From: Cliona cf. orientalis | Lineage: Eukaryota; Porifera; Demospongiae; Clionaida; Clionaidae | DNA length: 64,000 nucleotides | Reading direction: 5' to 3' | Assembly: GCA_963930775.1 (NCBI GenBank) | Contig: OZ005693.1 | Location: 992,001-1,056,000 of the forward strand | Shown here: positions 1-64,000 of the stretch, piece by piece | Numbering within the stretch: position 1 is the stretch's first letter | Layout of the letters: each line of letters begins with the position of its first letter | The notes under the pieces: model-generated | The model's database searches: none | The model's input: only the letters and a program-made list of their open reading frames with translations | Told to the model about the DNA's origin: nothing | Made by a program: the position numbers and the translations under genes

Positions 1-1427
1 GAGCAGAATCTGAATACTGTGCTTTGTAGCAATGGAAGAATTGGTATCAAAATTTAGGCATTAAACTAGGTGACTGTTATTTATCTGCAAGAAATAGTAA
101 ACAAATTCTGCCAGTTTTGACCGTACAACTTGAAAAATGGTTCTAATCTCTCCTCCTTTCTCTCTCTCTGTCTGCATTCCTTGCTGAGATCAATCGTGTC
201 TCGTAAAAGAGCAAACCACACTTCAAATGGGGGCACCTCTGTGTGCTGATTTGGCGTAAAATGGTGGTCATGTCCATGTTGCTCAGTGTCTGTGGGGAGA
301 AAGAATTAGCTGTTCTTTGTGTGAACGTGGTGCCGTATCTCATATTTACACTATCAATCAACAGGTTTTGGGTTTTGGGTGGCTACAAGCGTCTAGCGTG
401 TGCAAAATAGGGTCCCCCCTGAGATCTCTCATACTGCTCCACAGTTGCCAACTTACAGAAAAATAGAAAAAAAAATACCCCGGTATCGTGGTCATGTTTA
501 TTTTATGCCACTGCCATCCTAATATCCTCAAACAGCCGTCCTTGTATAGAAGAGTGTTTGGTTTCACTATAGTAGATGTGCATGTAGATCCTTCATGCAT
601 ATTATGAGTAAACTGCGACTCACTTTGAAGATACTGATCCATATTAAGAACATTTTATATTTTTGTCTTTCTAGTACGTGTATCCCTTGGCTCTTTGTGT
701 GTCATAAATATTATTCAAGTTAGCCAGTGAGCACTTGAAATAAGGAATACTATAGGATGAGAGTGGTTGCAAACACTGAGTGCCCCTTAGCCAAGTAGGA
801 AGCCATCTTCTCCATATCTCACAGAAGCCAAAGCCAGACATATGCTCATGAATCTCTGCGCATACATCCTGTGCTGTGACCATATCTGGACCCCATGAAT
901 ATGAGTCCTGCACTAGTAGAGTTTTAGATGGATAGAGAGGAAAGAGGGAAGAGGGGAGGGAGGTGGTAGGGAAAGGATGTCACTTTATTTTGTTTAAGGG
1001 CTGCTGTGTGGTGTAAATAGAGTGAGGGATGGCCCATAATGGATGTGCCTATTATAGCCGGCCGCTTCAGCCTTGGTCATGTGCTAAGCACACGCTATCA
1101 ACACTACCTAGGTAGCTCTATTGTGTGTGGTTTGTTTAGGTGAGAGAGGTAGAGGAAGAAAGACAATGGCCTTATTAGTAGGCTACTCCTAGCTCCTTAG
1201 CATTGCCATTGTTGTCCCAATTGACTTGCTTCATGCACATAACCGTGCTTAATCTTCCTCTTGTCTACCTTAGAAATTGCTCTAAAATTAGTAACATGCA
1301 TGATACACATGCTGCATAGTATTTATAAAGATACCAAAATTATGCTAAAATTCTGCATAAAGTTCAGTTGTGTGATATAAAATAAATCTGGATTCATTAT
1401 TACTCTCTCTCTCACTCCTTTCTTAAG
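1..1427. other. Upstream or intronic DNA of the ALAS gene
   Basis: No exon could be identified here. The region precedes an acceptor (pyrimidine tract ending AAG at 1427) that opens the first recognisable ALAS exon. The missing mitochondrial presequence and haem regulatory motifs should lie here or left of the window. A CAGTGA hexamer near 731 was tested as an IRE and fails in the upper stem. Confidence 0.5.
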
Positions 1428-3967
1428 GTGATGGTAATCTTGACTATGACACCTTCTTCAAGAGCAAGATCAAGGCAAAGATGGAGGACAACTCTTACCG
1501 TCGGTTCCGTATCCTGGCCCGATCCTCTGACCGCACCCCCACGGCCAAGCAGTTCAATGATACGTCAATTAGGGTGAAAGATGGCAGGGACATCACTGTC
1601 TGGTGCAGTAACGACTACCTGGGCATGAGCAAGCACCCTGAAGTCATCAAGGCAACACTGTGAGTAAAGGAATCAGTTTTGTTGATTTCAGGGGGGAAAT
1701 GGATTTTCATGTGTAATTGCCCATGCCGCTATATGTTGATGTTTATCCCATTTGAAGTAATTCCTACTACTACATTACATTTCACATTCAGTTGTAGTAC
1801 TACAGACATTGTTGATCACATGTTAGTCTTCGGTCCCCTTTAAGTTAAGCAATAGTAGAGCTGTGTATTTGGGATGGTGAAATAATAAATATTATTATTG
1901 TGCAAATAAAGTCATGTGTCAGGCAGCTTTCAGTGTTGCAAACTAGCTATTGTATGACCACTCTGCTTATCTTTGGCCAAATCTATTTACCCTGCATGAT
2001 CTGTTTGGTGGTGAAACTCAATCTATGTTGACTTCCTCTGGCTTGCCCTCACTTCCCGTATCCTGTAAACCATGTACCTACCACTATACAATAGTATACA
2101 TGTACATGGTATTATTGTACTGGTATATATATGTTCACTGATGCAATGAAGTACCTTAGATTGCACAGAGCTAGAGATGACAATGCAATTGGCTATTAAG
2201 ATCATCCAAGTTACTTATGTAAAGTGCTGATAGAACTTCATGACTTCTTGCATTAGCTTGGGACACCCTACCTTCCTAAATAGCAAGAGCTACAAATTAT
2301 TGCATTATCAAATTTTACTGATGCACCTAACTTTTTCTTTCATAGGGAGGCAGTTGAGAGCCATGGAGTTGGTGCAGGAGGCACTAGAAACATCTCAGGG
2401 ACTAGTTACTATCACGTAGCTCTTGAGAACGAGCTCGCTGACCTCCACAGAAAAGACTCCGCCCTAATCTTTAGCTCGTGCTACGTCGCCAACGATGCCA
2501 CTCTGTCGACCCTCGGCAAAATGATCCCCAATCTCGTCTACTTCTCTGACGCAGGTAACCACAATTCGATGATTGTCGGAATCCGGCACGGAAAAACGAA
2601 AAAGGAGATCTTTCGTCACAACGATCCCGAGCACCTTGAAGAGCTGCTGAAAAAGTACGACCCTCAGGTTCCGAAGATCGTGGCTTTTGAATCTGTCTAC
2701 TCAATGTCGGGGAATATTGCTCCAATCGAAGAAATCTGTGATGTTGCTCACAAGTATAATGCCCTCACTTTTATCGATGAGGTACATGCCGTGGGTCTGT
2801 ATGGGGACCGAGGAGCTGGCGTAGGGGAGAGGGACGGGATCATGGACAAGCTTGACATCATCTCGGGGACGCTTGGAAAGGCTTTTGGAGTCGCCGGTGG
2901 CTACGTTGCTGGCTCAGCAAAAATGATCGACATGGTGCGGAGCTACGCCGATGGGTTCATCTTCACGACGGCCATGCCCCCCATGCAGTCCGTAGCTGCC
3001 CTGAAGTCAGTCCAGATCTTGAAATCGGAGGAGGGGCGTGAATTGAGAGCCAGACACCAGTGGAGTGTGCGTAGGCTGAGAAATGCTCTAGTGCAGGCTG
3101 GACTGCCTGTGGTACCAAGCCCTAGCCACATCATACCACTACACGTGAGTCTAGAAATTAATTTTGCTTGTCAATTGAAGCAATCTCCTCCTCCCCCTTT
3201 TTCAAATGGTAATTGTATTCATAGCGTAGTATTTGGTTACAATAGACCTACCATAGGGAGATAGGTGCCTGACCTTTTGCATGTAGTCACGTACATGTAC
3301 ATGTACGTGTCCCAGCCCAATGAGTACACAACTATTGTATGTGGTTGTCATGTGAATTTCAGTCTCATGATAGAGTCACATGCCACCCACCTTAATAATA
3401 TTGTGTAAACAGCAACTACTACCAGACAACTGGACATGGATTTGGTATCTCAGAACATTATGACATTTTATTGTGTTTGAGATAAGATTGTTCCTGTCAC
3501 ATGTATGTATAAAGCCAATAGTATAGTAAGGGGTATTTTCACTGTAAATTATTTTAGTGGTTGCGTCATGTCATGCTGTGGCAGTGATCACACGGACAGG
3601 CCTATCACACTCTCTCTCTCTCCACCCTCCTCCCCCCCCTCCCATACACACTGCACACCAATAGGTTGGTGATGCCAAGCGCAGCACTCAAGCTTCACTG
3701 AAGTTGATGGAGAAACATCAAATCTACGTCCAGGACATCAACTACCCCACCGTGGCGAGGGGAGAGGAGAAGCTACGCATCGCTCCAACTCCATTTCATA
3801 CCCCGGAGATGCATGAGGAGTTTATCAGCGCCCTCGTCGACACGTGGGTGGAGCTTGGGCTCCCGTTTACCCGAATCGAGAAGGGGTGCTCCTATTATAA
3901 TGACTACACCCGGCTCTCTAACCAATTGGATTACAATCTTGCTGTTGTGCCACCGGTAGGTGCCTGA
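1428..3967 (+). CDS. ALAS: 5-aminolevulinate synthase, 5'-partial, 3 exons
   Basis: ALAS condenses glycine and succinyl-CoA to 5-aminolevulinate in the mitochondrial matrix, using PLP; it is the first step of animal haem synthesis. Exons are 1428-1659, 2346-3144 and 3665-3967 (TGA), with GT-AG junctions in matching phases. Visible family motifs are [25 protein letters not shown] with the glycine-rich loop, [19 protein letters not shown] with the PLP-contacting Asp, SGTLGKAFG with the Schiff-base Lys at 2878-2880, and the C-terminal [18 protein letters not shown]. The first codons shown ([14 protein letters not shown]) match the start of the conserved core, so the mitochondrial leader exons are missing. 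The C-terminus (VVPPVGA) is short and unlike vertebrate tails. Its neighbours are four ferritins and a metal transporter, so it belongs to an iron-handling cluster. No IRE could be tested because the 5'UTR is not visible. Confidence 0.96.
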
Positions 3968-4590
3968 TTGGTGGAGATATAATATGGAGCAGCTGCCCCT
4001 GAGATTATTACAGGAGAACAGATATTAAATTATTAATTTTTTTTGAACATTAATAGGAAATCAGAAATCATAATATTATATTATTTCAAGGCCATTACTA
4101 TATCTAGTGTGAACTTTTTTAGACCATGAAAACACATGAATATTATAATTTTGGAGAAAAAAAAAGCTAATCGGGGCAAAGCTGTATGCTCATAATTTTA
4201 GGGGTATAATTATGATAAATATTATAAAAACATTATTGTAGTTAGAAAAGGATAAAATTTGACAGGGCTGTTAGTAATAATATTATTATTAAATCATGTC
4301 AATAATATTATTGCACTATGTGACTTCCTCCATAATATTATTGGTCACAAGCATTATTATCACGCGTAAGATGGAAGCTCTGCCATGCTGTGTGCACAAA
4401 ATTAATGAAAGATGTGGTATAATAATTATATTAATTAAGAGCGGCACAATTTGTTCTATTTTTAGTCACAAATTCTTTGTGTAACCCGACAAAGCACGAA
4501 CGCCGGACGTGCCGGCGCCTGCCACACCCATTGAGCATGCGCACTCACACAATCATGTGACTGAACGGCGCCCACGCTCCCTCAAAATCT
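3968..4590. other. AT-rich spacer between ALAS and ferritin 1
   Basis: This stretch is AT-rich, with many AATATTATTA runs and no coding signal. The last 100 bases become GC-richer and lead into the ferritin 1 promoter. Confidence 0.6.
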
Positions 4591-4627
4591 GACCAATCAG
4601 AAAGCAGAAAGACCGCGGGTATATAAA
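4591..4627 (+). promoter_or_regulatory. Ferritin 1 core promoter (CCAAT and TATA)
   Basis: A CCAAT motif sits in GACCAATCAG at 4591-4600, and TATATAAA at 4620-4627. A start about 30 bases after the TATA box would put the cap near 4650, directly before the IRE. Confidence 0.75.
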
Positions 4628-4654
4628 CGGAAGCACCTGCCCTTGGAGCTTCAG

Positions 4655-4684
4655 TCGTCTTGCTGTGGCAGTGTCTACACGGGC
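4655..4684 (+). promoter_or_regulatory. Iron-responsive element in the ferritin 1 5'UTR
   Basis: The hexaloop CAGTGT is at 4669-4674. The five-pair upper stem is TGTGG (4664-4668) with CTACA (4675-4679), including one G-U pair. The unpaired C is at 4663, and the lower stem starts TTG with CGGG. This is the canonical animal IRE layout bound by IRP1/2. It lies very close to the predicted cap, as needed to block ribosome loading in low iron. Confidence 0.93.
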
Positions 4685-4771
4685 AACTGGTGTATCTCAA
4701 CGTTCAAAAATTCTTTCACGACCTACTTTTTTTCAACCAACTGTCGCCAACAAAACTACTAGCGAAGAAAA

Positions 4772-5480
4772 ATGGCCAGTCAAGTGAGGCAGAACTATGC
4801 TGAAGACTCCGAGAAAGGCGTCAACAAACAGATCAACATGGAGCTCTACGCCATGTACACCTACCTTTCTATGGTAAGAAACTTGTTTGATAGACCTAAG
4901 CGCGCTTGTTGTTAATCGCTGGTAAAGGCAGTAAGCTTACCGTTTTTATTTCTTTTCCCCACCTCTACACACAGTCGTACTACTTTGACAGGGACGACGT
5001 AGCTCTCCCTGGCTTTGCCAAGTACTTCAAGAAATCTGCTGACGAAGAGAAGGAACATGCCGAGAAACTCATGAAGTTCCAAGTGCAGCGCGGCGGGCGC
5101 GTCGTTCTCAACGACATCAAGAAGCCGGCCAAGGACGAGTGGGGGACCGGGCTTGATGCTATGCAGGATGCCCTGGCGCTCGAGAAGACCGTCAACCAGG
5201 CACTCTTGGATCTGCACAAGATCGCCGATGCCAACAATGACTTCCAGGTAAGTTGATGACAACTAGAGGTGTGACCTTCTATAGTGAAAGATCAAAGGAT
5301 GTTGTATCAAGTTACGGATGTTTTATGTCTTTCATGTAGATGTCTGACTTCATTGAGGGCAACTTCTTGCATGAGCAAGTTGAAGCCATCAAGGAGCTTG
5401 GAGGCTACATCACCAACCTCAAGCGTGTTGGTCCAGGTCATGGAGAATACCACTTTGACCGTGAGACCCTCGGCGAGTAA
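4772..5480 (+). CDS. Ferritin 1, heavy-chain type, cytosolic
   Basis: Ferritin forms a 24-subunit cage that oxidises Fe(II) and stores Fe(III). Exons are 4772-4873, 4975-5247 and 5340-5480, giving 171 residues, the normal family length. The N-terminus [14 protein letters not shown] has no signal peptide, so the protein is cytosolic. H-type ferroxidase residues are present: Glu and Tyr in [12 protein letters not shown], the Glu-Glu-His set in [10 protein letters not shown], the Glu in ALEKTVNQ and the Gln in [12 protein letters not shown]. The C-terminus is [12 protein letters not shown]. Its IRE predicts translational repression in iron deficiency. Exon structure is shared with the three downstream ferritins, so the four arose by tandem duplication. 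A polyadenylation signal AATAAA is at 5710-5715. Confidence 0.97.
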
Positions 5481-5806
5481 ACTCCTCCCACTTGGTCCTA
5501 TCGAACCATTGAGAAAGAAAAGAACTGCTGCTTTTTGGAACTTACTTTTTTTTTGAGTTGAATGTTATGTATAGTAGTTTATTAGGTCGCTGAATTCCCA
5601 CAAAAAGAATTTCAAAAGTGTGATCAATTGCAAATAATTATTGTGCATGCTTTGGGTTCGGTGGTGAGGAATGCATGTGACCAGTTTGGCTGTTGGATCA
5701 TGGATCAACAATAAAATCATCTATCATAATATGATTGACCAATGGAAACCCGAGCTGCATGCCGCGCGCGCCGCGACCTAGCGGTGGTGTACGTGTAGTC
5801 ATTGGA

Positions 5807-5815
5807 TATAAAAAG
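5807..5815 (+). promoter_or_regulatory. TATA box of the NRAMP gene
   Basis: TATAAAAAG lies 37 bases before the IRE, the same spacing seen in ferritin 1. The spacing and the shared flanks suggest a ferritin-derived promoter. Confidence 0.7.
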
Positions 5816-5843
5816 GTCTGCCTACACTCACCTTATTTAGTCC

Positions 5844-5871
5844 GTCTTGCTGTGGCAGTGTCTGCACGGGC
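5844..5871 (+). promoter_or_regulatory. Iron-responsive element in the NRAMP 5'UTR
   Basis: The loop CAGTGT is at 5856-5861, the upper stem TGTGG (5851-5855) pairs with CTGCA (5862-5866), and the bulged C is at 5850. The lower strands TTG and CGGG match ferritin 1. The element is followed 92 bases later by the NRAMP start codon, with no other coding exon in between. Vertebrate DMT1 carries its IRE in the 3'UTR, so a 5' position predicts the opposite response to iron. Confidence 0.9.
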
Positions 5872-5962
5872 GGCTCCCTCCTGTATTTTAAATACAGCGT
5901 ATCAGCACGATCAGCATCCATCGAGTCACCCGGCCGCTGTGCACGATTGCTTAGACATTGAA

Positions 5963-8702
5963 ATGTCACAACAAAAAGAGTCCATGTGAGTGTTAAATAC
6001 TGTAAAACATAAGCTCAATTTGCACTAGCTCAAATCAGTTGCATCATAGATTATATATTCCCCGAATATATAATCTATGGTTGCATGCTTCCCTATACGG
6101 AGCCATGTAGCAGTCAGATTTTACAATACACAGTGATGGGGACACACCCACCATCAAGGAGACGACGCCACTACTTGGTGCAGGTCCAAACAAATGCAAC
6201 ATTGACGTGGAGTGTGAGGCTGTCAGTGACGAGCGAGAAACATTGGAGGAATCGGAGCTGCATAAAGCTAAAGATTTCCAACTGATTCATGTCCCCAAAG
6301 GAGCAGTGAGTCCGTTAATCATATGCGTAGATCTATGGCCAAATACAGCAGATTCTATATACCGTATTTCTTCTAAAAATTCGGCATGAAAATAATAATA
6401 TTGCTTTAGCTTCGCCGAATTTTTAGAGGTTAATATTCATCATTCTGTCTGTGTGCGCATTCTATTCCCGTTTACAGCATATACGCATGACGACCTTTGC
6501 CGAACTATATTCAATCATTCGGTAAAGGGTGCCGAATAATTAGAAGGGCCGAATTTTTAGAAGAAATACGGTAGCTATAATTTCCTTTTATCAACTCTCA
6601 TGATTGTACTACAATGCAGCATTACTATCGTGTCCTTTTAGGGTTCAAATACTACTACTATTATTATCTTATTGTAGCCCATATTCAGTTTCCGGAAACT
6701 ATGGAAGTTTACAGGTCCTGGATTCCTGATGAGCATTGCCTACCTTGATCCTGGGAACATAGAGAGTGATCTCCAGGCTGGCTCCGTTGCACAGTATAAG
6801 GTGAGTGTCTTAGTCATGATAGGATTTCCTACAGCTCTGGATCCGTATCATGGAGGAGAAATGGAAGGGGGGAGGGGAGGAGGTAGAGGGGCCCCACTTT
6901 GATAAAAAGTGTGTGTGTGTGGGGGGGGGGGGGGGGGGGAGGGGTTCATTTTTCAATACTTGCATACTGTTACATACTATGCAGCTCCTGTGGGTGTTGC
7001 TATGGTCCACAGTCATGGGACTAATACTGCAGGTAAGACCGAGTAAACTTTAACAATTATTTCATCTGAATTAAGTTGAAAGGGCTTGGAATGATATCTT
7101 CCTTTCAATAGCTGCTCTCCGCCAAGCTTGGCGTGGTGACGGGCCAGCATTTGGCCCAAGTGTGTCGAGACCAATATCCACGTGTTCCTCGCTACGTCCT
7201 CTGGATTGCTATGGAGCTTGCTATCATTGGTAGCGATATACAAGTAAGTTAACCCACATGTCAATGCAGAAATATGCAGCTGCATTCTAGCAAAGATTAT
7301 CATTTTGTGATTTCACGTAGGAGGTGATAGGTTCTGCCCTGGCTATCAACATTCTCTCCAATGGAACGTAAGCTTGTAATAGTCTCTCAAGTTAGCAACG
7401 AAGTGACCCTTTTTTTAATTAGTATTCCACTGTGGGAGGGCTGTCTCATCACTGGTGTGGATACATTCACTTTCCTCTTTCTAGAGAGCTATGGTAAGCA
7501 CCAGGCTGAGCGTAGATTAAGTCATCCACATGTTTAAGTTGATGATTATAAACACTAGGTCTTCGATATCTCGAAGCATTCTTTGGCATGCTCATCATGG
7601 TCATGTGTGTGATGTTCGGTTGGATGGTGAGTTTCATAAAAAAATCCTATAGTTTAACCTCAATATAAATACACATGCAATATTATTATTATCATGAATG
7701 CAGTACATCTATGCTCGTCCCAACCAGCTGGCTGTATTTGAAGGTGCAGTGATTCCGTGGTGTAAAAACTGCACCAATAAAGCCATTCAGCAGGGACTGG
7801 GCGTGGTCGGTGCCGTCATAATGCCTCATAACCTCTACCTGCACTCAGGACTCGTTCTGGTGAGTGCCATAATAATATTTAATTATTGTTACTGATTCTG
7901 GCCAGAGAAAAACATAATAATACTATGGCTCGAGAGTCCTACCTAGTCTCCATTGCATAGTCTTCATCTCCAGATCATGCATGCTCACAATTTTACAAAG
8001 TTGCATGCTAAAACTAAATCAAAAGTATTGCCGTATGGTATCAGTACCATAACTAGTACCATTATTATTATGTATTAATTTTCTTCCCGCCTCCTCTCAT
8101 TATCGTATTAAAATAAATTTTCTCCTCGCTCAGAGTCGAGCCATCTCCAGGAAGGATCCGGTGGAGGTGAAAGAGGGCATCAAGTACAACTCCATTGAGT
8201 CCACGATTGCTCTAGCTGTCTCCTTCTTTGTTAATATGTTTGTCATCTGCGTCTTTGGAGCTGTAAGTTTCAAATTAAGTAGTGGAAATGTTAAATCCAC
8301 AAATTAATATTGCCATGGGTAAACTCGATCATTAAAGTTAGAGAAATATCGGTAAATATCCTGTTGGATCATGTGACCATAAACTATGTTACCTTAGAAA
8401 TCTGCCAATCCTATAATGGAATGTTTTTATAAGCATGAAAACTATCTGCCAATCTTATGTGCATACATTTCCTATATGATTTTCTACACCCACGTAAGCA
8501 TAATATTATCTACTATGCAGGCTGTGTATAACTATAGCTATCCCTCTGATGTGCCAGTTGACGTAGTACTAGCCTGCAGTGCTGAGAACATTAGTCTCCT
8601 AAATGCCGAGCAGTGCCTCTACTATCGCTATGACCAACTGGGCTGGATTAAGTACATCTGGGCAATTGGACTTCTTGCTGCTGGTCAAAGCTCCACCATG
8701 AC

Positions 8703-8742
<40 letters not shown>

Positions 8743-9655
8743 TGTGTACTTAGCACTTTCTATGTGTGTGTAGCACTTCATGAGCATCTTCTTATCCCTC
8801 GTTCTTTAATAGGGTACTTACGCCGGCCAGTTTGTTATGGAAGTAAGTCTATAACACTACTGATTGTATAATGTCACATCGGTATAAGGATAATAATATT
8901 ATTATACATCCTGCAGGGCTTTCTTGACATTAAGTGGGCAAAATGGAAGCGAGTTCTTCTTACTCGTTCCGTTGCCATAGTGCCCTGTGTCATCATTGCC
9001 ATTTTGGCCAGGAACAGTCTGGACTATCTCGACAACTACATCAACATAGAGCAGAGCTTGCTGGTATAATACATAATTCGAGCAAAAAAAAAAAAAAAAA
9101 AACCACAATTTTTATCTCTAACATCATTGTAGCTGCCTCTCTCTCTTCTACCACTATTGCATGCCACATCCGACAGAGAAGTGATGGGACAGTTCAAAAA
9201 CTCCATGTAAGTTAACCCTAGCTAGCTATTATTTGATGCATATTGTATTTTTTTTTTTTTTTTAATTAATAGTATCTGGAGCATCATAGTGTGGGTGATT
9301 GCTATTTTGATAATTGGTGTGAACATCTTCTTTATCATCGATGTTGTGGTACGCCAACAATAAATTCTTAACAGTAGTATGCAACTTGGTTTCTTTTATT
9401 TCTATGGCAGGCTGTAAAAGGTCACTGGTGGCAGCATCTAGTAGCTAGTGTTGGTCTGCTCATCTACCTACTGATTTTGTCATACTTTGTGAGTCCCCAA
9501 TGGCCATTGACAAAATTTAATAATATCTAACTGTAAACATTATGTTCATAATAGTTATTATGTGTCTATAGGCATTCTTTCCCCTTGTTGAAAGATTGTG
9601 GAGGCTGAGGAAAGGTGAGAGAGGATCCATGGACAGGGCAAACTTGAATGGCTGA
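5963..9655 (+). CDS. NRAMP/SLC11-family divalent metal transporter
   Basis: This is a proton-coupled Fe2+/Mn2+ transporter of the plasma or endolysosomal membrane. I assembled 17 exons with consistent phases: 5963-5985, 6134-6305, 6678-6800, 6985-7032, 7112-7243, 7321-7367, 7423-7493, 7559-7626, 7704-7859, 8134-8262, 8521-8703, 8813-8842, 8917-9063, 9133-9206, 9273-9348, 9411-9488 and 9572-9655. The product is 546 residues, the normal family length. Metal-binding motifs are present: DPGN in TM1 (residues 89-92) and MPHN in TM6 (268-271, in [14 protein letters not shown]). [22 protein letters not shown] is the conserved consensus-transport stretch, split by an intron. The 65-residue hydrophilic N-terminus is unremarkable. 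A MITE sits in intron 2, and a TG-repeat directly follows the donor at 8704. The gene stands between two ferritins and shares their IRE leader. Confidence 0.96.
6362..6571. mobile_element. MITE in NRAMP intron 2, TA-flanked, CCGTAT ends
   Basis: The terminal inverted repeats begin CCGTATTTCTTCTAAAAATT and end with its complement, flanked by TA on both sides (6360-6361, 6572-6573). A TA duplication is typical of Tc1/mariner-type elements. No coding capacity is seen. Confidence 0.85.
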
Positions 9656-9960
9656 CGGAGTCCTGAACTAACCCCTATTATAGTAACAGTTTATTATGGT
9701 TTTCTCTATTCTCTGGCTTGTTGACTGTAAAATAGACATCAAAGGTGTACTGACAAAATTATGCAAAACGTGGTAGTGGCCTGTGATTATCTCATCATCT
9801 GACAACAATAATTATTGGCATGCATGCATGACATGTGATGTTTGTTTTGGCAGCCCATGGCCCATCGCATGAATATCCACGGCATTGTTCCAATTGGCGC
9901 ATGCGCGTTGCATGACAACCGTCATGTGATGGTCCACACCCACGCCTTTCCCACGCAAAC
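9656..9960. other. Spacer between NRAMP and ferritin 2
   Basis: This contains the NRAMP 3'UTR and upstream DNA of ferritin 2. No CAGTG-loop hairpin was found in the NRAMP 3' region, so the vertebrate-type 3' IRE appears absent. Confidence 0.55.
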
Positions 9961-10000
9961 TGGCCAATCAAACGAGAAGCTCGCCTTACTACATAAAGAC
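9961..10000 (+). promoter_or_regulatory. Ferritin 2 promoter motifs
   Basis: A CCAAT motif is in TGGCCAATCA at 9961-9970 and a weak TATA-like ACATAAAG at 9991-9998. The spacing to the IRE parallels ferritin 1. Confidence 0.6.
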
Positions 10001-10024
10001 GTTTGGCTGATCCGCCCCTTCAGT

Positions 10025-10053
10025 CGTCTTGCTGTAGCAGTGACTGCACGGGC
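10025..10053 (+). promoter_or_regulatory. Iron-responsive element in the ferritin 2 5'UTR
   Basis: The loop CAGTGA is at 10038-10043, the stem TGTAG (10033-10037) pairs with CTGCA (10044-10048), and the bulged C is at 10032. Flanking bases GTCGTCTTG and CGGGCAACTG are identical to ferritin 1. Confidence 0.92.
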
Positions 10054-10148
10054 AACTGAGCTTTACTACCGCAACCACATCGTTTTCACGCAATCCAAAC
10101 CTTTCTGTAACTTCTCTCGCAAGCACTAGCAACTGAGAACCAACCACA

Positions 10149-10813
10149 ATGGCCACTGTCAGTCAAGTGAGGCAGAACTATGCTGAGGACTCCGAGAAAG
10201 GCGTCAACAAGCAAATCAACATGGAGCTCTACGCCATGTACACCTACCTCTCCATGGTAAGTTCGCGGGCAAAGCGCGCGCGTATGCGTTAATTTGCGCA
10301 AGTGCAAGCTGTAGAAAATTAAAAATTTTTTGCCCCTACAGTCGTATTACTTTGACAGGGACGATGTAGCTCTCCCTGGCTTTGCCAAGTACTTTAAGAA
10401 ATCTGCTGACGAAGAGAAGGAACATGCCGAGAAACTCATGAAGTTCCAAGTGCAGCGCGGCGGGCGCATCATTCTCGAAGATATCAATAAGCCAGCCAAG
10501 GACGAGTGGGGGACCGGGCTTGAGGCTATGCAGGATGCCCTGGAGCTTGAAAAGACCGTCAACCAGGCACTCCTGGATCTGCATAAGATCGCAGACGCAA
10601 ATGGCGATTTCCAGGTAAGACTATGCAACCACTCAGGAGTTAGTATTCATGACAAAAATTGTCTTCATGCAGATGTCTGACTTCATCGAGGGCAACTATC
10701 TGCATGAGCAAGTTGAGGCCATCAAGGAGCTTGGAGGCTACATCACCAATCTCAAGCGTGTTGGTCCAGGTCATGGAGAATACCACTTTGACCGTGAGAC
10801 CCTCGGCGAGTAA
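10149..10813 (+). CDS. Ferritin 2, heavy-chain type, cytosolic
   Basis: Exons are 10149-10256, 10342-10614 and 10673-10813, giving 173 residues. The N-terminus is [16 protein letters not shown]. All ferroxidase residues described for ferritin 1 are retained. Exons 2 and 3 are almost identical in nucleotide sequence to ferritin 1, while introns differ, which points to recent duplication or gene conversion. The IRE predicts the same iron-dependent translation control as ferritin 1. Confidence 0.97.
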
Positions 10814-11175
10814 GCTCGTCCCCTCCCACTTGGTGGTTTAAACGTTTTGCTGCTATACTGGGACTTTTTTGAATTGTGTTCTAGTTGCGAGAGTATATTA
10901 ATTTTTATGCCTCTGAGAAATGTATCCCCCTATTTTTATCAATACTTTTAATATCATGAATCGTGTATAATAATAATATCGGCGCGTCTCGCGAGCCACA
11001 CCCCCCTCCCCAATCCGGATTATCCGGTGCTACACGTACAATTTCAACGTGTAAGTTGTGCGCATGCGCGTTTCCTAAAAATTATTACTAAAGGACAGTG
11101 CAATGTACAATGAACTTACTCCCGCACTACACTTTCTCACGCAAGCAGACTAATCAGTTGAGATGCAAAGTTCAC
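10814..11175. other. Spacer between ferritins 2 and 3
   Basis: This holds the ferritin 2 3'UTR and AT-rich DNA, then a GC-richer stretch with GCGCATGCGCG. No other gene was seen. Confidence 0.5.
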
Positions 11176-11183
11176 TATAAAAG
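11176..11183 (+). promoter_or_regulatory. TATA box of ferritin 3
   Basis: TATAAAAG lies about 95 bases before the start codon. The leader between them was read for a CAGTGN loop with a bulged C and none is present. Confidence 0.65.
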
Positions 11184-11277
11184 TGGATAAATGATTCATT
11201 TCTTCAGTAGAATCTTTTCACAGCGTTTCTTGGCATTGTCAGATTCTAGTTTAATAGTTACCAGCTTCCTGAGGACC

Positions 11278-12519
11278 ATGGCCACTGAGAGTCAAGTGAG
11301 GCAAAACTACGCCAAACCTTCTGAGGAAGGAGTCAACAAACAGATCAACATGGAGCTCTGTGCAATGTACACTTATCTATCTATGGTAAATTCATAGCAT
11401 TAAGTTTTTTTATTAAAAGCAATCTGTTTCATGCAATTTATTTTTCCTGCAGTCATGCTACTTTGAAAGGGATGATGTAGCTCTCCCTGGGTTTGCCAAA
11501 TACTTCAGAAAGGCTGCAGAGGAAGAGAAAGAGCATGCAGAGAAGTTCATGAAGTTCCAAGCGCAGCGTGGTGGGCGTGTCATTCTCAGCGATATCAAGA
11601 AGCCGGCCAAGGACGAGTGGGGGACCGGGCTTGAGGCTATGCAGGATGCCCTGGAGCTCGAGAAGACCGTCAATCAGGCACTCTTGGATCTGCACAAGAT
11701 TGCAAATGATAATAGTGACTTTCAGGTAATTAAGGGTAGAATTATTATATAGGGTACATGTCCCAGTTATGAGACACTAAACTTGTGACTGCTTTTACAC
11801 AATTGTTTTAGGAATAGTTAAAGTGGTATATTTTTTAAGGACTGCCTATGGCCTCTTATACATGGGTTACAAATATCAACTTCACTACCGTAAATGATGC
11901 AATTTTTTAAAAATTGTTTTGCTATCATTAGTACTGAATATATTATGGGACACCGTCCCTATTATGAGACACGACCTTCCCACTGATAAAGGCAATTATC
12001 AGGAGGTGTTTTAAGATGATGTCTTACCCAAGTTGGCATGCTTAAAGTGAGATTTGAGTGTTAACCTCAAAAAATAAATAGTTTGATGTACCAAATAAGC
12101 AAATTTGTAAAGTTGATACACCAAAAACCGAAAATCATTGTTTCACTACATTTTTAAACAATGAAAGCGTAAACCCATGTCAAAATAAGGTAGATAGCAA
12201 ATTCAACTTAGCAGGTAATAGTTCTAGTTAGGTATAATATAATGACCCCCAAACCAGAAACTTCCATCTTCGTTAGTATGGATGTCCCATAATACCAACT
12301 GTCTCATAATACCTACATATACCCTATATATACTCATCCTAAGAAAATTTAATATTAAATTTTGTGATGCAGATGGCTGATTTTATTGAGAGCAATTACT
12401 TGCATGAACAAGTAGAAGACATCAAGGAGCTTGGGGATTACATCACCAACCTCAAGCGTGTTGGTCCAGGTCATGGAGAATACCACTTTGACCGTGAGAC
12501 CCTTGGTTGTGACTCCTAG
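11278..12519 (+). CDS. Ferritin 3, heavy-chain type, without IRE
   Basis: Exons are 11278-11385, 11453-11725 and 12373-12519, giving 175 residues. Ferroxidase residues are retained, including [10 protein letters not shown] and [12 protein letters not shown]. Differences from ferritins 1 and 2 are Cys for Tyr in [19 protein letters not shown] at the exon 2 start, and a changed end, GCDS. Two extra Cys residues could alter surface chemistry. Intron 2 is enlarged to 647 bases by a MITE. The 5' leader has no IRE, so this copy should be free of IRP control. Confidence 0.95.
11747..12330. mobile_element. MITE filling ferritin 3 intron 2
   Basis: The inverted ends begin TATATAGGGTACATGT and later share TTATGAGACA. 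Further copies of the GTCCC and TATTATGAGACA pieces occur inside in both orientations, for example near 11941-11972 and 12283-12310. No ORF was seen. Confidence 0.75.
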
Positions 12520-12843
12520 ACTTCTTCAGATTCTATACCAAGAGTGTGAACAGGCTATTAATTTTAGTATTAAATCTCAGCTGCGAAATTATGATTTATA
12601 TGATTCCATGGATTTTCCGTTAGCGTGATGAGTATCATTGCTGTATTTTTATGTGCCGCTGTAATAATAATTTTACCCATCAAGGTATGACATTGTGGTT
12701 TTATGCACATGCGCGATGTACTTGGAGGTCACGTCCTCTTGAGTTCCGCCGTTGTATCGGGATGCGTAAACAAACCAGACCACCTACAATCGACCTTCGA
12801 GAGATTGATTCGGCCATCAACGTTTTCCTTATAGTTTGGCGCG

Positions 12844-13851
12844 ATGGCTACTAGTCAAGTGAGGCAGAATTACGACCCTGAATCCGAGGAAGGCGTCAAC
12901 AAACAGATCAATTCCGAGTTTTTCGCCATGTACTCTTACATGTCTATGGTGAGTTAATATCAGGTCGGATGCAATTTACGTTAATTATCAGCTGTTAATC
13001 TACAGAAAAGAAAAGCGTTATGTCCCACAAGGGATAGTTAAAGTTTCTCTCCCGCCTCCAATCCCCTCCCTCCCCCCCCCCCCCCCCCCCCCAACGCACA
13101 CACTCAGTCGTACTACTTTGACAGGGATGACGTGGCTCTCCCTGGCTTTGCTAAGTTCTTCAAGAAAGCTGCCGACGAAGAGAAGGAACATGCAGAATGC
13201 CTTATGAAATTTCAAGTTCAGCGAGGTGGCCGCATCATTCTCAGTGACATCAAGAAACCGATCAAGGACGAGTGGGGCAGTGGACTAGAGGCGATGCAGG
13301 ATGCTCTCGAGCTCGAGAAATCCATGAACAGCAGTTTGATTGAGCTGCACAAGACTGCAAACAAGCACAATGACTACCAGGTGAGTGCAGCAGCTGCCCG
13401 TAGCTGTCCGCTCCATTCAGCTCAGCTCAGAGATCACTATGCAGGGTAGTAATGGATCCATGGAGTACACAAACTTGATAGGGTTGACTTCAATTGGTTA
13501 CTTAGGTGATGCACCCCTTGAATGGGTGTTTAACCTCAGGTTTAATGTTGTGTAATAATGCTGCCTCAAAATGTTATTTTTCTTATCCTGCAAAGGTGAT
13601 CATTTTTGAGCTTGGGTTGGGAAGTGGGCCTGGGAATTAGAAGACTAGTCTTAAAAGAAATGACCCTTAATAATAATAGTTAAACCACCATTGTTATATT
13701 ATAATCACAGATGGCTGATTTTCTGGAGAGCAATTTCTTGCAAGAGCAGGTGGAGTGTATCAAAGAGATGGGAGACCACATCACTAACCTCAAGCGCGTG
13801 GGAGCTGGCCACGGAGAGTACCACTTCGACAAGGAGTCCCTCGATGACTGA
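12844..13851 (+). CDS. Ferritin 4, most diverged copy, without IRE
   Basis: Exons are 12844-12948, 13108-13380 and 13711-13851, giving 172 residues. The N-terminus is [16 protein letters not shown]. The ferroxidase Glu and Tyr lie in [13 protein letters not shown], and [10 protein letters not shown] and LEKSMNSSL are kept, as is the Gln in [12 protein letters not shown]. It is the most divergent of the four and has extra Cys residues. No TATA box or IRE is evident in the 150 bases upstream. Intron 1 contains a poly-C run next to the acceptor. The leader was probably lost in duplication. Confidence 0.95.
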
Positions 13852-14190
13852 TTTGATCTCCTCCCATCCCATACATTCTGCATGCTTGTTCATGTATGTA
13901 CTGTGTATCATGGCCAAACTCAGTAGTAATAATATTATCTTTGAGTACTGATGTGTATTATTAATTATGATCGTAGATAGCTAGTTTTTTTATTTTTGTG
14001 TATTCAATCTTGTCATAATATTATCTTAGTTATGTAGCTACCTATTTTGAGCAATATAAGTCTAATCTTTGTACTACAAGCTACAATGATGTATCCAAGT
14101 GAATCACATTCATGCAATTTTGCATGCTAAAATTGCTACTTTTAATTATTTGGTAAAGGGTCGCTTTCACACTCTGACCCCATTGATATA
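13852..14190. other. Spacer after ferritin 4
   Basis: This is AT-rich 3' flanking DNA with no recognisable gene. Confidence 0.5.
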
Positions 14191-14640
14191 GGACAAATAA
14201 TCTTATCATTATACCAAGAGTAAATAATAAGGAGGGGAAGAGAGTGTCGAACGCGCTATATACCCCGTGTAATATGTTTTCGGCAAGTAACGTGACTTGC
14301 ACCCGTGCGCACGTGACTAGCCCAAGGGGCTAAACACTTGATTTTTCTTAGAACTGAGAAGAATAGAGGCGTTTTTCATGAATTTTATGCTAGATTCTTC
14401 ATAAACGCTCGTTTTATATTGTGATCTGCTCGTGCTTTCGGTCGAAATCGCGCTCGCGTTAGCTTGCACTCGAGGCCACGCCCACAACGTACCATTTGAA
14501 TCGAGCGCTCTGATTGGTCGATTTTTGAATTCCTGGCGCGTGACTTTCCGAAAACATCTTGTACGGAGTATATAGCGCGTTCGATACTCTCTTCTCCTCC
14601 TTATTATTTACTCTTGATTATACTAAGATTATAGTTGTCC
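14191..14640. mobile_element. MITE with inverted repeats of about 90 bases
   Basis: The left arm begins GGACAAATAATCTTATCATT and the right arm is its near complement ending at 14640. Both arms carry AAGAGAGTGTCGAACGCGCT or its complement. The centre is unique and non-coding. Confidence 0.85.
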
Positions 14641-15241
14641 GTGTGTGTGTGTGTTACGAGCGGGAGGTGACCGGAAGCGATTCGACCCGAGTTAAAACGT
14701 TTTATTTCTAGGCATCGCTGGACTTGGGGCGATACAATAGACAGCCCACTGACACGGCTGGCTATGGCCCCAGCGGCGACTAAAGTGAGCTGCTTCAAAA
14801 AACGCCACCGGGGCAAACTTAGATTGAATTGTACCACTTAAGGGGTGACATTCAGGAGTCAATGTTGCCCATAGGTGCTTTCCAGAAGGAGGCGATTCTA
14901 TTCTAAGCATCTTCTCTTGGGAGTCCTTGCGAGCGAAGCTGCAAGACAACAAACGAGCTAGCTGATTGACAAAGTCACATGATCAGGCAGGATGTGCACG
15001 TGCGCTAGCTTGCTCACGTTCACGCGCAGAAATGTGTAGGTAAAGGTCGTCGATGGCACATGCACAATAATAATATTATGCGGCACAGAGATAAAGGAGT
15101 GAGCGAGCGAAGCGAGCTCACTCCTTGTATACATTATTATTATTGAGAAGTATGGAAGCTTAAAGCACATTGGGTAGCTAGCTAGCCTGATTACTTTGTT
15201 TGTGAGGAGGTAGACACACAGTACAATTTTTGATTAACAGC
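14641..15241. other. Non-coding stretch with a small palindrome
   Basis: Short ORFs here resemble no family I know. A perfect hairpin (AAGGAGTGAGC and its complement) occupies about 15094-15126 inside an AT-rich symmetric flank and is probably a minimal MITE. Confidence 0.45.
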
Positions 15242-17837
15242 CTATTGTACAGGACCTGGTATGGTATTGTAGGCTACATTCTTCTCAGTATCAGACTCTG
15301 GTTTGGAGTCCGCAATATCTTCATAAATAACTGATGTCTCTGCAACCTTATTCTTAAGCTGAGCAGCAACTCTTTTCTTCTCACCGATTAAGTATGTTGT
15401 TGTAGCTATAAATACCACAGTAAGTAATACCAATAGTGCTACAACTGAAATCAAAGGTCCAAGAAGAAGTTGAACTGAATTACTCTCAGTACCTAAAATG
15501 ATGGTTATTTGATAGCCTAAAGATAGCTGTATAAGCATGATGTATTACATGTGCATTGAAAGGTGGTGCCATTCCAGGTTCCATTTGCCAAGCATACCCT
15601 CACTGGGGCTCTTTTTAGTACGCTGTAGCCACAGTTGAGGCAGTAGTGAATTGCAACAGCACCAATATGAGTTCCGCCGTAGCAAATGATCCCATCTTTC
15701 ATTCCAAGAGCCATCAACGGTGGATCACAAGTAAAATCATTAGATAGTGACACTCCATCACCGAGCTGGTGTGCATCACAACCTACAAGTAACTAGTTAG
15801 GTTAATCCAGTAGATTGAATTATTGTACACTGCACCTGTGTTGAATGATCCCTGTATCATAGCTGTAAATGTACTATTGGTTGCAGTGGCAATAAAACAC
15901 CCGCTGTGATTATTGAAGGTATGGGAAATAGGAAAACCAACTGTTACTGTATTAGATACACTTTGAGCAATTTGTTTCATTTGTGGTAAAAGCAACATAT
16001 CCCCGATCACACAAGTTTCACTGATAGTGTATGCAACAGAACAGCTTTTTATGCTACTCCCTTGCTGGTTTAGGAATGCACATGTGACCACTGGAGGCAT
16101 GGAATCAATAGTCACTTTAACAAAACTGTTGTTCACATCTATGAATAGAAATAAGATTAGGCATTTTGCAGTACAGTGTAGTTTTATTAAGAACCAACCA
16201 ACTACTGAAAGTGGGCTTGAAATTGGGCCAGATCCTAGCGAGTTAGTTGCAGATACAGAAACATTAATGGGAACCCCATTTGTGCAAGTCGAAGTGGGTC
16301 GGCTTGTATCATAATAATGTTTACATGTTTCAGTCATACAAGACTCGGATGAGCTAAGTATTATACTAGAACTGCAGATATTTCCAGATGTAGCATCTGT
16401 GTAGGTAATGATGTAAGATATGATAGAACCATCGATTCCATCAGTGATGTTGAAAGGATCCTAGAATGGCAAAATATTAATAATATTATGCTTCATTAAT
16501 TATTAAGAATTAATTTTACTGCTTTTATGAATTCTGTGTTAAGACCTATCAGCCGTCCAGTCACCTGTGAATACACAGGAACTACATTAGGAATTGGGGA
16601 ATCTGGAACTTGATGATATTAGTAATAGATAAACTATGGTTGCCCAGGATATACCGTTCATATACCACCCTGAGCTCGAGGGCGTAGCCCGAGAGCAAAG
16701 GTGGTATATGAACGGTATATCCTGGGCAAACATAGTTTATCTGTTTAATATCTTGACCATGACTGGTCAGGGTAATCAGCAGACTGTTTACTTTTTTGTA
16801 TTTGAGTCGGAGTAGTAGGTAGCTAGATCCTATCATAATGACAATCTGTACAATAGTCTGTCAAGCTGGAACCCTCCTAGTGATTGTATTATGTGTGGGA
16901 GCTACTAGCTATAGCAAGTGAAAAGCTAGTAGCCACAACACAAACTTGGTATGCCAGTGCAACTGTGTTATTGGACTATTGTCAGGGGTAGGGAGTTATA
17001 ATGCCTGAGGGCTGGGGTATATGGGAGTTATATCATGGCTGTTACCTAGGATACAAGGCTAAGTCATGATATTATGATACGTATACAATATTAATGTCAT
17101 GATTATACCCATTAATCTTCATACCTTTTAGCATCACAGATAGGTTATTACTTTGAGTACTTTCAATACTCCCACAAACCTTTGTCTTTACGGCAAAGGA
17201 GCACATGCGATTACCATCAATATATATGTTGGTGCATACAACCGTAGTAAAGGTGGTTATAGCAGGACAACTACCACAGTCCGATGTAATCATGTACTCG
17301 GTAGTTTGACAGCTGGTGGTCACTTCTGTCCAGCTGAAAGTGAGTTCAGGCCCTGGTTGAATTTTTGCTAAACTGACTCGCATTGGGGGAGGAAATGGAT
17401 CTGTATACAATAGCTAAAGATCAACTATTAAACCAATAAGATAACCATGGCTTATATTATACCTGTCTCAGTGCTTATGGTAGAACTTCCAATGACCTCC
17501 TCAGTGCTGCCACTGTCATAAACACATTGTACACTACGACCTATCAAGTTAGAACTAAACAAGACAATAATCCGAGATGTGTAAAAGTTGTTGTGTGCTC
17601 TTAAACTAAAGCCTGTGATATTTCCACTGTTACAGAAGTCAGTGGTACCTCTCTCTTGAGCAAAGAGACTGTGTCTCAAAGTGATCTCATTACCCTGCCC
17701 AGCACAATTAAATGCCGTTCCTCTCCACAGAGTTGTTCCTATTCCAAATGTTGTGCACTCATACGTGAAGTTGTGTACTATCTCAGGGGGGCAAATGCAG
17801 CTGTTTATTTTAATGAAGCTAGTACTTGACATCATCC
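15242..17837 (-). CDS. Receptor A: Ig-like/FN3/sushi membrane protein, ITIM-like tail
   Basis: Exons in transcript order are 17837-17463, 17400-17125, 16608-16520, 16460-16199, 16138-15836, 15782-15549 and 15492-15242, all phase-consistent and mostly phase 1-1. Domains in order are: an Ig-like domain (CICPPEI, ECTTFGIGTTLWRG); an FN3-like domain starting DPFPPP with C-GSCP; a second FN3-like domain split over two exons; an unrecognised domain of about 100 residues with paired Cys; and a sushi-like exon with GTWNGTTFQC. Then follow one TM helix (LISVVALLVLLTVVFI) and a tail of about 60 residues. The tail has two tyrosines in ITIM-like settings, VIYEDI and VAYNTI, 18 residues apart. The leader is uncertain: a hydrophobic stretch MIYIIAFAITT lies just upstream, in frame. 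Ligand and role are unknown; a surface recognition receptor is inferred. Confidence 0.85.
16627..16741. mobile_element. Palindromic MITE in a receptor A intron
   Basis: Arms at about 16628-16668 and 16701-16742 are near-perfect complements, sharing CAGGATATACCGTTCATATA. It lies close upstream, in transcript order, of the acceptor of the short FN3 exon. Confidence 0.85.
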
Positions 17838-19251
17838 CTATATATAGAAGATGAACAAACTCATTAGCCTTAGGATTAACTGTTGTGATTGCAAATGCAA
17901 TAATATAGATCATATAGACCACGTAGTCTCAGGGGAGGCGGAATAGGGGCAACCCCCCCTCCCCCCCCCCCCCCCCCCCAAAGTGGAAGGCTACTATATT
18001 GTATAGTAATAATATTATAGTATGATCAATGTACGTACTAGCTTGTGGGGGTCTATTTGACTGACTTTGCCCCCACAAACTGAACTACCCTCAGCCGCCT
18101 CTGAGTCTATATTATGATCTATGATAATAATGAGAGACTGAATAACTCAGACCTATAGAAGTTATAATATTATATAGAGATTGTCACCATGATCATAAAC
18201 ATCTGGGAGTTCAATCTGTAAAAGTGAGGCAAACTTAAGTTGAGTTTCCAAAAAAACAGGTTCCTCTATGTCATAGTATCGGATTCACTATCTTGATTGA
18301 TTATTAATTGTCAGTTAATAGTTTATTCAGTGGTGATTCAGCATAAAAGAACATAATAATATTATTATTAGACAATCAATTAGAGTCCGATCAATTCTCA
18401 TTATCTAACCAGAAATATGCTCATGCATCATGATCAATCGTGGATTCTTAAGTTCCAGATCAGATAATTAAGCCACAATTATGATTGCTGAGTAATATTA
18501 CCGGTATGTCTTTTAATATTATAGGGAACCTGTAGTAGGATGGAGCAAAATTCAACCTACTTCATTTGTTTGTCAGTGCCAGATATGTGTAGGAAATGTC
18601 ATATGTTTGTAAGCAGCAGGCACATAAGGAAATCTTAGTTTTAGTCAAGTGCCAGGCTATATCTATAGGCTATAGATTAGCTCATTTTAGAGAAATTTTG
18701 GAATGGCCGAATACTATAATTTTACGGTATATGATTTATGCATGAGCACAAAAATTAATATTATGCCACTGATTGGATAAGTTGTTTTATAGTATTATGG
18801 GACCGCCTATAATTATAGCAGATGAGCAATTATGGTTATTCTAGCTATCTCTATGGTATACCTGGATGCAAGATCATCAAAATCAGTACAGTGTTTGAAG
18901 TGATGTGAAGACGACTTAATAGAACCTGCATTCACAGAGAATGAACTTGAATATTTATGGAGGTTTGATACTGCAGTAAACCCCACCATTTTAATAGTAT
19001 CCAAAGTACCGTATGCGGCAGTTCACTGTTTAATATTGCTCAGAATAACGGTTGTAAGACCTGAGCGAATGGAAAACGGCAACTTATAGCCTTTAGCCCC
19101 ACCCATGGCCACATGATGCACGTACGTACGCGGCTAGATGCGCGCATGCCCAGTTGCACGCCCCCCGCCCCCCCCCCCCCCCCCGCGGTATACATTTCAA
19201 GGTTGCTGCAACAATACGTGTATCTACCTGCATAGCTGCAACAGCACGAGT
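17838..19251. other. Divergent spacer between receptors A and B
   Basis: Receptors A and B are head to head, so this should hold both promoters. It contains a poly-C run (17957-17979), a second one near 19163-19184, and AT-rich DNA. No clear leader exon for A was found. Confidence 0.5.
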
Positions 19252-22200
19252 ATGATGGAGATTAGATTTACGGTGAGTGCTGTGTTTTCACATGATTTTT
19301 AAGTAAAAAGGTCTCTTTTTAATGCTACAGGAACTATTATTGATCTGTGCCTTGTGGGTAATCACTGTATGCACAGGTGAGCTTTATATTATTATTATGA
19401 GCCATGCATACTGCATGGCATTATCAAAACTCAAGTTAAAGCTGCTATAAGTGGTGCGTACAGTGTTGCTTATTGTCTTATTCTAGCACAGGCTGTTAGC
19501 TAGTCGACATAATATTATATACATGATATAGTACTGGATCAGAGAAGCTTGTATACTGTATCTTTCCTGTGCAGCCAACTTTTTGATCATGATGGTCACA
19601 AAAAATTAAACATGCAGTGTAGCTATAGCTAGCTAGCTATTCAGAGAGCTTCACTGGGTGCATACATAAGCTGCATAATTGATTGAAGTTAGTTGGCCCA
19701 TGATCATTAATTTTTAGCCTACTATGGTGCTACACATGCAGGCTCCTCTGGTACTTAGAAATTTGCGCTATAAAGAAAACTTGACCACACACATTAAATT
19801 TAATATTGTATGTACCAGTGTAATATCTTGTGTACTATTACCGGTAATTAATTTTAGTGTGTACATGTATGCTAATTGGCCAAAGTTTTGTTTGTACATG
19901 CACTTGGAGTTGAAGCTATTCATGGTGCAATTGTTTACCAACTCAAAAATAAATCATATCAACATTCATAAATTTGAATATTACCCTGCAGCCTTGTATG
20001 GTATTGTTTAGAGAATTCCAATGGTATTCACAGATGATTAGAAATGTGGGTGGGACAGTTACTGTATTGTTTAGAGAATTCCAATGGTATTCACAGATGA
20101 AAAGAAAAGTGGGTGGGACAGTAATTTAGAAGTTACGTGACCATGAATCATGCTATTCTGACCCTTGTACTTTTAAGCATTTTAGTAATGCTAGCTTACA
20201 TTTGTGGTGCACTACTGCGTAATCATATTATTATGCACAACCTTTACAGTTGGAAATTGCAGTAGTCCAATATTGACACCTGCCCAGACTCGTTCATGCA
20301 TATGTCCTAAATCCAAGTTTGAACTCATCTGCACAGTTATTGGAACAAACACTGATAGCACAATTTGGACTGGGAATGCTATCGAACGTTTATGTCTGAT
20401 GGATATGCAACAAGAGATTATTCTGCCCCATCGAGAATTCAGTGAAAATATAAACAGGACTTGTGATGGACCTATGGATACATATGCTGTTATATTGCAG
20501 AGTCTTGATATTAATGGCAGCTGCTATACTTCTCAACTCATTATCGAATCAGTCACACGTGCATTGGATGACACAGTTGTTATATGTCAGCTTGATAATC
20601 GTACACAAGTGTTTGACATAGGAAATTATACTATCATTCTAACCAAAGGTTGGTACAATGACCTGTATATCCAAGTTTTGTATGCTGCAATAATTAAGGC
20701 CTCTTCTTTTAATTAATTAGATCCATTTCCACCTCCTGATGATGTGCACCTCACTAATATGGACTCCAAAGATCTCACCTTCACATGGAGTAATGTAGCA
20801 CCGGATTGCCCTGCTATTTCTTATGATATAGTGACAGAGAATTGTGGAAACTGTCCAAATGAAACCAACTCAACTACTATCATCTGCTCCTATAATCCAC
20901 AGCTGTTAATGTCAAATATGCAGCAGGCTCAGTGCAATTTGAGTGTCCGATCAATTGCTTGTGGTGATATTGGTGGAGAATATAAAAATTTTTTGATACC
21001 CCTCAAAGGTTAAATTGAATGCATGCTTGCACACAATAATTAATATGTATAATAACCAATTTGCTTGCAGTGAAGGAGCCAGCCGATCGGGATTTGCGTA
21101 GGCTTGGATTGCTAGGTCTTGTACTAGTAATTCCCCTCGGATACTATTGTGTCGTCCTCATCATATTTTGTTACAAAATTCATGATCACCAAGGTATAAT
21201 TTCTATATAATAATTATACAATATGACTGCACATGTATTCATCAGTATGTGTAAATTGTATACTGAAGCTATTGCAGGTAGAAGACCACATGAACTCCAG
21301 CCAGTTGACAAAACCAAATATAAGATGTTTCAACTTAAGCAAGATTATGAATTGGTGAAATTTTTAGGAGATAAATACCGTAGTGGATGTGCATATTATG
21401 AGTTTGTGAATGACAAAGAAGACATTACAATTGGTGTCAAAATCATTCTTGTGGATAAGGTCAGATAAAATAATTTATAATATGACTCAATCGTTGATTA
21501 TTATCTTTCTTTCAAAAGAAATCAGGAAAGTATTTTACTGGACTGGCAGCTCGTAAAATTATTGGTGCTTCAACCAATGAATCGATTACTTGTGTTTCTA
21601 ATCCAAATCTCCAAGAGTACTCCGTATTTGTGCAGGATAACAGTCCAGGTCATAGATTCCTTGCTAAAGGGACATACTTACTTGTGCATAAAGTAAGCAG
21701 TGCTCTATAATAGCATAACTATGATAGCTATAGCTTGTGATTGTTTTCAGAATCATCATCCTGGGCCAGAAGCTCCTGGTAACATTATCAACAGTAGTAA
21801 CTTAAGAAGAAGGAATGCAACAGAAAAAGATGTTGATGAAGTTGATATGCAAGATTTTGAAGTCATTAATGTTGAGAACGAGTGTGGACTGCTACTACTT
21901 TTAAAAGGAAGGAATATTGAATTCAGCAGAGGATGTTCATACTATGAATTCGTTAATGACAGAGAAGACATTTCTAAAGATGTCGAAATCATACTAATGC
22001 ATAAGGTATAAGTTGCACGTGGGACTTGAGTACATGCATGATGCATGTGCATTAGTGCAGATATTATTATATCCAAATTTCCCTGAAAGGTTACAAAGAA
22101 GCTGTATACTGGACCGAATGCTCCCAGAATTGTTGGTATACCAGAAAAAATTGATTCAAATGTAGATGTACTTGCACTTGAAAATCCAAGGCTAAATAAT

Positions 22201-24206
22201 TTTGATGTATTTTTGCAAGATAGAGGTACAGGTTCGAGATATCTTGCTAAAGGAACACACCTCATTTTATGGAAAGAGGTATACCTATGTGATAGAAGAC
22301 TATAGTATAATTATTATTATTATTACGCGGTATTATACACAAGGATGCATGATTATTATATTATGTATACTATATAGGGTTGTGGATTGGATGAAGTCGA
22401 TCGTGCACGCTTTATGCACTTATCTGTAGAGAAAGAAAGTGAACTGCTAACTTTTATTAAGTCACAAGGCTTACCTTATACAAAAGGCTGTGCTTTTTAT
22501 GAGTTTACCCATAGCTCAGAAGATATATCTGAAGACAAAGAAGTGCTACTAATGAATGTAATTAATTATTAGCCAAATAATATCTATCCCAATTATTGTA
22601 TGCAAATATACATGATTGCAGGGAGAAGAATCACTATATACTGGTAAGAGAGCAAAGATTATGATTGGCGCACCTGGCAGAGGAATCAGAAACCCATATG
22701 CGGACAAAAAGAGATATCGGGTGTTTGTACAAAGTACTTGTACAGGAAATAGACATCTAGACAAAGACACACTTCTTTTATATGAGGTATATATTATTAT
22801 ACAATCTATGGAACCCCTTTATTTATAAGGACACCCCTGAAATGATCGAGGACATCTCCCTTAATCAGGACACAGCTAATGGTCCCAACCTAGTACACAG
22901 AGATGCATACAAATTAAAGTACCCCAGGCCTAAAATGAGGAGACGTCCCTTCAAAATATGCACTTCAAGCTATTCATAGGGTGCATGTCCAGAATATAGA
23001 GGGATTCCATAATAATATTCATAATTAAAATATTATGGTACAATTGCTATCCATTGCAAATTACATCGAAGACACGATCAAGAGGATCTGTTTCTGATGT
23101 TTGCCAGGGACATGCTGTTAGAAAATTCAAGCGCATCCAATCACAATTTCTTTTATTACTTGGAAAAGACCAATTTGAGGAGATTAAAGTCACTGAAGAC
23201 TGTCAATTAAGAGAGTTTCTTAAAAGGAATAAAAAGGAGTTTGAGAGGAAGTGCATTTACCTTGAGTTCATAGGTATACAAGATATCCACGATAGAAGAG
23301 ATATCATACTCATGGATGAGGTGAGTACTTGCATGTGTATACTGTAAGTACTTTACCACACCCCCAGCAAGTAAATTTCTACCGGGGAATGATTTTTTTA
23401 TGCTCCTGAGTGATTGGCAATTGAATTGGTGTCTTTATTGAGTGCAGGAGGGTAAATTATTCTCTGGCTCAGAAGCATCAAGGATCATCGGTGTACCTGG
23501 TTCTGGTATTGAAAAGCCAAATATTTCGGGGTATCCCCGAGTGTTTGTTCAGTGTGGAGATGTACATGGTTATGCTGTGTTCCTTACTAAAGGTACTTCA
23601 ATACTATATAAGAAGGTACATATCTCGTGAATTAGATCAACTATGATATGCAATAATTATTATGCTGACTACGTACAATGTTTAATAGATTGAGCAAGAG
23701 ATCCAGTTGCAACCAGTTAAGTCTAAAGAATTCCATGAATACTATGTTGGGAAGACTTGTGAACTCAGCCAGTTTGTTATTGATAATACTGGTGAATTTG
23801 AAAGAGGGCTTGCATATTTTCAATTTACTTGTGAAGCAGAAGATATTTCGAAAGAGAAGGAAGTAATATTGAAGGATAAGGTATTATATCATATGATTCA
23901 CAAATTTGGTCAATTAATCATATAATTTACTGTGCCGTAATTATAGGAAACCAAAGAATTATTTACTGGTGTGGCAGCATGTCAAATGATTGGAGCCCCT
24001 GGGAAAGGAATTCCACGACCATCTGCTGACTTCAAATATATAGTGTTCATCCAAAACTACTCTCGTGGATCAAGATGCCTGATTAAGGGATCTGAATTAC
24101 TATATCGAAAAAAGGTTGCACACATGATATAATATACCTTATGCAGTAATAATTATTATTATGAATCCAATTTCAGGCACCTCAGGAGTCTGCAACACCA
24201 CTGTGA
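19252..24206 (+). CDS. Receptor B: Ig-like/FN3 membrane protein with five novel tandem cytoplasmic modules
   Basis: Exons are 19252-19272, 19331-19376, 20250-20648, 20721-21008, 21071-21193, 21278-21459, 21519-21692, 21751-22005, 22090-22278, 22378-22557, 22622-22786, 23072-23320, 23448-23615, 23689-23880, 23947-24114 and 24177-24206, giving 942 residues with all phases agreeing. The start is a signal peptide, MMEIRFTELLLICALWVITV. Next come the Ig-like domain (CICPKSKFELIC), one FN3-like domain (DPFPPP), a TM helix (LLGLVLVIPLGYYCVVLII), and five repeats of about 110 residues, each encoded by two exons. The first half has GCAYYEFV...EDIS...VILMDK; the second has LFTG...A..IIG.PG.GI, then VFVQ, then LAKGT.LLY.K. 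I do not recognise this module. It lacks the second FN3, the Cys-containing domain and the sushi domain of A and C. Confidence 0.88.
20001..20123. repeat. Tandem duplication of about 60 bases in receptor B intron 2
   Basis: Two near-identical copies run from GTATTGTTTAGAGAATTCC to GGGTGGGACAG. They are non-coding. Confidence 0.85.
22787..23071. repeat. Repeat-like intron between B modules 3 and 4
   Basis: A stretch beginning GGAACCCCTTTATTTATAAG resembles GGAATCCCTTTATTCCGGAC at 50515-50534. Both look like members of one dispersed element. No coding potential was seen. Confidence 0.5.
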
Positions 24207-24718
24207 TCTAGCTAGCAACTTTATAATAATATTATAATAATAATTTTTACAATTGATTGGGTTATTGATGCTGCATTGGTTATCCAGAACTCAGAGTATA
24301 GCTAAGCACTCTGCGATTGAAAATTAGTTTGGTAAAGGGTCGTTTTATGTGCTGGCAATAATAATTATGGCTTGCAATTCCGATGTGTGTATTGATAATA
24401 CACACATCAGTTGCCCCAAGGCTGTTTAGAGCCTGTACAGGTTTAGTCACATCACCTTTTGTCCCAAATAATGTACAATCTTTGATTATCTGTACCAATA
24501 ATTTTGATGACACAGCACGTAGCTTTGTAATCTGCAGCTCTGTTTATGAAAACAGTCAGCAAAATAAAAATCAAACACAAGACCAAGAAAAAACACCATG
24601 CGCATGGCATGGAAAAGCACGTCGTATAGTCAACAAGAATTGTAATAATAAAAATTAGTAAGTGCATATGTGTAGCTTTAATAATATTAATACTAGATAA
24701 GAGTTTAGCTATCGAAAT

Positions 24719-25977
24719 CTATTGGTGAGTAACAGAGCGCATGATTTCATAATTTTCTCCCAGAGGTATCTCAGTATCCACAATTTTCATTGGTGTATTT
24801 CTCGGCACGCTATAGGCTTTATTGTCTGTTGTGTCCGTGTCATTGTTACGTATACTACTTTGACTCAGTAGCATGCTAGCCCGGGGGTCCAGCTCCTCGT
24901 AGACGGAAGACAACTCTGTCACCCTGCTCTGGAGCTGCGCAACACGTGCGCTCGTCTCTTTCTTCTTGCGGGCAAGGGAGATGTAAAGTACCATGAATAT
25001 GATAAGCAGTCCGATCAGAATCACAATAATGGGTATGAAAACTCCCAACGAAATAGGAAGAGAGATTTCAATCGATTCAGCAGTAGTCGGACCTGCAATG
25101 ATAAATAATATGTTTATTTATATCCATTATAAACAATTATATATTATTACAGACTGCCTGTAACAGCATGAGTGACATAAAATAAAGTTTGCATGGCTAC
25201 AATATTGTTATTACTGCTGCAGGTACTGATTTTTTTACACTCACAATTGCACTGCAGAGCGGTCCCATTCCAATTCCCATCTGCCATACACGTTCTCACG
25301 GAGCGGTAGTCACAGTTGAGACAGCGATGGACGGCATATGCTCCCACGAGGGTTCCGCTGTAGCAGGCGTACCCATCCGAGGTGCCGATAGAATTCGACG
25401 GTGGATCGCAAGTAGCACCCTCGGCAAGGGATGATGAAGTTGCCTGGCCATCGTACAAACGATCTGGATCACAACCTTTATCAATGAAAGCAAAACCAGT
25501 CATTAAAAATTTTGTATTGTTGTATACCTTATATAGGGCAAAACTTTGTGCCCCATGCACTATTTGAATACCCTATATATACCATTTCCATGTACAAATG
25601 GAAAAATAATTATCTAGTACTTGCAAATGCTGTTTTAAGCCAAAACATTATATTATAGTTATTACCTGTATTGAATGTGCCCCTTATCATTGCTGTATAG
25701 GTGCCATTGGTAGCATTGACGACAAAGCAGTATGACTGCCTAGCACCACTAAGGCGGCTCACAAAAGGAAGTCCAATAGTCACTGAATCTGATGTGTCCT
25801 GTGCGATCTGCCTAACTTGAGATAAGCGCAGAGTGTCATCGACTTCACAAGTTTCACTCTGATTGTACACAATGGAGCACGTTTTTGTAGCAGAGCTGCT
25901 GGTGCTTTGTTGAAAATTGCAGATAACGGCAGCTGACATCAGGTCAATCGTCACCGTGACAAACTCATTGGTGATCT
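24719..25977 (-). CDS. Receptor C, 3' part: Cys domain, sushi-like domain, TM, tyrosine tail
   Basis: Exons in transcript order are 25977-25666, 25475-25245 and 25092-24719. They encode the Cys-containing domain (FVTVTIDLMSAAVICNF), a sushi-like domain (CMADGNWNGTALQC), a TM helix (VFIPIIVILIGLLIIFMVLY) and a 90-residue tail. The tail carries an ITIM-like SSVYEEL at the same place as in receptor A, and a distal NYEIM that fits the YxxM motif for PI3K p85. The first exon starts in phase 1 with AG, exactly matching the last exon of the 5' part at 47973. With that part the protein is 679 residues, collinear with receptor A. The two halves are 22 kb apart here, across a gap. Confidence 0.85.
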
Positions 25978-26260
25978 CTGCAGGAAAAGCAATACGTAAT
26001 GTCATCTAATACAGTATATCTGCTATTAGCATTAGGCTAAGGCCTTTAGCCTAGCCTAAGGGTCTGTGGTGCTCTGGTACAGATTGGCTGCTGTCAATAC
26101 GGACATACAATGTGAATGAATGCATATGAAGGCCTAGCTCCAACCATATTAGGCTAAGACTGAACATCGTACAAGTCTGAGTCTGCATACCTCTCTTTTG
26201 TAGGGTACATGCCCCTCGGGATAATTCAATTTGGAGGGGGGATCACTTCAGCATTTTTAA
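25978..26260. other. Intronic DNA of receptor C left of the gap
   Basis: No exon was recognised. It is followed directly by the flank that recurs at 47 kb. Confidence 0.5.
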
Positions 26261-26432
26261 AGACTATAATATAGAAAAGAAATGGCCACATTTCAGGGAC
26301 CTCCCTAAGCTAGTGATGCATAATCATTGCCTTGTCTCTATAATCTAGTATTATGGGTCTTTCAGTGCGACCTGCTATGAGAAAGGGACCATTAATTTTG
26401 GGAAAAGCAGAAGGAAGTAGCTATTATCGTGA
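26261..26432. repeat. Flank repeat, copy 1 (MITE-empty site)
   Basis: About 170 bases, from AGACTATAATATAG to CTATTATCGTGA, match 47054-47205 plus 47784-47797 with a few small differences. Here AAGTAGCTATT is uninterrupted. The copy ends at the run of N. Confidence 0.88.
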
Positions 26433-26632
26433 NNNNNNNNNNNNNNNNNNNNNNNNNNNNNNNNNNNNNNNNNNNNNNNNNNNNNNNNNNNNNNNNNNNN
26501 NNNNNNNNNNNNNNNNNNNNNNNNNNNNNNNNNNNNNNNNNNNNNNNNNNNNNNNNNNNNNNNNNNNNNNNNNNNNNNNNNNNNNNNNNNNNNNNNNNNN
26601 NNNNNNNNNNNNNNNNNNNNNNNNNNNNNNNN
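26433..26632. other. Assembly gap of 200 N
   Basis: A run of exactly 200 N, so the size is probably a placeholder. Contig order on either side is not shown by sequence. Confidence 0.99.
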
Positions 26633-27337
26633 AAGAGATCATCTCATTGTAAGTTTGGGAGCAGGGAGACGTGCACTGTGGCACCTGGGTACCATAAACT
26701 CCATGCAGGGAGAGAGAGAGGAGTGGGTAAGGGGTCATCATGCACACATGCAGTAGTCAGCTGATCAACTCTCTCTCTCTCTGTCTCTCTCTTTCTCTCT
26801 CTCTGTCTCCAACTACACAATGATGCCATCCAACATGTTCCCCCGTTACTAAGAGACCAACATAAGGATGCTTAAACATTCAACCACAAAGTAAAACTCT
26901 GTACTTGAAATGACTGCTATTAAAACATAATTATGTGGTAGCTACCTACTCACTTGGAGTCTTATGAGAGCCCCAGTCTCTTAAGGCAATTCCACAGCTG
27001 CTCTGTGAAGTATAAAATCAGCAAAAGATTTACTTACAAAAAATTCAACAACAATTCTTTGATCAGCCCTGTCCCAGCATCTTGTACTTATTATCAAAGT
27101 CGAGCCTGGGCCCGTATCTGCTCTTAGCCTCGACCAGAGTGGTCCCACAGCGTAGCATGGCTGAGAGTCGCTCAGAGAGAGAGCTGTAGAGCTGGTCAAC
27201 GCTAGCCCAGCGAACACAGTCCACTGTGAAGTGGATGCCTCCTCCCTTGGCATGAATGTCCATGTATATGGCACCCAAAAGCTAAGCCAGGGGAGGGTAT
27301 GTGTGGAAATAAAAATATAGGTACATGGATAATCACT

Positions 27338-28138
27338 ATAGAGTAGGGTAGGGTATTATCGGACGGAGGCAGTTACTGGACGCCTCGCACATAATTGCGT
27401 TTATACAGCCAATGGTATTACGTAATCTTTCACCATTCGCCATGAGGTAGGGGCCATGTAAGTACTAGCTATATCTCATTTCTTGTGGTGTGCATCCACA
27501 CAGAAGCTGCATAACACTGCTCTAAACAGTTGCAACTCTTTCGTATTTTTTTCAAGAAGCTGTTTTTTCATGGTATCTAAGATTTATACTATTATTATCA
27601 TGGCACAGCAGCATCAATTTTTGATGAATGGTTTTTTCATTTGGTATGTGCATACTAGAATGTATGAAGAATTTTTAGAATTTTTTCCGGAATTTTTTGA
27701 CCTTATTATAAGCATAAACCGGATTTTTTTTGTAAAGAACTTTCAGAGGTAGTTTCTGGACAATGCATATATTGCATTACTTTATGTATTCATGTATTAT
27801 TTCACAATTTTTGGGTGAATCTTCAAATCTAAAGGCAGGATGTAAGAAGGATGTTGTTTATGATGCATTTGATGCCATTTATGTGTCATATATTGATAAC
27901 CGCAGCCGCGATTTTTTATGTGTTGTTTTTCACCTTCGTCCGGTAATGGTCGACACTGTCCGTTCTCTACCTCCGGAACCAGCGGTACTTTGTGCGCATG
28001 CCCTGCACGAACGGAAGTACGTTGGGCGGGCTCGTTTAGTAGGTAATGTTGCATACTCGCGATCTAGTGCTGCTCGTTTGTCTGTGATATAACGCTGTCT
28101 TTTCTTAGCTGTCCGAAATATGCCAACCCTACTCTACA
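27338..28138. mobile_element. DNA element of about 800 bases, copy 1, in the AMDHD1 intron
   Basis: The ends TAGAGTAGGGT and ACCCTACTCTA are inverted. A second copy lies inverted at 56221-57047. Both keep an open frame of roughly 80 codons (antisense here) with CRPLPD and YILPLDLKIHPKIVK, but no transposase was recognised. Confidence 0.85.
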
Positions 28139-28258
28139 ATGCATAGAAAAAGAAGCTGGCGATTATTAAGCTATTGTTAAAGGGTTACATTCCTAATAAA
28201 TAAAATAACTCCTTACCTTCATTGTGAACTCGTGCACCCTATCCCCCACCCAGACGGG

Positions 28259-28386
28259 TAGTCTCGTAAACCAGACCCCTATTCCGCAGCACTGGGTGTA
28301 TTTCATCACCAGCACGCGGAAAGAGGTTCGGGTTGGTGATGAAATACACCCAGCGCTGCGGAATAGGGGTCTGGTTTACGAGACTA
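28259..28386. mobile_element. MITE of 128 bases inserted in an AMDHD1 exon, 9-base target duplication
   Basis: A near-perfect palindrome with ends TAGTCTCGTAAACCAGACCC. It is flanked by CCAGACGGG at 28250-28258 and again at 28387-28395. A 9-base duplication fits Mutator-like transposition. Confidence 0.93.
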
Positions 28387-28639
28387 CCAGACGGGGTGTG
28401 TGTGTGCGTCTACCAGACCTGGTACCACGCTCATCCCTGATGCATCAATACATCGCTCAAATGAGCACCCATCCATTCTAGAGTCCACCTCATGGTCTGG
28501 ACCAATGGCCGCTAAATGTAGCTATCCTTCCCTTTCCATCCACAGCTAGCTAGAGTATGCTCAGCCCACTGGCCACGCCCACCTCCTGGATGTCGTATCC
28601 TCACGAGAATTAATGAGCTTCGCCCTCTCTGGGGACGAC

Positions 28640-28755
28640 TATATAGGCCCAGCCGCACCTCTTAGCTCGAGCGATAGTGTAAGAAGAGACCGATCATTGT
28701 GTTTCTCGATCATAGCCAGAGAATTGCACTGAACTCCGGCGATACAAATCAATTG
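28640..28755 (+). promoter_or_regulatory. TATA box and probable non-coding first exon
   Basis: TATATAG at 28640-28646 is followed by about 85 bases ending in a good donor, AATTG|GTAAGA at 28755. It may be the first exon of the downstream NLR-type gene, which is inferred from order only. Confidence 0.4.
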
Positions 28756-28855
28756 GTAAGAATCCCGGGCTGGGTAAATAATTTAGCCAATTTTGTGTCG
28801 CGCCGAGGGTAGCCTCCCTCCGTAAAGAAGCTACAGCTCGATCACCCACGGTATA

Positions 28856-29269
28856 TGACCCGCTATGAGAAAAGGGACCACTTGGGATAAAATTTCATTT
28901 TCTAATAATTGCTAAAATGTGTGGAAGATTAATATTATTTTTCACTTTTCTGGTTTTTATAATAGTCTATTAGAAATGTAGATTTTTGGCTTCATAGTGA
29001 TATGCTATGTTCATAGATTTGTAATATGTAAACTAATATCTCTAGTTATGGGCGTTATTATTTACTCGAGCGTATACAAATTAATGTAAATTTAAATTAA
29101 AAATGTGCAATTTCTGACCTACCTGAGTGCGTAAAAACTCAGATTGTGATCAATATTTTTTCATGAAACTTGCACCATTGGATTCAATACACATAGAGCT
29201 ATCAATCCATGCCAAAAACCCAATTTTTATAAAATATCCCGAGTGGTCCCTTTTCTCTTAGCAGGTCAC
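28856..29269. mobile_element. MITE with TGACC(T/C)GCTATGAGAAAAG ends
   Basis: The left end TGACCCGCTATGAGAAAAGG is complemented by CCCTTTTCTCTTAGCAGGTCA at the right. The same end sequence occurs inside both flank repeats at 26.3 and 47.1 kb. Confidence 0.85.
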
Positions 29270-30209
29270 AAATTTATAATAATTAAACCATCGGTCGTAA
29301 TAAGCTGTGATAGTAATATTATATTACAGACTGCCAGCAAACTTAGATAGCTATAATTTTATATCATGCTACCAGAGGTAGTGAAAATACTCTGATATTA
29401 TAACTAGGATCTTATTATTTAATTTTAATATGATGCAACTGACTCATGCAATGGTAGCTATGTGATTTTCGGCCACCACTATTGGATTAGTAATTCATGA
29501 TCATGTGTAACTTGTTAGGCCTAAAGGAGAAGAGGGCGTGTAGTAGGTACCTGGCAAAATTCATATCTATAGGCTAAAAATAGTATAAATCCTCAATATA
29601 CCCATAATATAGTCCAGAAGCAGCTATTACTATAATTAGTTACAAACCATGGTCTGATTTGAATTTCGCTAGGTAATTAATATTATCATGTTTTCCTACT
29701 TTTCAGCTATCCCTGTCCTCGTTATCTTAGTGTGACCTTATTAGACTTAGCTATATGGGGTGTGAACTGTCACACATAATAATTATCTGCCAGTAATTGG
29801 GGTGCATGAGATGCATGGTCGAATGCACCCCAATTACTGGCAGATAACTATTTTGTTGGTAGTTGACCTCTATTCATCATTGGCCTACTTTATGATGACC
29901 CAACCCCTTCCCATGCATAGCCGGCAAATTGCCTATAAAAACTTAGATTGCTAAGCAACTACCAACAAATGATTATGTGAACTACATTCATGCATGCATG
30001 AATAAAGTATATGTATAGCTATGTATGCATGACCTGTGTAGTATAATATCTAACCATGTATGCATTTTATTTTATTGATGTACATGTTGTTGTTATCCTG
30101 TGTGTGTGCGCATGCGCAAGCAGTACAGTAATCAAATCGACAATCCTGTCATTGCCATGCATTATTATTGTGGACAAAAATTGCCAGATCTTGAGATCTA
30201 GGCATAATT
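29270..30209. other. Repeat-rich spacer before the NLR-type gene
   Basis: It contains a hairpin at about 29785-29847 (CTGCCAGTAATTGGGGTGCA and its complement) nested between arms TTTGTTGGTAGTTG and CAACTACCAACAAA. A GCGCATGCGCAAG stretch near 30108 recurs near 36366 and 44340. Confidence 0.55.
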
Positions 30210-30531
30210 ATGGCCGAGCTTGAAGCTAAAATGGAGGTGAGTCGTATAGATTGAGCGATCTGAGGCTAAGTAACAGTGAAAGGATGGACAAATGTTTTTT
30301 TTTTTTCGGTGTTGTCATACAGAGAACTGACTCAGTTTGATTTGCAAGAAGTCCGAGTGGTGGATGGGTGGGATATGGCACTGGGTCTTCTTTCTCATTT
30401 TATACTTCAACATGCTTTCACATTTTACCAGTATAGCATGCTCATAGAGTTTCCCATGCAGCATAAGTTTGTGCCAAAGCTAGGTTCTGATAAAATTAAT
30501 GTGATGGATCACAACAAGATTAATCAGTACA

Positions 30532-30568
<37 letters not shown>

Positions 30569-33500
30569 GGTGATTTATAGTATAACTGGGCCAAGTCTAG
30601 ATCTGATGGTGCCATCAGGTTGTTTTATCATTATGACTGGTGATTAATTCTAGGTTTGCTGTGACAGAAATGCCATATTGGAGCATTGGAGAGTGGAGAG
30701 CCCACATTGGGTCTTCATGGTGTGCCCTGGGCCGTCCATTCAAGATGAGGTCACCATTTAGAGGAAAGACTCACAGAGGTTTGACGCTGAGTCAAGGAGT
30801 AGCAACACTCTTTCTGTTGATAATGTCAATTGGAGTCAATCTTGGGCTACGCACTTTAGTAGCAAGGGGACGTCATCTCCCACTATTGAGTGAGTGGAAT
30901 GCATGGTCAACACAATTGCCATAATATCTGCCTTACAGTCGGTTCAGTGCATGGCTCATGCATTAATTTTCTTGCAGATTTTTCCAAAGGTGGTACTGTC
31001 CCTGAAAGAATGAATCTTGGCTTGGTTCTCACCCTGATCCTTCAGATTACTTCTGCTCTGGTCTACCAATTATTATCCGTGGCCATCAGAAGATCAAAAT
31101 CTGGTGTTGGTGGTGATTTATCAGAGAGCCTCTCCTTCAGAACTTGCTTTGTTTATTGCTCGATTTTCCTGATGCTGAAAATGATTAATCCATCAATGCA
31201 CCCAGTCCACTGGCTGATCATCTCAGGTAGCTATAGGGAGTGCTCAGTATTGAGTGTGTAATAATTATTATGTGCATAATATAATTTTGTACAATGTCAT
31301 AATATTATAATAATTATTATTATAAATCTTCATGCACATTATTCTGATTATGCATTCAGTCATACAGACAGTGGACTGTCTGATATCACTGAGTGTTTTA
31401 TGGAGAGCCCTGGCCAATAAGCAGGACCTGGTGGAGAAGCTGCATTATGTTGATACTAAAGTAGAAGTTGTGATTATGACCAAGCTCCAGGGGACATGGG
31501 TGTTGGCAGTGGCAAAAGCGGTGCTGGATGTTGCGTTATCAGTAGCTGCTTCTGTCATCTTATCTCTACTGCTGATATCTGGAGATATAGAGGAGAACCC
31601 TGGACCTGTTGGAGGTATATTGATTACTACTACCATGTGCTTGATGATACAACAAATCTATCATGCATAATGTGTTAATGTTCATTTATAGATATTAATT
31701 TTGATGCCATTGATACAACTGAATTGAGTAAGTTCTAATACACATCAGCCTCATGATCTTGATGAACTAATTTGCTCATACTAGATGAGGGTGATCTGTC
31801 CAAAATCATCGAGGAGATACAGCCCTTAGAATCAAGATACTACAACCTTGGTCGATCACTGAATTTGAAAATAGCAGACTTGCGAAAGATTCGTGATGAG
31901 CATCCCAGTGAATCTGATGCTCTCGAAGATGTATTGCTCCTGTGGCTTAATCAAAAGTATGACGAGAAGAAACATGGTCCACCCACATGGCGGATGCTGG
32001 TGGAAGCTGTCAACAGCAAGAGTGGTGGAGGCAACCAGGAACTGGCCAAACAAATTGCATTGAATCATCCAGCAGGTAGTATACTACTATACACTGTAAA
32101 AACAAAGGTGGGTAGATCCCACCACTTTGTCTCCCACGGCACGCCAAATGGGCAATTGGTGTGATAGGGGAAGCAAAATGGTGGACACTACCCACCTAAG
32201 TTTTTACAGTGTATAGTGCATTATTATAATAATATTATTATGAAGTGTGCATGTTACCTTCATGCAATACAGTAATGGGCATCAGGCATAATCTGGCTTA
32301 TAATACCATGTAATCATTAAAGTGCTATATTATACCCAATTGCAACCCCACTTTTTAACCCCTGGATTAGTGTCAATGACATATTTGTAAATAGAGGGGA
32401 ATCAAGCAGCCTGTACAGTTGGCCAAGGAAGCAATCAGCATGCTGCTTCTCCAGTCATGGTATCCCAGCATCATGGAACAAGAGTTGTAGAAATGATTAG
32501 ACGTAGGTGCATCCATACGGTTTTTAAACGTGTGACTTGGAAAAATGTATGGAGGGTATGTGCATGATGAGATGTGTCTATAAACTGTTTCTACAACTCT
32601 TGTATACAGATATCCTCAATATTAGCAATATAAAAGAAGTGCTTGATGAGATGTGGGACTATCGTGCCAGATGGAAATCAATAGGTATCGAGTTGCGTGT
32701 GGACACTGGTACACTTGATACAATTGAGAAAGACTACAGATTAGCTAATGACTGCCTTCAAGAAATGATTAAGCACTGGCTCAGAAACAGTCCAAGACCA
32801 ACTAAAGAAACCATCAGAGCAGCTCTTCGATCTAAGCTTGTCTCAAGTGCAACAGGTAATTATTATGCAAGCAAGCTATTATTATGAGCTATATTATTAG
32901 ATGTTGGTTTCGTAAATATATTCTACGAAGCAGCGAAGCCGCGAGTAGAATTGTGAAACCAACATCTAACTATTTTGGTAGCAGTCACTACTGACCCATT
33001 AACATACTAATGACCCTCTATCACCTCTAACTATCCCACAATTTGGGGTTGAAGATTATGTTGCTATGGTAACTGCTACCAAAGTATTATAGAGTCCATG
33101 ATAATATATATTATCTGTGGCATGCATAGTGCTGTGTGTTAATAGCTCAGCTATACTTTCATATAGATATTATAATCAATATACTAGCACTAGCAAGATG
33201 AAATTTCTGCCCATTTAATACCTGCATGCTCTTATAACTGTAGTTGATGACAGAAAGACTGATTCAGAAGTCACAGATAACAAGTTAAAAGAGTTTACTG
33301 CATACTTGAAATCACTCTACAAAGCCAAGACTCAAGCTAGCTACAGTGGCGATGACCACTGGCCTCCTTCAGTAACTGATAAAGTGTTTAATTTGGCTAT
33401 GATCAAGCCGGAACAAGTGCAGCGAAGAAGTATTGATGATCATTTCATACGTGAGACTATTACGGGAAAGATAGATGATATTCTACAAAGGAAGGTTCCC

Positions 33501-35018
33501 ATTACACTTGAACAAATCTGTGAAAAAGCTGAACAAAAGAAAGAAGGAGCTCCAGGATGTGGGGAAACTGAACAAATGAAAATATTGATTGAAGGAGCCC
33601 CAGGATGTGGAAAAAGTACCCTCTCTCTGCACATTTGCCATGAGTGGGTAGCTGATCGACTATTGAAAGAATACAGTCAAGTCATACTGGTGAAATTGCG
33701 TGAAGAAGTAGTTCAAAATGCCAAGAGCATAGCTGATTTGTTACCAAAACGAGACGGCACAATGGGACAAAATGCAGAGAAGGAGATAACCACTTGTGAT
33801 GGAGAAGGTACTCTTTTCATTTTTGATGGCTGGGACGAGCTACCAGAGAATGCACCAGGCTGTTCTATCATCAGAAACATACTACACTGCAAAAAGCTAC
33901 ACAAAAGCTCTGTAGTCATCACATCTCGCCCCATCTCATCAATGAAACTTCATGAGCTTGTTGAAACTCGAATTGAAATCTTGGGGTTCACAAAAGTTGA
34001 ACTGCAGAAGTATTTTACTGGATGCCTGGGAGAGGATCATGGCAAGGTCAAGGAACTACAACAAAGAATCAAAGAAAACCCAGTTGTAGAAGGCAGCTGC
34101 TACTTACCTTTGAATGCAAGCATCCTGGTCCACCTTTTCAAGTGTGATGGTGTACTTCCACATACTCAATTTGGCATTTTCTCTGCACTTATCCGTAACT
34201 GCATATTTCGGCATCTGAAAAAGAATGAGCAATGTGAAATACCTGGACTAAAAGCACTGGATAAGCTTCCAACTGCTATTCAGAGTCAGTTTCAACGTAT
34301 TTGTGAGATAGCATACAAGGGAGTGATAGAAGACCACATAACCTTTGACCTTGAGCGCAGTTTCAACACTCTTGGTTTACTTCAGGGAGTAGAAAGCTTT
34401 GCTAGTGGAATGCCATCACACTCCTACAACTTCCTCCATCTCTCCATACAGGAACTGTTGGCGGCCATTCACATGGCTACCAAGATGGATCCGAGTGAGC
34501 AGGTGGCACAATTCAAGGAACTCTTTGGTCGGGCTCGCTTTAGCGCTGTGTTCCAGTTTTATGCCGCCAAAACTAAACTTAAAGCACAAGGAATGGATAA
34601 AATCGTTACTTTAGTTGTACAAAAGTGTATGCAAGACAGTGAATTAACAGAATTAACAGAATTAACACCTCATTCTGGTACCAACTCTGATCTGAATTCA
34701 GGTGGCTCCAGCTTGGGCCACAAATCCCAACCGCTTCTTCTCTCATTGCTACACTGTCTCTTTGAAGCTCAAGATGAGACTCTGTGTCAGCTGGTAGCCA
34801 AGGAACTCAAAGGGGAGCTGAGAGGTCTAGAGTATATCAGCCTCAGTCCAGCAGATTGCCTGTCTGTGGGCTACTTTCTCACCCATTGTAGACAATTCAA
34901 CGTGCACCTAGTAAACTGTTTCATGGGTGCTGATGGGTGCAAGGCTTTATTCAGGAAGGATAAAAAATATGACCTTGAATATCTTGAGTACGTGAATTTA
35001 GCGCTAGTCTGGCCATAG
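30210..35018 (+). CDS. NLR-type gene, copy 1: multi-TM module, 2A peptide, Death-Death-NACHT
   Basis: Exons found are 30654-30889, 30978-31226, 31360-31614, 31692-31727, 31785-32075, 32610-32855 and 33244-35018, all phase 1 and consistent. A candidate start exon is 30210-30236 (MAELEAKME), but its phase does not fit the next exon, so an exon is missing or the start is elsewhere. Exons 1-3 encode several hydrophobic helices ending VALSVAASVILSLLLIS, then the 2A motif GDIEENPGP (31581-31607). Two Death domains follow (LGRSLNLKIADLRKI...TWRMLVEAV, and WKSIGIELRVDTGTL). The NACHT has Walker A GAPGCGKST and Walker B LFIFDGWDELP. The frame ends at 35018, as LRRs would begin. It should yield a membrane protein and a separate cytosolic NLR from one mRNA. 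Confidence 0.85.
31581..31607 (+). promoter_or_regulatory. 2A translational recoding motif
   Basis: GDIEENPGP matches the D(V/I)ExNPGP consensus exactly. At such motifs the ribosome skips the Gly-Pro bond, releasing the upstream chain and continuing from Pro. It lies between the last hydrophobic helix and the first Death domain. Confidence 0.9.
32086..32217. mobile_element. MITE in the NLR-type gene intron
   Basis: The ends CTATACACTGTAAAAAC and GTTTTTACAGTGTATAG are perfect complements. Confidence 0.85.
32896..33090. mobile_element. Nested palindromic element in the NLR-type gene intron
   Basis: The arms ATGTTGGTTTCGTAAATA and GAAACCAACAT form an inner hairpin. TTTTGGTAGCAGT and ACTGCTACCAAA form a second pair just to the right. 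Confidence 0.65.
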
Positions 35019-35639
35019 GTTAGATCTGGTGTACTAGACTCTCTATGCGCTCGCGCGGAGGGTGTAGCTCGCCAGGCATTGCTCGAGCTCGTGCATAGCG
35101 CATGTGCATAGTTGGGTGGGGCTAGCTAGCTGGTGTTGGCCAATCAAATTTGATGTAATGTACACGGTACGGTGGGAAGTTTCATTTCTGGCAGCTGCAC
35201 GTTTACTGGCAGTGTTTTTATTTTGCAAGTAAAAAGCGAAAGTGCTTGGTGCAGCTGAAATTCTGTGTCGTGATAGACGTAACACTGTACTGAACTGAGA
35301 GGCTCGACGAATATTAAAAGAAAATGGTGCGTGTATTATAAATGCTTAGTTATTTTGCTAGGTTGTAATTTTTGGGCACGAATCTATCCTTGTTTGACAA
35401 GTACCGTTCTTTTAGCTGTTGAATAGTCACAAATATCTCACTTGGGCACCTTTAGTTCACAGGCTAGTGCAATTCATCACTCGCAGTTTTACTGAAACAG
35501 CCTTAGGCTTGTCACCTTCAGAGCCTACTGTAAAAACTGCCTATTAACACCGTACATACGTATACGTATAAACCTTCGTGAGAGTGGCGTCATACTGATA
35601 ACACGTTGACAGCAAGTAGCCTGCCTTCCAAAGCAAGCT

Positions 35640-35746
35640 AGTCTCGCAAGCCAGACTGCTCCCATCGCAGCGTTTAGTTCTTTTCGCGCGTTCATCCTGA
35701 AAAAAACTGAACGCTGCATTGGGAGCGGTCTGGTATCGAGACTAAA
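35640..35746. mobile_element. Small palindromic MITE
   Basis: AGTCTCGCAAGCCAGAC is near-complementary to GTCTGGTATCGAGACT. The ends resemble the 128-base MITE in AMDHD1. Confidence 0.75.
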
Positions 35747-35856
35747 AGCAAGCAGATGAACAAGCGTTTTAAATTTTAAAAGTATCCTACAAACCAGCTC
35801 TGCCAAATTGAATAGCTTCGGGCTTCTTTTTGAAACCGCCATAGCCAAAGGCAACT

Positions 35857-36191
35857 AGTCTCGCGCAGCCAGACTCTTACACCTCGGGAGGGGGAGGGAG
35901 AGAGTCTGGTAAAGTGCTATACATCAAGTTGTCCCAGCGCCTGGTACGAGACGCAACCATCTTTATGGCATTACATAGTTTGTGGTGGCGTATCCGACTG
36001 TGAACGGACGAGATACTATTGCGTGCGCGCGTTTATTTTCCGTTCACAATCAGATATGCCACCTCAAACTAAAGATGCAATCTGATTGGTCGCGCCTCGT
36101 ACGAGGCGCTGGAATAACTCGATGTATAGCACTTTACCAGACTCTCTCCCTCCCCCTCCCGAGGTGTAAGAGTCTGGCTGTGCGAGACTAA
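35857..36191. mobile_element. MITE of about 335 bases with long near-perfect arms
   Basis: Arms start TAGTCTCGCGCAGCCAGACT and end with the near complement GAGTCTGGCTGTGCGAGACTA. The arms stay complementary for about 100 bases, indicating recent origin. Confidence 0.9.
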
Positions 36192-36972
36192 AAGGTAACA
36201 GCTAGCTAGCCTTTGGCTAAATACGGCTGCTGCCTATCGGCGTTAATTAACTTTAATAACATCCGGTAATTAATGTGGTTGCCATGACAGCATCGAACTT
36301 TACCATAACTTGTACCTAGTATCTTGCGTAATTATTGCCCACTCACTATTATTTATTACCCCGTGCGCATGCGCAAGGGGTAAAGTAATCGGTTGTGTCA
36401 TTGTCGTTGTTGTTGTTGTCGTCGTTGTCGTGAGTACAAAAATCGCCATATCTCGAGATGTAGGCATCTAAGCGACTCGTAAGCACAATGAATCAATCGA
36501 ATTCGGTGAAAAACTAGCTTCAGTGTGCTTCAAATCGATGGATATGGTCCACGGGCGTCACAAATAGTGCCTTTTTGTTGACTAACGTAGCCACGCCTAT
36601 CAACACTGCCTACTCAATGCATAATGCATGCCCATTGTGTTTTCTGCTCATGCGCACAACTAAGTAGCCAAGAATATGACTGGTAAAGATAATAATGCTC
36701 GTGAAATCTATAGTCCATCCCCATCCGCTGACAGAGCTGAAATCTGCAGCCCTATGGCTATACTATTACAATAAAATATTGGAAGTATCGGTTCACATCT
36801 AGTGGTCTAGATCTGGTGCAGAGAGAGTGCTTTTTGTCACCGGGACCTCTGGTAGCTTAGACATACAATTAAACTGCACTTCCATTAATTTTCTGAAGTT
36901 CACAAAATTATAGCCATCCACACAAAAGCAATTCTATAGATTGCACAATGTGCGCGTGGGATATGTGCTCTA

Positions 36973-37122
36973 AATATTAGTTAGACACTGTTTAGGAGGT
37001 TTCTATGTGATTTAGAAGACCGAAGGACTCTGTATAGCTAGAATCCCGAGCGAAGCAAGGGTTCTATGAGAGCCCTGAGGTCTTCTAAATCACATAGAAA
37101 CCGACTAAACAGTGTCTAACAA
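36973..37122. mobile_element. Palindromic MITE
   Basis: GTTAGACACTGTTTAG is complemented by CTAAACAGTGTCTAAC, with TTTCTATGTGATTTAGAAGA and its complement inside. Confidence 0.88.
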
Positions 37123-37509
37123 GTTTAGATCATATAGTTTTGTATTGCTAAGAGCCAGAGGGTAAAACTTGTAGGTGACTATGAAAATCTTGTAGGTGAC
37201 TATGAGAAGCTTGTAGGTGACTATGAGATATAGATACCTGTCAGTAGCCAATCAAATTGCAGTATTTATTACAGCTATGATCTAAAGAGCTCTAGTTACT
37301 GTTGCCATGGTGATAAGATTAAAATTCCTCTAAATTGTTTCTTATTAACTATAACAATATTAATAAACACCTAGACTTAATGCTAGTTACCTACTTATTA
37401 TAATTAACAGCTAGAGAGTAGCTACAATAATGTTGTCTACTTACTAGACTAGCTAGGTGAGTTAGTATGTCATGGCGGTCGGTATCTTCCTCTCTCCTTC
37501 CACTCACAG

Positions 37510-37962
37510 CCTCCATGGCAACTCCATCGGCGATGAAGGAGCCAAGGCCCTGTCCGACCCCATCAAGACAATGGCTAATCTTGAGACGTTGTAGTAAGTT
37601 GACCTAGCTACAATAATGTCGTCTACTTACTGACTAGACTAGCTAGGTGAGTTAGTGTGTCATGGCGGTCAGTGTCTTCCTCTCTCCTTCCACTCACAGC
37701 CTCAGTGCCAACTCCATCGGCGATGAAGGAGCCAAGGTCCTATCCGACGCCATCAAGACAATGGCTAATCTTAAGGAGTTGTAGTAAGTTGACCTAGCTA
37801 CAATAATATTGTCTACTTACTAGACTAGCTAGGTGAGTTAGTGTGTCATGGCGGTCGGCCTCTCCTTCCACCCACAGCCTCTACAACAACTCCGCCATTA
37901 CCGATGAAGTAAGAAGAGTTCTTAGAGAAGCTGCTAAAGAGAAAGGCATAAAGTTAATGTAA
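37510..37962 (+). CDS. Three LRR exons, probable 3' end of NLR-type copy 1
   Basis: Exons are 37510-37593, 37700-37783 and 37878-37962. Each encodes one ribonuclease-inhibitor-type repeat, such as NSIGDEGAKALSDPIKTMAN; the last ends GIKLM then TAA. Exons are 84 bases and begin with the last base of a TAC codon. The surrounding introns are duplicated too, in a unit of roughly 190 bases. The upstream NACHT exon reaches ...LEYLEY at 34990, but the expected donor after TA reads TACGTGAA instead of TAGTAAGT. LRR joining is therefore in doubt, and the exons may be stranded. Confidence 0.7.
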
Positions 37963-39721
37963 GTCCACAACTGTTGTTTTCATGTACAGTAGAACATTTC
38001 TTGACCTAGCTACGCACAAGTACACTACGCTGTCTCTCTCATCTACTCACTGACATCAGTCGGTGACGCGCTACAAGCGTAGAGCTCGGTGAGTGGCCTG
38101 CATCTTCCCGAGAGCTGCCATAGCTTCTTTTATTCTCCCGCTTGCACCACCGCCATTTTGTAGTGGCTATGTCGAATTTTGAACGTTGACCTAGCCGCAC
38201 ACAAGTAGTGTACACTGTCTCATTTAATTTCTCACTAGTGTCTGGTGTAGTAGCACATTCCAAATAGCCGACTGCGAGTGAAAGAGCACTTTTTTTCGAG
38301 CGCTAGCAGAAATCTTTGTATCTTTGTCAGTGGCACCTGCTTCTTTGCCTCTGGCAGTGTACGGCTAGTTCATTGTCAAGCACCTTGTAATTTTTTTCTG
38401 TGTTTCTTAGTTTCTTCTTAAAATTATAACGATGTCAACGACGTAGAACCTTCACCGCTGGCTCTCAATTCAGTAGCTACTACCCCCACTGACTGTAGCT
38501 ATAGCTAGCTAACTGTGCTGCTGTCTACAGCTGCATGCTCAGCTTGTTGACAATTAATTATCGGTAACTAGAGTTATACTTGGTGTAGCAGTCCTTGCTC
38601 AGCGAGCCACTATGCCAATATCCTGTATTGAACTTCCTGTATATGCATGATGAATTTGTATTATTTTAGAATTCCTCGCCTTTATGTGGCCCTAGCCCCG
38701 TAAATTAAATTTGTGCTGCACATGTAGATCATGGGACAAGGGAGTGGTTTCTTTTGTCTACACTGAAGTAGCTATTAGCAACAAAAGGAACTCCATTATG
38801 TCGTCAGTCTTGGAAGAATGAAGCCAAGAGTAGACCAATTGACAGGCCACAGCTAGCAACATCTTTACCATCAGCGACAGGACGAACAACTTTGGGCCAA
38901 GAAGATGCGATCGTTTTTGGCCGCGCGAACATTGATTTGCCCGGTAAGCACAGTCCAGTAGAATGGTAGATTTTGTAGGCCTTGCATGACCATCTTGAGG
39001 GAGGCCACAGCTTTTGACTCAGTAGCACATGGCGACATGGCCTGAGTCGCCGAAGAGAGTAAGAAAGAAAATTTAGACGCACGCGAAAGATACGCCCAGA
39101 AGCCATACGAAACGACTCTCGAGTCCAAGTAGAGACCTCGCTTCGCTCGGAATTAGGATAACTTCCGCATTTTTGTGGCTGGTTGTGGACTGTATGTGTG
39201 CATGCTGTACCTGGGAGTCCCAATCCATTCTAAAAGTTCAAACTACCCCAGACTATTATACATTGGTGGTAAACCAATCCAAGTGTTAGTATTCTGACCA
39301 ACAATTTTGGTTGCATTCGGATATTAACTTTGGGGGGGGGGGGGGGGGGGGGGGGGGTTTGGATTGTTCCTTGTACGCAATGTGGTCTACCATTGCTGGC
39401 CAGCCACCCTCCAAGCACCAGCATTATTAAGTACACAAAATTGTCATATCTATGTACATTTCAGCACATAATTATGGCAACCGATGATTTACAGGAATGT
39501 GATGTATGCATTTAATTTGCAGTGTTTAAAGTCTGAGAAATCTGAAATTAGAAAACGACACTGATATTACAGTAGAGACTAATAGAGACAATAAAAAAAT
39601 TAATGTTGTCTTGTTTGTATTGATCGTGATTGATTTTTTCTTTTTTTGCACTTTATGACATTACATTTCCTGTTTTGTTGATATGTGAATAGCTATTATT
39701 ATAATGTATGTACTTGCAATA
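37963..39721. other. No recognisable gene
   Basis: Short ORFs on both strands match nothing known to me. A poly-G run lies at about 39332-39357. Sequence around 38000-38050 echoes the LRR introns (GACCTAGCTAC). Confidence 0.5.
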
Positions 39722-40212
39722 CCGTATTTTCCCGCTATTAAGCGCATGCACTTAGATCTCCACAGGAAGAAAACCTGCGCTTAATAGCGAAGTGCGCCTA
39801 ATAGCGAGATGTATGCATAGACTAACAAAGAATAGCTGCATCCAAGAACGCATACGCGTTCGCGGTATCACTTAGGGGCGTGGCCAATCGATCAATCGCG
39901 CAATGCAATGGAATCATTCGTGTTGCTGCATTCCGCCCAGCTAGCTCGAAATGGCGCTCATACTAAGTGATGTCATAGCTCGTAGAACCTGAGAATCGAT
40001 AGTACTGTAGCCATCGTGATTTCTAGTAACATGAAACGGCATGCAGATATCGAGGTCAAGGGTCACATAGGCGCTTATACCATAGATTATCACCCGGGTG
40101 ATATATAATCTATGCTTACACGCAAAATGCGCCTAACAACGAGTACTTTTAATAGGTCAGGAAAATGATATGCGCTTATAAGCGAGATGTGCCTAATAAC
40201 GAGAAAATACGG
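39722..40212. mobile_element. MITE, CCGTAT ends, TA-flanked
   Basis: The ends CCGTATTTTCCCGCTATTAA and GAAAATACGG, with several internal GCGCCTAATAGCGA-type pieces in both orientations. TA duplicates lie on both sides. A nested palindrome, ATAGATTATCACCCGGG, lies near 40084. Confidence 0.88.
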
Positions 40213-40714
40213 TATAATAACAAGTTTTTCCTAATTCATCTGTGCAAATCACGGCTGCTTATTCAAAGCATGATGGTGAAGTGGGGTGTCATGCATGATC
40301 ACCTAGCTATAGGATATAGGATGCAAATTGATACCATAATATTATAATAACAATGTATGCCTCAAAATTAATTACATAATATTAATTATGGTAGTGGTCG
40401 TCACAGTCAAAAATATAATTATTATGCTTACTATAGCACAACTATAATGGCCTAGCTTTGTCTGACGACCACTGCCATAATCATTAGCTGATGCTTTCTT
40501 TCATGCAGATTAAGAGGTGAATGATTAATACTATTATTAGTGAGCCAACAGTACCAAGACTTATGAATGCAGTTATGGTGTATAATTATAGTACTAGTGT
40601 AATGAGCTCCTTGACATGACTATTGTACATTTCCACTATAATTAATTTTTGCATTGATATAGCAGGTTATGATATACATGTATATATAGTCAAAAATGTT
40701 AACTATTAAGACAA
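40213..40714. other. AT-rich flank with an inverted repeat
   Basis: TATGGTAGTGGTCGTCACAG near 40386 is the partial complement of CTGACGACCACTGCCATAAT near 40460. No coding signal was seen. Confidence 0.5.
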
Positions 40715-43620
40715 TCACATTTCAGCAACATTTTCACTGTTACACTGCAATCTGTCCCTAGATGATCCAGCCTTTAACAAGTTTGAGAATCCAAGACTTG
40801 CACTAAACAACAAATTAGTAGCGTCTGAGGACTTTCTCGGCCTCCCGATTATGACCTTTGACCCCATGGGTGAGGAGGAGGAGGAAGGAGTCCCACTAGC
40901 AGCGCTGCCCACTGAACTGTTGCTCTTATTGTGATAGTAGCCACGATCGCTAGCCGTAACTGAATGCCTTCTCGGTGAAATATCAGACAAATCATCATGG
41001 TAATTTCGCTTTGATTGAAGATCGTACGGTGTACCACCAGTGGTATCTGACCTTCTCCTAGGCGTGTATTGCTGGTCACTACTGTTTCTATCGTAGCTAG
41101 CTACAGCAGGATCAGTGGTCGATGATACACTCCTGCCTTGGATGGGGGAAATTGGTGACTGATCCTGACCAGCTGCAGTGGTGCCCTCCTCTGGATAGAT
41201 GCTGTGGTAGTTACAGTGCATCATCGTGATACTTGTCACCCTCTTATTCGTTGTGTTATTAACACCACTCTGCGTGCTGCTAGCGCTGCTCTGGACAGAC
41301 TGAATGGAATTAGTACTCTTCTCTTCAGGGTAGATGCTGTGATAGTCGCAGTGCATCATAGTAATACTGGTCCCTCCTCGACGGCTGTTCTCACTCCTTG
41401 TGCCATTGCTCACTGGAGGTGGTGGCAGCTGCTTTGGCTCTTCATGTGGGTGCGATGTTGAAGGTACTTGTTGTTGAGTATTTTGCTTGAATTGGAAGTA
41501 GTTCTCTTCCTTCTGGTAACGAGGAGAGGGGAATGAAGATTGATTAATCTGTCCGTCTGATGCAGCTCGGAACAGATCAAAAGCACCAAGATCGTCATCA
41601 TTTTCTTTCAAGTTCTCAACACTTCTTGCTTGTCGTTTCTTCTTAGCAGGTGCACTAGATGGTGCTGGTGATGGTGCCATATCTAGAGGCACAGTGGCAG
41701 ATGTTATACCTTGGCTGAAACCCTCAGGATAGCCGGAAGTGCCATGATGAAAATTCTCCCGACTTTGACCGTTGTGTTGAAGAAGCAGTGAACTATCTGC
41801 CACCTCATCAGCAGTGTGTGCTGTGCTATCACTCTGCGTGTGTTGGTGAGAGATGTACGGACTACCGTTGAGCTTGTGATAGCTGGTCGTATTCATCGTG
41901 TTACTGCTGCAGCTACTCTGTGTGTGCTGATGGGAGGAGGTGTAAGGGCTAGCCTCGCTCTCAGTGTAGAAGTTGTCTTGGTAGCTACTACTATACGTCG
42001 TTGTGGCTAGGGGACTGGTAGGGGTAGCAGCATGGTTCACACTTGGTACAGAAATCTCCAAGGGAGATGGTATGGACTGTTCGTACGATCGACCGTGGCC
42101 TAGCAGTCTTCGTCTGTAGCACATGATGAGGTGCTACTAGCTATAGTGTCATGGTGATGATATGGTAGTGCTCGATTATTATTGGGTGTCTGTATGAAGT
42201 GGCTTGCTAGGGCTGATGGTGAATACCTCCCTACTCCACTGCTCACCGTGTGCCGGGATTCTAAAGACAGAGAGTTGCTTCTCATTCGACGAGTTCCATC
42301 GCTGGCTGACTGAGTGAGCGGCTGATGATGATGATGATGAATTTCGTGATGATGGGGGTCAAGATAGTGATGGTAGCCATGCCCCCTAGGGTGGCTATAG
42401 CGACCGTGTGTGTACACTTCTGATGAAATTCTCGCTCTAAAGTGATTCGGTGTGGTGGAAGTGGAGTGAGAGCCAAAGTAGCCGCTACCACCGCCGCCTC
42501 TGGATACAGCACTGGGTGTACCTGGAGATCCAACGCTACTTACGGTTAAATCGGGCATGGAAAAATTCGTGGGGCTAGCACAAGATGCTGCACGGGTCTT
42601 GCTAGTGCGATCTTTTCTCTATGAAAATGGTGAACCGGTAGGTAGGAAATATTTGGCCACTTTTCTCTTCTTTTTCGATTTTTCGGGAGAGCTAGAGCTG
42701 CTTGCACCGTTTTGTTTAATAGGAGAAGGGCCTGCACTTTTTTGTCCTTCAATGCGATCTGAGTTCATATTCGTTGCAAGGTCAAAGATATCGTCGAGGT
42801 CATCCCCACCATCTGTGGTCTCGCCCCCTGGCCCCGCCCCCTCTCCTACCAGATCCTCCGGGGGAGGGGAGGAAGGAGGGGGGCTGTGCTGCTCCTCATA
42901 TCAATCCGAACTGGCCGATGATAGCATGTCAAAAAACTCATTAAGTTGTTGTGATTCGGATTTTGGTCATTTGCGATGCGACTCTTTAGCGTCGTGTGGT
43001 TTCTTGGAGTCTTCTTCACTGAGGCTTGCTAGTGAGGCTCGTGATCCTTTACAAAATAGTCTAGAAAGAAAATAAAACGTATTAATTATTAATCTTCTCT
43101 ACAGACTACTAGAATGGCTTACTTTGGTAGAGTAGAGTATCCACCATCTTTTGAAAATAGGGCAATTGTCTTTGATCTCAGTTTGTGCAGTGTCTTGCTT
43201 CGACTAGGATCTGACTCTGAAATAAAGGAAAGTGACACTAAATTTTAATATCATTGTCTAAGTCAGCAAAAATCAACATGAAAGTGAGGAAGGGATGGTA
43301 TCAGATTGGTGTCCTAAGATAATTTTCTCCCTTGCTTTCAGATACTAGGGTGATGTGTACTAAGCCTGCCTACTAAAGCAATACATTTTCGCATTCATTT
43401 CCCAGCTCTGATTGTACTATACAAATTGATTCCTTACTTTCTCTCAGTTTGACTCCCTCCATAATCCTAGGACTTCTCTCCTCTGTCGATAAAGACCGAG
43501 GTGCTCTCTTCTTCTTCGCACTCAGTGCAGCTGTATGCGTTGGAGTCGGTGGCTTTCTACCGCTCACCACCACACTAGAAGTCGTAGCGGCAGCTGCAGG
43601 CGGACGGGCGAGGAATTAGG
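40715..43620 (-). pseudogene. Large disordered Ser/His/Gln-rich protein with in-frame TGA codons and frame breaks
   Basis: Minus-strand coding signal runs from about 43620 to the TGA at 40715. I do not recognise the family. The last 470 codons are low complexity, with a duplicated motif, TSITMMHC(D/N)YHSIYPEE, basic patches (AKKKRQARS) and repeated SS and HQHTQS tracts. Upstream sequence has a His run and KKRKRKDRTSK, nuclear-signal-like, created by removing a 42-base GT-AG intron (42619-42660). The frame is broken by a shift near 42110-42124, by TGA codons near 42962 and 42902 between clearly coding stretches, and by a probable shift near 43600. The cause could be decay, sequencing error, or recoding. 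Confidence 0.6.
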
Positions 43621-44431
43621 AGAAGGAGTAGTCAGTGCCTGTAGCTTCTTGACTACTTCAATGGCGTCGGTGCAAAGTGTGATTCAGAGAATTTACAATT
43701 AATCCACATTTCAAAAGTTTCAGGATTTTTATATAACTTATAGAGGGGATCATAGCTAATATGGTTTTTATAGCATTTTTATGCTATTCAGGCCATTTCA
43801 CATGTGGAAGTGTTCCTAAGCCCCAATTTTTTTACTTGGATGTGTTCACATAATATTGTTTAGTGTGGTACAGGGTATGGTTTCCCATGATGACCCGACC
43901 AATTGCCTGTAGCCATAGTAGCCATGATGGCTACATTCTCGACTCATGGTTTGTTCCAGATACCTAACAAGTTACACATGAATGACTAATCCAATTATTA
44001 TAGTGGTTTGGTTTCCCATGATGGCCTGACCAATAGCCTGTAGCCAGGATGGCTACATTCTGGACTCATGGTTATTCCCCATACCTAATAAGCTACACAT
44101 GAATGACTAATCCAATTATAGTGGCCACTGAAAATCACATACCATATTGTTTACTTCCTTCTCAGCTATCACTATCCTGTTATCAGTGATTTATTTTATT
44201 ATTGTGACCTTATTAGGCTTAATATATAGAGTGTGTGTTATGATAACCTCACATATGATATGTGAACTAAATTCGTGCAAATATAGTTATGCATGACCTG
44301 TGGTATAATAATACTTTGTTGTTATCCTGTGTGTGTGCACATGCGCAAGTGGTACTAACAGTAATCGAATCGATCCTATCATCGCCATTGTTATCGTGGA
44401 CAAAAATTGTCAGATCTTGATATCTAGGCAT
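43621..44431. other. Repeat-rich spacer, homologous to 29.4-30.2 kb
   Basis: Two direct repeats occur here (GGTTTCCCATGATGACCCGACC near 43878 and 44010). The right part matches the leader region of NLR-type copy 1, including the GCGCAAG stretch and TCTAGGCAT. Confidence 0.6.
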
Positions 44432-45758
44432 ATGGCCAAGCCTGCATGAAGCTAAAATTGGAGATGAGTTGTATAGATCCAATGGTCTGAGGCTAACAGT
44501 GAAAGGAACCTACCATGATGGACAAATACGTTTTTCAGTGTTGTCATACAGATAACTGACTCAGTGCTTTCTTGATTTGCAAGAATTTTGAGGGGTGGAC
44601 GGGCTGGGTATGGTGCTGGATCTTCTTTTCTCGTATACTTTAACTATGCTTTCACATTAAATTTTAGCAGTAGCATGCTCGTAGAGTTTCCCAGAATAAG
44701 GTAGTGCCAAAAGATTTGTAACTTAAAGGGGGGGGGGGGGGGGGGGGGGGGGAGGGATTATAGTATGACCCTGCAGTCTCCAACTCTAGATCTGATAGTG
44801 CATGCCATCATGTTGGATAGACATGCAGAATCAATTTTATCATCATGACTGCATGGTAACTAATTCTAGGTTTGCTGTGACAGAAATGCCATATTGGAGC
44901 ATTGGAGAGTGGAGAGCCCGCATTGGGTCTTCATGGTGTGCCCTGGGCCGCCCATTCAAGACGAGGTCACCATTTAGAGGAAAGACTCACAGAGGTTTGA
45001 CGCTGAGTCAAGGAGTAGCAACACTCTTTCTGTTGATAATGTCAATTGGAGTCAATCTTGGGCTACGTACTTTAGTAGCAAGGGGACATCACCTCCCACT
45101 ATTGAGTGAGTGGTATGCATGATCAACATAATTAGGTTGCCATAATTATATCTGCCTTACAGTCAGTTCAGTGCATGACTCATTCATTTCTTGCAAATTT
45201 TTCCAAAGGTGGTACCGTCCCTGAAAGAATGAATCTTGGCTTGGTTCTCACCCTGATCCTTCAGATTACCTCTACTCTGGTCTACCAGTTATTATCCATG
45301 GCCATCAAACGATCAAAATCTGGTGTTGGTGGTGAATTATCAGAGAGCCTCTCCTTCAGAACTTGCTTTGTTTATTACTCAATCTTCCTGATTTGGAAAG
45401 TGATTAATCCATCAATGCATCCAGTCCACTGGCTGATCATCTCAGGTAGCTATAGTTGAGTGTTTTGCAACATACGTACATGATATTAATATGTGCATAA
45501 TATTATAATATTATTTGTATTAATGTATAATTTTGTGTATGTATATTATAAATCTTTATGTACATTGTTCTGATTATGCATTCAGTCATACAGACAGTGG
45601 ACTGTCTGATATCTTTGAGTGTTCTATGGAAAGCCCTGGCCAATAAGCAGGACCTGGTGGAGAAGCTGCATTACATCGATACTAAAGTAGAAATTGTGAT
45701 GATGACCAAGCTCCAGGGGACATGGGTATTGGCAGTGGCAAAAGCGGTGCTGGATGTT

Positions 45759-45899
45759 GCACTATCAGTAGCTGCTTCTGTCATCTTATCTCTGCTGCTG
45801 GATGTTGCACTATCAGTAGCTGCTTCTGTCATCTTATCTCTGCTGCTGGATGTTGCACTATCAGTAGCTGCTTCTGTCATCTTATCTCTGCTGCTGATA
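45759..45899 (+). repeat. Three tandem 48-base units before the 2A motif
   Basis: Each unit encodes DVALSVAASVILSLLL, a membrane helix. Copy 1 has one unit. The frame is kept because 48 is divisible by three. Confidence 0.95.
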
Positions 45900-45902
45900 T
45901 CT

Positions 45903-45929
45903 GGAGATGTCGAGGAGAACCCTGGACCT
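45903..45929 (+). promoter_or_regulatory. 2A motif of copy 2
   Basis: GDVEENPGP, an exact consensus match, is retained although the gene is otherwise decayed. Its tail GGACCTGTTGGAGGTAT is repeated in the following intron at about 45984. Confidence 0.85.
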
Positions 45930-46485
45930 GTTGGAGGTATAATTACAACAACTATATTACATTGCTTGACAATAATAATATATGGACCTGTTGGAGGTAT
46001 GTATATAATTATAGCAACACGTTACGTTGCTTGACGATATAATATAATATCATGCATAATATTAATGTCTGTTCACATAGATATTGATTTTGATTCCATT
46101 AATATAACGGAATTGAGTAAGTTATTAATAATTTATGCACCAACTGCATGATCTTGAGGAATTAATTTGCTCATCCTAGACGAAGGTGATCTATCCACAA
46201 TCATTGAGGAGATACTGCCCTTAGAATCAAGGTAGCTACTACAATCTTGGTCGATCACTGAATTTGAAAATACCAGACTAAGTCTTGTGAAAGACTCGTG
46301 ATGAACATCCCAGTGATTCGGATGATCTCGAAGATGTATTGCTCCTGTGGCTTAATCAAAAGTACGACAAGAAGAAGCATGGCCCATCCACCTGGCGGAT
46401 ATTATGCTGGTGGATTCTGTCGATAGAATGAGTGGTGGAGACAATCACGAGCTGGCCAAACAAATTGCTTTAAATCATCCAGCAG

Positions 46486-47053
46486 GTAGTATATTATTAT
46501 TATAGCTAATTATTTGGATCATATTTGCGCATACCTGCACACAAATTGAATACAATAATTGGTAATGCATCAGGCGGAAATGCTGTGGCTAAATTAATGT
46601 GACAGTCTAATAAAGTGTAATTTTTACCCCTATAAAAACTCGTGACTCATGACTTAGAATTGCGTTTTTTTTATCATATTATATAGAGGGGAATTAAGCC
46701 AGTGGCGTCTCTAGCTAGTTGTTTAACTAGGTGCAAGCTATTGAAAGTAATTACACAGGTGGATGCATAAAACTGGCCCGAAACTCCGAAGTGTAGTACT
46801 ATTAATAGTGGTACTAACCTAGCTAGGTACTATTCCTTGTTACAGTAGACAGTCTACATATATGTAGTGATATATACAGGACATATTATATTACTGGCTG
46901 TGACAGTGTAGTGAAACATGAATACTATGACAGGCTATTGTAGGTAAACAACAAAACTATACAATGTCATGCATATATAGGATGGGTGCATGGATTGGGT
47001 GCAAATGAATCCACATGCACCCCCCTGGCGACGCCACTGACTTTAGAATTTTC
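46486..47053. other. AT-rich non-coding DNA
   Basis: No exon was seen. AGTGGCGTCTCTAGCTAG near 46691 and CTGGCGACGCCACTGAC near 47025 are partly complementary and may be the ends of another element. Confidence 0.45.
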
Positions 47054-47797
47054 AGACTATATTATATAGAAAAGAAAATGGCCACATTTCAGGGACCTCC
47101 CTAAGCTAGTGATTGCCTTATTTCTATAATCTAGTATTATGGGTCTTTCAGTGTGACCTGCTATGAGAAAGGGACCATTAATTTTGGGAAAAGCAGAAGG
47201 AAGTACCGTACACTTTCTAATTTAGGCGCCCCTAAAAAATAATTACGGATCGCGCAGGCGCGAACCGAAAAATTCTCGAGCAGGTCAAAGGGCGCCTAAA
47301 TTAGGGAGGCGCCTAAGCGCTGCAATTAGAACGGTTCTGGAAGTTTTGCCAGAGCTCAAGCGCTATCACTAACCAGTACTAGCTATTTAGTGGCAGTGAA
47401 TATTACAGTGGCAAAAGCAACAAAAATATGGTTCTAGTTTCAGTTCTTTTTGGAAGTTTCACTCTGATCGCTGAATCACGCTCGAGTTGCTGGTACCATA
47501 CTATGATAGCCATCAGAACGGTTGTCTCTGACTCCAGAAAGACATCGAAGCAGTAGGTAAGTGCCCATATAAATGTAAGAGATAGCTTAGTTTGACATCT
47601 AAACTGCTAGCTCGATAGATCAATCGACGATACAGCGGTATTGTGGCAATACGTTCCAATTAAATAGGCGCCGCCTAAAAACAATTGATGTCCGGAAAAG
47701 CGCCTTAAATTAGAACCGAAAAAATTGCGCAGGTCTCAAAGGGCGCCTAAATTAGGGCGGCGCCTATATTAGAACATATACGGTAGCTATTATCGTG
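47054..47797. repeat. Flank repeat, copy 2 (MITE-filled site)
   Basis: It matches 26261-26432. The match is interrupted after AAGTA by the MITE at 47206-47783 and resumes with GCTATTATCGTGA, then continues toward receptor C exon 47973. Confidence 0.88.
47206..47783. mobile_element. MITE with CCGTA ends and TA duplication, insertion proven by empty site
   Basis: The ends CCGTACACTTTCTAATTTAG and the near complement ATATTAGAACATATACGG. TA lies at 47204-47205 and 47784-47785; the empty copy at 26.4 kb has one TA. GGCGCC-type pieces occur inside. Confidence 0.93.
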
Positions 47798-47972
47798 AGA
47801 ATGTCCAACTTATTGTTTTTGCAAACGTAGTTGTCAGTACACTTGTATCCGTGTAAACATGGAGCCGATAACACAATGACATACTTACATATACAGCATG
47901 CTATAAACAAAAAAAGGTATCTTTTCTCATATTTGATCACCAAGAATCACGATAACTATTAATTTTACGTAC

Positions 47973-50900
47973 CACGTATTTCAACTGGGGTCGAGAGTGC
48001 TCCTCTTCCAAGGAGGTTCTCGGCTGATACTGTCACAGAAATCGGACGAAGACGATTACAACTTGACGACGATATGTCAAAGAAATGAGTGCAGAGTCCG
48101 TTCACGCAAGAGACTGATGCTTCTATAGTATCGGAAGCACACTTTCTCATACTATTGGTAGAATCTTCGTCAAAATATTCAATAATGTACGACGTGGCCG
48201 ACCCATCCATATTGTCAGTAATGTTGAATGCAGCCTGTATGCATGAACAAGAAACAATGTGAAGCATGATACACGTGTAGTATGTACTCGTTCACTAATG
48301 ACAATAGTTAAAATTGTTATATTATTTACAGATTCCATGAATTCCGTTTTGATTCCGGCCAGACGCCGCTCTCCCTCTTCAAAGTATGTAGGAACCACGG
48401 ATACTGTCGGAGGGTCCGGAACTGAAAAAGGGTCATGCTAAAATTCAATCTCCATAATTATACAACAATATAAAATTATAGTCTCATTCCCATATTCTAT
48501 TCCCAGCTTTTCAATGTAATAGTTGTGTTGTGGAGAATATAATTATTGAAAAGATTGGGCCGGGGTGGGGGGGGGGGGGGGGAGCCTGGGAAGAAGATTA
48601 TTATATAGGTGACATACATTTTAGGTTTATACGAAGGGTGCTTTCTTGTATGCCTTGGATATTTCCACACACATCAGTCCTCACTCTTAATGTGCACTCT
48701 CTGCCACCTGGTGTGTGGGGAACCTCAACGTTATTGCAAACAATCCCAATACTTTGTGTTGATGCCGGACAACTGCCACAGTCAGAGGTGATGGTGTATA
48801 ACTGTGAGCATCCCGGGATTGTCCCACTCCAGGCGAAGGTCAGCAGCAGCTCAGGCTCACGAGTGATAGTTGAAAGAGTGATAGATTCAGGTGGAGGAAC
48901 TGGAGCTATTGCAAATTATTATGATGTGTGCATTAGGAACAAAAAAACTTGCACAATAGCAACAAAAAATACTTTAAGGAAATGAGACTAGTTGCCCCAC
49001 ATGCGTGCATGCATACATGCAGATCTAGGGGGGATCATACTGAAACATTTCCTGCACTCCAATTCTGTAGATAAAAGTGTACCATGAGGAAAAATAATTA
49101 TTAATCTCTGATCGGTGATAAAGAATCAATTATTTTTATAGTCCCTTTACGTCTAAAGAACCTGTGTGATGATGTATGCAGCTAATAATTAATGTAGATA
49201 CGTACTTGTTGTGACCTGTGGTATGGTGGATCTTCCTATCTCCGTTTCAGAGGCACCATTGTTATGAACACACATAATAGTAGTTCCATATAAGGCAGGA
49301 GTGTAAGCCACATTGAGGCGGGATATGTAGCACTGGTTGTCGACCACGTCCACACTGCTACCGACTATGTTACCATTGTTACACGAAGCACTAGTTCCTC
49401 CCGGCACTGTGAACTGGGTGTGTCTCAATAAGATTTGGTTGCCCGATCCTGGACAGTCAAAAGCAGTTCCCCTCCAGGTGGTACTTCCGGGACCGATAGT
49501 AGTGCATTCATAACTCAGTGACATGGTATTGTTGGCATCTTGGGGGCATATGCAGGTCCTCGACACAAAGTTGCTATTTAAAGCCAACCCTGTATTGTTG
49601 AAAAGAGAAAAAGAAAATCATCTTTTGTGGCAGTATTTGTGAGTGGATAGCAACTATCGTTCAAATGTAGTTCTGTAGCGTGTTGATTATTATCTGTAGT
49701 GTAAGTATTGATAGTGGACGTGTAAATGACTATACAGGAAGTTCTTAATGTAGCCACACTTTCATGTATCATTGTTTATACTGACACTGCATGAGTGGTA
49801 AAGCCATTGTAGTGCAGTAGCTGAGTGCATGTTATGTAGACCAATAATATCGTATCCTCCCGAAAATAAGCCCCCTCCCCTCTTTGACCTTCAAGTTCTT
49901 GCACAGGTATGTTTGCCTCGATCATAAGCCCCCCTCCCACCAAGTAGATAGACTGCACATAATATACACGCGCGCGAGCACGTACGTACGTAACCCCGCC
50001 CTTCAATTGACTACGAGTACAAAGATGGTGCTGGCTTTTAGAAAAGCCTGTTTTGAAGTCATTCTGTTATGATGGCACTTCTAGCTTGGCGAAGACACTT
50101 ACGAGCCGGTCAAGATGTTTTTACTTTCCTCTAAAGACGTACACACACGGAACAACAAGTCCTTTTCCTACCACCAATCCTCGTGTTGCCGCTCTTTTGG
50201 AGAAAAGACAAGCAAACTCTGGATATTTCCTGCGGTACGTGACCAACGATGGTGGCTAAGGGGGGCTTATATTCGAGGGAAAGTGCATGTTCGAAAATAA
50301 GCCCCCTCCCCAGTCTAGGTCATGTCTACTGCTGAAAAAGGGGGGGCTTATTTTCGGGAGGATACGGTATTATCATGCAAGTCTGCTCGCTTCACTAAAT
50401 TAAATGTGGTGAAGGCAACCATACTAAGCAATTGAACTCAAACCATACTCCCACTGACCACGAATCCTGACTCATCAAATTCTTACAACACTGGGATTGT
50501 ATAGCTATACAGTGGAATCCCTTTATTCCGGACTGGACACCATAGGGACACCTTACAGTGTCCTGAATAAAGGAGATGTCATCATTTCAAGGGTGCCATT
50601 CCTTATAGAGACCATACTGCATAAACTAGTTGGACTTTGACTTAAGTGCTATAATTGCCTTTATAGTCGGAAATCATGAACAGGTGAGCTACTTTTCCCT
50701 GGATATAATACGTAGCTGTAGTCATCGATCCTATCAAAATTTTCACTTGGCAGTTCTCAAAGAGAACCGTGGTTTACAAACACATCTTTTGTGGGAAAGC
50801 TAATCGCCGTGATGTTGATCACCTTATGCAATGGGAACATCAAAGATATTTATTATTATTCATGATGTGCTAATAAGTTGCAGTGAATGTCTAAACCAAT

Positions 50901-51897
50901 GTTTCAACTACAAAATACAAAGCATGCATGCAGCCTGCCCTGAAGGTGGAGTAGCTACAGATGCAGTGTATGGCACGCCCAGTGCAGGAGGGGGCCAGGG
51001 GCTGGGGGTCGTGTCCTCCCAAAGATAATAATAATATTATATTATTACTATCACTATCATAATAATTATTATATCGGCTCCCTCTATCAAATCTCTATAG
51101 CTTCTCCCCTGTATAAATAATATTATTATACACGCGGAACAAATGAAGATTCTCTGTGCACGTGGATAACTTAACAGCTGTTCAATTATAGGTAAACTAG
51201 CCGACATGCCCTACGACATTTCAACTGCATCTAGTCAAAATATTGGCAAGTTTATACGGACCAGTTAAGTTGTTGATGTCCACTGCATCAGAGAATCTTT
51301 ATTTGTTTCTATGCAGATAGCAACTGAGAGAACTCCATTGTGCATACAGATCAGCTCATTTAGATGCTAAAAAAAGCACCTCATTAGAATGTTCAACACA
51401 TAGTCACTCTATCTCACACTGAAAATGGCAGCTCTTTACTCCCCAAAAGTTAAAAGCACTTAAATTTTTTTGTTGCTAGGTCATTACCAAGATATGCATG
51501 CTTAGCTATACATAAAATTAATGCTGTATTATTTAACTTGAACCTCAAACTGGATACTGATAAGACAAACCCCAAATTTAATTTTGGCCCAACTTATGAT
51601 CACTGCATGCATGAGCATGCTAGCACTATAGCTATTTGCATAATACTAGCTAGAGACTCTCAACTTTATACCAGATTTGACCTCAAACTACTCAGGCTGA
51701 CCTGGAGATGGTAGCACCATGAAGAAGACGACTGCCACAAGCAGGATGATTGTCTTGTTGCAGTTATTGATATTAAATTTTCCCTGAAAAAAATGAAAAC
51801 ACAGTGTTTCAATTTTGTCTTGTTTAGCAATATACTCATCAACGTCGTGAGGCATGCAGCACTGACTGACTCACTGACTTACCTTGAGTCGTGCCAT
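47973..51897 (-). CDS. Receptor C, 5' part: signal peptide, Ig-like and two FN3-like domains
   Basis: Exons in transcript order are 51897-51883 (MARLK), 51783-51702 (signal helix TIILLVAVVFFMVLP), 49589-49206 (Ig-like: CICPQDANN, ECTTIGPGSTTWRG), 48905-48618 (FN3-like: PVPPPESI, CGSCP), and 48421-48330 with 48234-47973 (second FN3-like). All phases agree. Exon lengths mirror receptor A (the last one is 262 bases in both). It ends in phase 1 with G, needing an exon that begins with two bases; that exon is at 25977, across the gap. Several Asn-X-Thr sites and paired Cys fit a glycosylated ectodomain. Confidence 0.87.
49850..50367. mobile_element. MITE in receptor C intron 2, TA-flanked
   Basis: The ends (T/C)CGTATCCTCCCGAAAATAAG and CTTATTTTCGGGAGGATACGG are complements, with CCCC or GGGG following. 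TA lies at both borders. Confidence 0.88.
50368..51701. other. Rest of receptor C intron 2
   Basis: No exon was seen. AGTGGAATCCCTTTATTCCG near 50512 looks like the end of a dispersed element also seen in receptor B. Confidence 0.5.
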
Positions 51898-52399
51898 ACT
51901 AGATCTAAACATGATCTTCAATAATATTAAACGTTAATCCGACTTTTGCAGTGCGTAGCGAAAAGCTAACTTCTACCAAAGCGGCACTGCAGCATCTGAG
52001 ATATTAGAGCGCGGGGCAGTGAGGGGGCTATTCTCCAGATCAAACCGCTTCCTGCGTTGCATAAAGTTGTATTAGCCGGTGTATTAAATCACTGATCGAT
52101 ATGGCGCTGGCTAGGCTGTCGGGCTGGGGAGTCTAGATTCAATGGAATGTGGAACGGTGGAATAGTGGATCATGGAATGGGCAACTATGGCTAACGACCC
52201 TGTACCACACCACTTATTCGCGCGTGCGCACTATGCAGCTCAGCTTGAGCTGAGTCAGAAAGGCGGGAGAGAAGAATAGGCCAGGGATATAGACTCGGAG
52301 AAAGACAGAGAGGCAAAAGCCACAGAGCACATGCTGATAGTCTAGCTATAGATCTAGATAATATTATACTGCTACTTCCAGCACAGACAGAATATCTGC
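51898..52399. other. Upstream region of receptor C, then LINE start
   Basis: This should include the receptor C promoter. A CAGCTCAGCTTGAGCTGAG palindrome lies near 52236. No gene was seen. Confidence 0.45.
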
Positions 52400-52402
52400 C
52401 GT

Positions 52403-54267
52403 AGTATGGTGCCTATATCAGAAAATCAAAAGTTTCATCTCTCTATACTCAAAAGTACAGACATACTCGTAATAAAGTTGTATCACTTCTTAGGAGCTCA
52501 AGGAAGCAATTCTTCAAGAATCTTAATCCCGGGAACAAAGAGTTCTGGAAGGCTGTTAAAAGCGTGACTCGCAATATCTCCGAAATCCCGATTCTTAAGA
52601 AGGGTAACAGGGTGGCAACAACACCTGAAGCTAAGGCTACATTACTTGGTGAAACATTCTGCAACAATTTTAATAGCTCATCTCCTTCACTCTCACATGA
52701 TGATTTGATCTTAATGCCTAGATCCCCTGATACACCCAGAATATATTCCGACCTGTTATGTACGGAATCTGAGATCTTTGACCTTCTAGCTTCCCTTGAC
52801 ATATCCAAAGCTACTGGCCCTGATGGTATATCAGCTCGAATGTTAAAGTATACAGCTGAAACTATCACTCCAATTATCACATCCTTGTTTAATCAATCGA
52901 TCTTGACGGGCACTGTTCCAGACCTATGGAAGCTCTCACTTGTAGTACCAATCCACAAGCAAGGGGATAAAAGCAACCCAGGCAACTACCGTCCAATTTC
53001 GTTGCTACCTATAATCAGTAAGGTCCTGGAACAACACATTGCTGAAAAGCTCCGTTCCATTCTTTCCATCTCAGATCAACAGTGGGGTTTCCTACCAGGC
53101 AGATCGACTACTGGTGCCATCCTTTCAGCCATCCAAGACTGGCAGGGCCACCTGGATAAGGGAGCCGATGTACAAGCTGTCTTTTTTGACCTCCAAAAGG
53201 CCTTTGACAGCGTGCCCCATGGCCAACTGATTAACAAGCTGATATCCCTGAATGTTCCCACACCACTGATCAGTTGGATCACTAGCTATCTATACAACAG
53301 GAAGCAACAAGTGGCGGTGTCTGGTGCTAACTCTAATCCAGTTACAGTAACATCTGGAGTACCACAGGGCTCTGTTCTGGGACCATTTCTGTTTCTAATA
53401 TATGTTGACGGTCTCACTAACATTCCCCTGAGTGGGGGTAGTCTTGTCCTGTTTGCAGATGATCTACTATTGCATAAAGTCATTCATACTACCTATGACT
53501 TCCAAGCTCTACAGGAAGATGTCAACTCACTTACAAAATGGATAGGTGATCACAACTTGTCGCTCAATGTCCGTAAATGCAAGTCACTGCTTGTGTCAAG
53601 AAAGCATACTTTCTTGAGTGGTCAATCTGTTCAAATCGGTGATGAGTCCTTAGAGAAGGTTCAGTCATACAAATACTTAGGAGTGGTAATTAATTCTAAC
53701 TTAACATGGAGTGATCACATTTCCAGACTTTGCTCAAAAGCCAAGCAGCAACTCGGTCTACTCTACCGCCAGTTTTACAAAGATTGTAATACCTCTACAC
53801 TCCGAGCCCTTTACATCACACAGGTGCGCCCCCATCTAGAGTATGCGATTCCTGTCTGGGACCCTTACTTGTCCAAAGACATTGAGGCCATTGAATCTGT
53901 ACAGAGGTTTGCATCCAAAGTTTGCACCAAGCAATGGCATGACACGAGCTACCAGGACAGACTCAAAGCGTTGAATATTGGAACCCTACAATCCAGGCGA
54001 CAACATCAGAAACTCTGCTACCTATATAAGATTATCAATGGGCAGTCTTTTTTTGTTAACCCACCACTTTCTTATTTTTCATCTGTTTATAACACCCGGT
54101 CCCATGAACTCACATTAAATATACCATTCACTCAATCTACAAGTTCATTTAACTCCTTTTTTTGTGACACAGCTAGACTGTGGAACCATTTACCGTATGA
54201 AATTGTTTCTACCCCAACATTTATACCTTTTAAGAAAGCTGTAAGTAAGTATTTATTAAACTCTTAA
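52403..54267 (+). mobile_element. 5'-truncated non-LTR retrotransposon with reverse transcriptase
   Basis: One open frame runs from just after a TAG (52402) to TAA at 54267; the first ATG-free part already reads as element protein (YGAYIRKSK, then SLYTQKYRHTRNKVV). RT motifs in order are KATGPDGI, VVPIHKQGDKSNPGNYRPIS, FLPGRSTTGAIL, AVFFDLQKAFDSVPH, SGVPQGSVLGP and the catalytic LVLFADDLLL, then KYLGVVI and the thumb region with HLEYAIPVWDP. This order is typical of the CR1/Jockey group. No endonuclease domain lies upstream, so the copy is truncated at the 5' end, the usual fate of LINE insertions. The frame is undamaged over 620 codons, so the insertion is probably young. Confidence 0.93.
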
Positions 54268-56220
54268 CTGCATGTCTTTACCATTGTATCAGCTATTATT
54301 TTTCAACCTTATCTAATACATATTACTACTTATGGGTGCTCACTTGTATTAGCCAGAAATTTGTGCTATTTGTGCATCCTATGTCATCTTGTATGGACAT
54401 GAAATTTTATATACAAAATTTAATTTGCTGCTCAGCCTGTTGCCATGCCATAATAATATTATTATGGCCTTGAATGCTATATCCCTGGCACTGCCTGGGA
54501 CCAAGACCTGGGTAGTTCTATTAATCACGGTGCCCCTTACATTAATTTTATTAAATAGATAAGTTATCATAATACTAGCTTCCCGGGTGACGATCATGTC
54601 AACTGTGGCACTTGGCTGGATGCCGTAGTCAATCAATCAAATATTCATATTAAAGTTTAAGTATATAGTACCACTTTTGTATTGTATTTGATAGATAGAT
54701 AGATATTTTAATGTCGCACATTGAATAATGCATCCGGCCAGGATTTGGCCTATGTGACAAAATTAAAGTTTAAATAAATACGGTAAGAAATAAGAAATGG
54801 ATAATAATAAGTGTAGAAACAAAGGTAAAATTATTTTTAATGGTGTCACTAGATATAATACATTGTTGTTTCAAAAGGATTGTTAATATTCACTACCGTC
54901 AAGTCCTAATAATTTATGTGAGTGTTTGGCAGTACCGTGAGTGACTACTATGATGTGTATGGGTGTGCATAATTCTCCACTGTATTGCATACTTCGATCT
55001 CCCTGAATGTGGTCCTCTTCCTTCCTCCTTCAGCCAGGGTCCAATGATGGCTGATGAGTCAATCAATGCTTCAGTAGCTAGTTATCATAGACTAGGTGTG
55101 TGCCAGGGGTTGATATGATGAGAATAATTATTTGTCTGTCTGATAGCTATAGCTATGCGTAACACAACAACACATACACAGGCTCCTTTTCACACACTTG
55201 TAGAGATGTCGATAATTCTCCAGTGACAGGTAGCCTGGTATCCAGACCATCCCCATGTTTTTCAATGTCAATTGCTAGTGCGCATGCCCAATTGGAGTAA
55301 AAACGGTACAGGGTCGTTAACATTCCTCATATTATAATAGTGACAGGCCTAGCCTCGTCCCCAGGCCCCTGGGGACGAGGCTATGACAGGCCAGGAGTAA
55401 GCTTACTCTTTAAAAAGAGCACTCTTGGTCTGCTACTGATAGTGCTGTAAGCTAAACGATCATCAAAACTGCTCTAGAATGCAAGTATTCACTACTAAAA
55501 TGATAGCTGTCTGTCTGTGGACTGGTGATGCTCACGATTTACTAGGCCACACCTCCTGTTAATTAGTTTAATTTTTCATGCCGACCACCCTGGTCTCTGA
55601 CCCTGGTCTGTTTCCAGCTCCTATTTGTCCGAGAAACAAAACGTCAAATTGGTATGGCCTAAATATGGACTGTACATTTGTATAGTGATGTAAAAGTGTG
55701 TAGATTAGTACACCGCTTGTTTGTTGGTTTCTGGTTACAAGTATCATGGTTCAACAATGAGTCAGCCATGAATCGGATCGTAGGGTACTTGGTGTGACAG
55801 ACAAGCAGCACAGTGGAGTCATACGTCGTCCTGGAAAACTAAGGGTGTATGTCTATCAGATATTTCCACGGGGTGGGTGCCACCCATATAAGGAAGTGGT
55901 ACATGTGCTGCATTAGTACAAAACATGTACCGAAGGAGGAAGATGCCATGTCACATGACAGATTAAATTAGGCATAAGCTCTGCCTTCATGATCAATACC
56001 TTTAGCTACAAGTATCAGCTCTGTTATAGGTTAGGCTGTGCATTGGTCTTGTGAACAAGACTCGGACTTTGATCTCAGTGCTCGACGCACTATATGCACA
56101 CAGTATGCAATGATCGCACTTTGTGTACTACAAGTATAAAAACATTGAAGGATGAAGCAGGGATGGCAGGGCCAAAAATATATGCTTGTGGAGTCTATAC
56201 CAACCCTATGATAAAATTAT
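54268..56220. other. LINE 3' flank and non-coding DNA before receptor D
   Basis: A short GATA repeat is at 54691-54705. A hairpin GCCTCGTCCCCAGG with its complement is at about 55350-55382. The receptor D leader exon should lie here, unless it lies at 57048-57104, but was not identified. Confidence 0.5.
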
Positions 56221-57047
56221 GTAGAGTAGGGTTGGCATATTTCGGACAGCTAAGAAAAGACAGCGTTATATCACAGACAAACGAGCAGCACTAGATCGCG
56301 AGTATGCAACCACAGATAGGCCCAAACACCACCTACTAAACGAGCCCTTAACCGTGGCCCCACCTACTTCCGTTCGTGCAGGGCGTGGGCACAAGGTACC
56401 GCTGGTTCCGGAGGTAGAGAGCGGACAGTGTCGACCATTACCGGACAAAGGTGAAAGAAAATACATAAAAAATCGTGGCTGCGGTTATCAATATATGACA
56501 CATAAATGGCATCAAATGCATCATGAACAACATCCTTCTTACATCCTGCCTTTAGATTTGAAGATTCATCCAAAAATTGTGAAATAATACATGAATACAT
56601 AAAGTAATGCAATATATGCATTGTCCAGAAACTACCTCTGAAAGTTCTTTACAAAAAAAATCTGGTTTATGCTTACAATAAGGTCAAAAAATTCTGGAAA
56701 AAATTCTAAAAATTCTCCATACATTCTAGTATGCACATACCAAACGAAAAAATAATTCATCAAAAATTGATGCCGCTGTGCCATGGTAATAATATTTATA
56801 AATCTTAGCTACCATGAAAAAACAGCTTCTTGAAAAAAAGACGAAAAAGTTGCAACTGTTTAGAGCAGTATTGTGCAGCTTCTGTGTGGATGCACATCAC
56901 AAGAAATGAGATATAGGTAGTACTTACATGGCCCCTACCTCATGGCAAATGGTGAAAGATTACGTAATACCGTTGGCCGTATAAACGCAATTATATGCGA
57001 GGCGTCCAGTAACTGCCTCCGTCCGATAATACCCTACCCTACTCTAC
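56221..57047. mobile_element. DNA element of about 800 bases, copy 2 (inverted relative to 27.3 kb)
   Basis: Same ends and same internal frame as copy 1, in opposite orientation. It lies just upstream of the first recognised receptor D exon. Confidence 0.85.
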
Positions 57048-57104
57048 ATGTATGTGTACAGCGTATTTAATTTCAATGAGTATCTTTTTCTTCTTTTCTT
57101 GCAG

Positions 57105-60100
57105 TTCTCCTAACCTTTGTCAGCTGTCAGTCGGGGAACCTAACGCCCATCAATGATGGATGCGTTTGCCCGGGGGGCGTGCTGCGGTTAAACTGCACAA
57201 CGGTGGGCGATGGCATTACCATATGGAAGGGAACGGCCTTTCCCCAAGTCGGCTGTAACAGAGACATTTCACTGATCCATTCTGAATTCATGGGTCTCAT
57301 TACCAGAAATGAGTCTAGATTTTGCCCTGACTTGGCACCAGCAATTAACGCCACGCCCCTTTCTATTATTAGCAACAGCTACACATCGCAGCTGACTATC
57401 CTAAAAGACCGTGCGGACTTGAATGGGCGCACCATTGTCTGCCAGCACGAGATAACTACGACGACTAACATTGGGACGTATACCATCATGTACACTACAG
57501 GTGAGAAAGAGGGGAAGAAGGGGAGAGAGAGAGAGAGAGAGGGTGAGAAGGAGAGAGAGAGACAGGGAGAGAAGGAGAGAGAGACGAGGAGAGAGAGAGA
57601 GAGAGAAGGAGGGAGAGAGAGACCTATATCTGCTTATGTTTCATTGAGATTTTCCCCTCTTCAAACTAGAGCCCTTTTCTCCGCCGAGCAACATTTCTCT
57701 CACAGCTATCGCCGCCAATGAGCTCACCTTTTCATGGGAAAACGTTCGCCCAAACTGTCTCTCGCTTTCTTACGAAATCGACTCCTCCTCCGCTTGTGGC
57801 AACTGCCCAACAACCACTAATTCTACATCGGTCACATGCTCTAGGGTGCGGCTGAGTGGTGGTGTGGAAATGTGCAGCATCAGCGTTCGAGCCGTCACTT
57901 GTGGAAACATTACTGGAGATTACAGCCAACCTCTCAAAACAATGCTCCAAGGTTTGCAAAACACACTGACTTCAGTTTCTCACAACAACCCGGACCAGAA
58001 AAATACAATAATATTATAACATTTAACTCGTGAAGCCATGTGGTTCAGCAAAGTATAGCTTGTCCTTTATTTAGCTTCTATATCCATTTGTGATGAGCTA
58101 GTGGTGGGTGGGGGGGGGGGGGGGGTGGGGGCGCAGATAGCCCCTTAGTAAATCGAATTCCAATCGAATGGAATTAATTATCGCTATTTCTACTCTTAAC
58201 AGCTGCGAATGCTCCGAGTGTGAGGGTGGTTCCAAGGTATCGTCTAAACTCTGATCTGATCTCCTTTATGGCAGTTTTTGAGGAACTGGTAAGTTTGGTA
58301 ACATTTTTATGATAATTGAGCCGAGCATGTCAAGTGACCAGAACCACCCTTTTGTATCTATATATCTATATTTAGGTACCTGTTTCTATTTCTGGCAATG
58401 ATGTCATAGTGCAGTCCATCCAAGTGAACTACACAACTAGTGATTCGTGTAGTTCCAGTTTTACTCAGTCATGTGACCAGGGGGTGTGTAGCAGAGAAAT
58501 CAACATCATGACATCATCGTGTTCGATCAGTGCCGATTCAGCAGTAACTGTATCAGTGGCAGCTACCAGTGATCTGGGAATGGGACCGACAACGACATTG
58601 AGTATCGGTATGTGACACGAAAGCTTTATGCCCATTGTAATGATATCGCTAATAATACAATACATGTAATTGCTGACTTAGCATTATAGACACCTGGTAT
58701 TGTATAATGTATATCATAGAATTGATAGTAGAAGCTTTTGGACGTATTATTGTTTACGTAAACATTGGTGTTTTAATCTGATCAGTGGACGTAGTTTTGG
58801 GGGAGTTGCTTTGTTTTGAGCCCGTCAACATGTAACCTCATGGAGCAGCTGTCATCATCAGTGTGCAGCATGAAGTATTTTGTTATCAAAACAGGTATAA
58901 GGATGCATGGCATGTCTTTTTGGGTTGTGTTGTATGACTACTCAATGTCATGGTCCTTTGAAAGGTAGCTTATAGACACAAGTGCAGGAGCATATACTCC
59001 TCTCTCTCTCCTTTTCTCTTCTCTCTCTCCCTCCTTCCTCCCCCCTCAGATGGCAGTAGCAGAAATTTTGTACAAGTGAGCTCCAACATTGAAAACTTGA
59101 CCAGGATGACTATCACCTGCGAATTCACTGACCCTCTCGATAATAGCACCAAATTCTGCAATATCACGTACCGTCTCTGTGGACAGCATTTGAGCACAAC
59201 AGCAGAAGGTGTGTTCAGCCCTGACGAACAGAATATAGCCAGAGTTGTGGTAAATTTCTCTGGCCCAGCTGATATGTACTGTTTCAACGTGACGGCCAGT
59301 AATGAGACTTTCATGGTGACTTTCGATGGCAGTATGCCACCGCCTGCTACTACTGGTATAACTACTGGTGTAACTACTGGTGTAACTACGGGTGTAACTA
59401 CTGGTGTAACTACTGGTGTAACTACTGGTGTAACTACTGGTGTAACTACTGGTGTAACTACGGGTGTAACTACTGGTGTAACTACTGGGGTAACTACTGG
59501 TGTAACTACAGCGGTCGAAGGTGAGTGAAATCATTGTCATGATGTAATTAAATATATTATAATAATAATTATTTTGTTCATAATTGTAGTAATTACATCG
59601 AGTAGTGGATTGAGTTCTGGAGCTGTTGCCGCCATTGTGATTGTCATCATTCTTGTTGCTGTTGCACTTGCTATTGCTGCAATCATCATAGTGATAGTTG
59701 TACTAAAATATTTAAAAGGTTGTGATATACCTATGTAGTGATTATACAAGTGCAGGGTCAATTTTATGGGAGTGTTGAAATTTTCAATAATGCAGATCGT
59801 GAGCCAGACAAGAAGAGTCCTCGACATGTGCATTTCACAGGCGATCCAGATGAAAGTGTACGAGTGGAGATTATTGGGGAATCAAAAGACGTGAAAGCTG
59901 GACAAAGTAAGTAGCTACTCTATAGCCGGAAATATTGGCGGGAATTAAATTTGGCGGTTGAGCCCAAAATCACAATATTAGCAGATTTAAATTTGGCGAT
60001 TCAGTACGGGATTGCCATAATATTATGTACATGTATATAATATTTTATGCGAGTAGGAAATTTTGGTGGATTTTAATTTGGCGGTTGTGATATAGACCGC

Positions 60101-61170
60101 CAAACTGCCAAATTTAATTCCCCGCAAAATTTTCCAGCTATACGGTATACTGTTCCCAAAGTAGCTACTCTTCTCTTAGTAACCATTTAACGACAGGGGG
60201 TGGGGTGGGGGAGCCCCCAGGAGGTGGGATCCTTGGGGAGGGAGGGAGCCCCAGGGGAGGGGGCAAGGCTACTGCTACAAAAGTGTGAATTAACTGATAT
60301 AATAATAATATCTTCTTTGTGTTGAACAGCTCCAACTAGGGAGAGGAAACAGATGGAGGAGGACAGTTTACCGCCCACGCCAGTTGTTCCAGCAACGAGC
60401 CGTCTCGGTGGCGTCTTTGAAAAGCGTGCAAATCAAGTTCCTGTGAGTATTTTTACAACTATTATTATAGCAGATCCCCCCAAACCTTTGCTGATTCTTT
60501 TAAAAATAACGTCGTTGTATGAATCGCTGTATAGTGACTGATTCATTGCACTAGTGGGAAAATTATACTGGAGGGTATTACCGTATAGTGGGAAACTTTT
60601 GAGGGAGAAAAATTTCACGAATTTCACGATTTTTCAGCCATCCGCGGAAGTTTTCTCCACGAAATTTTAGGCATATCATACCCATTATGCGACCAGTTTT
60701 TTAACATTCCGTGAAAGTTTTCTCCGCTTTCCTATCGATCTGCAAAAGTTTTCTCCCTCGAAAATTTCCCGCTATACGGTATTATTGTTTGACTAATGTT
60801 GCAGGTGGCCATATCAAGGTATCGAGGTGAAGAGACATTGGAGGCACTGAATAAGCAGTACTGGGTACCAGAAGCATGGACAATGAGAAAGCTGGAGAAA
60901 AGAATAAGGTATGGCTCACAATGTGTATCTCTCACATGTCATACACTCAGTGATAGTCCCTCTCATGTACACACATTAATTTTGTATTCTAGGAAGAAAG
61001 ATCTTCATCTGGAAAGCGAACAACCGTTGTACCTCACCGTTGACAATAAGACTGTGGTTGAAGGCGGCCTAACTTTGAAGGAGGTATACAACACCAACCG
61101 TCACAAGGGAGACAACCACCTTCACATCGCATACTCATCTAAGGATATAGCAGACCCCGATACTTCATGA
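57105..61170 (+). CDS. Receptor D: Ig-like/FN3 membrane protein with an ATG8/LC3-like cytoplasmic domain
   Basis: Exons are 57105-57500, 57670-57951, 58203-58288, 58376-58607, 59050-59520, 59590-59718, 59796-59906, 60330-60442, 60805-60908 and 60993-61170 (TGA), about 700 residues without the leader, phases all consistent. Order: end of signal peptide (LLTFVSC), Ig-like (CVCPGG), FN3-like (CGNCP), second FN3-like, the Cys-containing domain, a Thr-rich stalk of GVTT repeats, a TM helix (AAIVIVIILVAVALAIAAII) and a tail. The last 100 residues align along their whole length with LC3/GABARAP: FEKRANQVPVAISRYRGE, LNKQYWVPEAWTM, LEKRIRKK, PLYLTVDN, GDNHLHIAYSSKD. The C-terminal Gly needed for lipidation is absent (ends IADPDTS). 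No sushi-like exon is present. Confidence 0.85.
57514..57622. repeat. GA-rich simple repeat in a receptor D intron
   Basis: Runs of GAGAGA and GGGAGAGAA directly after the first donor. Confidence 0.9.
59356..59510 (+). repeat. 12-base coding minisatellite in the receptor D stalk
   Basis: About a dozen copies of GGTGTAACTACT encode GVTT. A Thr-rich stretch next to the membrane suggests an O-glycosylated stalk of variable length. Confidence 0.93.
59921..60145. mobile_element. MITE in a receptor D intron, degenerate left end
   Basis: TTGGCGGGAATTAAATTTGG near the left end is mirrored at the right, ending AGCTATACGG followed by TA. Confidence 0.78.
60581..60779. mobile_element. MITE in a receptor D intron, CCGTAT ends, TA-flanked
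   Basis: The ends CCGTATAGTGGGAAACTTTT and TTCCCGCTATACGG, with GAGGGAGAAAA and its complement. TA lies at 60579-60580 and 60780-60781. It separates two exons of the ATG8-like domain. Confidence 0.88.
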
Positions 61171-61660
61171 CCAGTCACATACGGACTGATACTATAAGAG
61201 ACTGGTACTTGTGTCTTAATTTCTGTTGTTATTGCTTTTAGAAGATATGTCGTGTATAATGTGCCATTCACTGGGCAAAAAATGGGATTTCTTACTATAG
61301 GTAATGTGGCTGAGAGGTGGGTGTTAGATGACATAACAGACAACAATCCTATATACTTACAGGATTCATGATATTTCATAATGCATGTCAGGTAGAGGAT
61401 AGGGCTAAATCCCAGGTACCAAACATGTGGTGTACAAGTGACGTGTCCTATAGTTTTCCTGCTGCATGATTTCTGAATGAGAATTGAAATTTCATGTACA
61501 GAATTCATATAGTTCAATTGAAATTTCCAGTACAAAACAAGTACTATCTGATATGTCAAATTAATGGTACTGAATCACTAAATGACAACTGATATTTCTT
61601 AGTGCACAACAGTTCAATTTAGAATCTTGCTACTACCAACAGAGCTTGTCACTGCAAGTT

Positions 61661-62690
61661 CTATGCTTGGTTGCCACGCTGCTTGAGCCCATATGTTGCA
61701 TCTAAGTAACTTCTTTCAGCATACCACAGCAATGATCGTTTCTCCTCATCTTCACGATCTTCAGTTTGCACATCCACTTTTGTCAATCATCTTGATTGCA
61801 CACTCTTTTCTTGAATACTCAACATATCCTCAAGTTTCTGTGTAAAGGTAGTACAGGATATAAATGCATGTGTACACAGCAGCATAATAATACAATAACT
61901 AAGCACCATGCACACACACACACACAACATACATGCACCATTTGTTACGGTACAGCCTATAAGATGTGCCATCTCGATAGAAGCTGCCAGGAGATGAGGC
62001 ATCTCAGCAGCAAACTGTACCAAAAACTACGCACAAATGTAACACACACACACACAAGGTCATGCACTTTACATAGGTACAGCCTATAAGATGTGTCATC
62101 TCGATAGAAGCTGCCAGGAGATGAGACATCTCAGCAGCGAACTGTACCAAAAAGTACACACACACACACACAGAGCATATAAATGGACAGTATGAATACA
62201 AGGAGTGAGACTATCAGCAACCATATGGCCATAGCAGCAACTAACAATCAACTCTTTCAGGGGTCTATATGCCCTTGACACGCACATATTTAAATATTAT
62301 GCACCTATCAATGTATTGCCCCACCTACCACCCCACTGGCAAAAGGTGGGGATTTGATCGTATTTGACCAATATACATGCCCCGGATCAGGGGGATTTGA
62401 TCAATATTTATGGATAGCAGGGGGAAATATACAGTCCGAATGGGGGGGATTTGATCCAAGCATTCGCTCCAGGGGAGAGGCAATTGATTTCACATAGGTC
62501 AAATCCCCCACCCTTGCCCGTGGGGTGGTACCTGGGGCAATACATTGATAGGTGCATTAAACCTAGCTTACCCAGGCTTGATGTTTCCTCACTCCTTTTG
62601 CTTCTTTTACGTTCTCGATCTCCCGATTTGCTGAGACATCGCTCGAATTCACTATGGTCAAAGTTTTCAACTTTTGAAATGTTCGGTCAC
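61661..62690 (-). CDS. Unrecognised minus-strand gene with a tandem-duplicated exon and an in-frame TGA
   Basis: Exons I can support, in transcript order, are about 62690-62572 (FERCLSKSGDRERKRSKRSE), 62141-62073 (FAAEMSHLLAASIEMTHLIG), 62014-61949 (FAAEMPHLLAASIEMAHLIG) and 61837-61661 (KLEDMLSIQEKSVQSR, TGA, then LTKVDVQTEDREDEEKRSLL to a TAG). The two middle exons are near-identical, separated by a 58-base intron. The coding character continues after the TGA at 61787-61789, which could be a true early stop, an error, or read through. The start and one middle exon are not resolved. No family was recognised. Confidence 0.5.
62301..62559. mobile_element. MITE with GCACCTATCAATGTATTGCC ends
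   Basis: The left end is perfectly complemented by GGCAATACATTGATAGGTGC at the right. GGGATTTGATC pieces are repeated inside. It lies next to the donor of the first exon of the 62 kb gene. Confidence 0.9.
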
Positions 62691-62904
62691 GTGCAAGTCA
62701 TGTGATCGTGATCGCATGGCGCTGCGTATCGCGTACGCGCGCGCGTACCGCGTATGCATGCAGACTCCACCCCCATAATGTGAACAGCACAGTGAAATGC
62801 ATGCTAGTGATGTAGAGCTAGACGCGGCTGGTCTAGACAGTGTATCTATTCAATAATATTTGTCAGAAATTAATATCATACAGTGAGAAGCACAAAGACT
62901 GACA
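62691..62904. other. GC-rich spacer, possible promoter of the 62 kb gene
   Basis: CGCGTACGCGCGCGCGTACC near 62731 is an alternating purine-pyrimidine stretch. No coding signal was seen. Confidence 0.4.
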
Positions 62905-63290
62905 GAAGTGGCGGAAATGTCAGTTTCAAGTAGTGGAAATATAGGGGGACACATGATGCAGTCTGCCAAAGTAATGATTTGCAGAAACATCAGTTCTCAA
63001 GTAGTGGAAATGTGGTAGGACATGTGATGCAGTCAGCGAAATAGGAAAAGTGAAAGAAATCTCAGTTTTCTAGTAGTAGAAATATGGTAGGACATATGAT
63101 GCAGTCAGCCAAATAGGAAAACTGGCAGAAATGTCAGTTTTCTAGTAGTAGAAATTGGTAGGACATGTGATGCAGACAGCCAAATAGGAAAAGTAGCTGA
63201 AATGCCGCCTGTCTTATACTAGAAAAACTGTAGGACATGTGATACAGCCAGCCTTAGCGGGAAATGTGGTTGAAATACCACTTGTACTGG
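62905..63290. repeat. Diverged minisatellite, unit about 70 bases, about five copies
   Basis: Each unit carries CAGTTTTCTAGTAGTAGAAA, then GGTAGGACATGTGATGCAG, then CAGCCAAATAGGAAAA, with variation between copies. Confidence 0.85.
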
Positions 63291-63577
63291 ACAGGAAAAT
63301 GACAGGAAACGGCATCTTGACTCCCATGCACCAATCCTGTAGTTACTGAAGTACAGGAAATGTCACTTTTGGTCCAGTGATTATTATTGTAGCCTAATTG
63401 GCTGTGTACTGAGTATTATCACTGCATGTACATGTACGTGCTTGCTTTCATATTATAGTAACTGTTATAAAAATTTAATTGTACGTTTTATCATTACAAT
63501 AGTATTGTTCTATTATAATTATGCTAGCCAAAAAAACTACACCCTTTGAGATATTCAGTCCCATCAAGGATGCAATG
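63291..63577. other. Spacer without a recognised gene
   Basis: AT-rich DNA after the minisatellite; nothing recognised. Confidence 0.5.
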
Positions 63578-64000
63578 TCAAACTGACGTAAATGTTCCTG
63601 TGATCTGCCACTGGTCTGAATCATTGACCTTAGAAAGCACCACCTCAGACTCAAACATGAAGTTATGGTCCCCTCTCTCGAGAAGTGTACGTGTCAGAGT
63701 AGCCAGTGATGGCCTCAGCTTCACTGTGAACCTGCTCCCTCCAATTTCAATCACGACTGCACGCTTCATGTCCACCAATCCATCGCAGAGAAGCAGCCTT
63801 AGCCAGGATCCACACTTGGGCTGGTTCTTGATGTAGACTGTATTCAACTCGTAGCTAATTGCAGCTTCGATTCGTTTTGCTTTAGTCACGCTCTTGTCGC
63901 CACTTACGTCGAGCCAGTAGAATAGGTCAGATGGTGCTGTCACTTCTTTAAAGGCATGCAGTGGTCTTCTTCTCACTCGTGTACTGGTATCCCAAATGAG
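63578..64000 (-). CDS. Unrecognised protein, 3' part, runs off the window
   Basis: The frame is open from the window edge to the stop at 63578, about 140 codons. It reads as a folded protein (FYWLDVSGDKSVTKAKRI, YIKNQPKCGSWLRLLL, FTVKLRPSLATLTRTL) with balanced charge and no low complexity. I do not recognise the family. It could be a single-exon gene, a last exon, or element-derived. Confidence 0.55.
   Translation of the reverse strand, partial: LIWDTSTRVRRRPLHAFKEVTAPSDLFYWLDVSGDKSVTKAKRIEAAISYELNTVYIKNQPKCGSWLRLLLCDGLVDMKRAVVIEIGGSRFTVKLRPSLATLTRTLLERGDHNFMFESEVVLSKVNDSDQWQITGTFTSV

Follow-up and report, generated by a model that had tools for sequence, protein, structure and literature searches.

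A predicted sponge surface receptor with a putatively LC3-derived, ATG8-like cytoplasmic tail

ATG8 proteins depend on a conjugation machine for their attachment to membranes, and once lipidated they are held with their UIM-docking side facing the membrane. In LC3-associated phagocytosis, LC3 is lipidated onto membranes that hold outside cargo. The gene described here, from the sponge Cliona cf. orientalis, would likewise bring ATG8 to membranes with outside cargo, but with the ATG8 domain as part of the receptor instead of a lipidated LC3. It lies in a window of 64,000 nucleotides (assembly GCA_963930775.1, contig OZ005693.1, positions 992,001 to 1,056,000), in which a sequence-only reading had noticed a receptor with an LC3-like tail, a layout for which it knew of no described example; among the matches listed in the open-access literature there was none either. 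Positions below are those of the window unless a contig is named.

The gene, receptor D, has ten exons spanning 57105-61170 on the plus strand, all in phase and bounded by AG/GT splice sites, five of them for the ectodomain, one for the transmembrane (TM) segment, one for the juxtamembrane part and three (t1 to t3) for the tail:

57105..57500, plus strand: Cys-rich ectodomain exon, called 'Ig' in the sequence-only reading; phase 1-1, AG/GT, open frame; 95% amino acid identity in the paralogue
57670..57951, plus strand: FN3-like ectodomain exon; phase 1-1; fn3 match below cut-off; present in the paralogue
58203..58288, plus strand: ectodomain exon; phase 1-0; present in the paralogue
58376..58607, plus strand: ectodomain exon; phase 0-1; present in the paralogue
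59050..59520, plus strand: ectodomain exon and stalk of TTGV repeats; phase 1-1; present in the paralogue
59590..59718, plus strand: transmembrane exon, about 29 hydrophobic residues and then KYLK; phase 1-1; read from the sequence
59796..59906, plus strand: cytoplasmic juxtamembrane exon; phase 1-1; present in the paralogue
60330..60442, plus strand: tail exon t1, encoding a linker and the beginning of the ATG8 match; phase 1-0; AG/GT
60805..60908, plus strand: tail exon t2, encoding the N-terminal half of the ATG8 core; phase 0-2; PF02991 match; borders as in LC3 exon 3
60993..61170, plus strand: tail exon t3, encoding the C-terminal half of that core, with the stop codon; phase 2-stop; PF02991 match; border as in LC3 exon 4

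Each tail exon is preceded by an AG acceptor, t1 and t2 are followed by a GT donor, and the in-phase chain over all ten exons bears out the earlier claim that the junction phases connect the ATG8-like exons to the TM exon, which as read would supply a single TM helix followed by basic residues. We infer that receptor D is probably one gene, giving one transcript and a type I membrane receptor with an LC3-derived, ATG8-like cytoplasmic tail. A search for a signal-peptide exon in D and in its paralogue E gave no convincing candidate: one near 56.1 kb has a donor whose phase does not fit, and another is present only in E. The intron between t2 and t3 stays open in D, where it has 84 nt, but has 86 nt in E, so this readability was taken as incidental and a retained intron was set aside.

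The ectodomain had been described as Ig/FN3, which was an overstatement. The exon at 57670..57951 matched Pfam fn3 at E=0.00024 with 21.7 bits, below the cut-off of 25, two of the five members of its exon family matched fn3 at E<=1, and its matches among PDB profiles were titin and fibronectin (0.017-0.47); for the 'Ig' exon, none of five family members matched any Pfam family at E<=1, and the best PDB profile match stood at 0.17. Besides ATG8 and the weak fn3, Pfam returned for the joined product TMEM154, as a sub-threshold match that spans the stalk and the TM part. The exon at 59050..59520 is 27-28% identical to exons of two other relatives in the window, and the ectodomain family is large in this genome (at least 189 matches, with 150 of 608 candidates scored).

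Members of this FN3-like family carry their ectodomain modules in phase-1 exons, as receptor D does, whereas the three window relatives whose tails were read by eye (near 15-18 kb on the minus strand, 20-24 kb on the plus strand and 25-26 kb on the minus strand, leaving out one near 49 kb on the minus strand) have tails with tyrosine motifs or YEF repeats, with no ATG8 seen. The relative at 20195-24129 (+) appears to continue into a TM-like segment and about five tandem copies of a domain (YEF..EDI ... GAPG..I), two of which were tested and gave no Pfam match. Those at 15245-17805 (-) and 24722-26005 (-) have short tails, by eye, with the tyrosine motifs YEDI and YNTI, and YEEL, YSVP and YEIM, respectively, which resemble ITIM/ITAM or are possibly LIR motifs. 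Elsewhere in the window there are tandem ferritin-like exons (4900-13446, +, by eye), a 2A-like peptide (EENPGP) that would lie ahead of an ORF containing the P-loop GAPGCGKS (31326-35015, +), and another 2A-like copy, apparently with a triplicated leader segment (45552-46031, +). An Rfam search of the 64,000-nt window gave no match.

The joined tail exons (105 aa) matched the Pfam ATG8 family PF02991 with 51.6 bits (cut-off 27, E=1.2e-13), and the whole joined product (700 aa) did so at E=4.3e-12, placing a predicted ATG8 ubiquitin-like core in the tail. Among the best 60 of 114 phmmer matches to PDB chains LC3B stood at the top (5e-10), with LC3C at ~2e-8, LC3A at ~3e-8 and, on the GABARAP side, GABARAPL2 at ~7e-8 and GABARAPL1 at ~2e-5; a search of NCBIfam with the tail gave no match. 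The reading of the last three exons as an ATG8/LC3-like domain was thereby confirmed, but its alignment 'from end to end' survived only in part: of the 104 profile positions, 11-101 are matched, and the two N-terminal ATG8 helices are not recognisable, with t1 aligning poorly to LC3 exon 2. In a hand-laid alignment of the core, the tail shares 31 of 92 residues with the LC3 of this genome and 22 of 91 with one GABARAP, while MAFFT gives 29% to the genome's LC3 and 21% and 20% for the other two values; the predicted pI of the aligned cores is 9.2 for the tail against 6.1 for that LC3. The absence of the C-terminal glycine used for conjugation, which had also been noticed, is seen in both copies, which end in IADPDTS, and the usual lipidation is therefore impossible for this tail.

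One LC3-type gene was found in the genome, on C16. Its exon 2 begins in phase 1, and its later borders, read by eye, fall at VP/V in phase 0 and at IIR/N in phase 2. The tail runs through the phases 1, 0 and 2 with borders at VP/VAIS (phase 0) and RIR/KK (phase 2), matching these positions, and since both introns of the domain are placed as in the C16 gene, the one LC3 gene used as reference, the domain probably comes from LC3 exons. Two GABARAP-type genes on C3 have, by eye, only the VP/V border in common with the tail. LC3-type ATG8 thus shares with it the core and two intron positions with their phases, and differs in having the glycine, HP1 (mostly lost in the tail) and recognisable helices and in not being fused to a TM segment; GABARAP-type ATG8 shares the core and the first intron, with lower identity and different later introns. 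Most likely, as judged from these exon borders, the tail arose when the last LC3 exons were captured by joining at a phase-1 intron, rather than by retroposition.

The receptor-ATG8 architecture is present in two intact tandem copies, as paralogue E (C5:1092661-1096606, ~43 kb downstream) keeps every one of the ten exons, each with an open frame and the same splice sites. The two copies are similar over 57045-60448 and 60780-61265, with a break at 60449-60779 and an extra 154-bp piece at 56068-56221, and the similarity stops 95 bp past the stop codon of the tail. The interval 56222-57044 is an insert of ~820 bp in D that is absent from E, and an ORF translation inside it resembles that at 27736-28089. 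Between D and E, 1994 of 2087 exon and 1506 of 1692 intron positions are identical; for the tail these values are 369 of 395 in the exons, with zero gap columns and no indel, frameshift or stop, and 510 of 640 in the three introns beside them. The t1-t2 intron (108/192 identical, 171 gap columns) supplies most of this contrast, whereas the t2-t3 intron matches its flanking exons in similarity (79/84). Introns span 56% to 98%, several of those in the ectodomain lying at 97-98%, and sequence exchange between the copies is therefore possible.

The dN/dS between D and E was 0.23 for t2 and t3 together (9 synonymous and 8 non-synonymous changes), 0.61 for t1 alone, whose first 59 nt are identical, 0.19 for the juxtamembrane exon (4 and 3 changes) and 0.42 for the ectodomain, where the first exon alone gave 1.1 on 2 and 7 changes. 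A binomial test of constraint, uncorrected for transition bias, gave p values of 0.005 (t2+t3) and 0.008 (t1-t3). The ATG8 exons thus show signs of constraint, with two copies that may exchange sequence being thin evidence for selection.

A third receptor-ATG8 fusion was sought in the genome with the tail, the TM and juxtamembrane part, and the genome's LC3 as queries, and none was found. A PF02991 search of the genome gave 17 exon matches; it did not return the known D and E exons, so diverged copies could be missed. Four of these matches, on C8 (7.53-7.68 Mb), look GABARAP-like by eye, with nothing receptor-like in the listed ORFs, that on C7 looks ATG12-like and that on C15 spurious (both by eye), and the remainder belong to the C16 LC3 gene and three GABARAP-like genes on C3. 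The C8 matches are four scattered GABARAP-like copies (C8:7526696-7675455), at least three of them without the introns that the C3 genes have in their C-terminal half, and are possibly retrocopies. In two scans of viral contigs for relatives of the tail, none of 17 and none of 101 pattern stretches were confirmed, and a scan of genome contigs gave one ATG8-like ORF among 135 stretches, in a cyanobacterial MAG and not in a receptor. This ORF (L040:2995-3306, Symploca sp. SIO3C6, 307-kb contig) is contiguous, encodes 103 aa without a terminal Gly, matches PF02991 at 3.4e-30, and would reflect a transfer or an assembly mix-up.

According to PMC7615515, the LIR pocket HP1 of LC3B is formed by D19, I23, P32, I34, K51, L53 and F108, HP2 by F52, V54, P55, L63, I66 and I67, and the UDS is the region around F79 and L81, for whose binding of UIM-like sequences structural proof is said to be lacking. 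With D19 and I23, which lie outside the alignment, excluded from the count, the D tail retains 5 of the 11 alignable residues. In both copies HP1 is down to one of five (I34A, K51Q, L53W, F108H), and HP2 has four of six in D and three of six in E, with the change I66R; K49 is retained, though a one-residue gap before Q51 makes it slightly uncertain where K49 and K51 fall. The genome's LC3 retains five of five in HP1 and five of six in HP2, and since one GABARAP, also complete in HP1, has only two of six in HP2, it is the loss of HP1 that is informative. The UDS strand reads LYLT in D and E, where the LC3 of this genome has FYLL and one GABARAP has IYLM; by sequence it fits a UIM-docking strand (psi-F-psi-aromatic/T) with Y in place of F, as in those two proteins. 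A normal LIR-docking surface in the tail is thus doubtful on these residues, and a UIM-type or altered docking surface appears more likely.

The sequence-only reading had proposed instead that the tail always presents an ATG8-type docking surface, and it expected a fold with both LIR pockets; as a constitutive LIR-docking surface the tail would work like LC3 on a phagosome. HP2, partly retained, and K49 are what this model can draw on, but it has to accommodate an HP1 that is largely gone, R in place of I66 in HP2, N-terminal helices that help to form HP1 but are not recognisable, and Q at position 51, where, according to PMC7615515 and PMC5430633, K51A lowers or abolishes LIR binding; the claim is not supported in this form, and we consider the model improbable. 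That the tail is a functionless, decaying remnant would agree with its fast divergence from the genome's LC3, but is made highly improbable by the low dN/dS of t2+t3 and by tail exons that are free of frameshifts, stops and indels in both copies.

Two other explanations concern the end of the transcript. Just past the juxtamembrane exon, in D and in E, read-through meets a stop codon (..GQSK) and an ATTAAA (window 59944 and C5:1095599), 38 nt beyond the exon end. The receptor could therefore end in ..KAGQSK, with t1-t3 forming a separate small LC3-like gene (123 aa) that starts from a Met in t1, where there is an in-frame ATG at 60353; but the t1 acceptor is in exactly the required phase, only 423 bp separate it from the juxtamembrane exon, E preserves the whole receptor-tail unit, and the 23 nt of t1 before this ATG are identical in D and E whereas the preceding intron is at 88.7% (323/364), all of which makes a separate gene distinctly improbable. 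Alternatively, one gene would yield short-tailed (..KAGQSK) and ATG8-tailed forms through regulated alternative 3' ends, the ATTAAA being a possible alternative polyadenylation site in both copies. No AATAAA or ATTAAA was seen 3' of the tail, in 61170-62500 or the matching stretch of the paralogue, and with such a signal after the juxtamembrane exon and none over ~1.3 kb past the tail the short-tailed isoform is a serious possibility; yet the ATTAAA lies in a stretch that comes back within this intron, partly in inverted form, and by eye may be a repeat, and overall we think the regulated choice unlikely.

The explanation that we favour, as somewhat more probable than not, is that a type I membrane receptor gained an LC3-derived tail. 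The last exons of LC3 (phases 1, 0, 2 and stop) would have been joined downstream of a receptor built mostly of phase-1 modules, and the fused gene would then have been duplicated into two tandem copies. The TM helix would anchor the tail from its N-terminal side, the reverse of lipidated LC3, so that the UIM-docking side (LYLT) could face the cytosol, HP1 having decayed. Through that side or an altered pocket the tail might act constitutively as a platform at the membrane to which trafficking adaptors are recruited, and the receptor with its bound cargo, perhaps microbes, might be moved to endosomes or lysosomes without the lipidation machinery. A bolder reading, at a little less than even odds, is that D and E belong to a novel class of surface receptors in animals, with an LC3-derived, non-lipidated signalling or sorting tail that is tethered from the opposite end and whose formerly membrane-facing side now docks. 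The domain homology, the exon structure, the LC3 intron positions, the duplication, the constraint and the loss of the glycine and of HP1 residues are seen in the genome, while the single transcript, the topology, the capture of LC3 exons, the ligand and cargo and the UIM-type docking are our projection from them.

At the level of sequence, exons and domain confirm a real and unusual receptor-LC3 fusion. A gene that hard-wires ATG8 to a receptor would bypass the conjugation machine, and the separation of features in its tail, with HP1 mostly lost, the UDS strand kept, no glycine and helices that are not recognisable, would offer a natural test of the UIM-docking side alone. It would also be a case of exon shuffling that brought an autophagy gene into a large family of receptors and, if the bolder reading is true, an autophagy-type recruiter wired straight to outside recognition.
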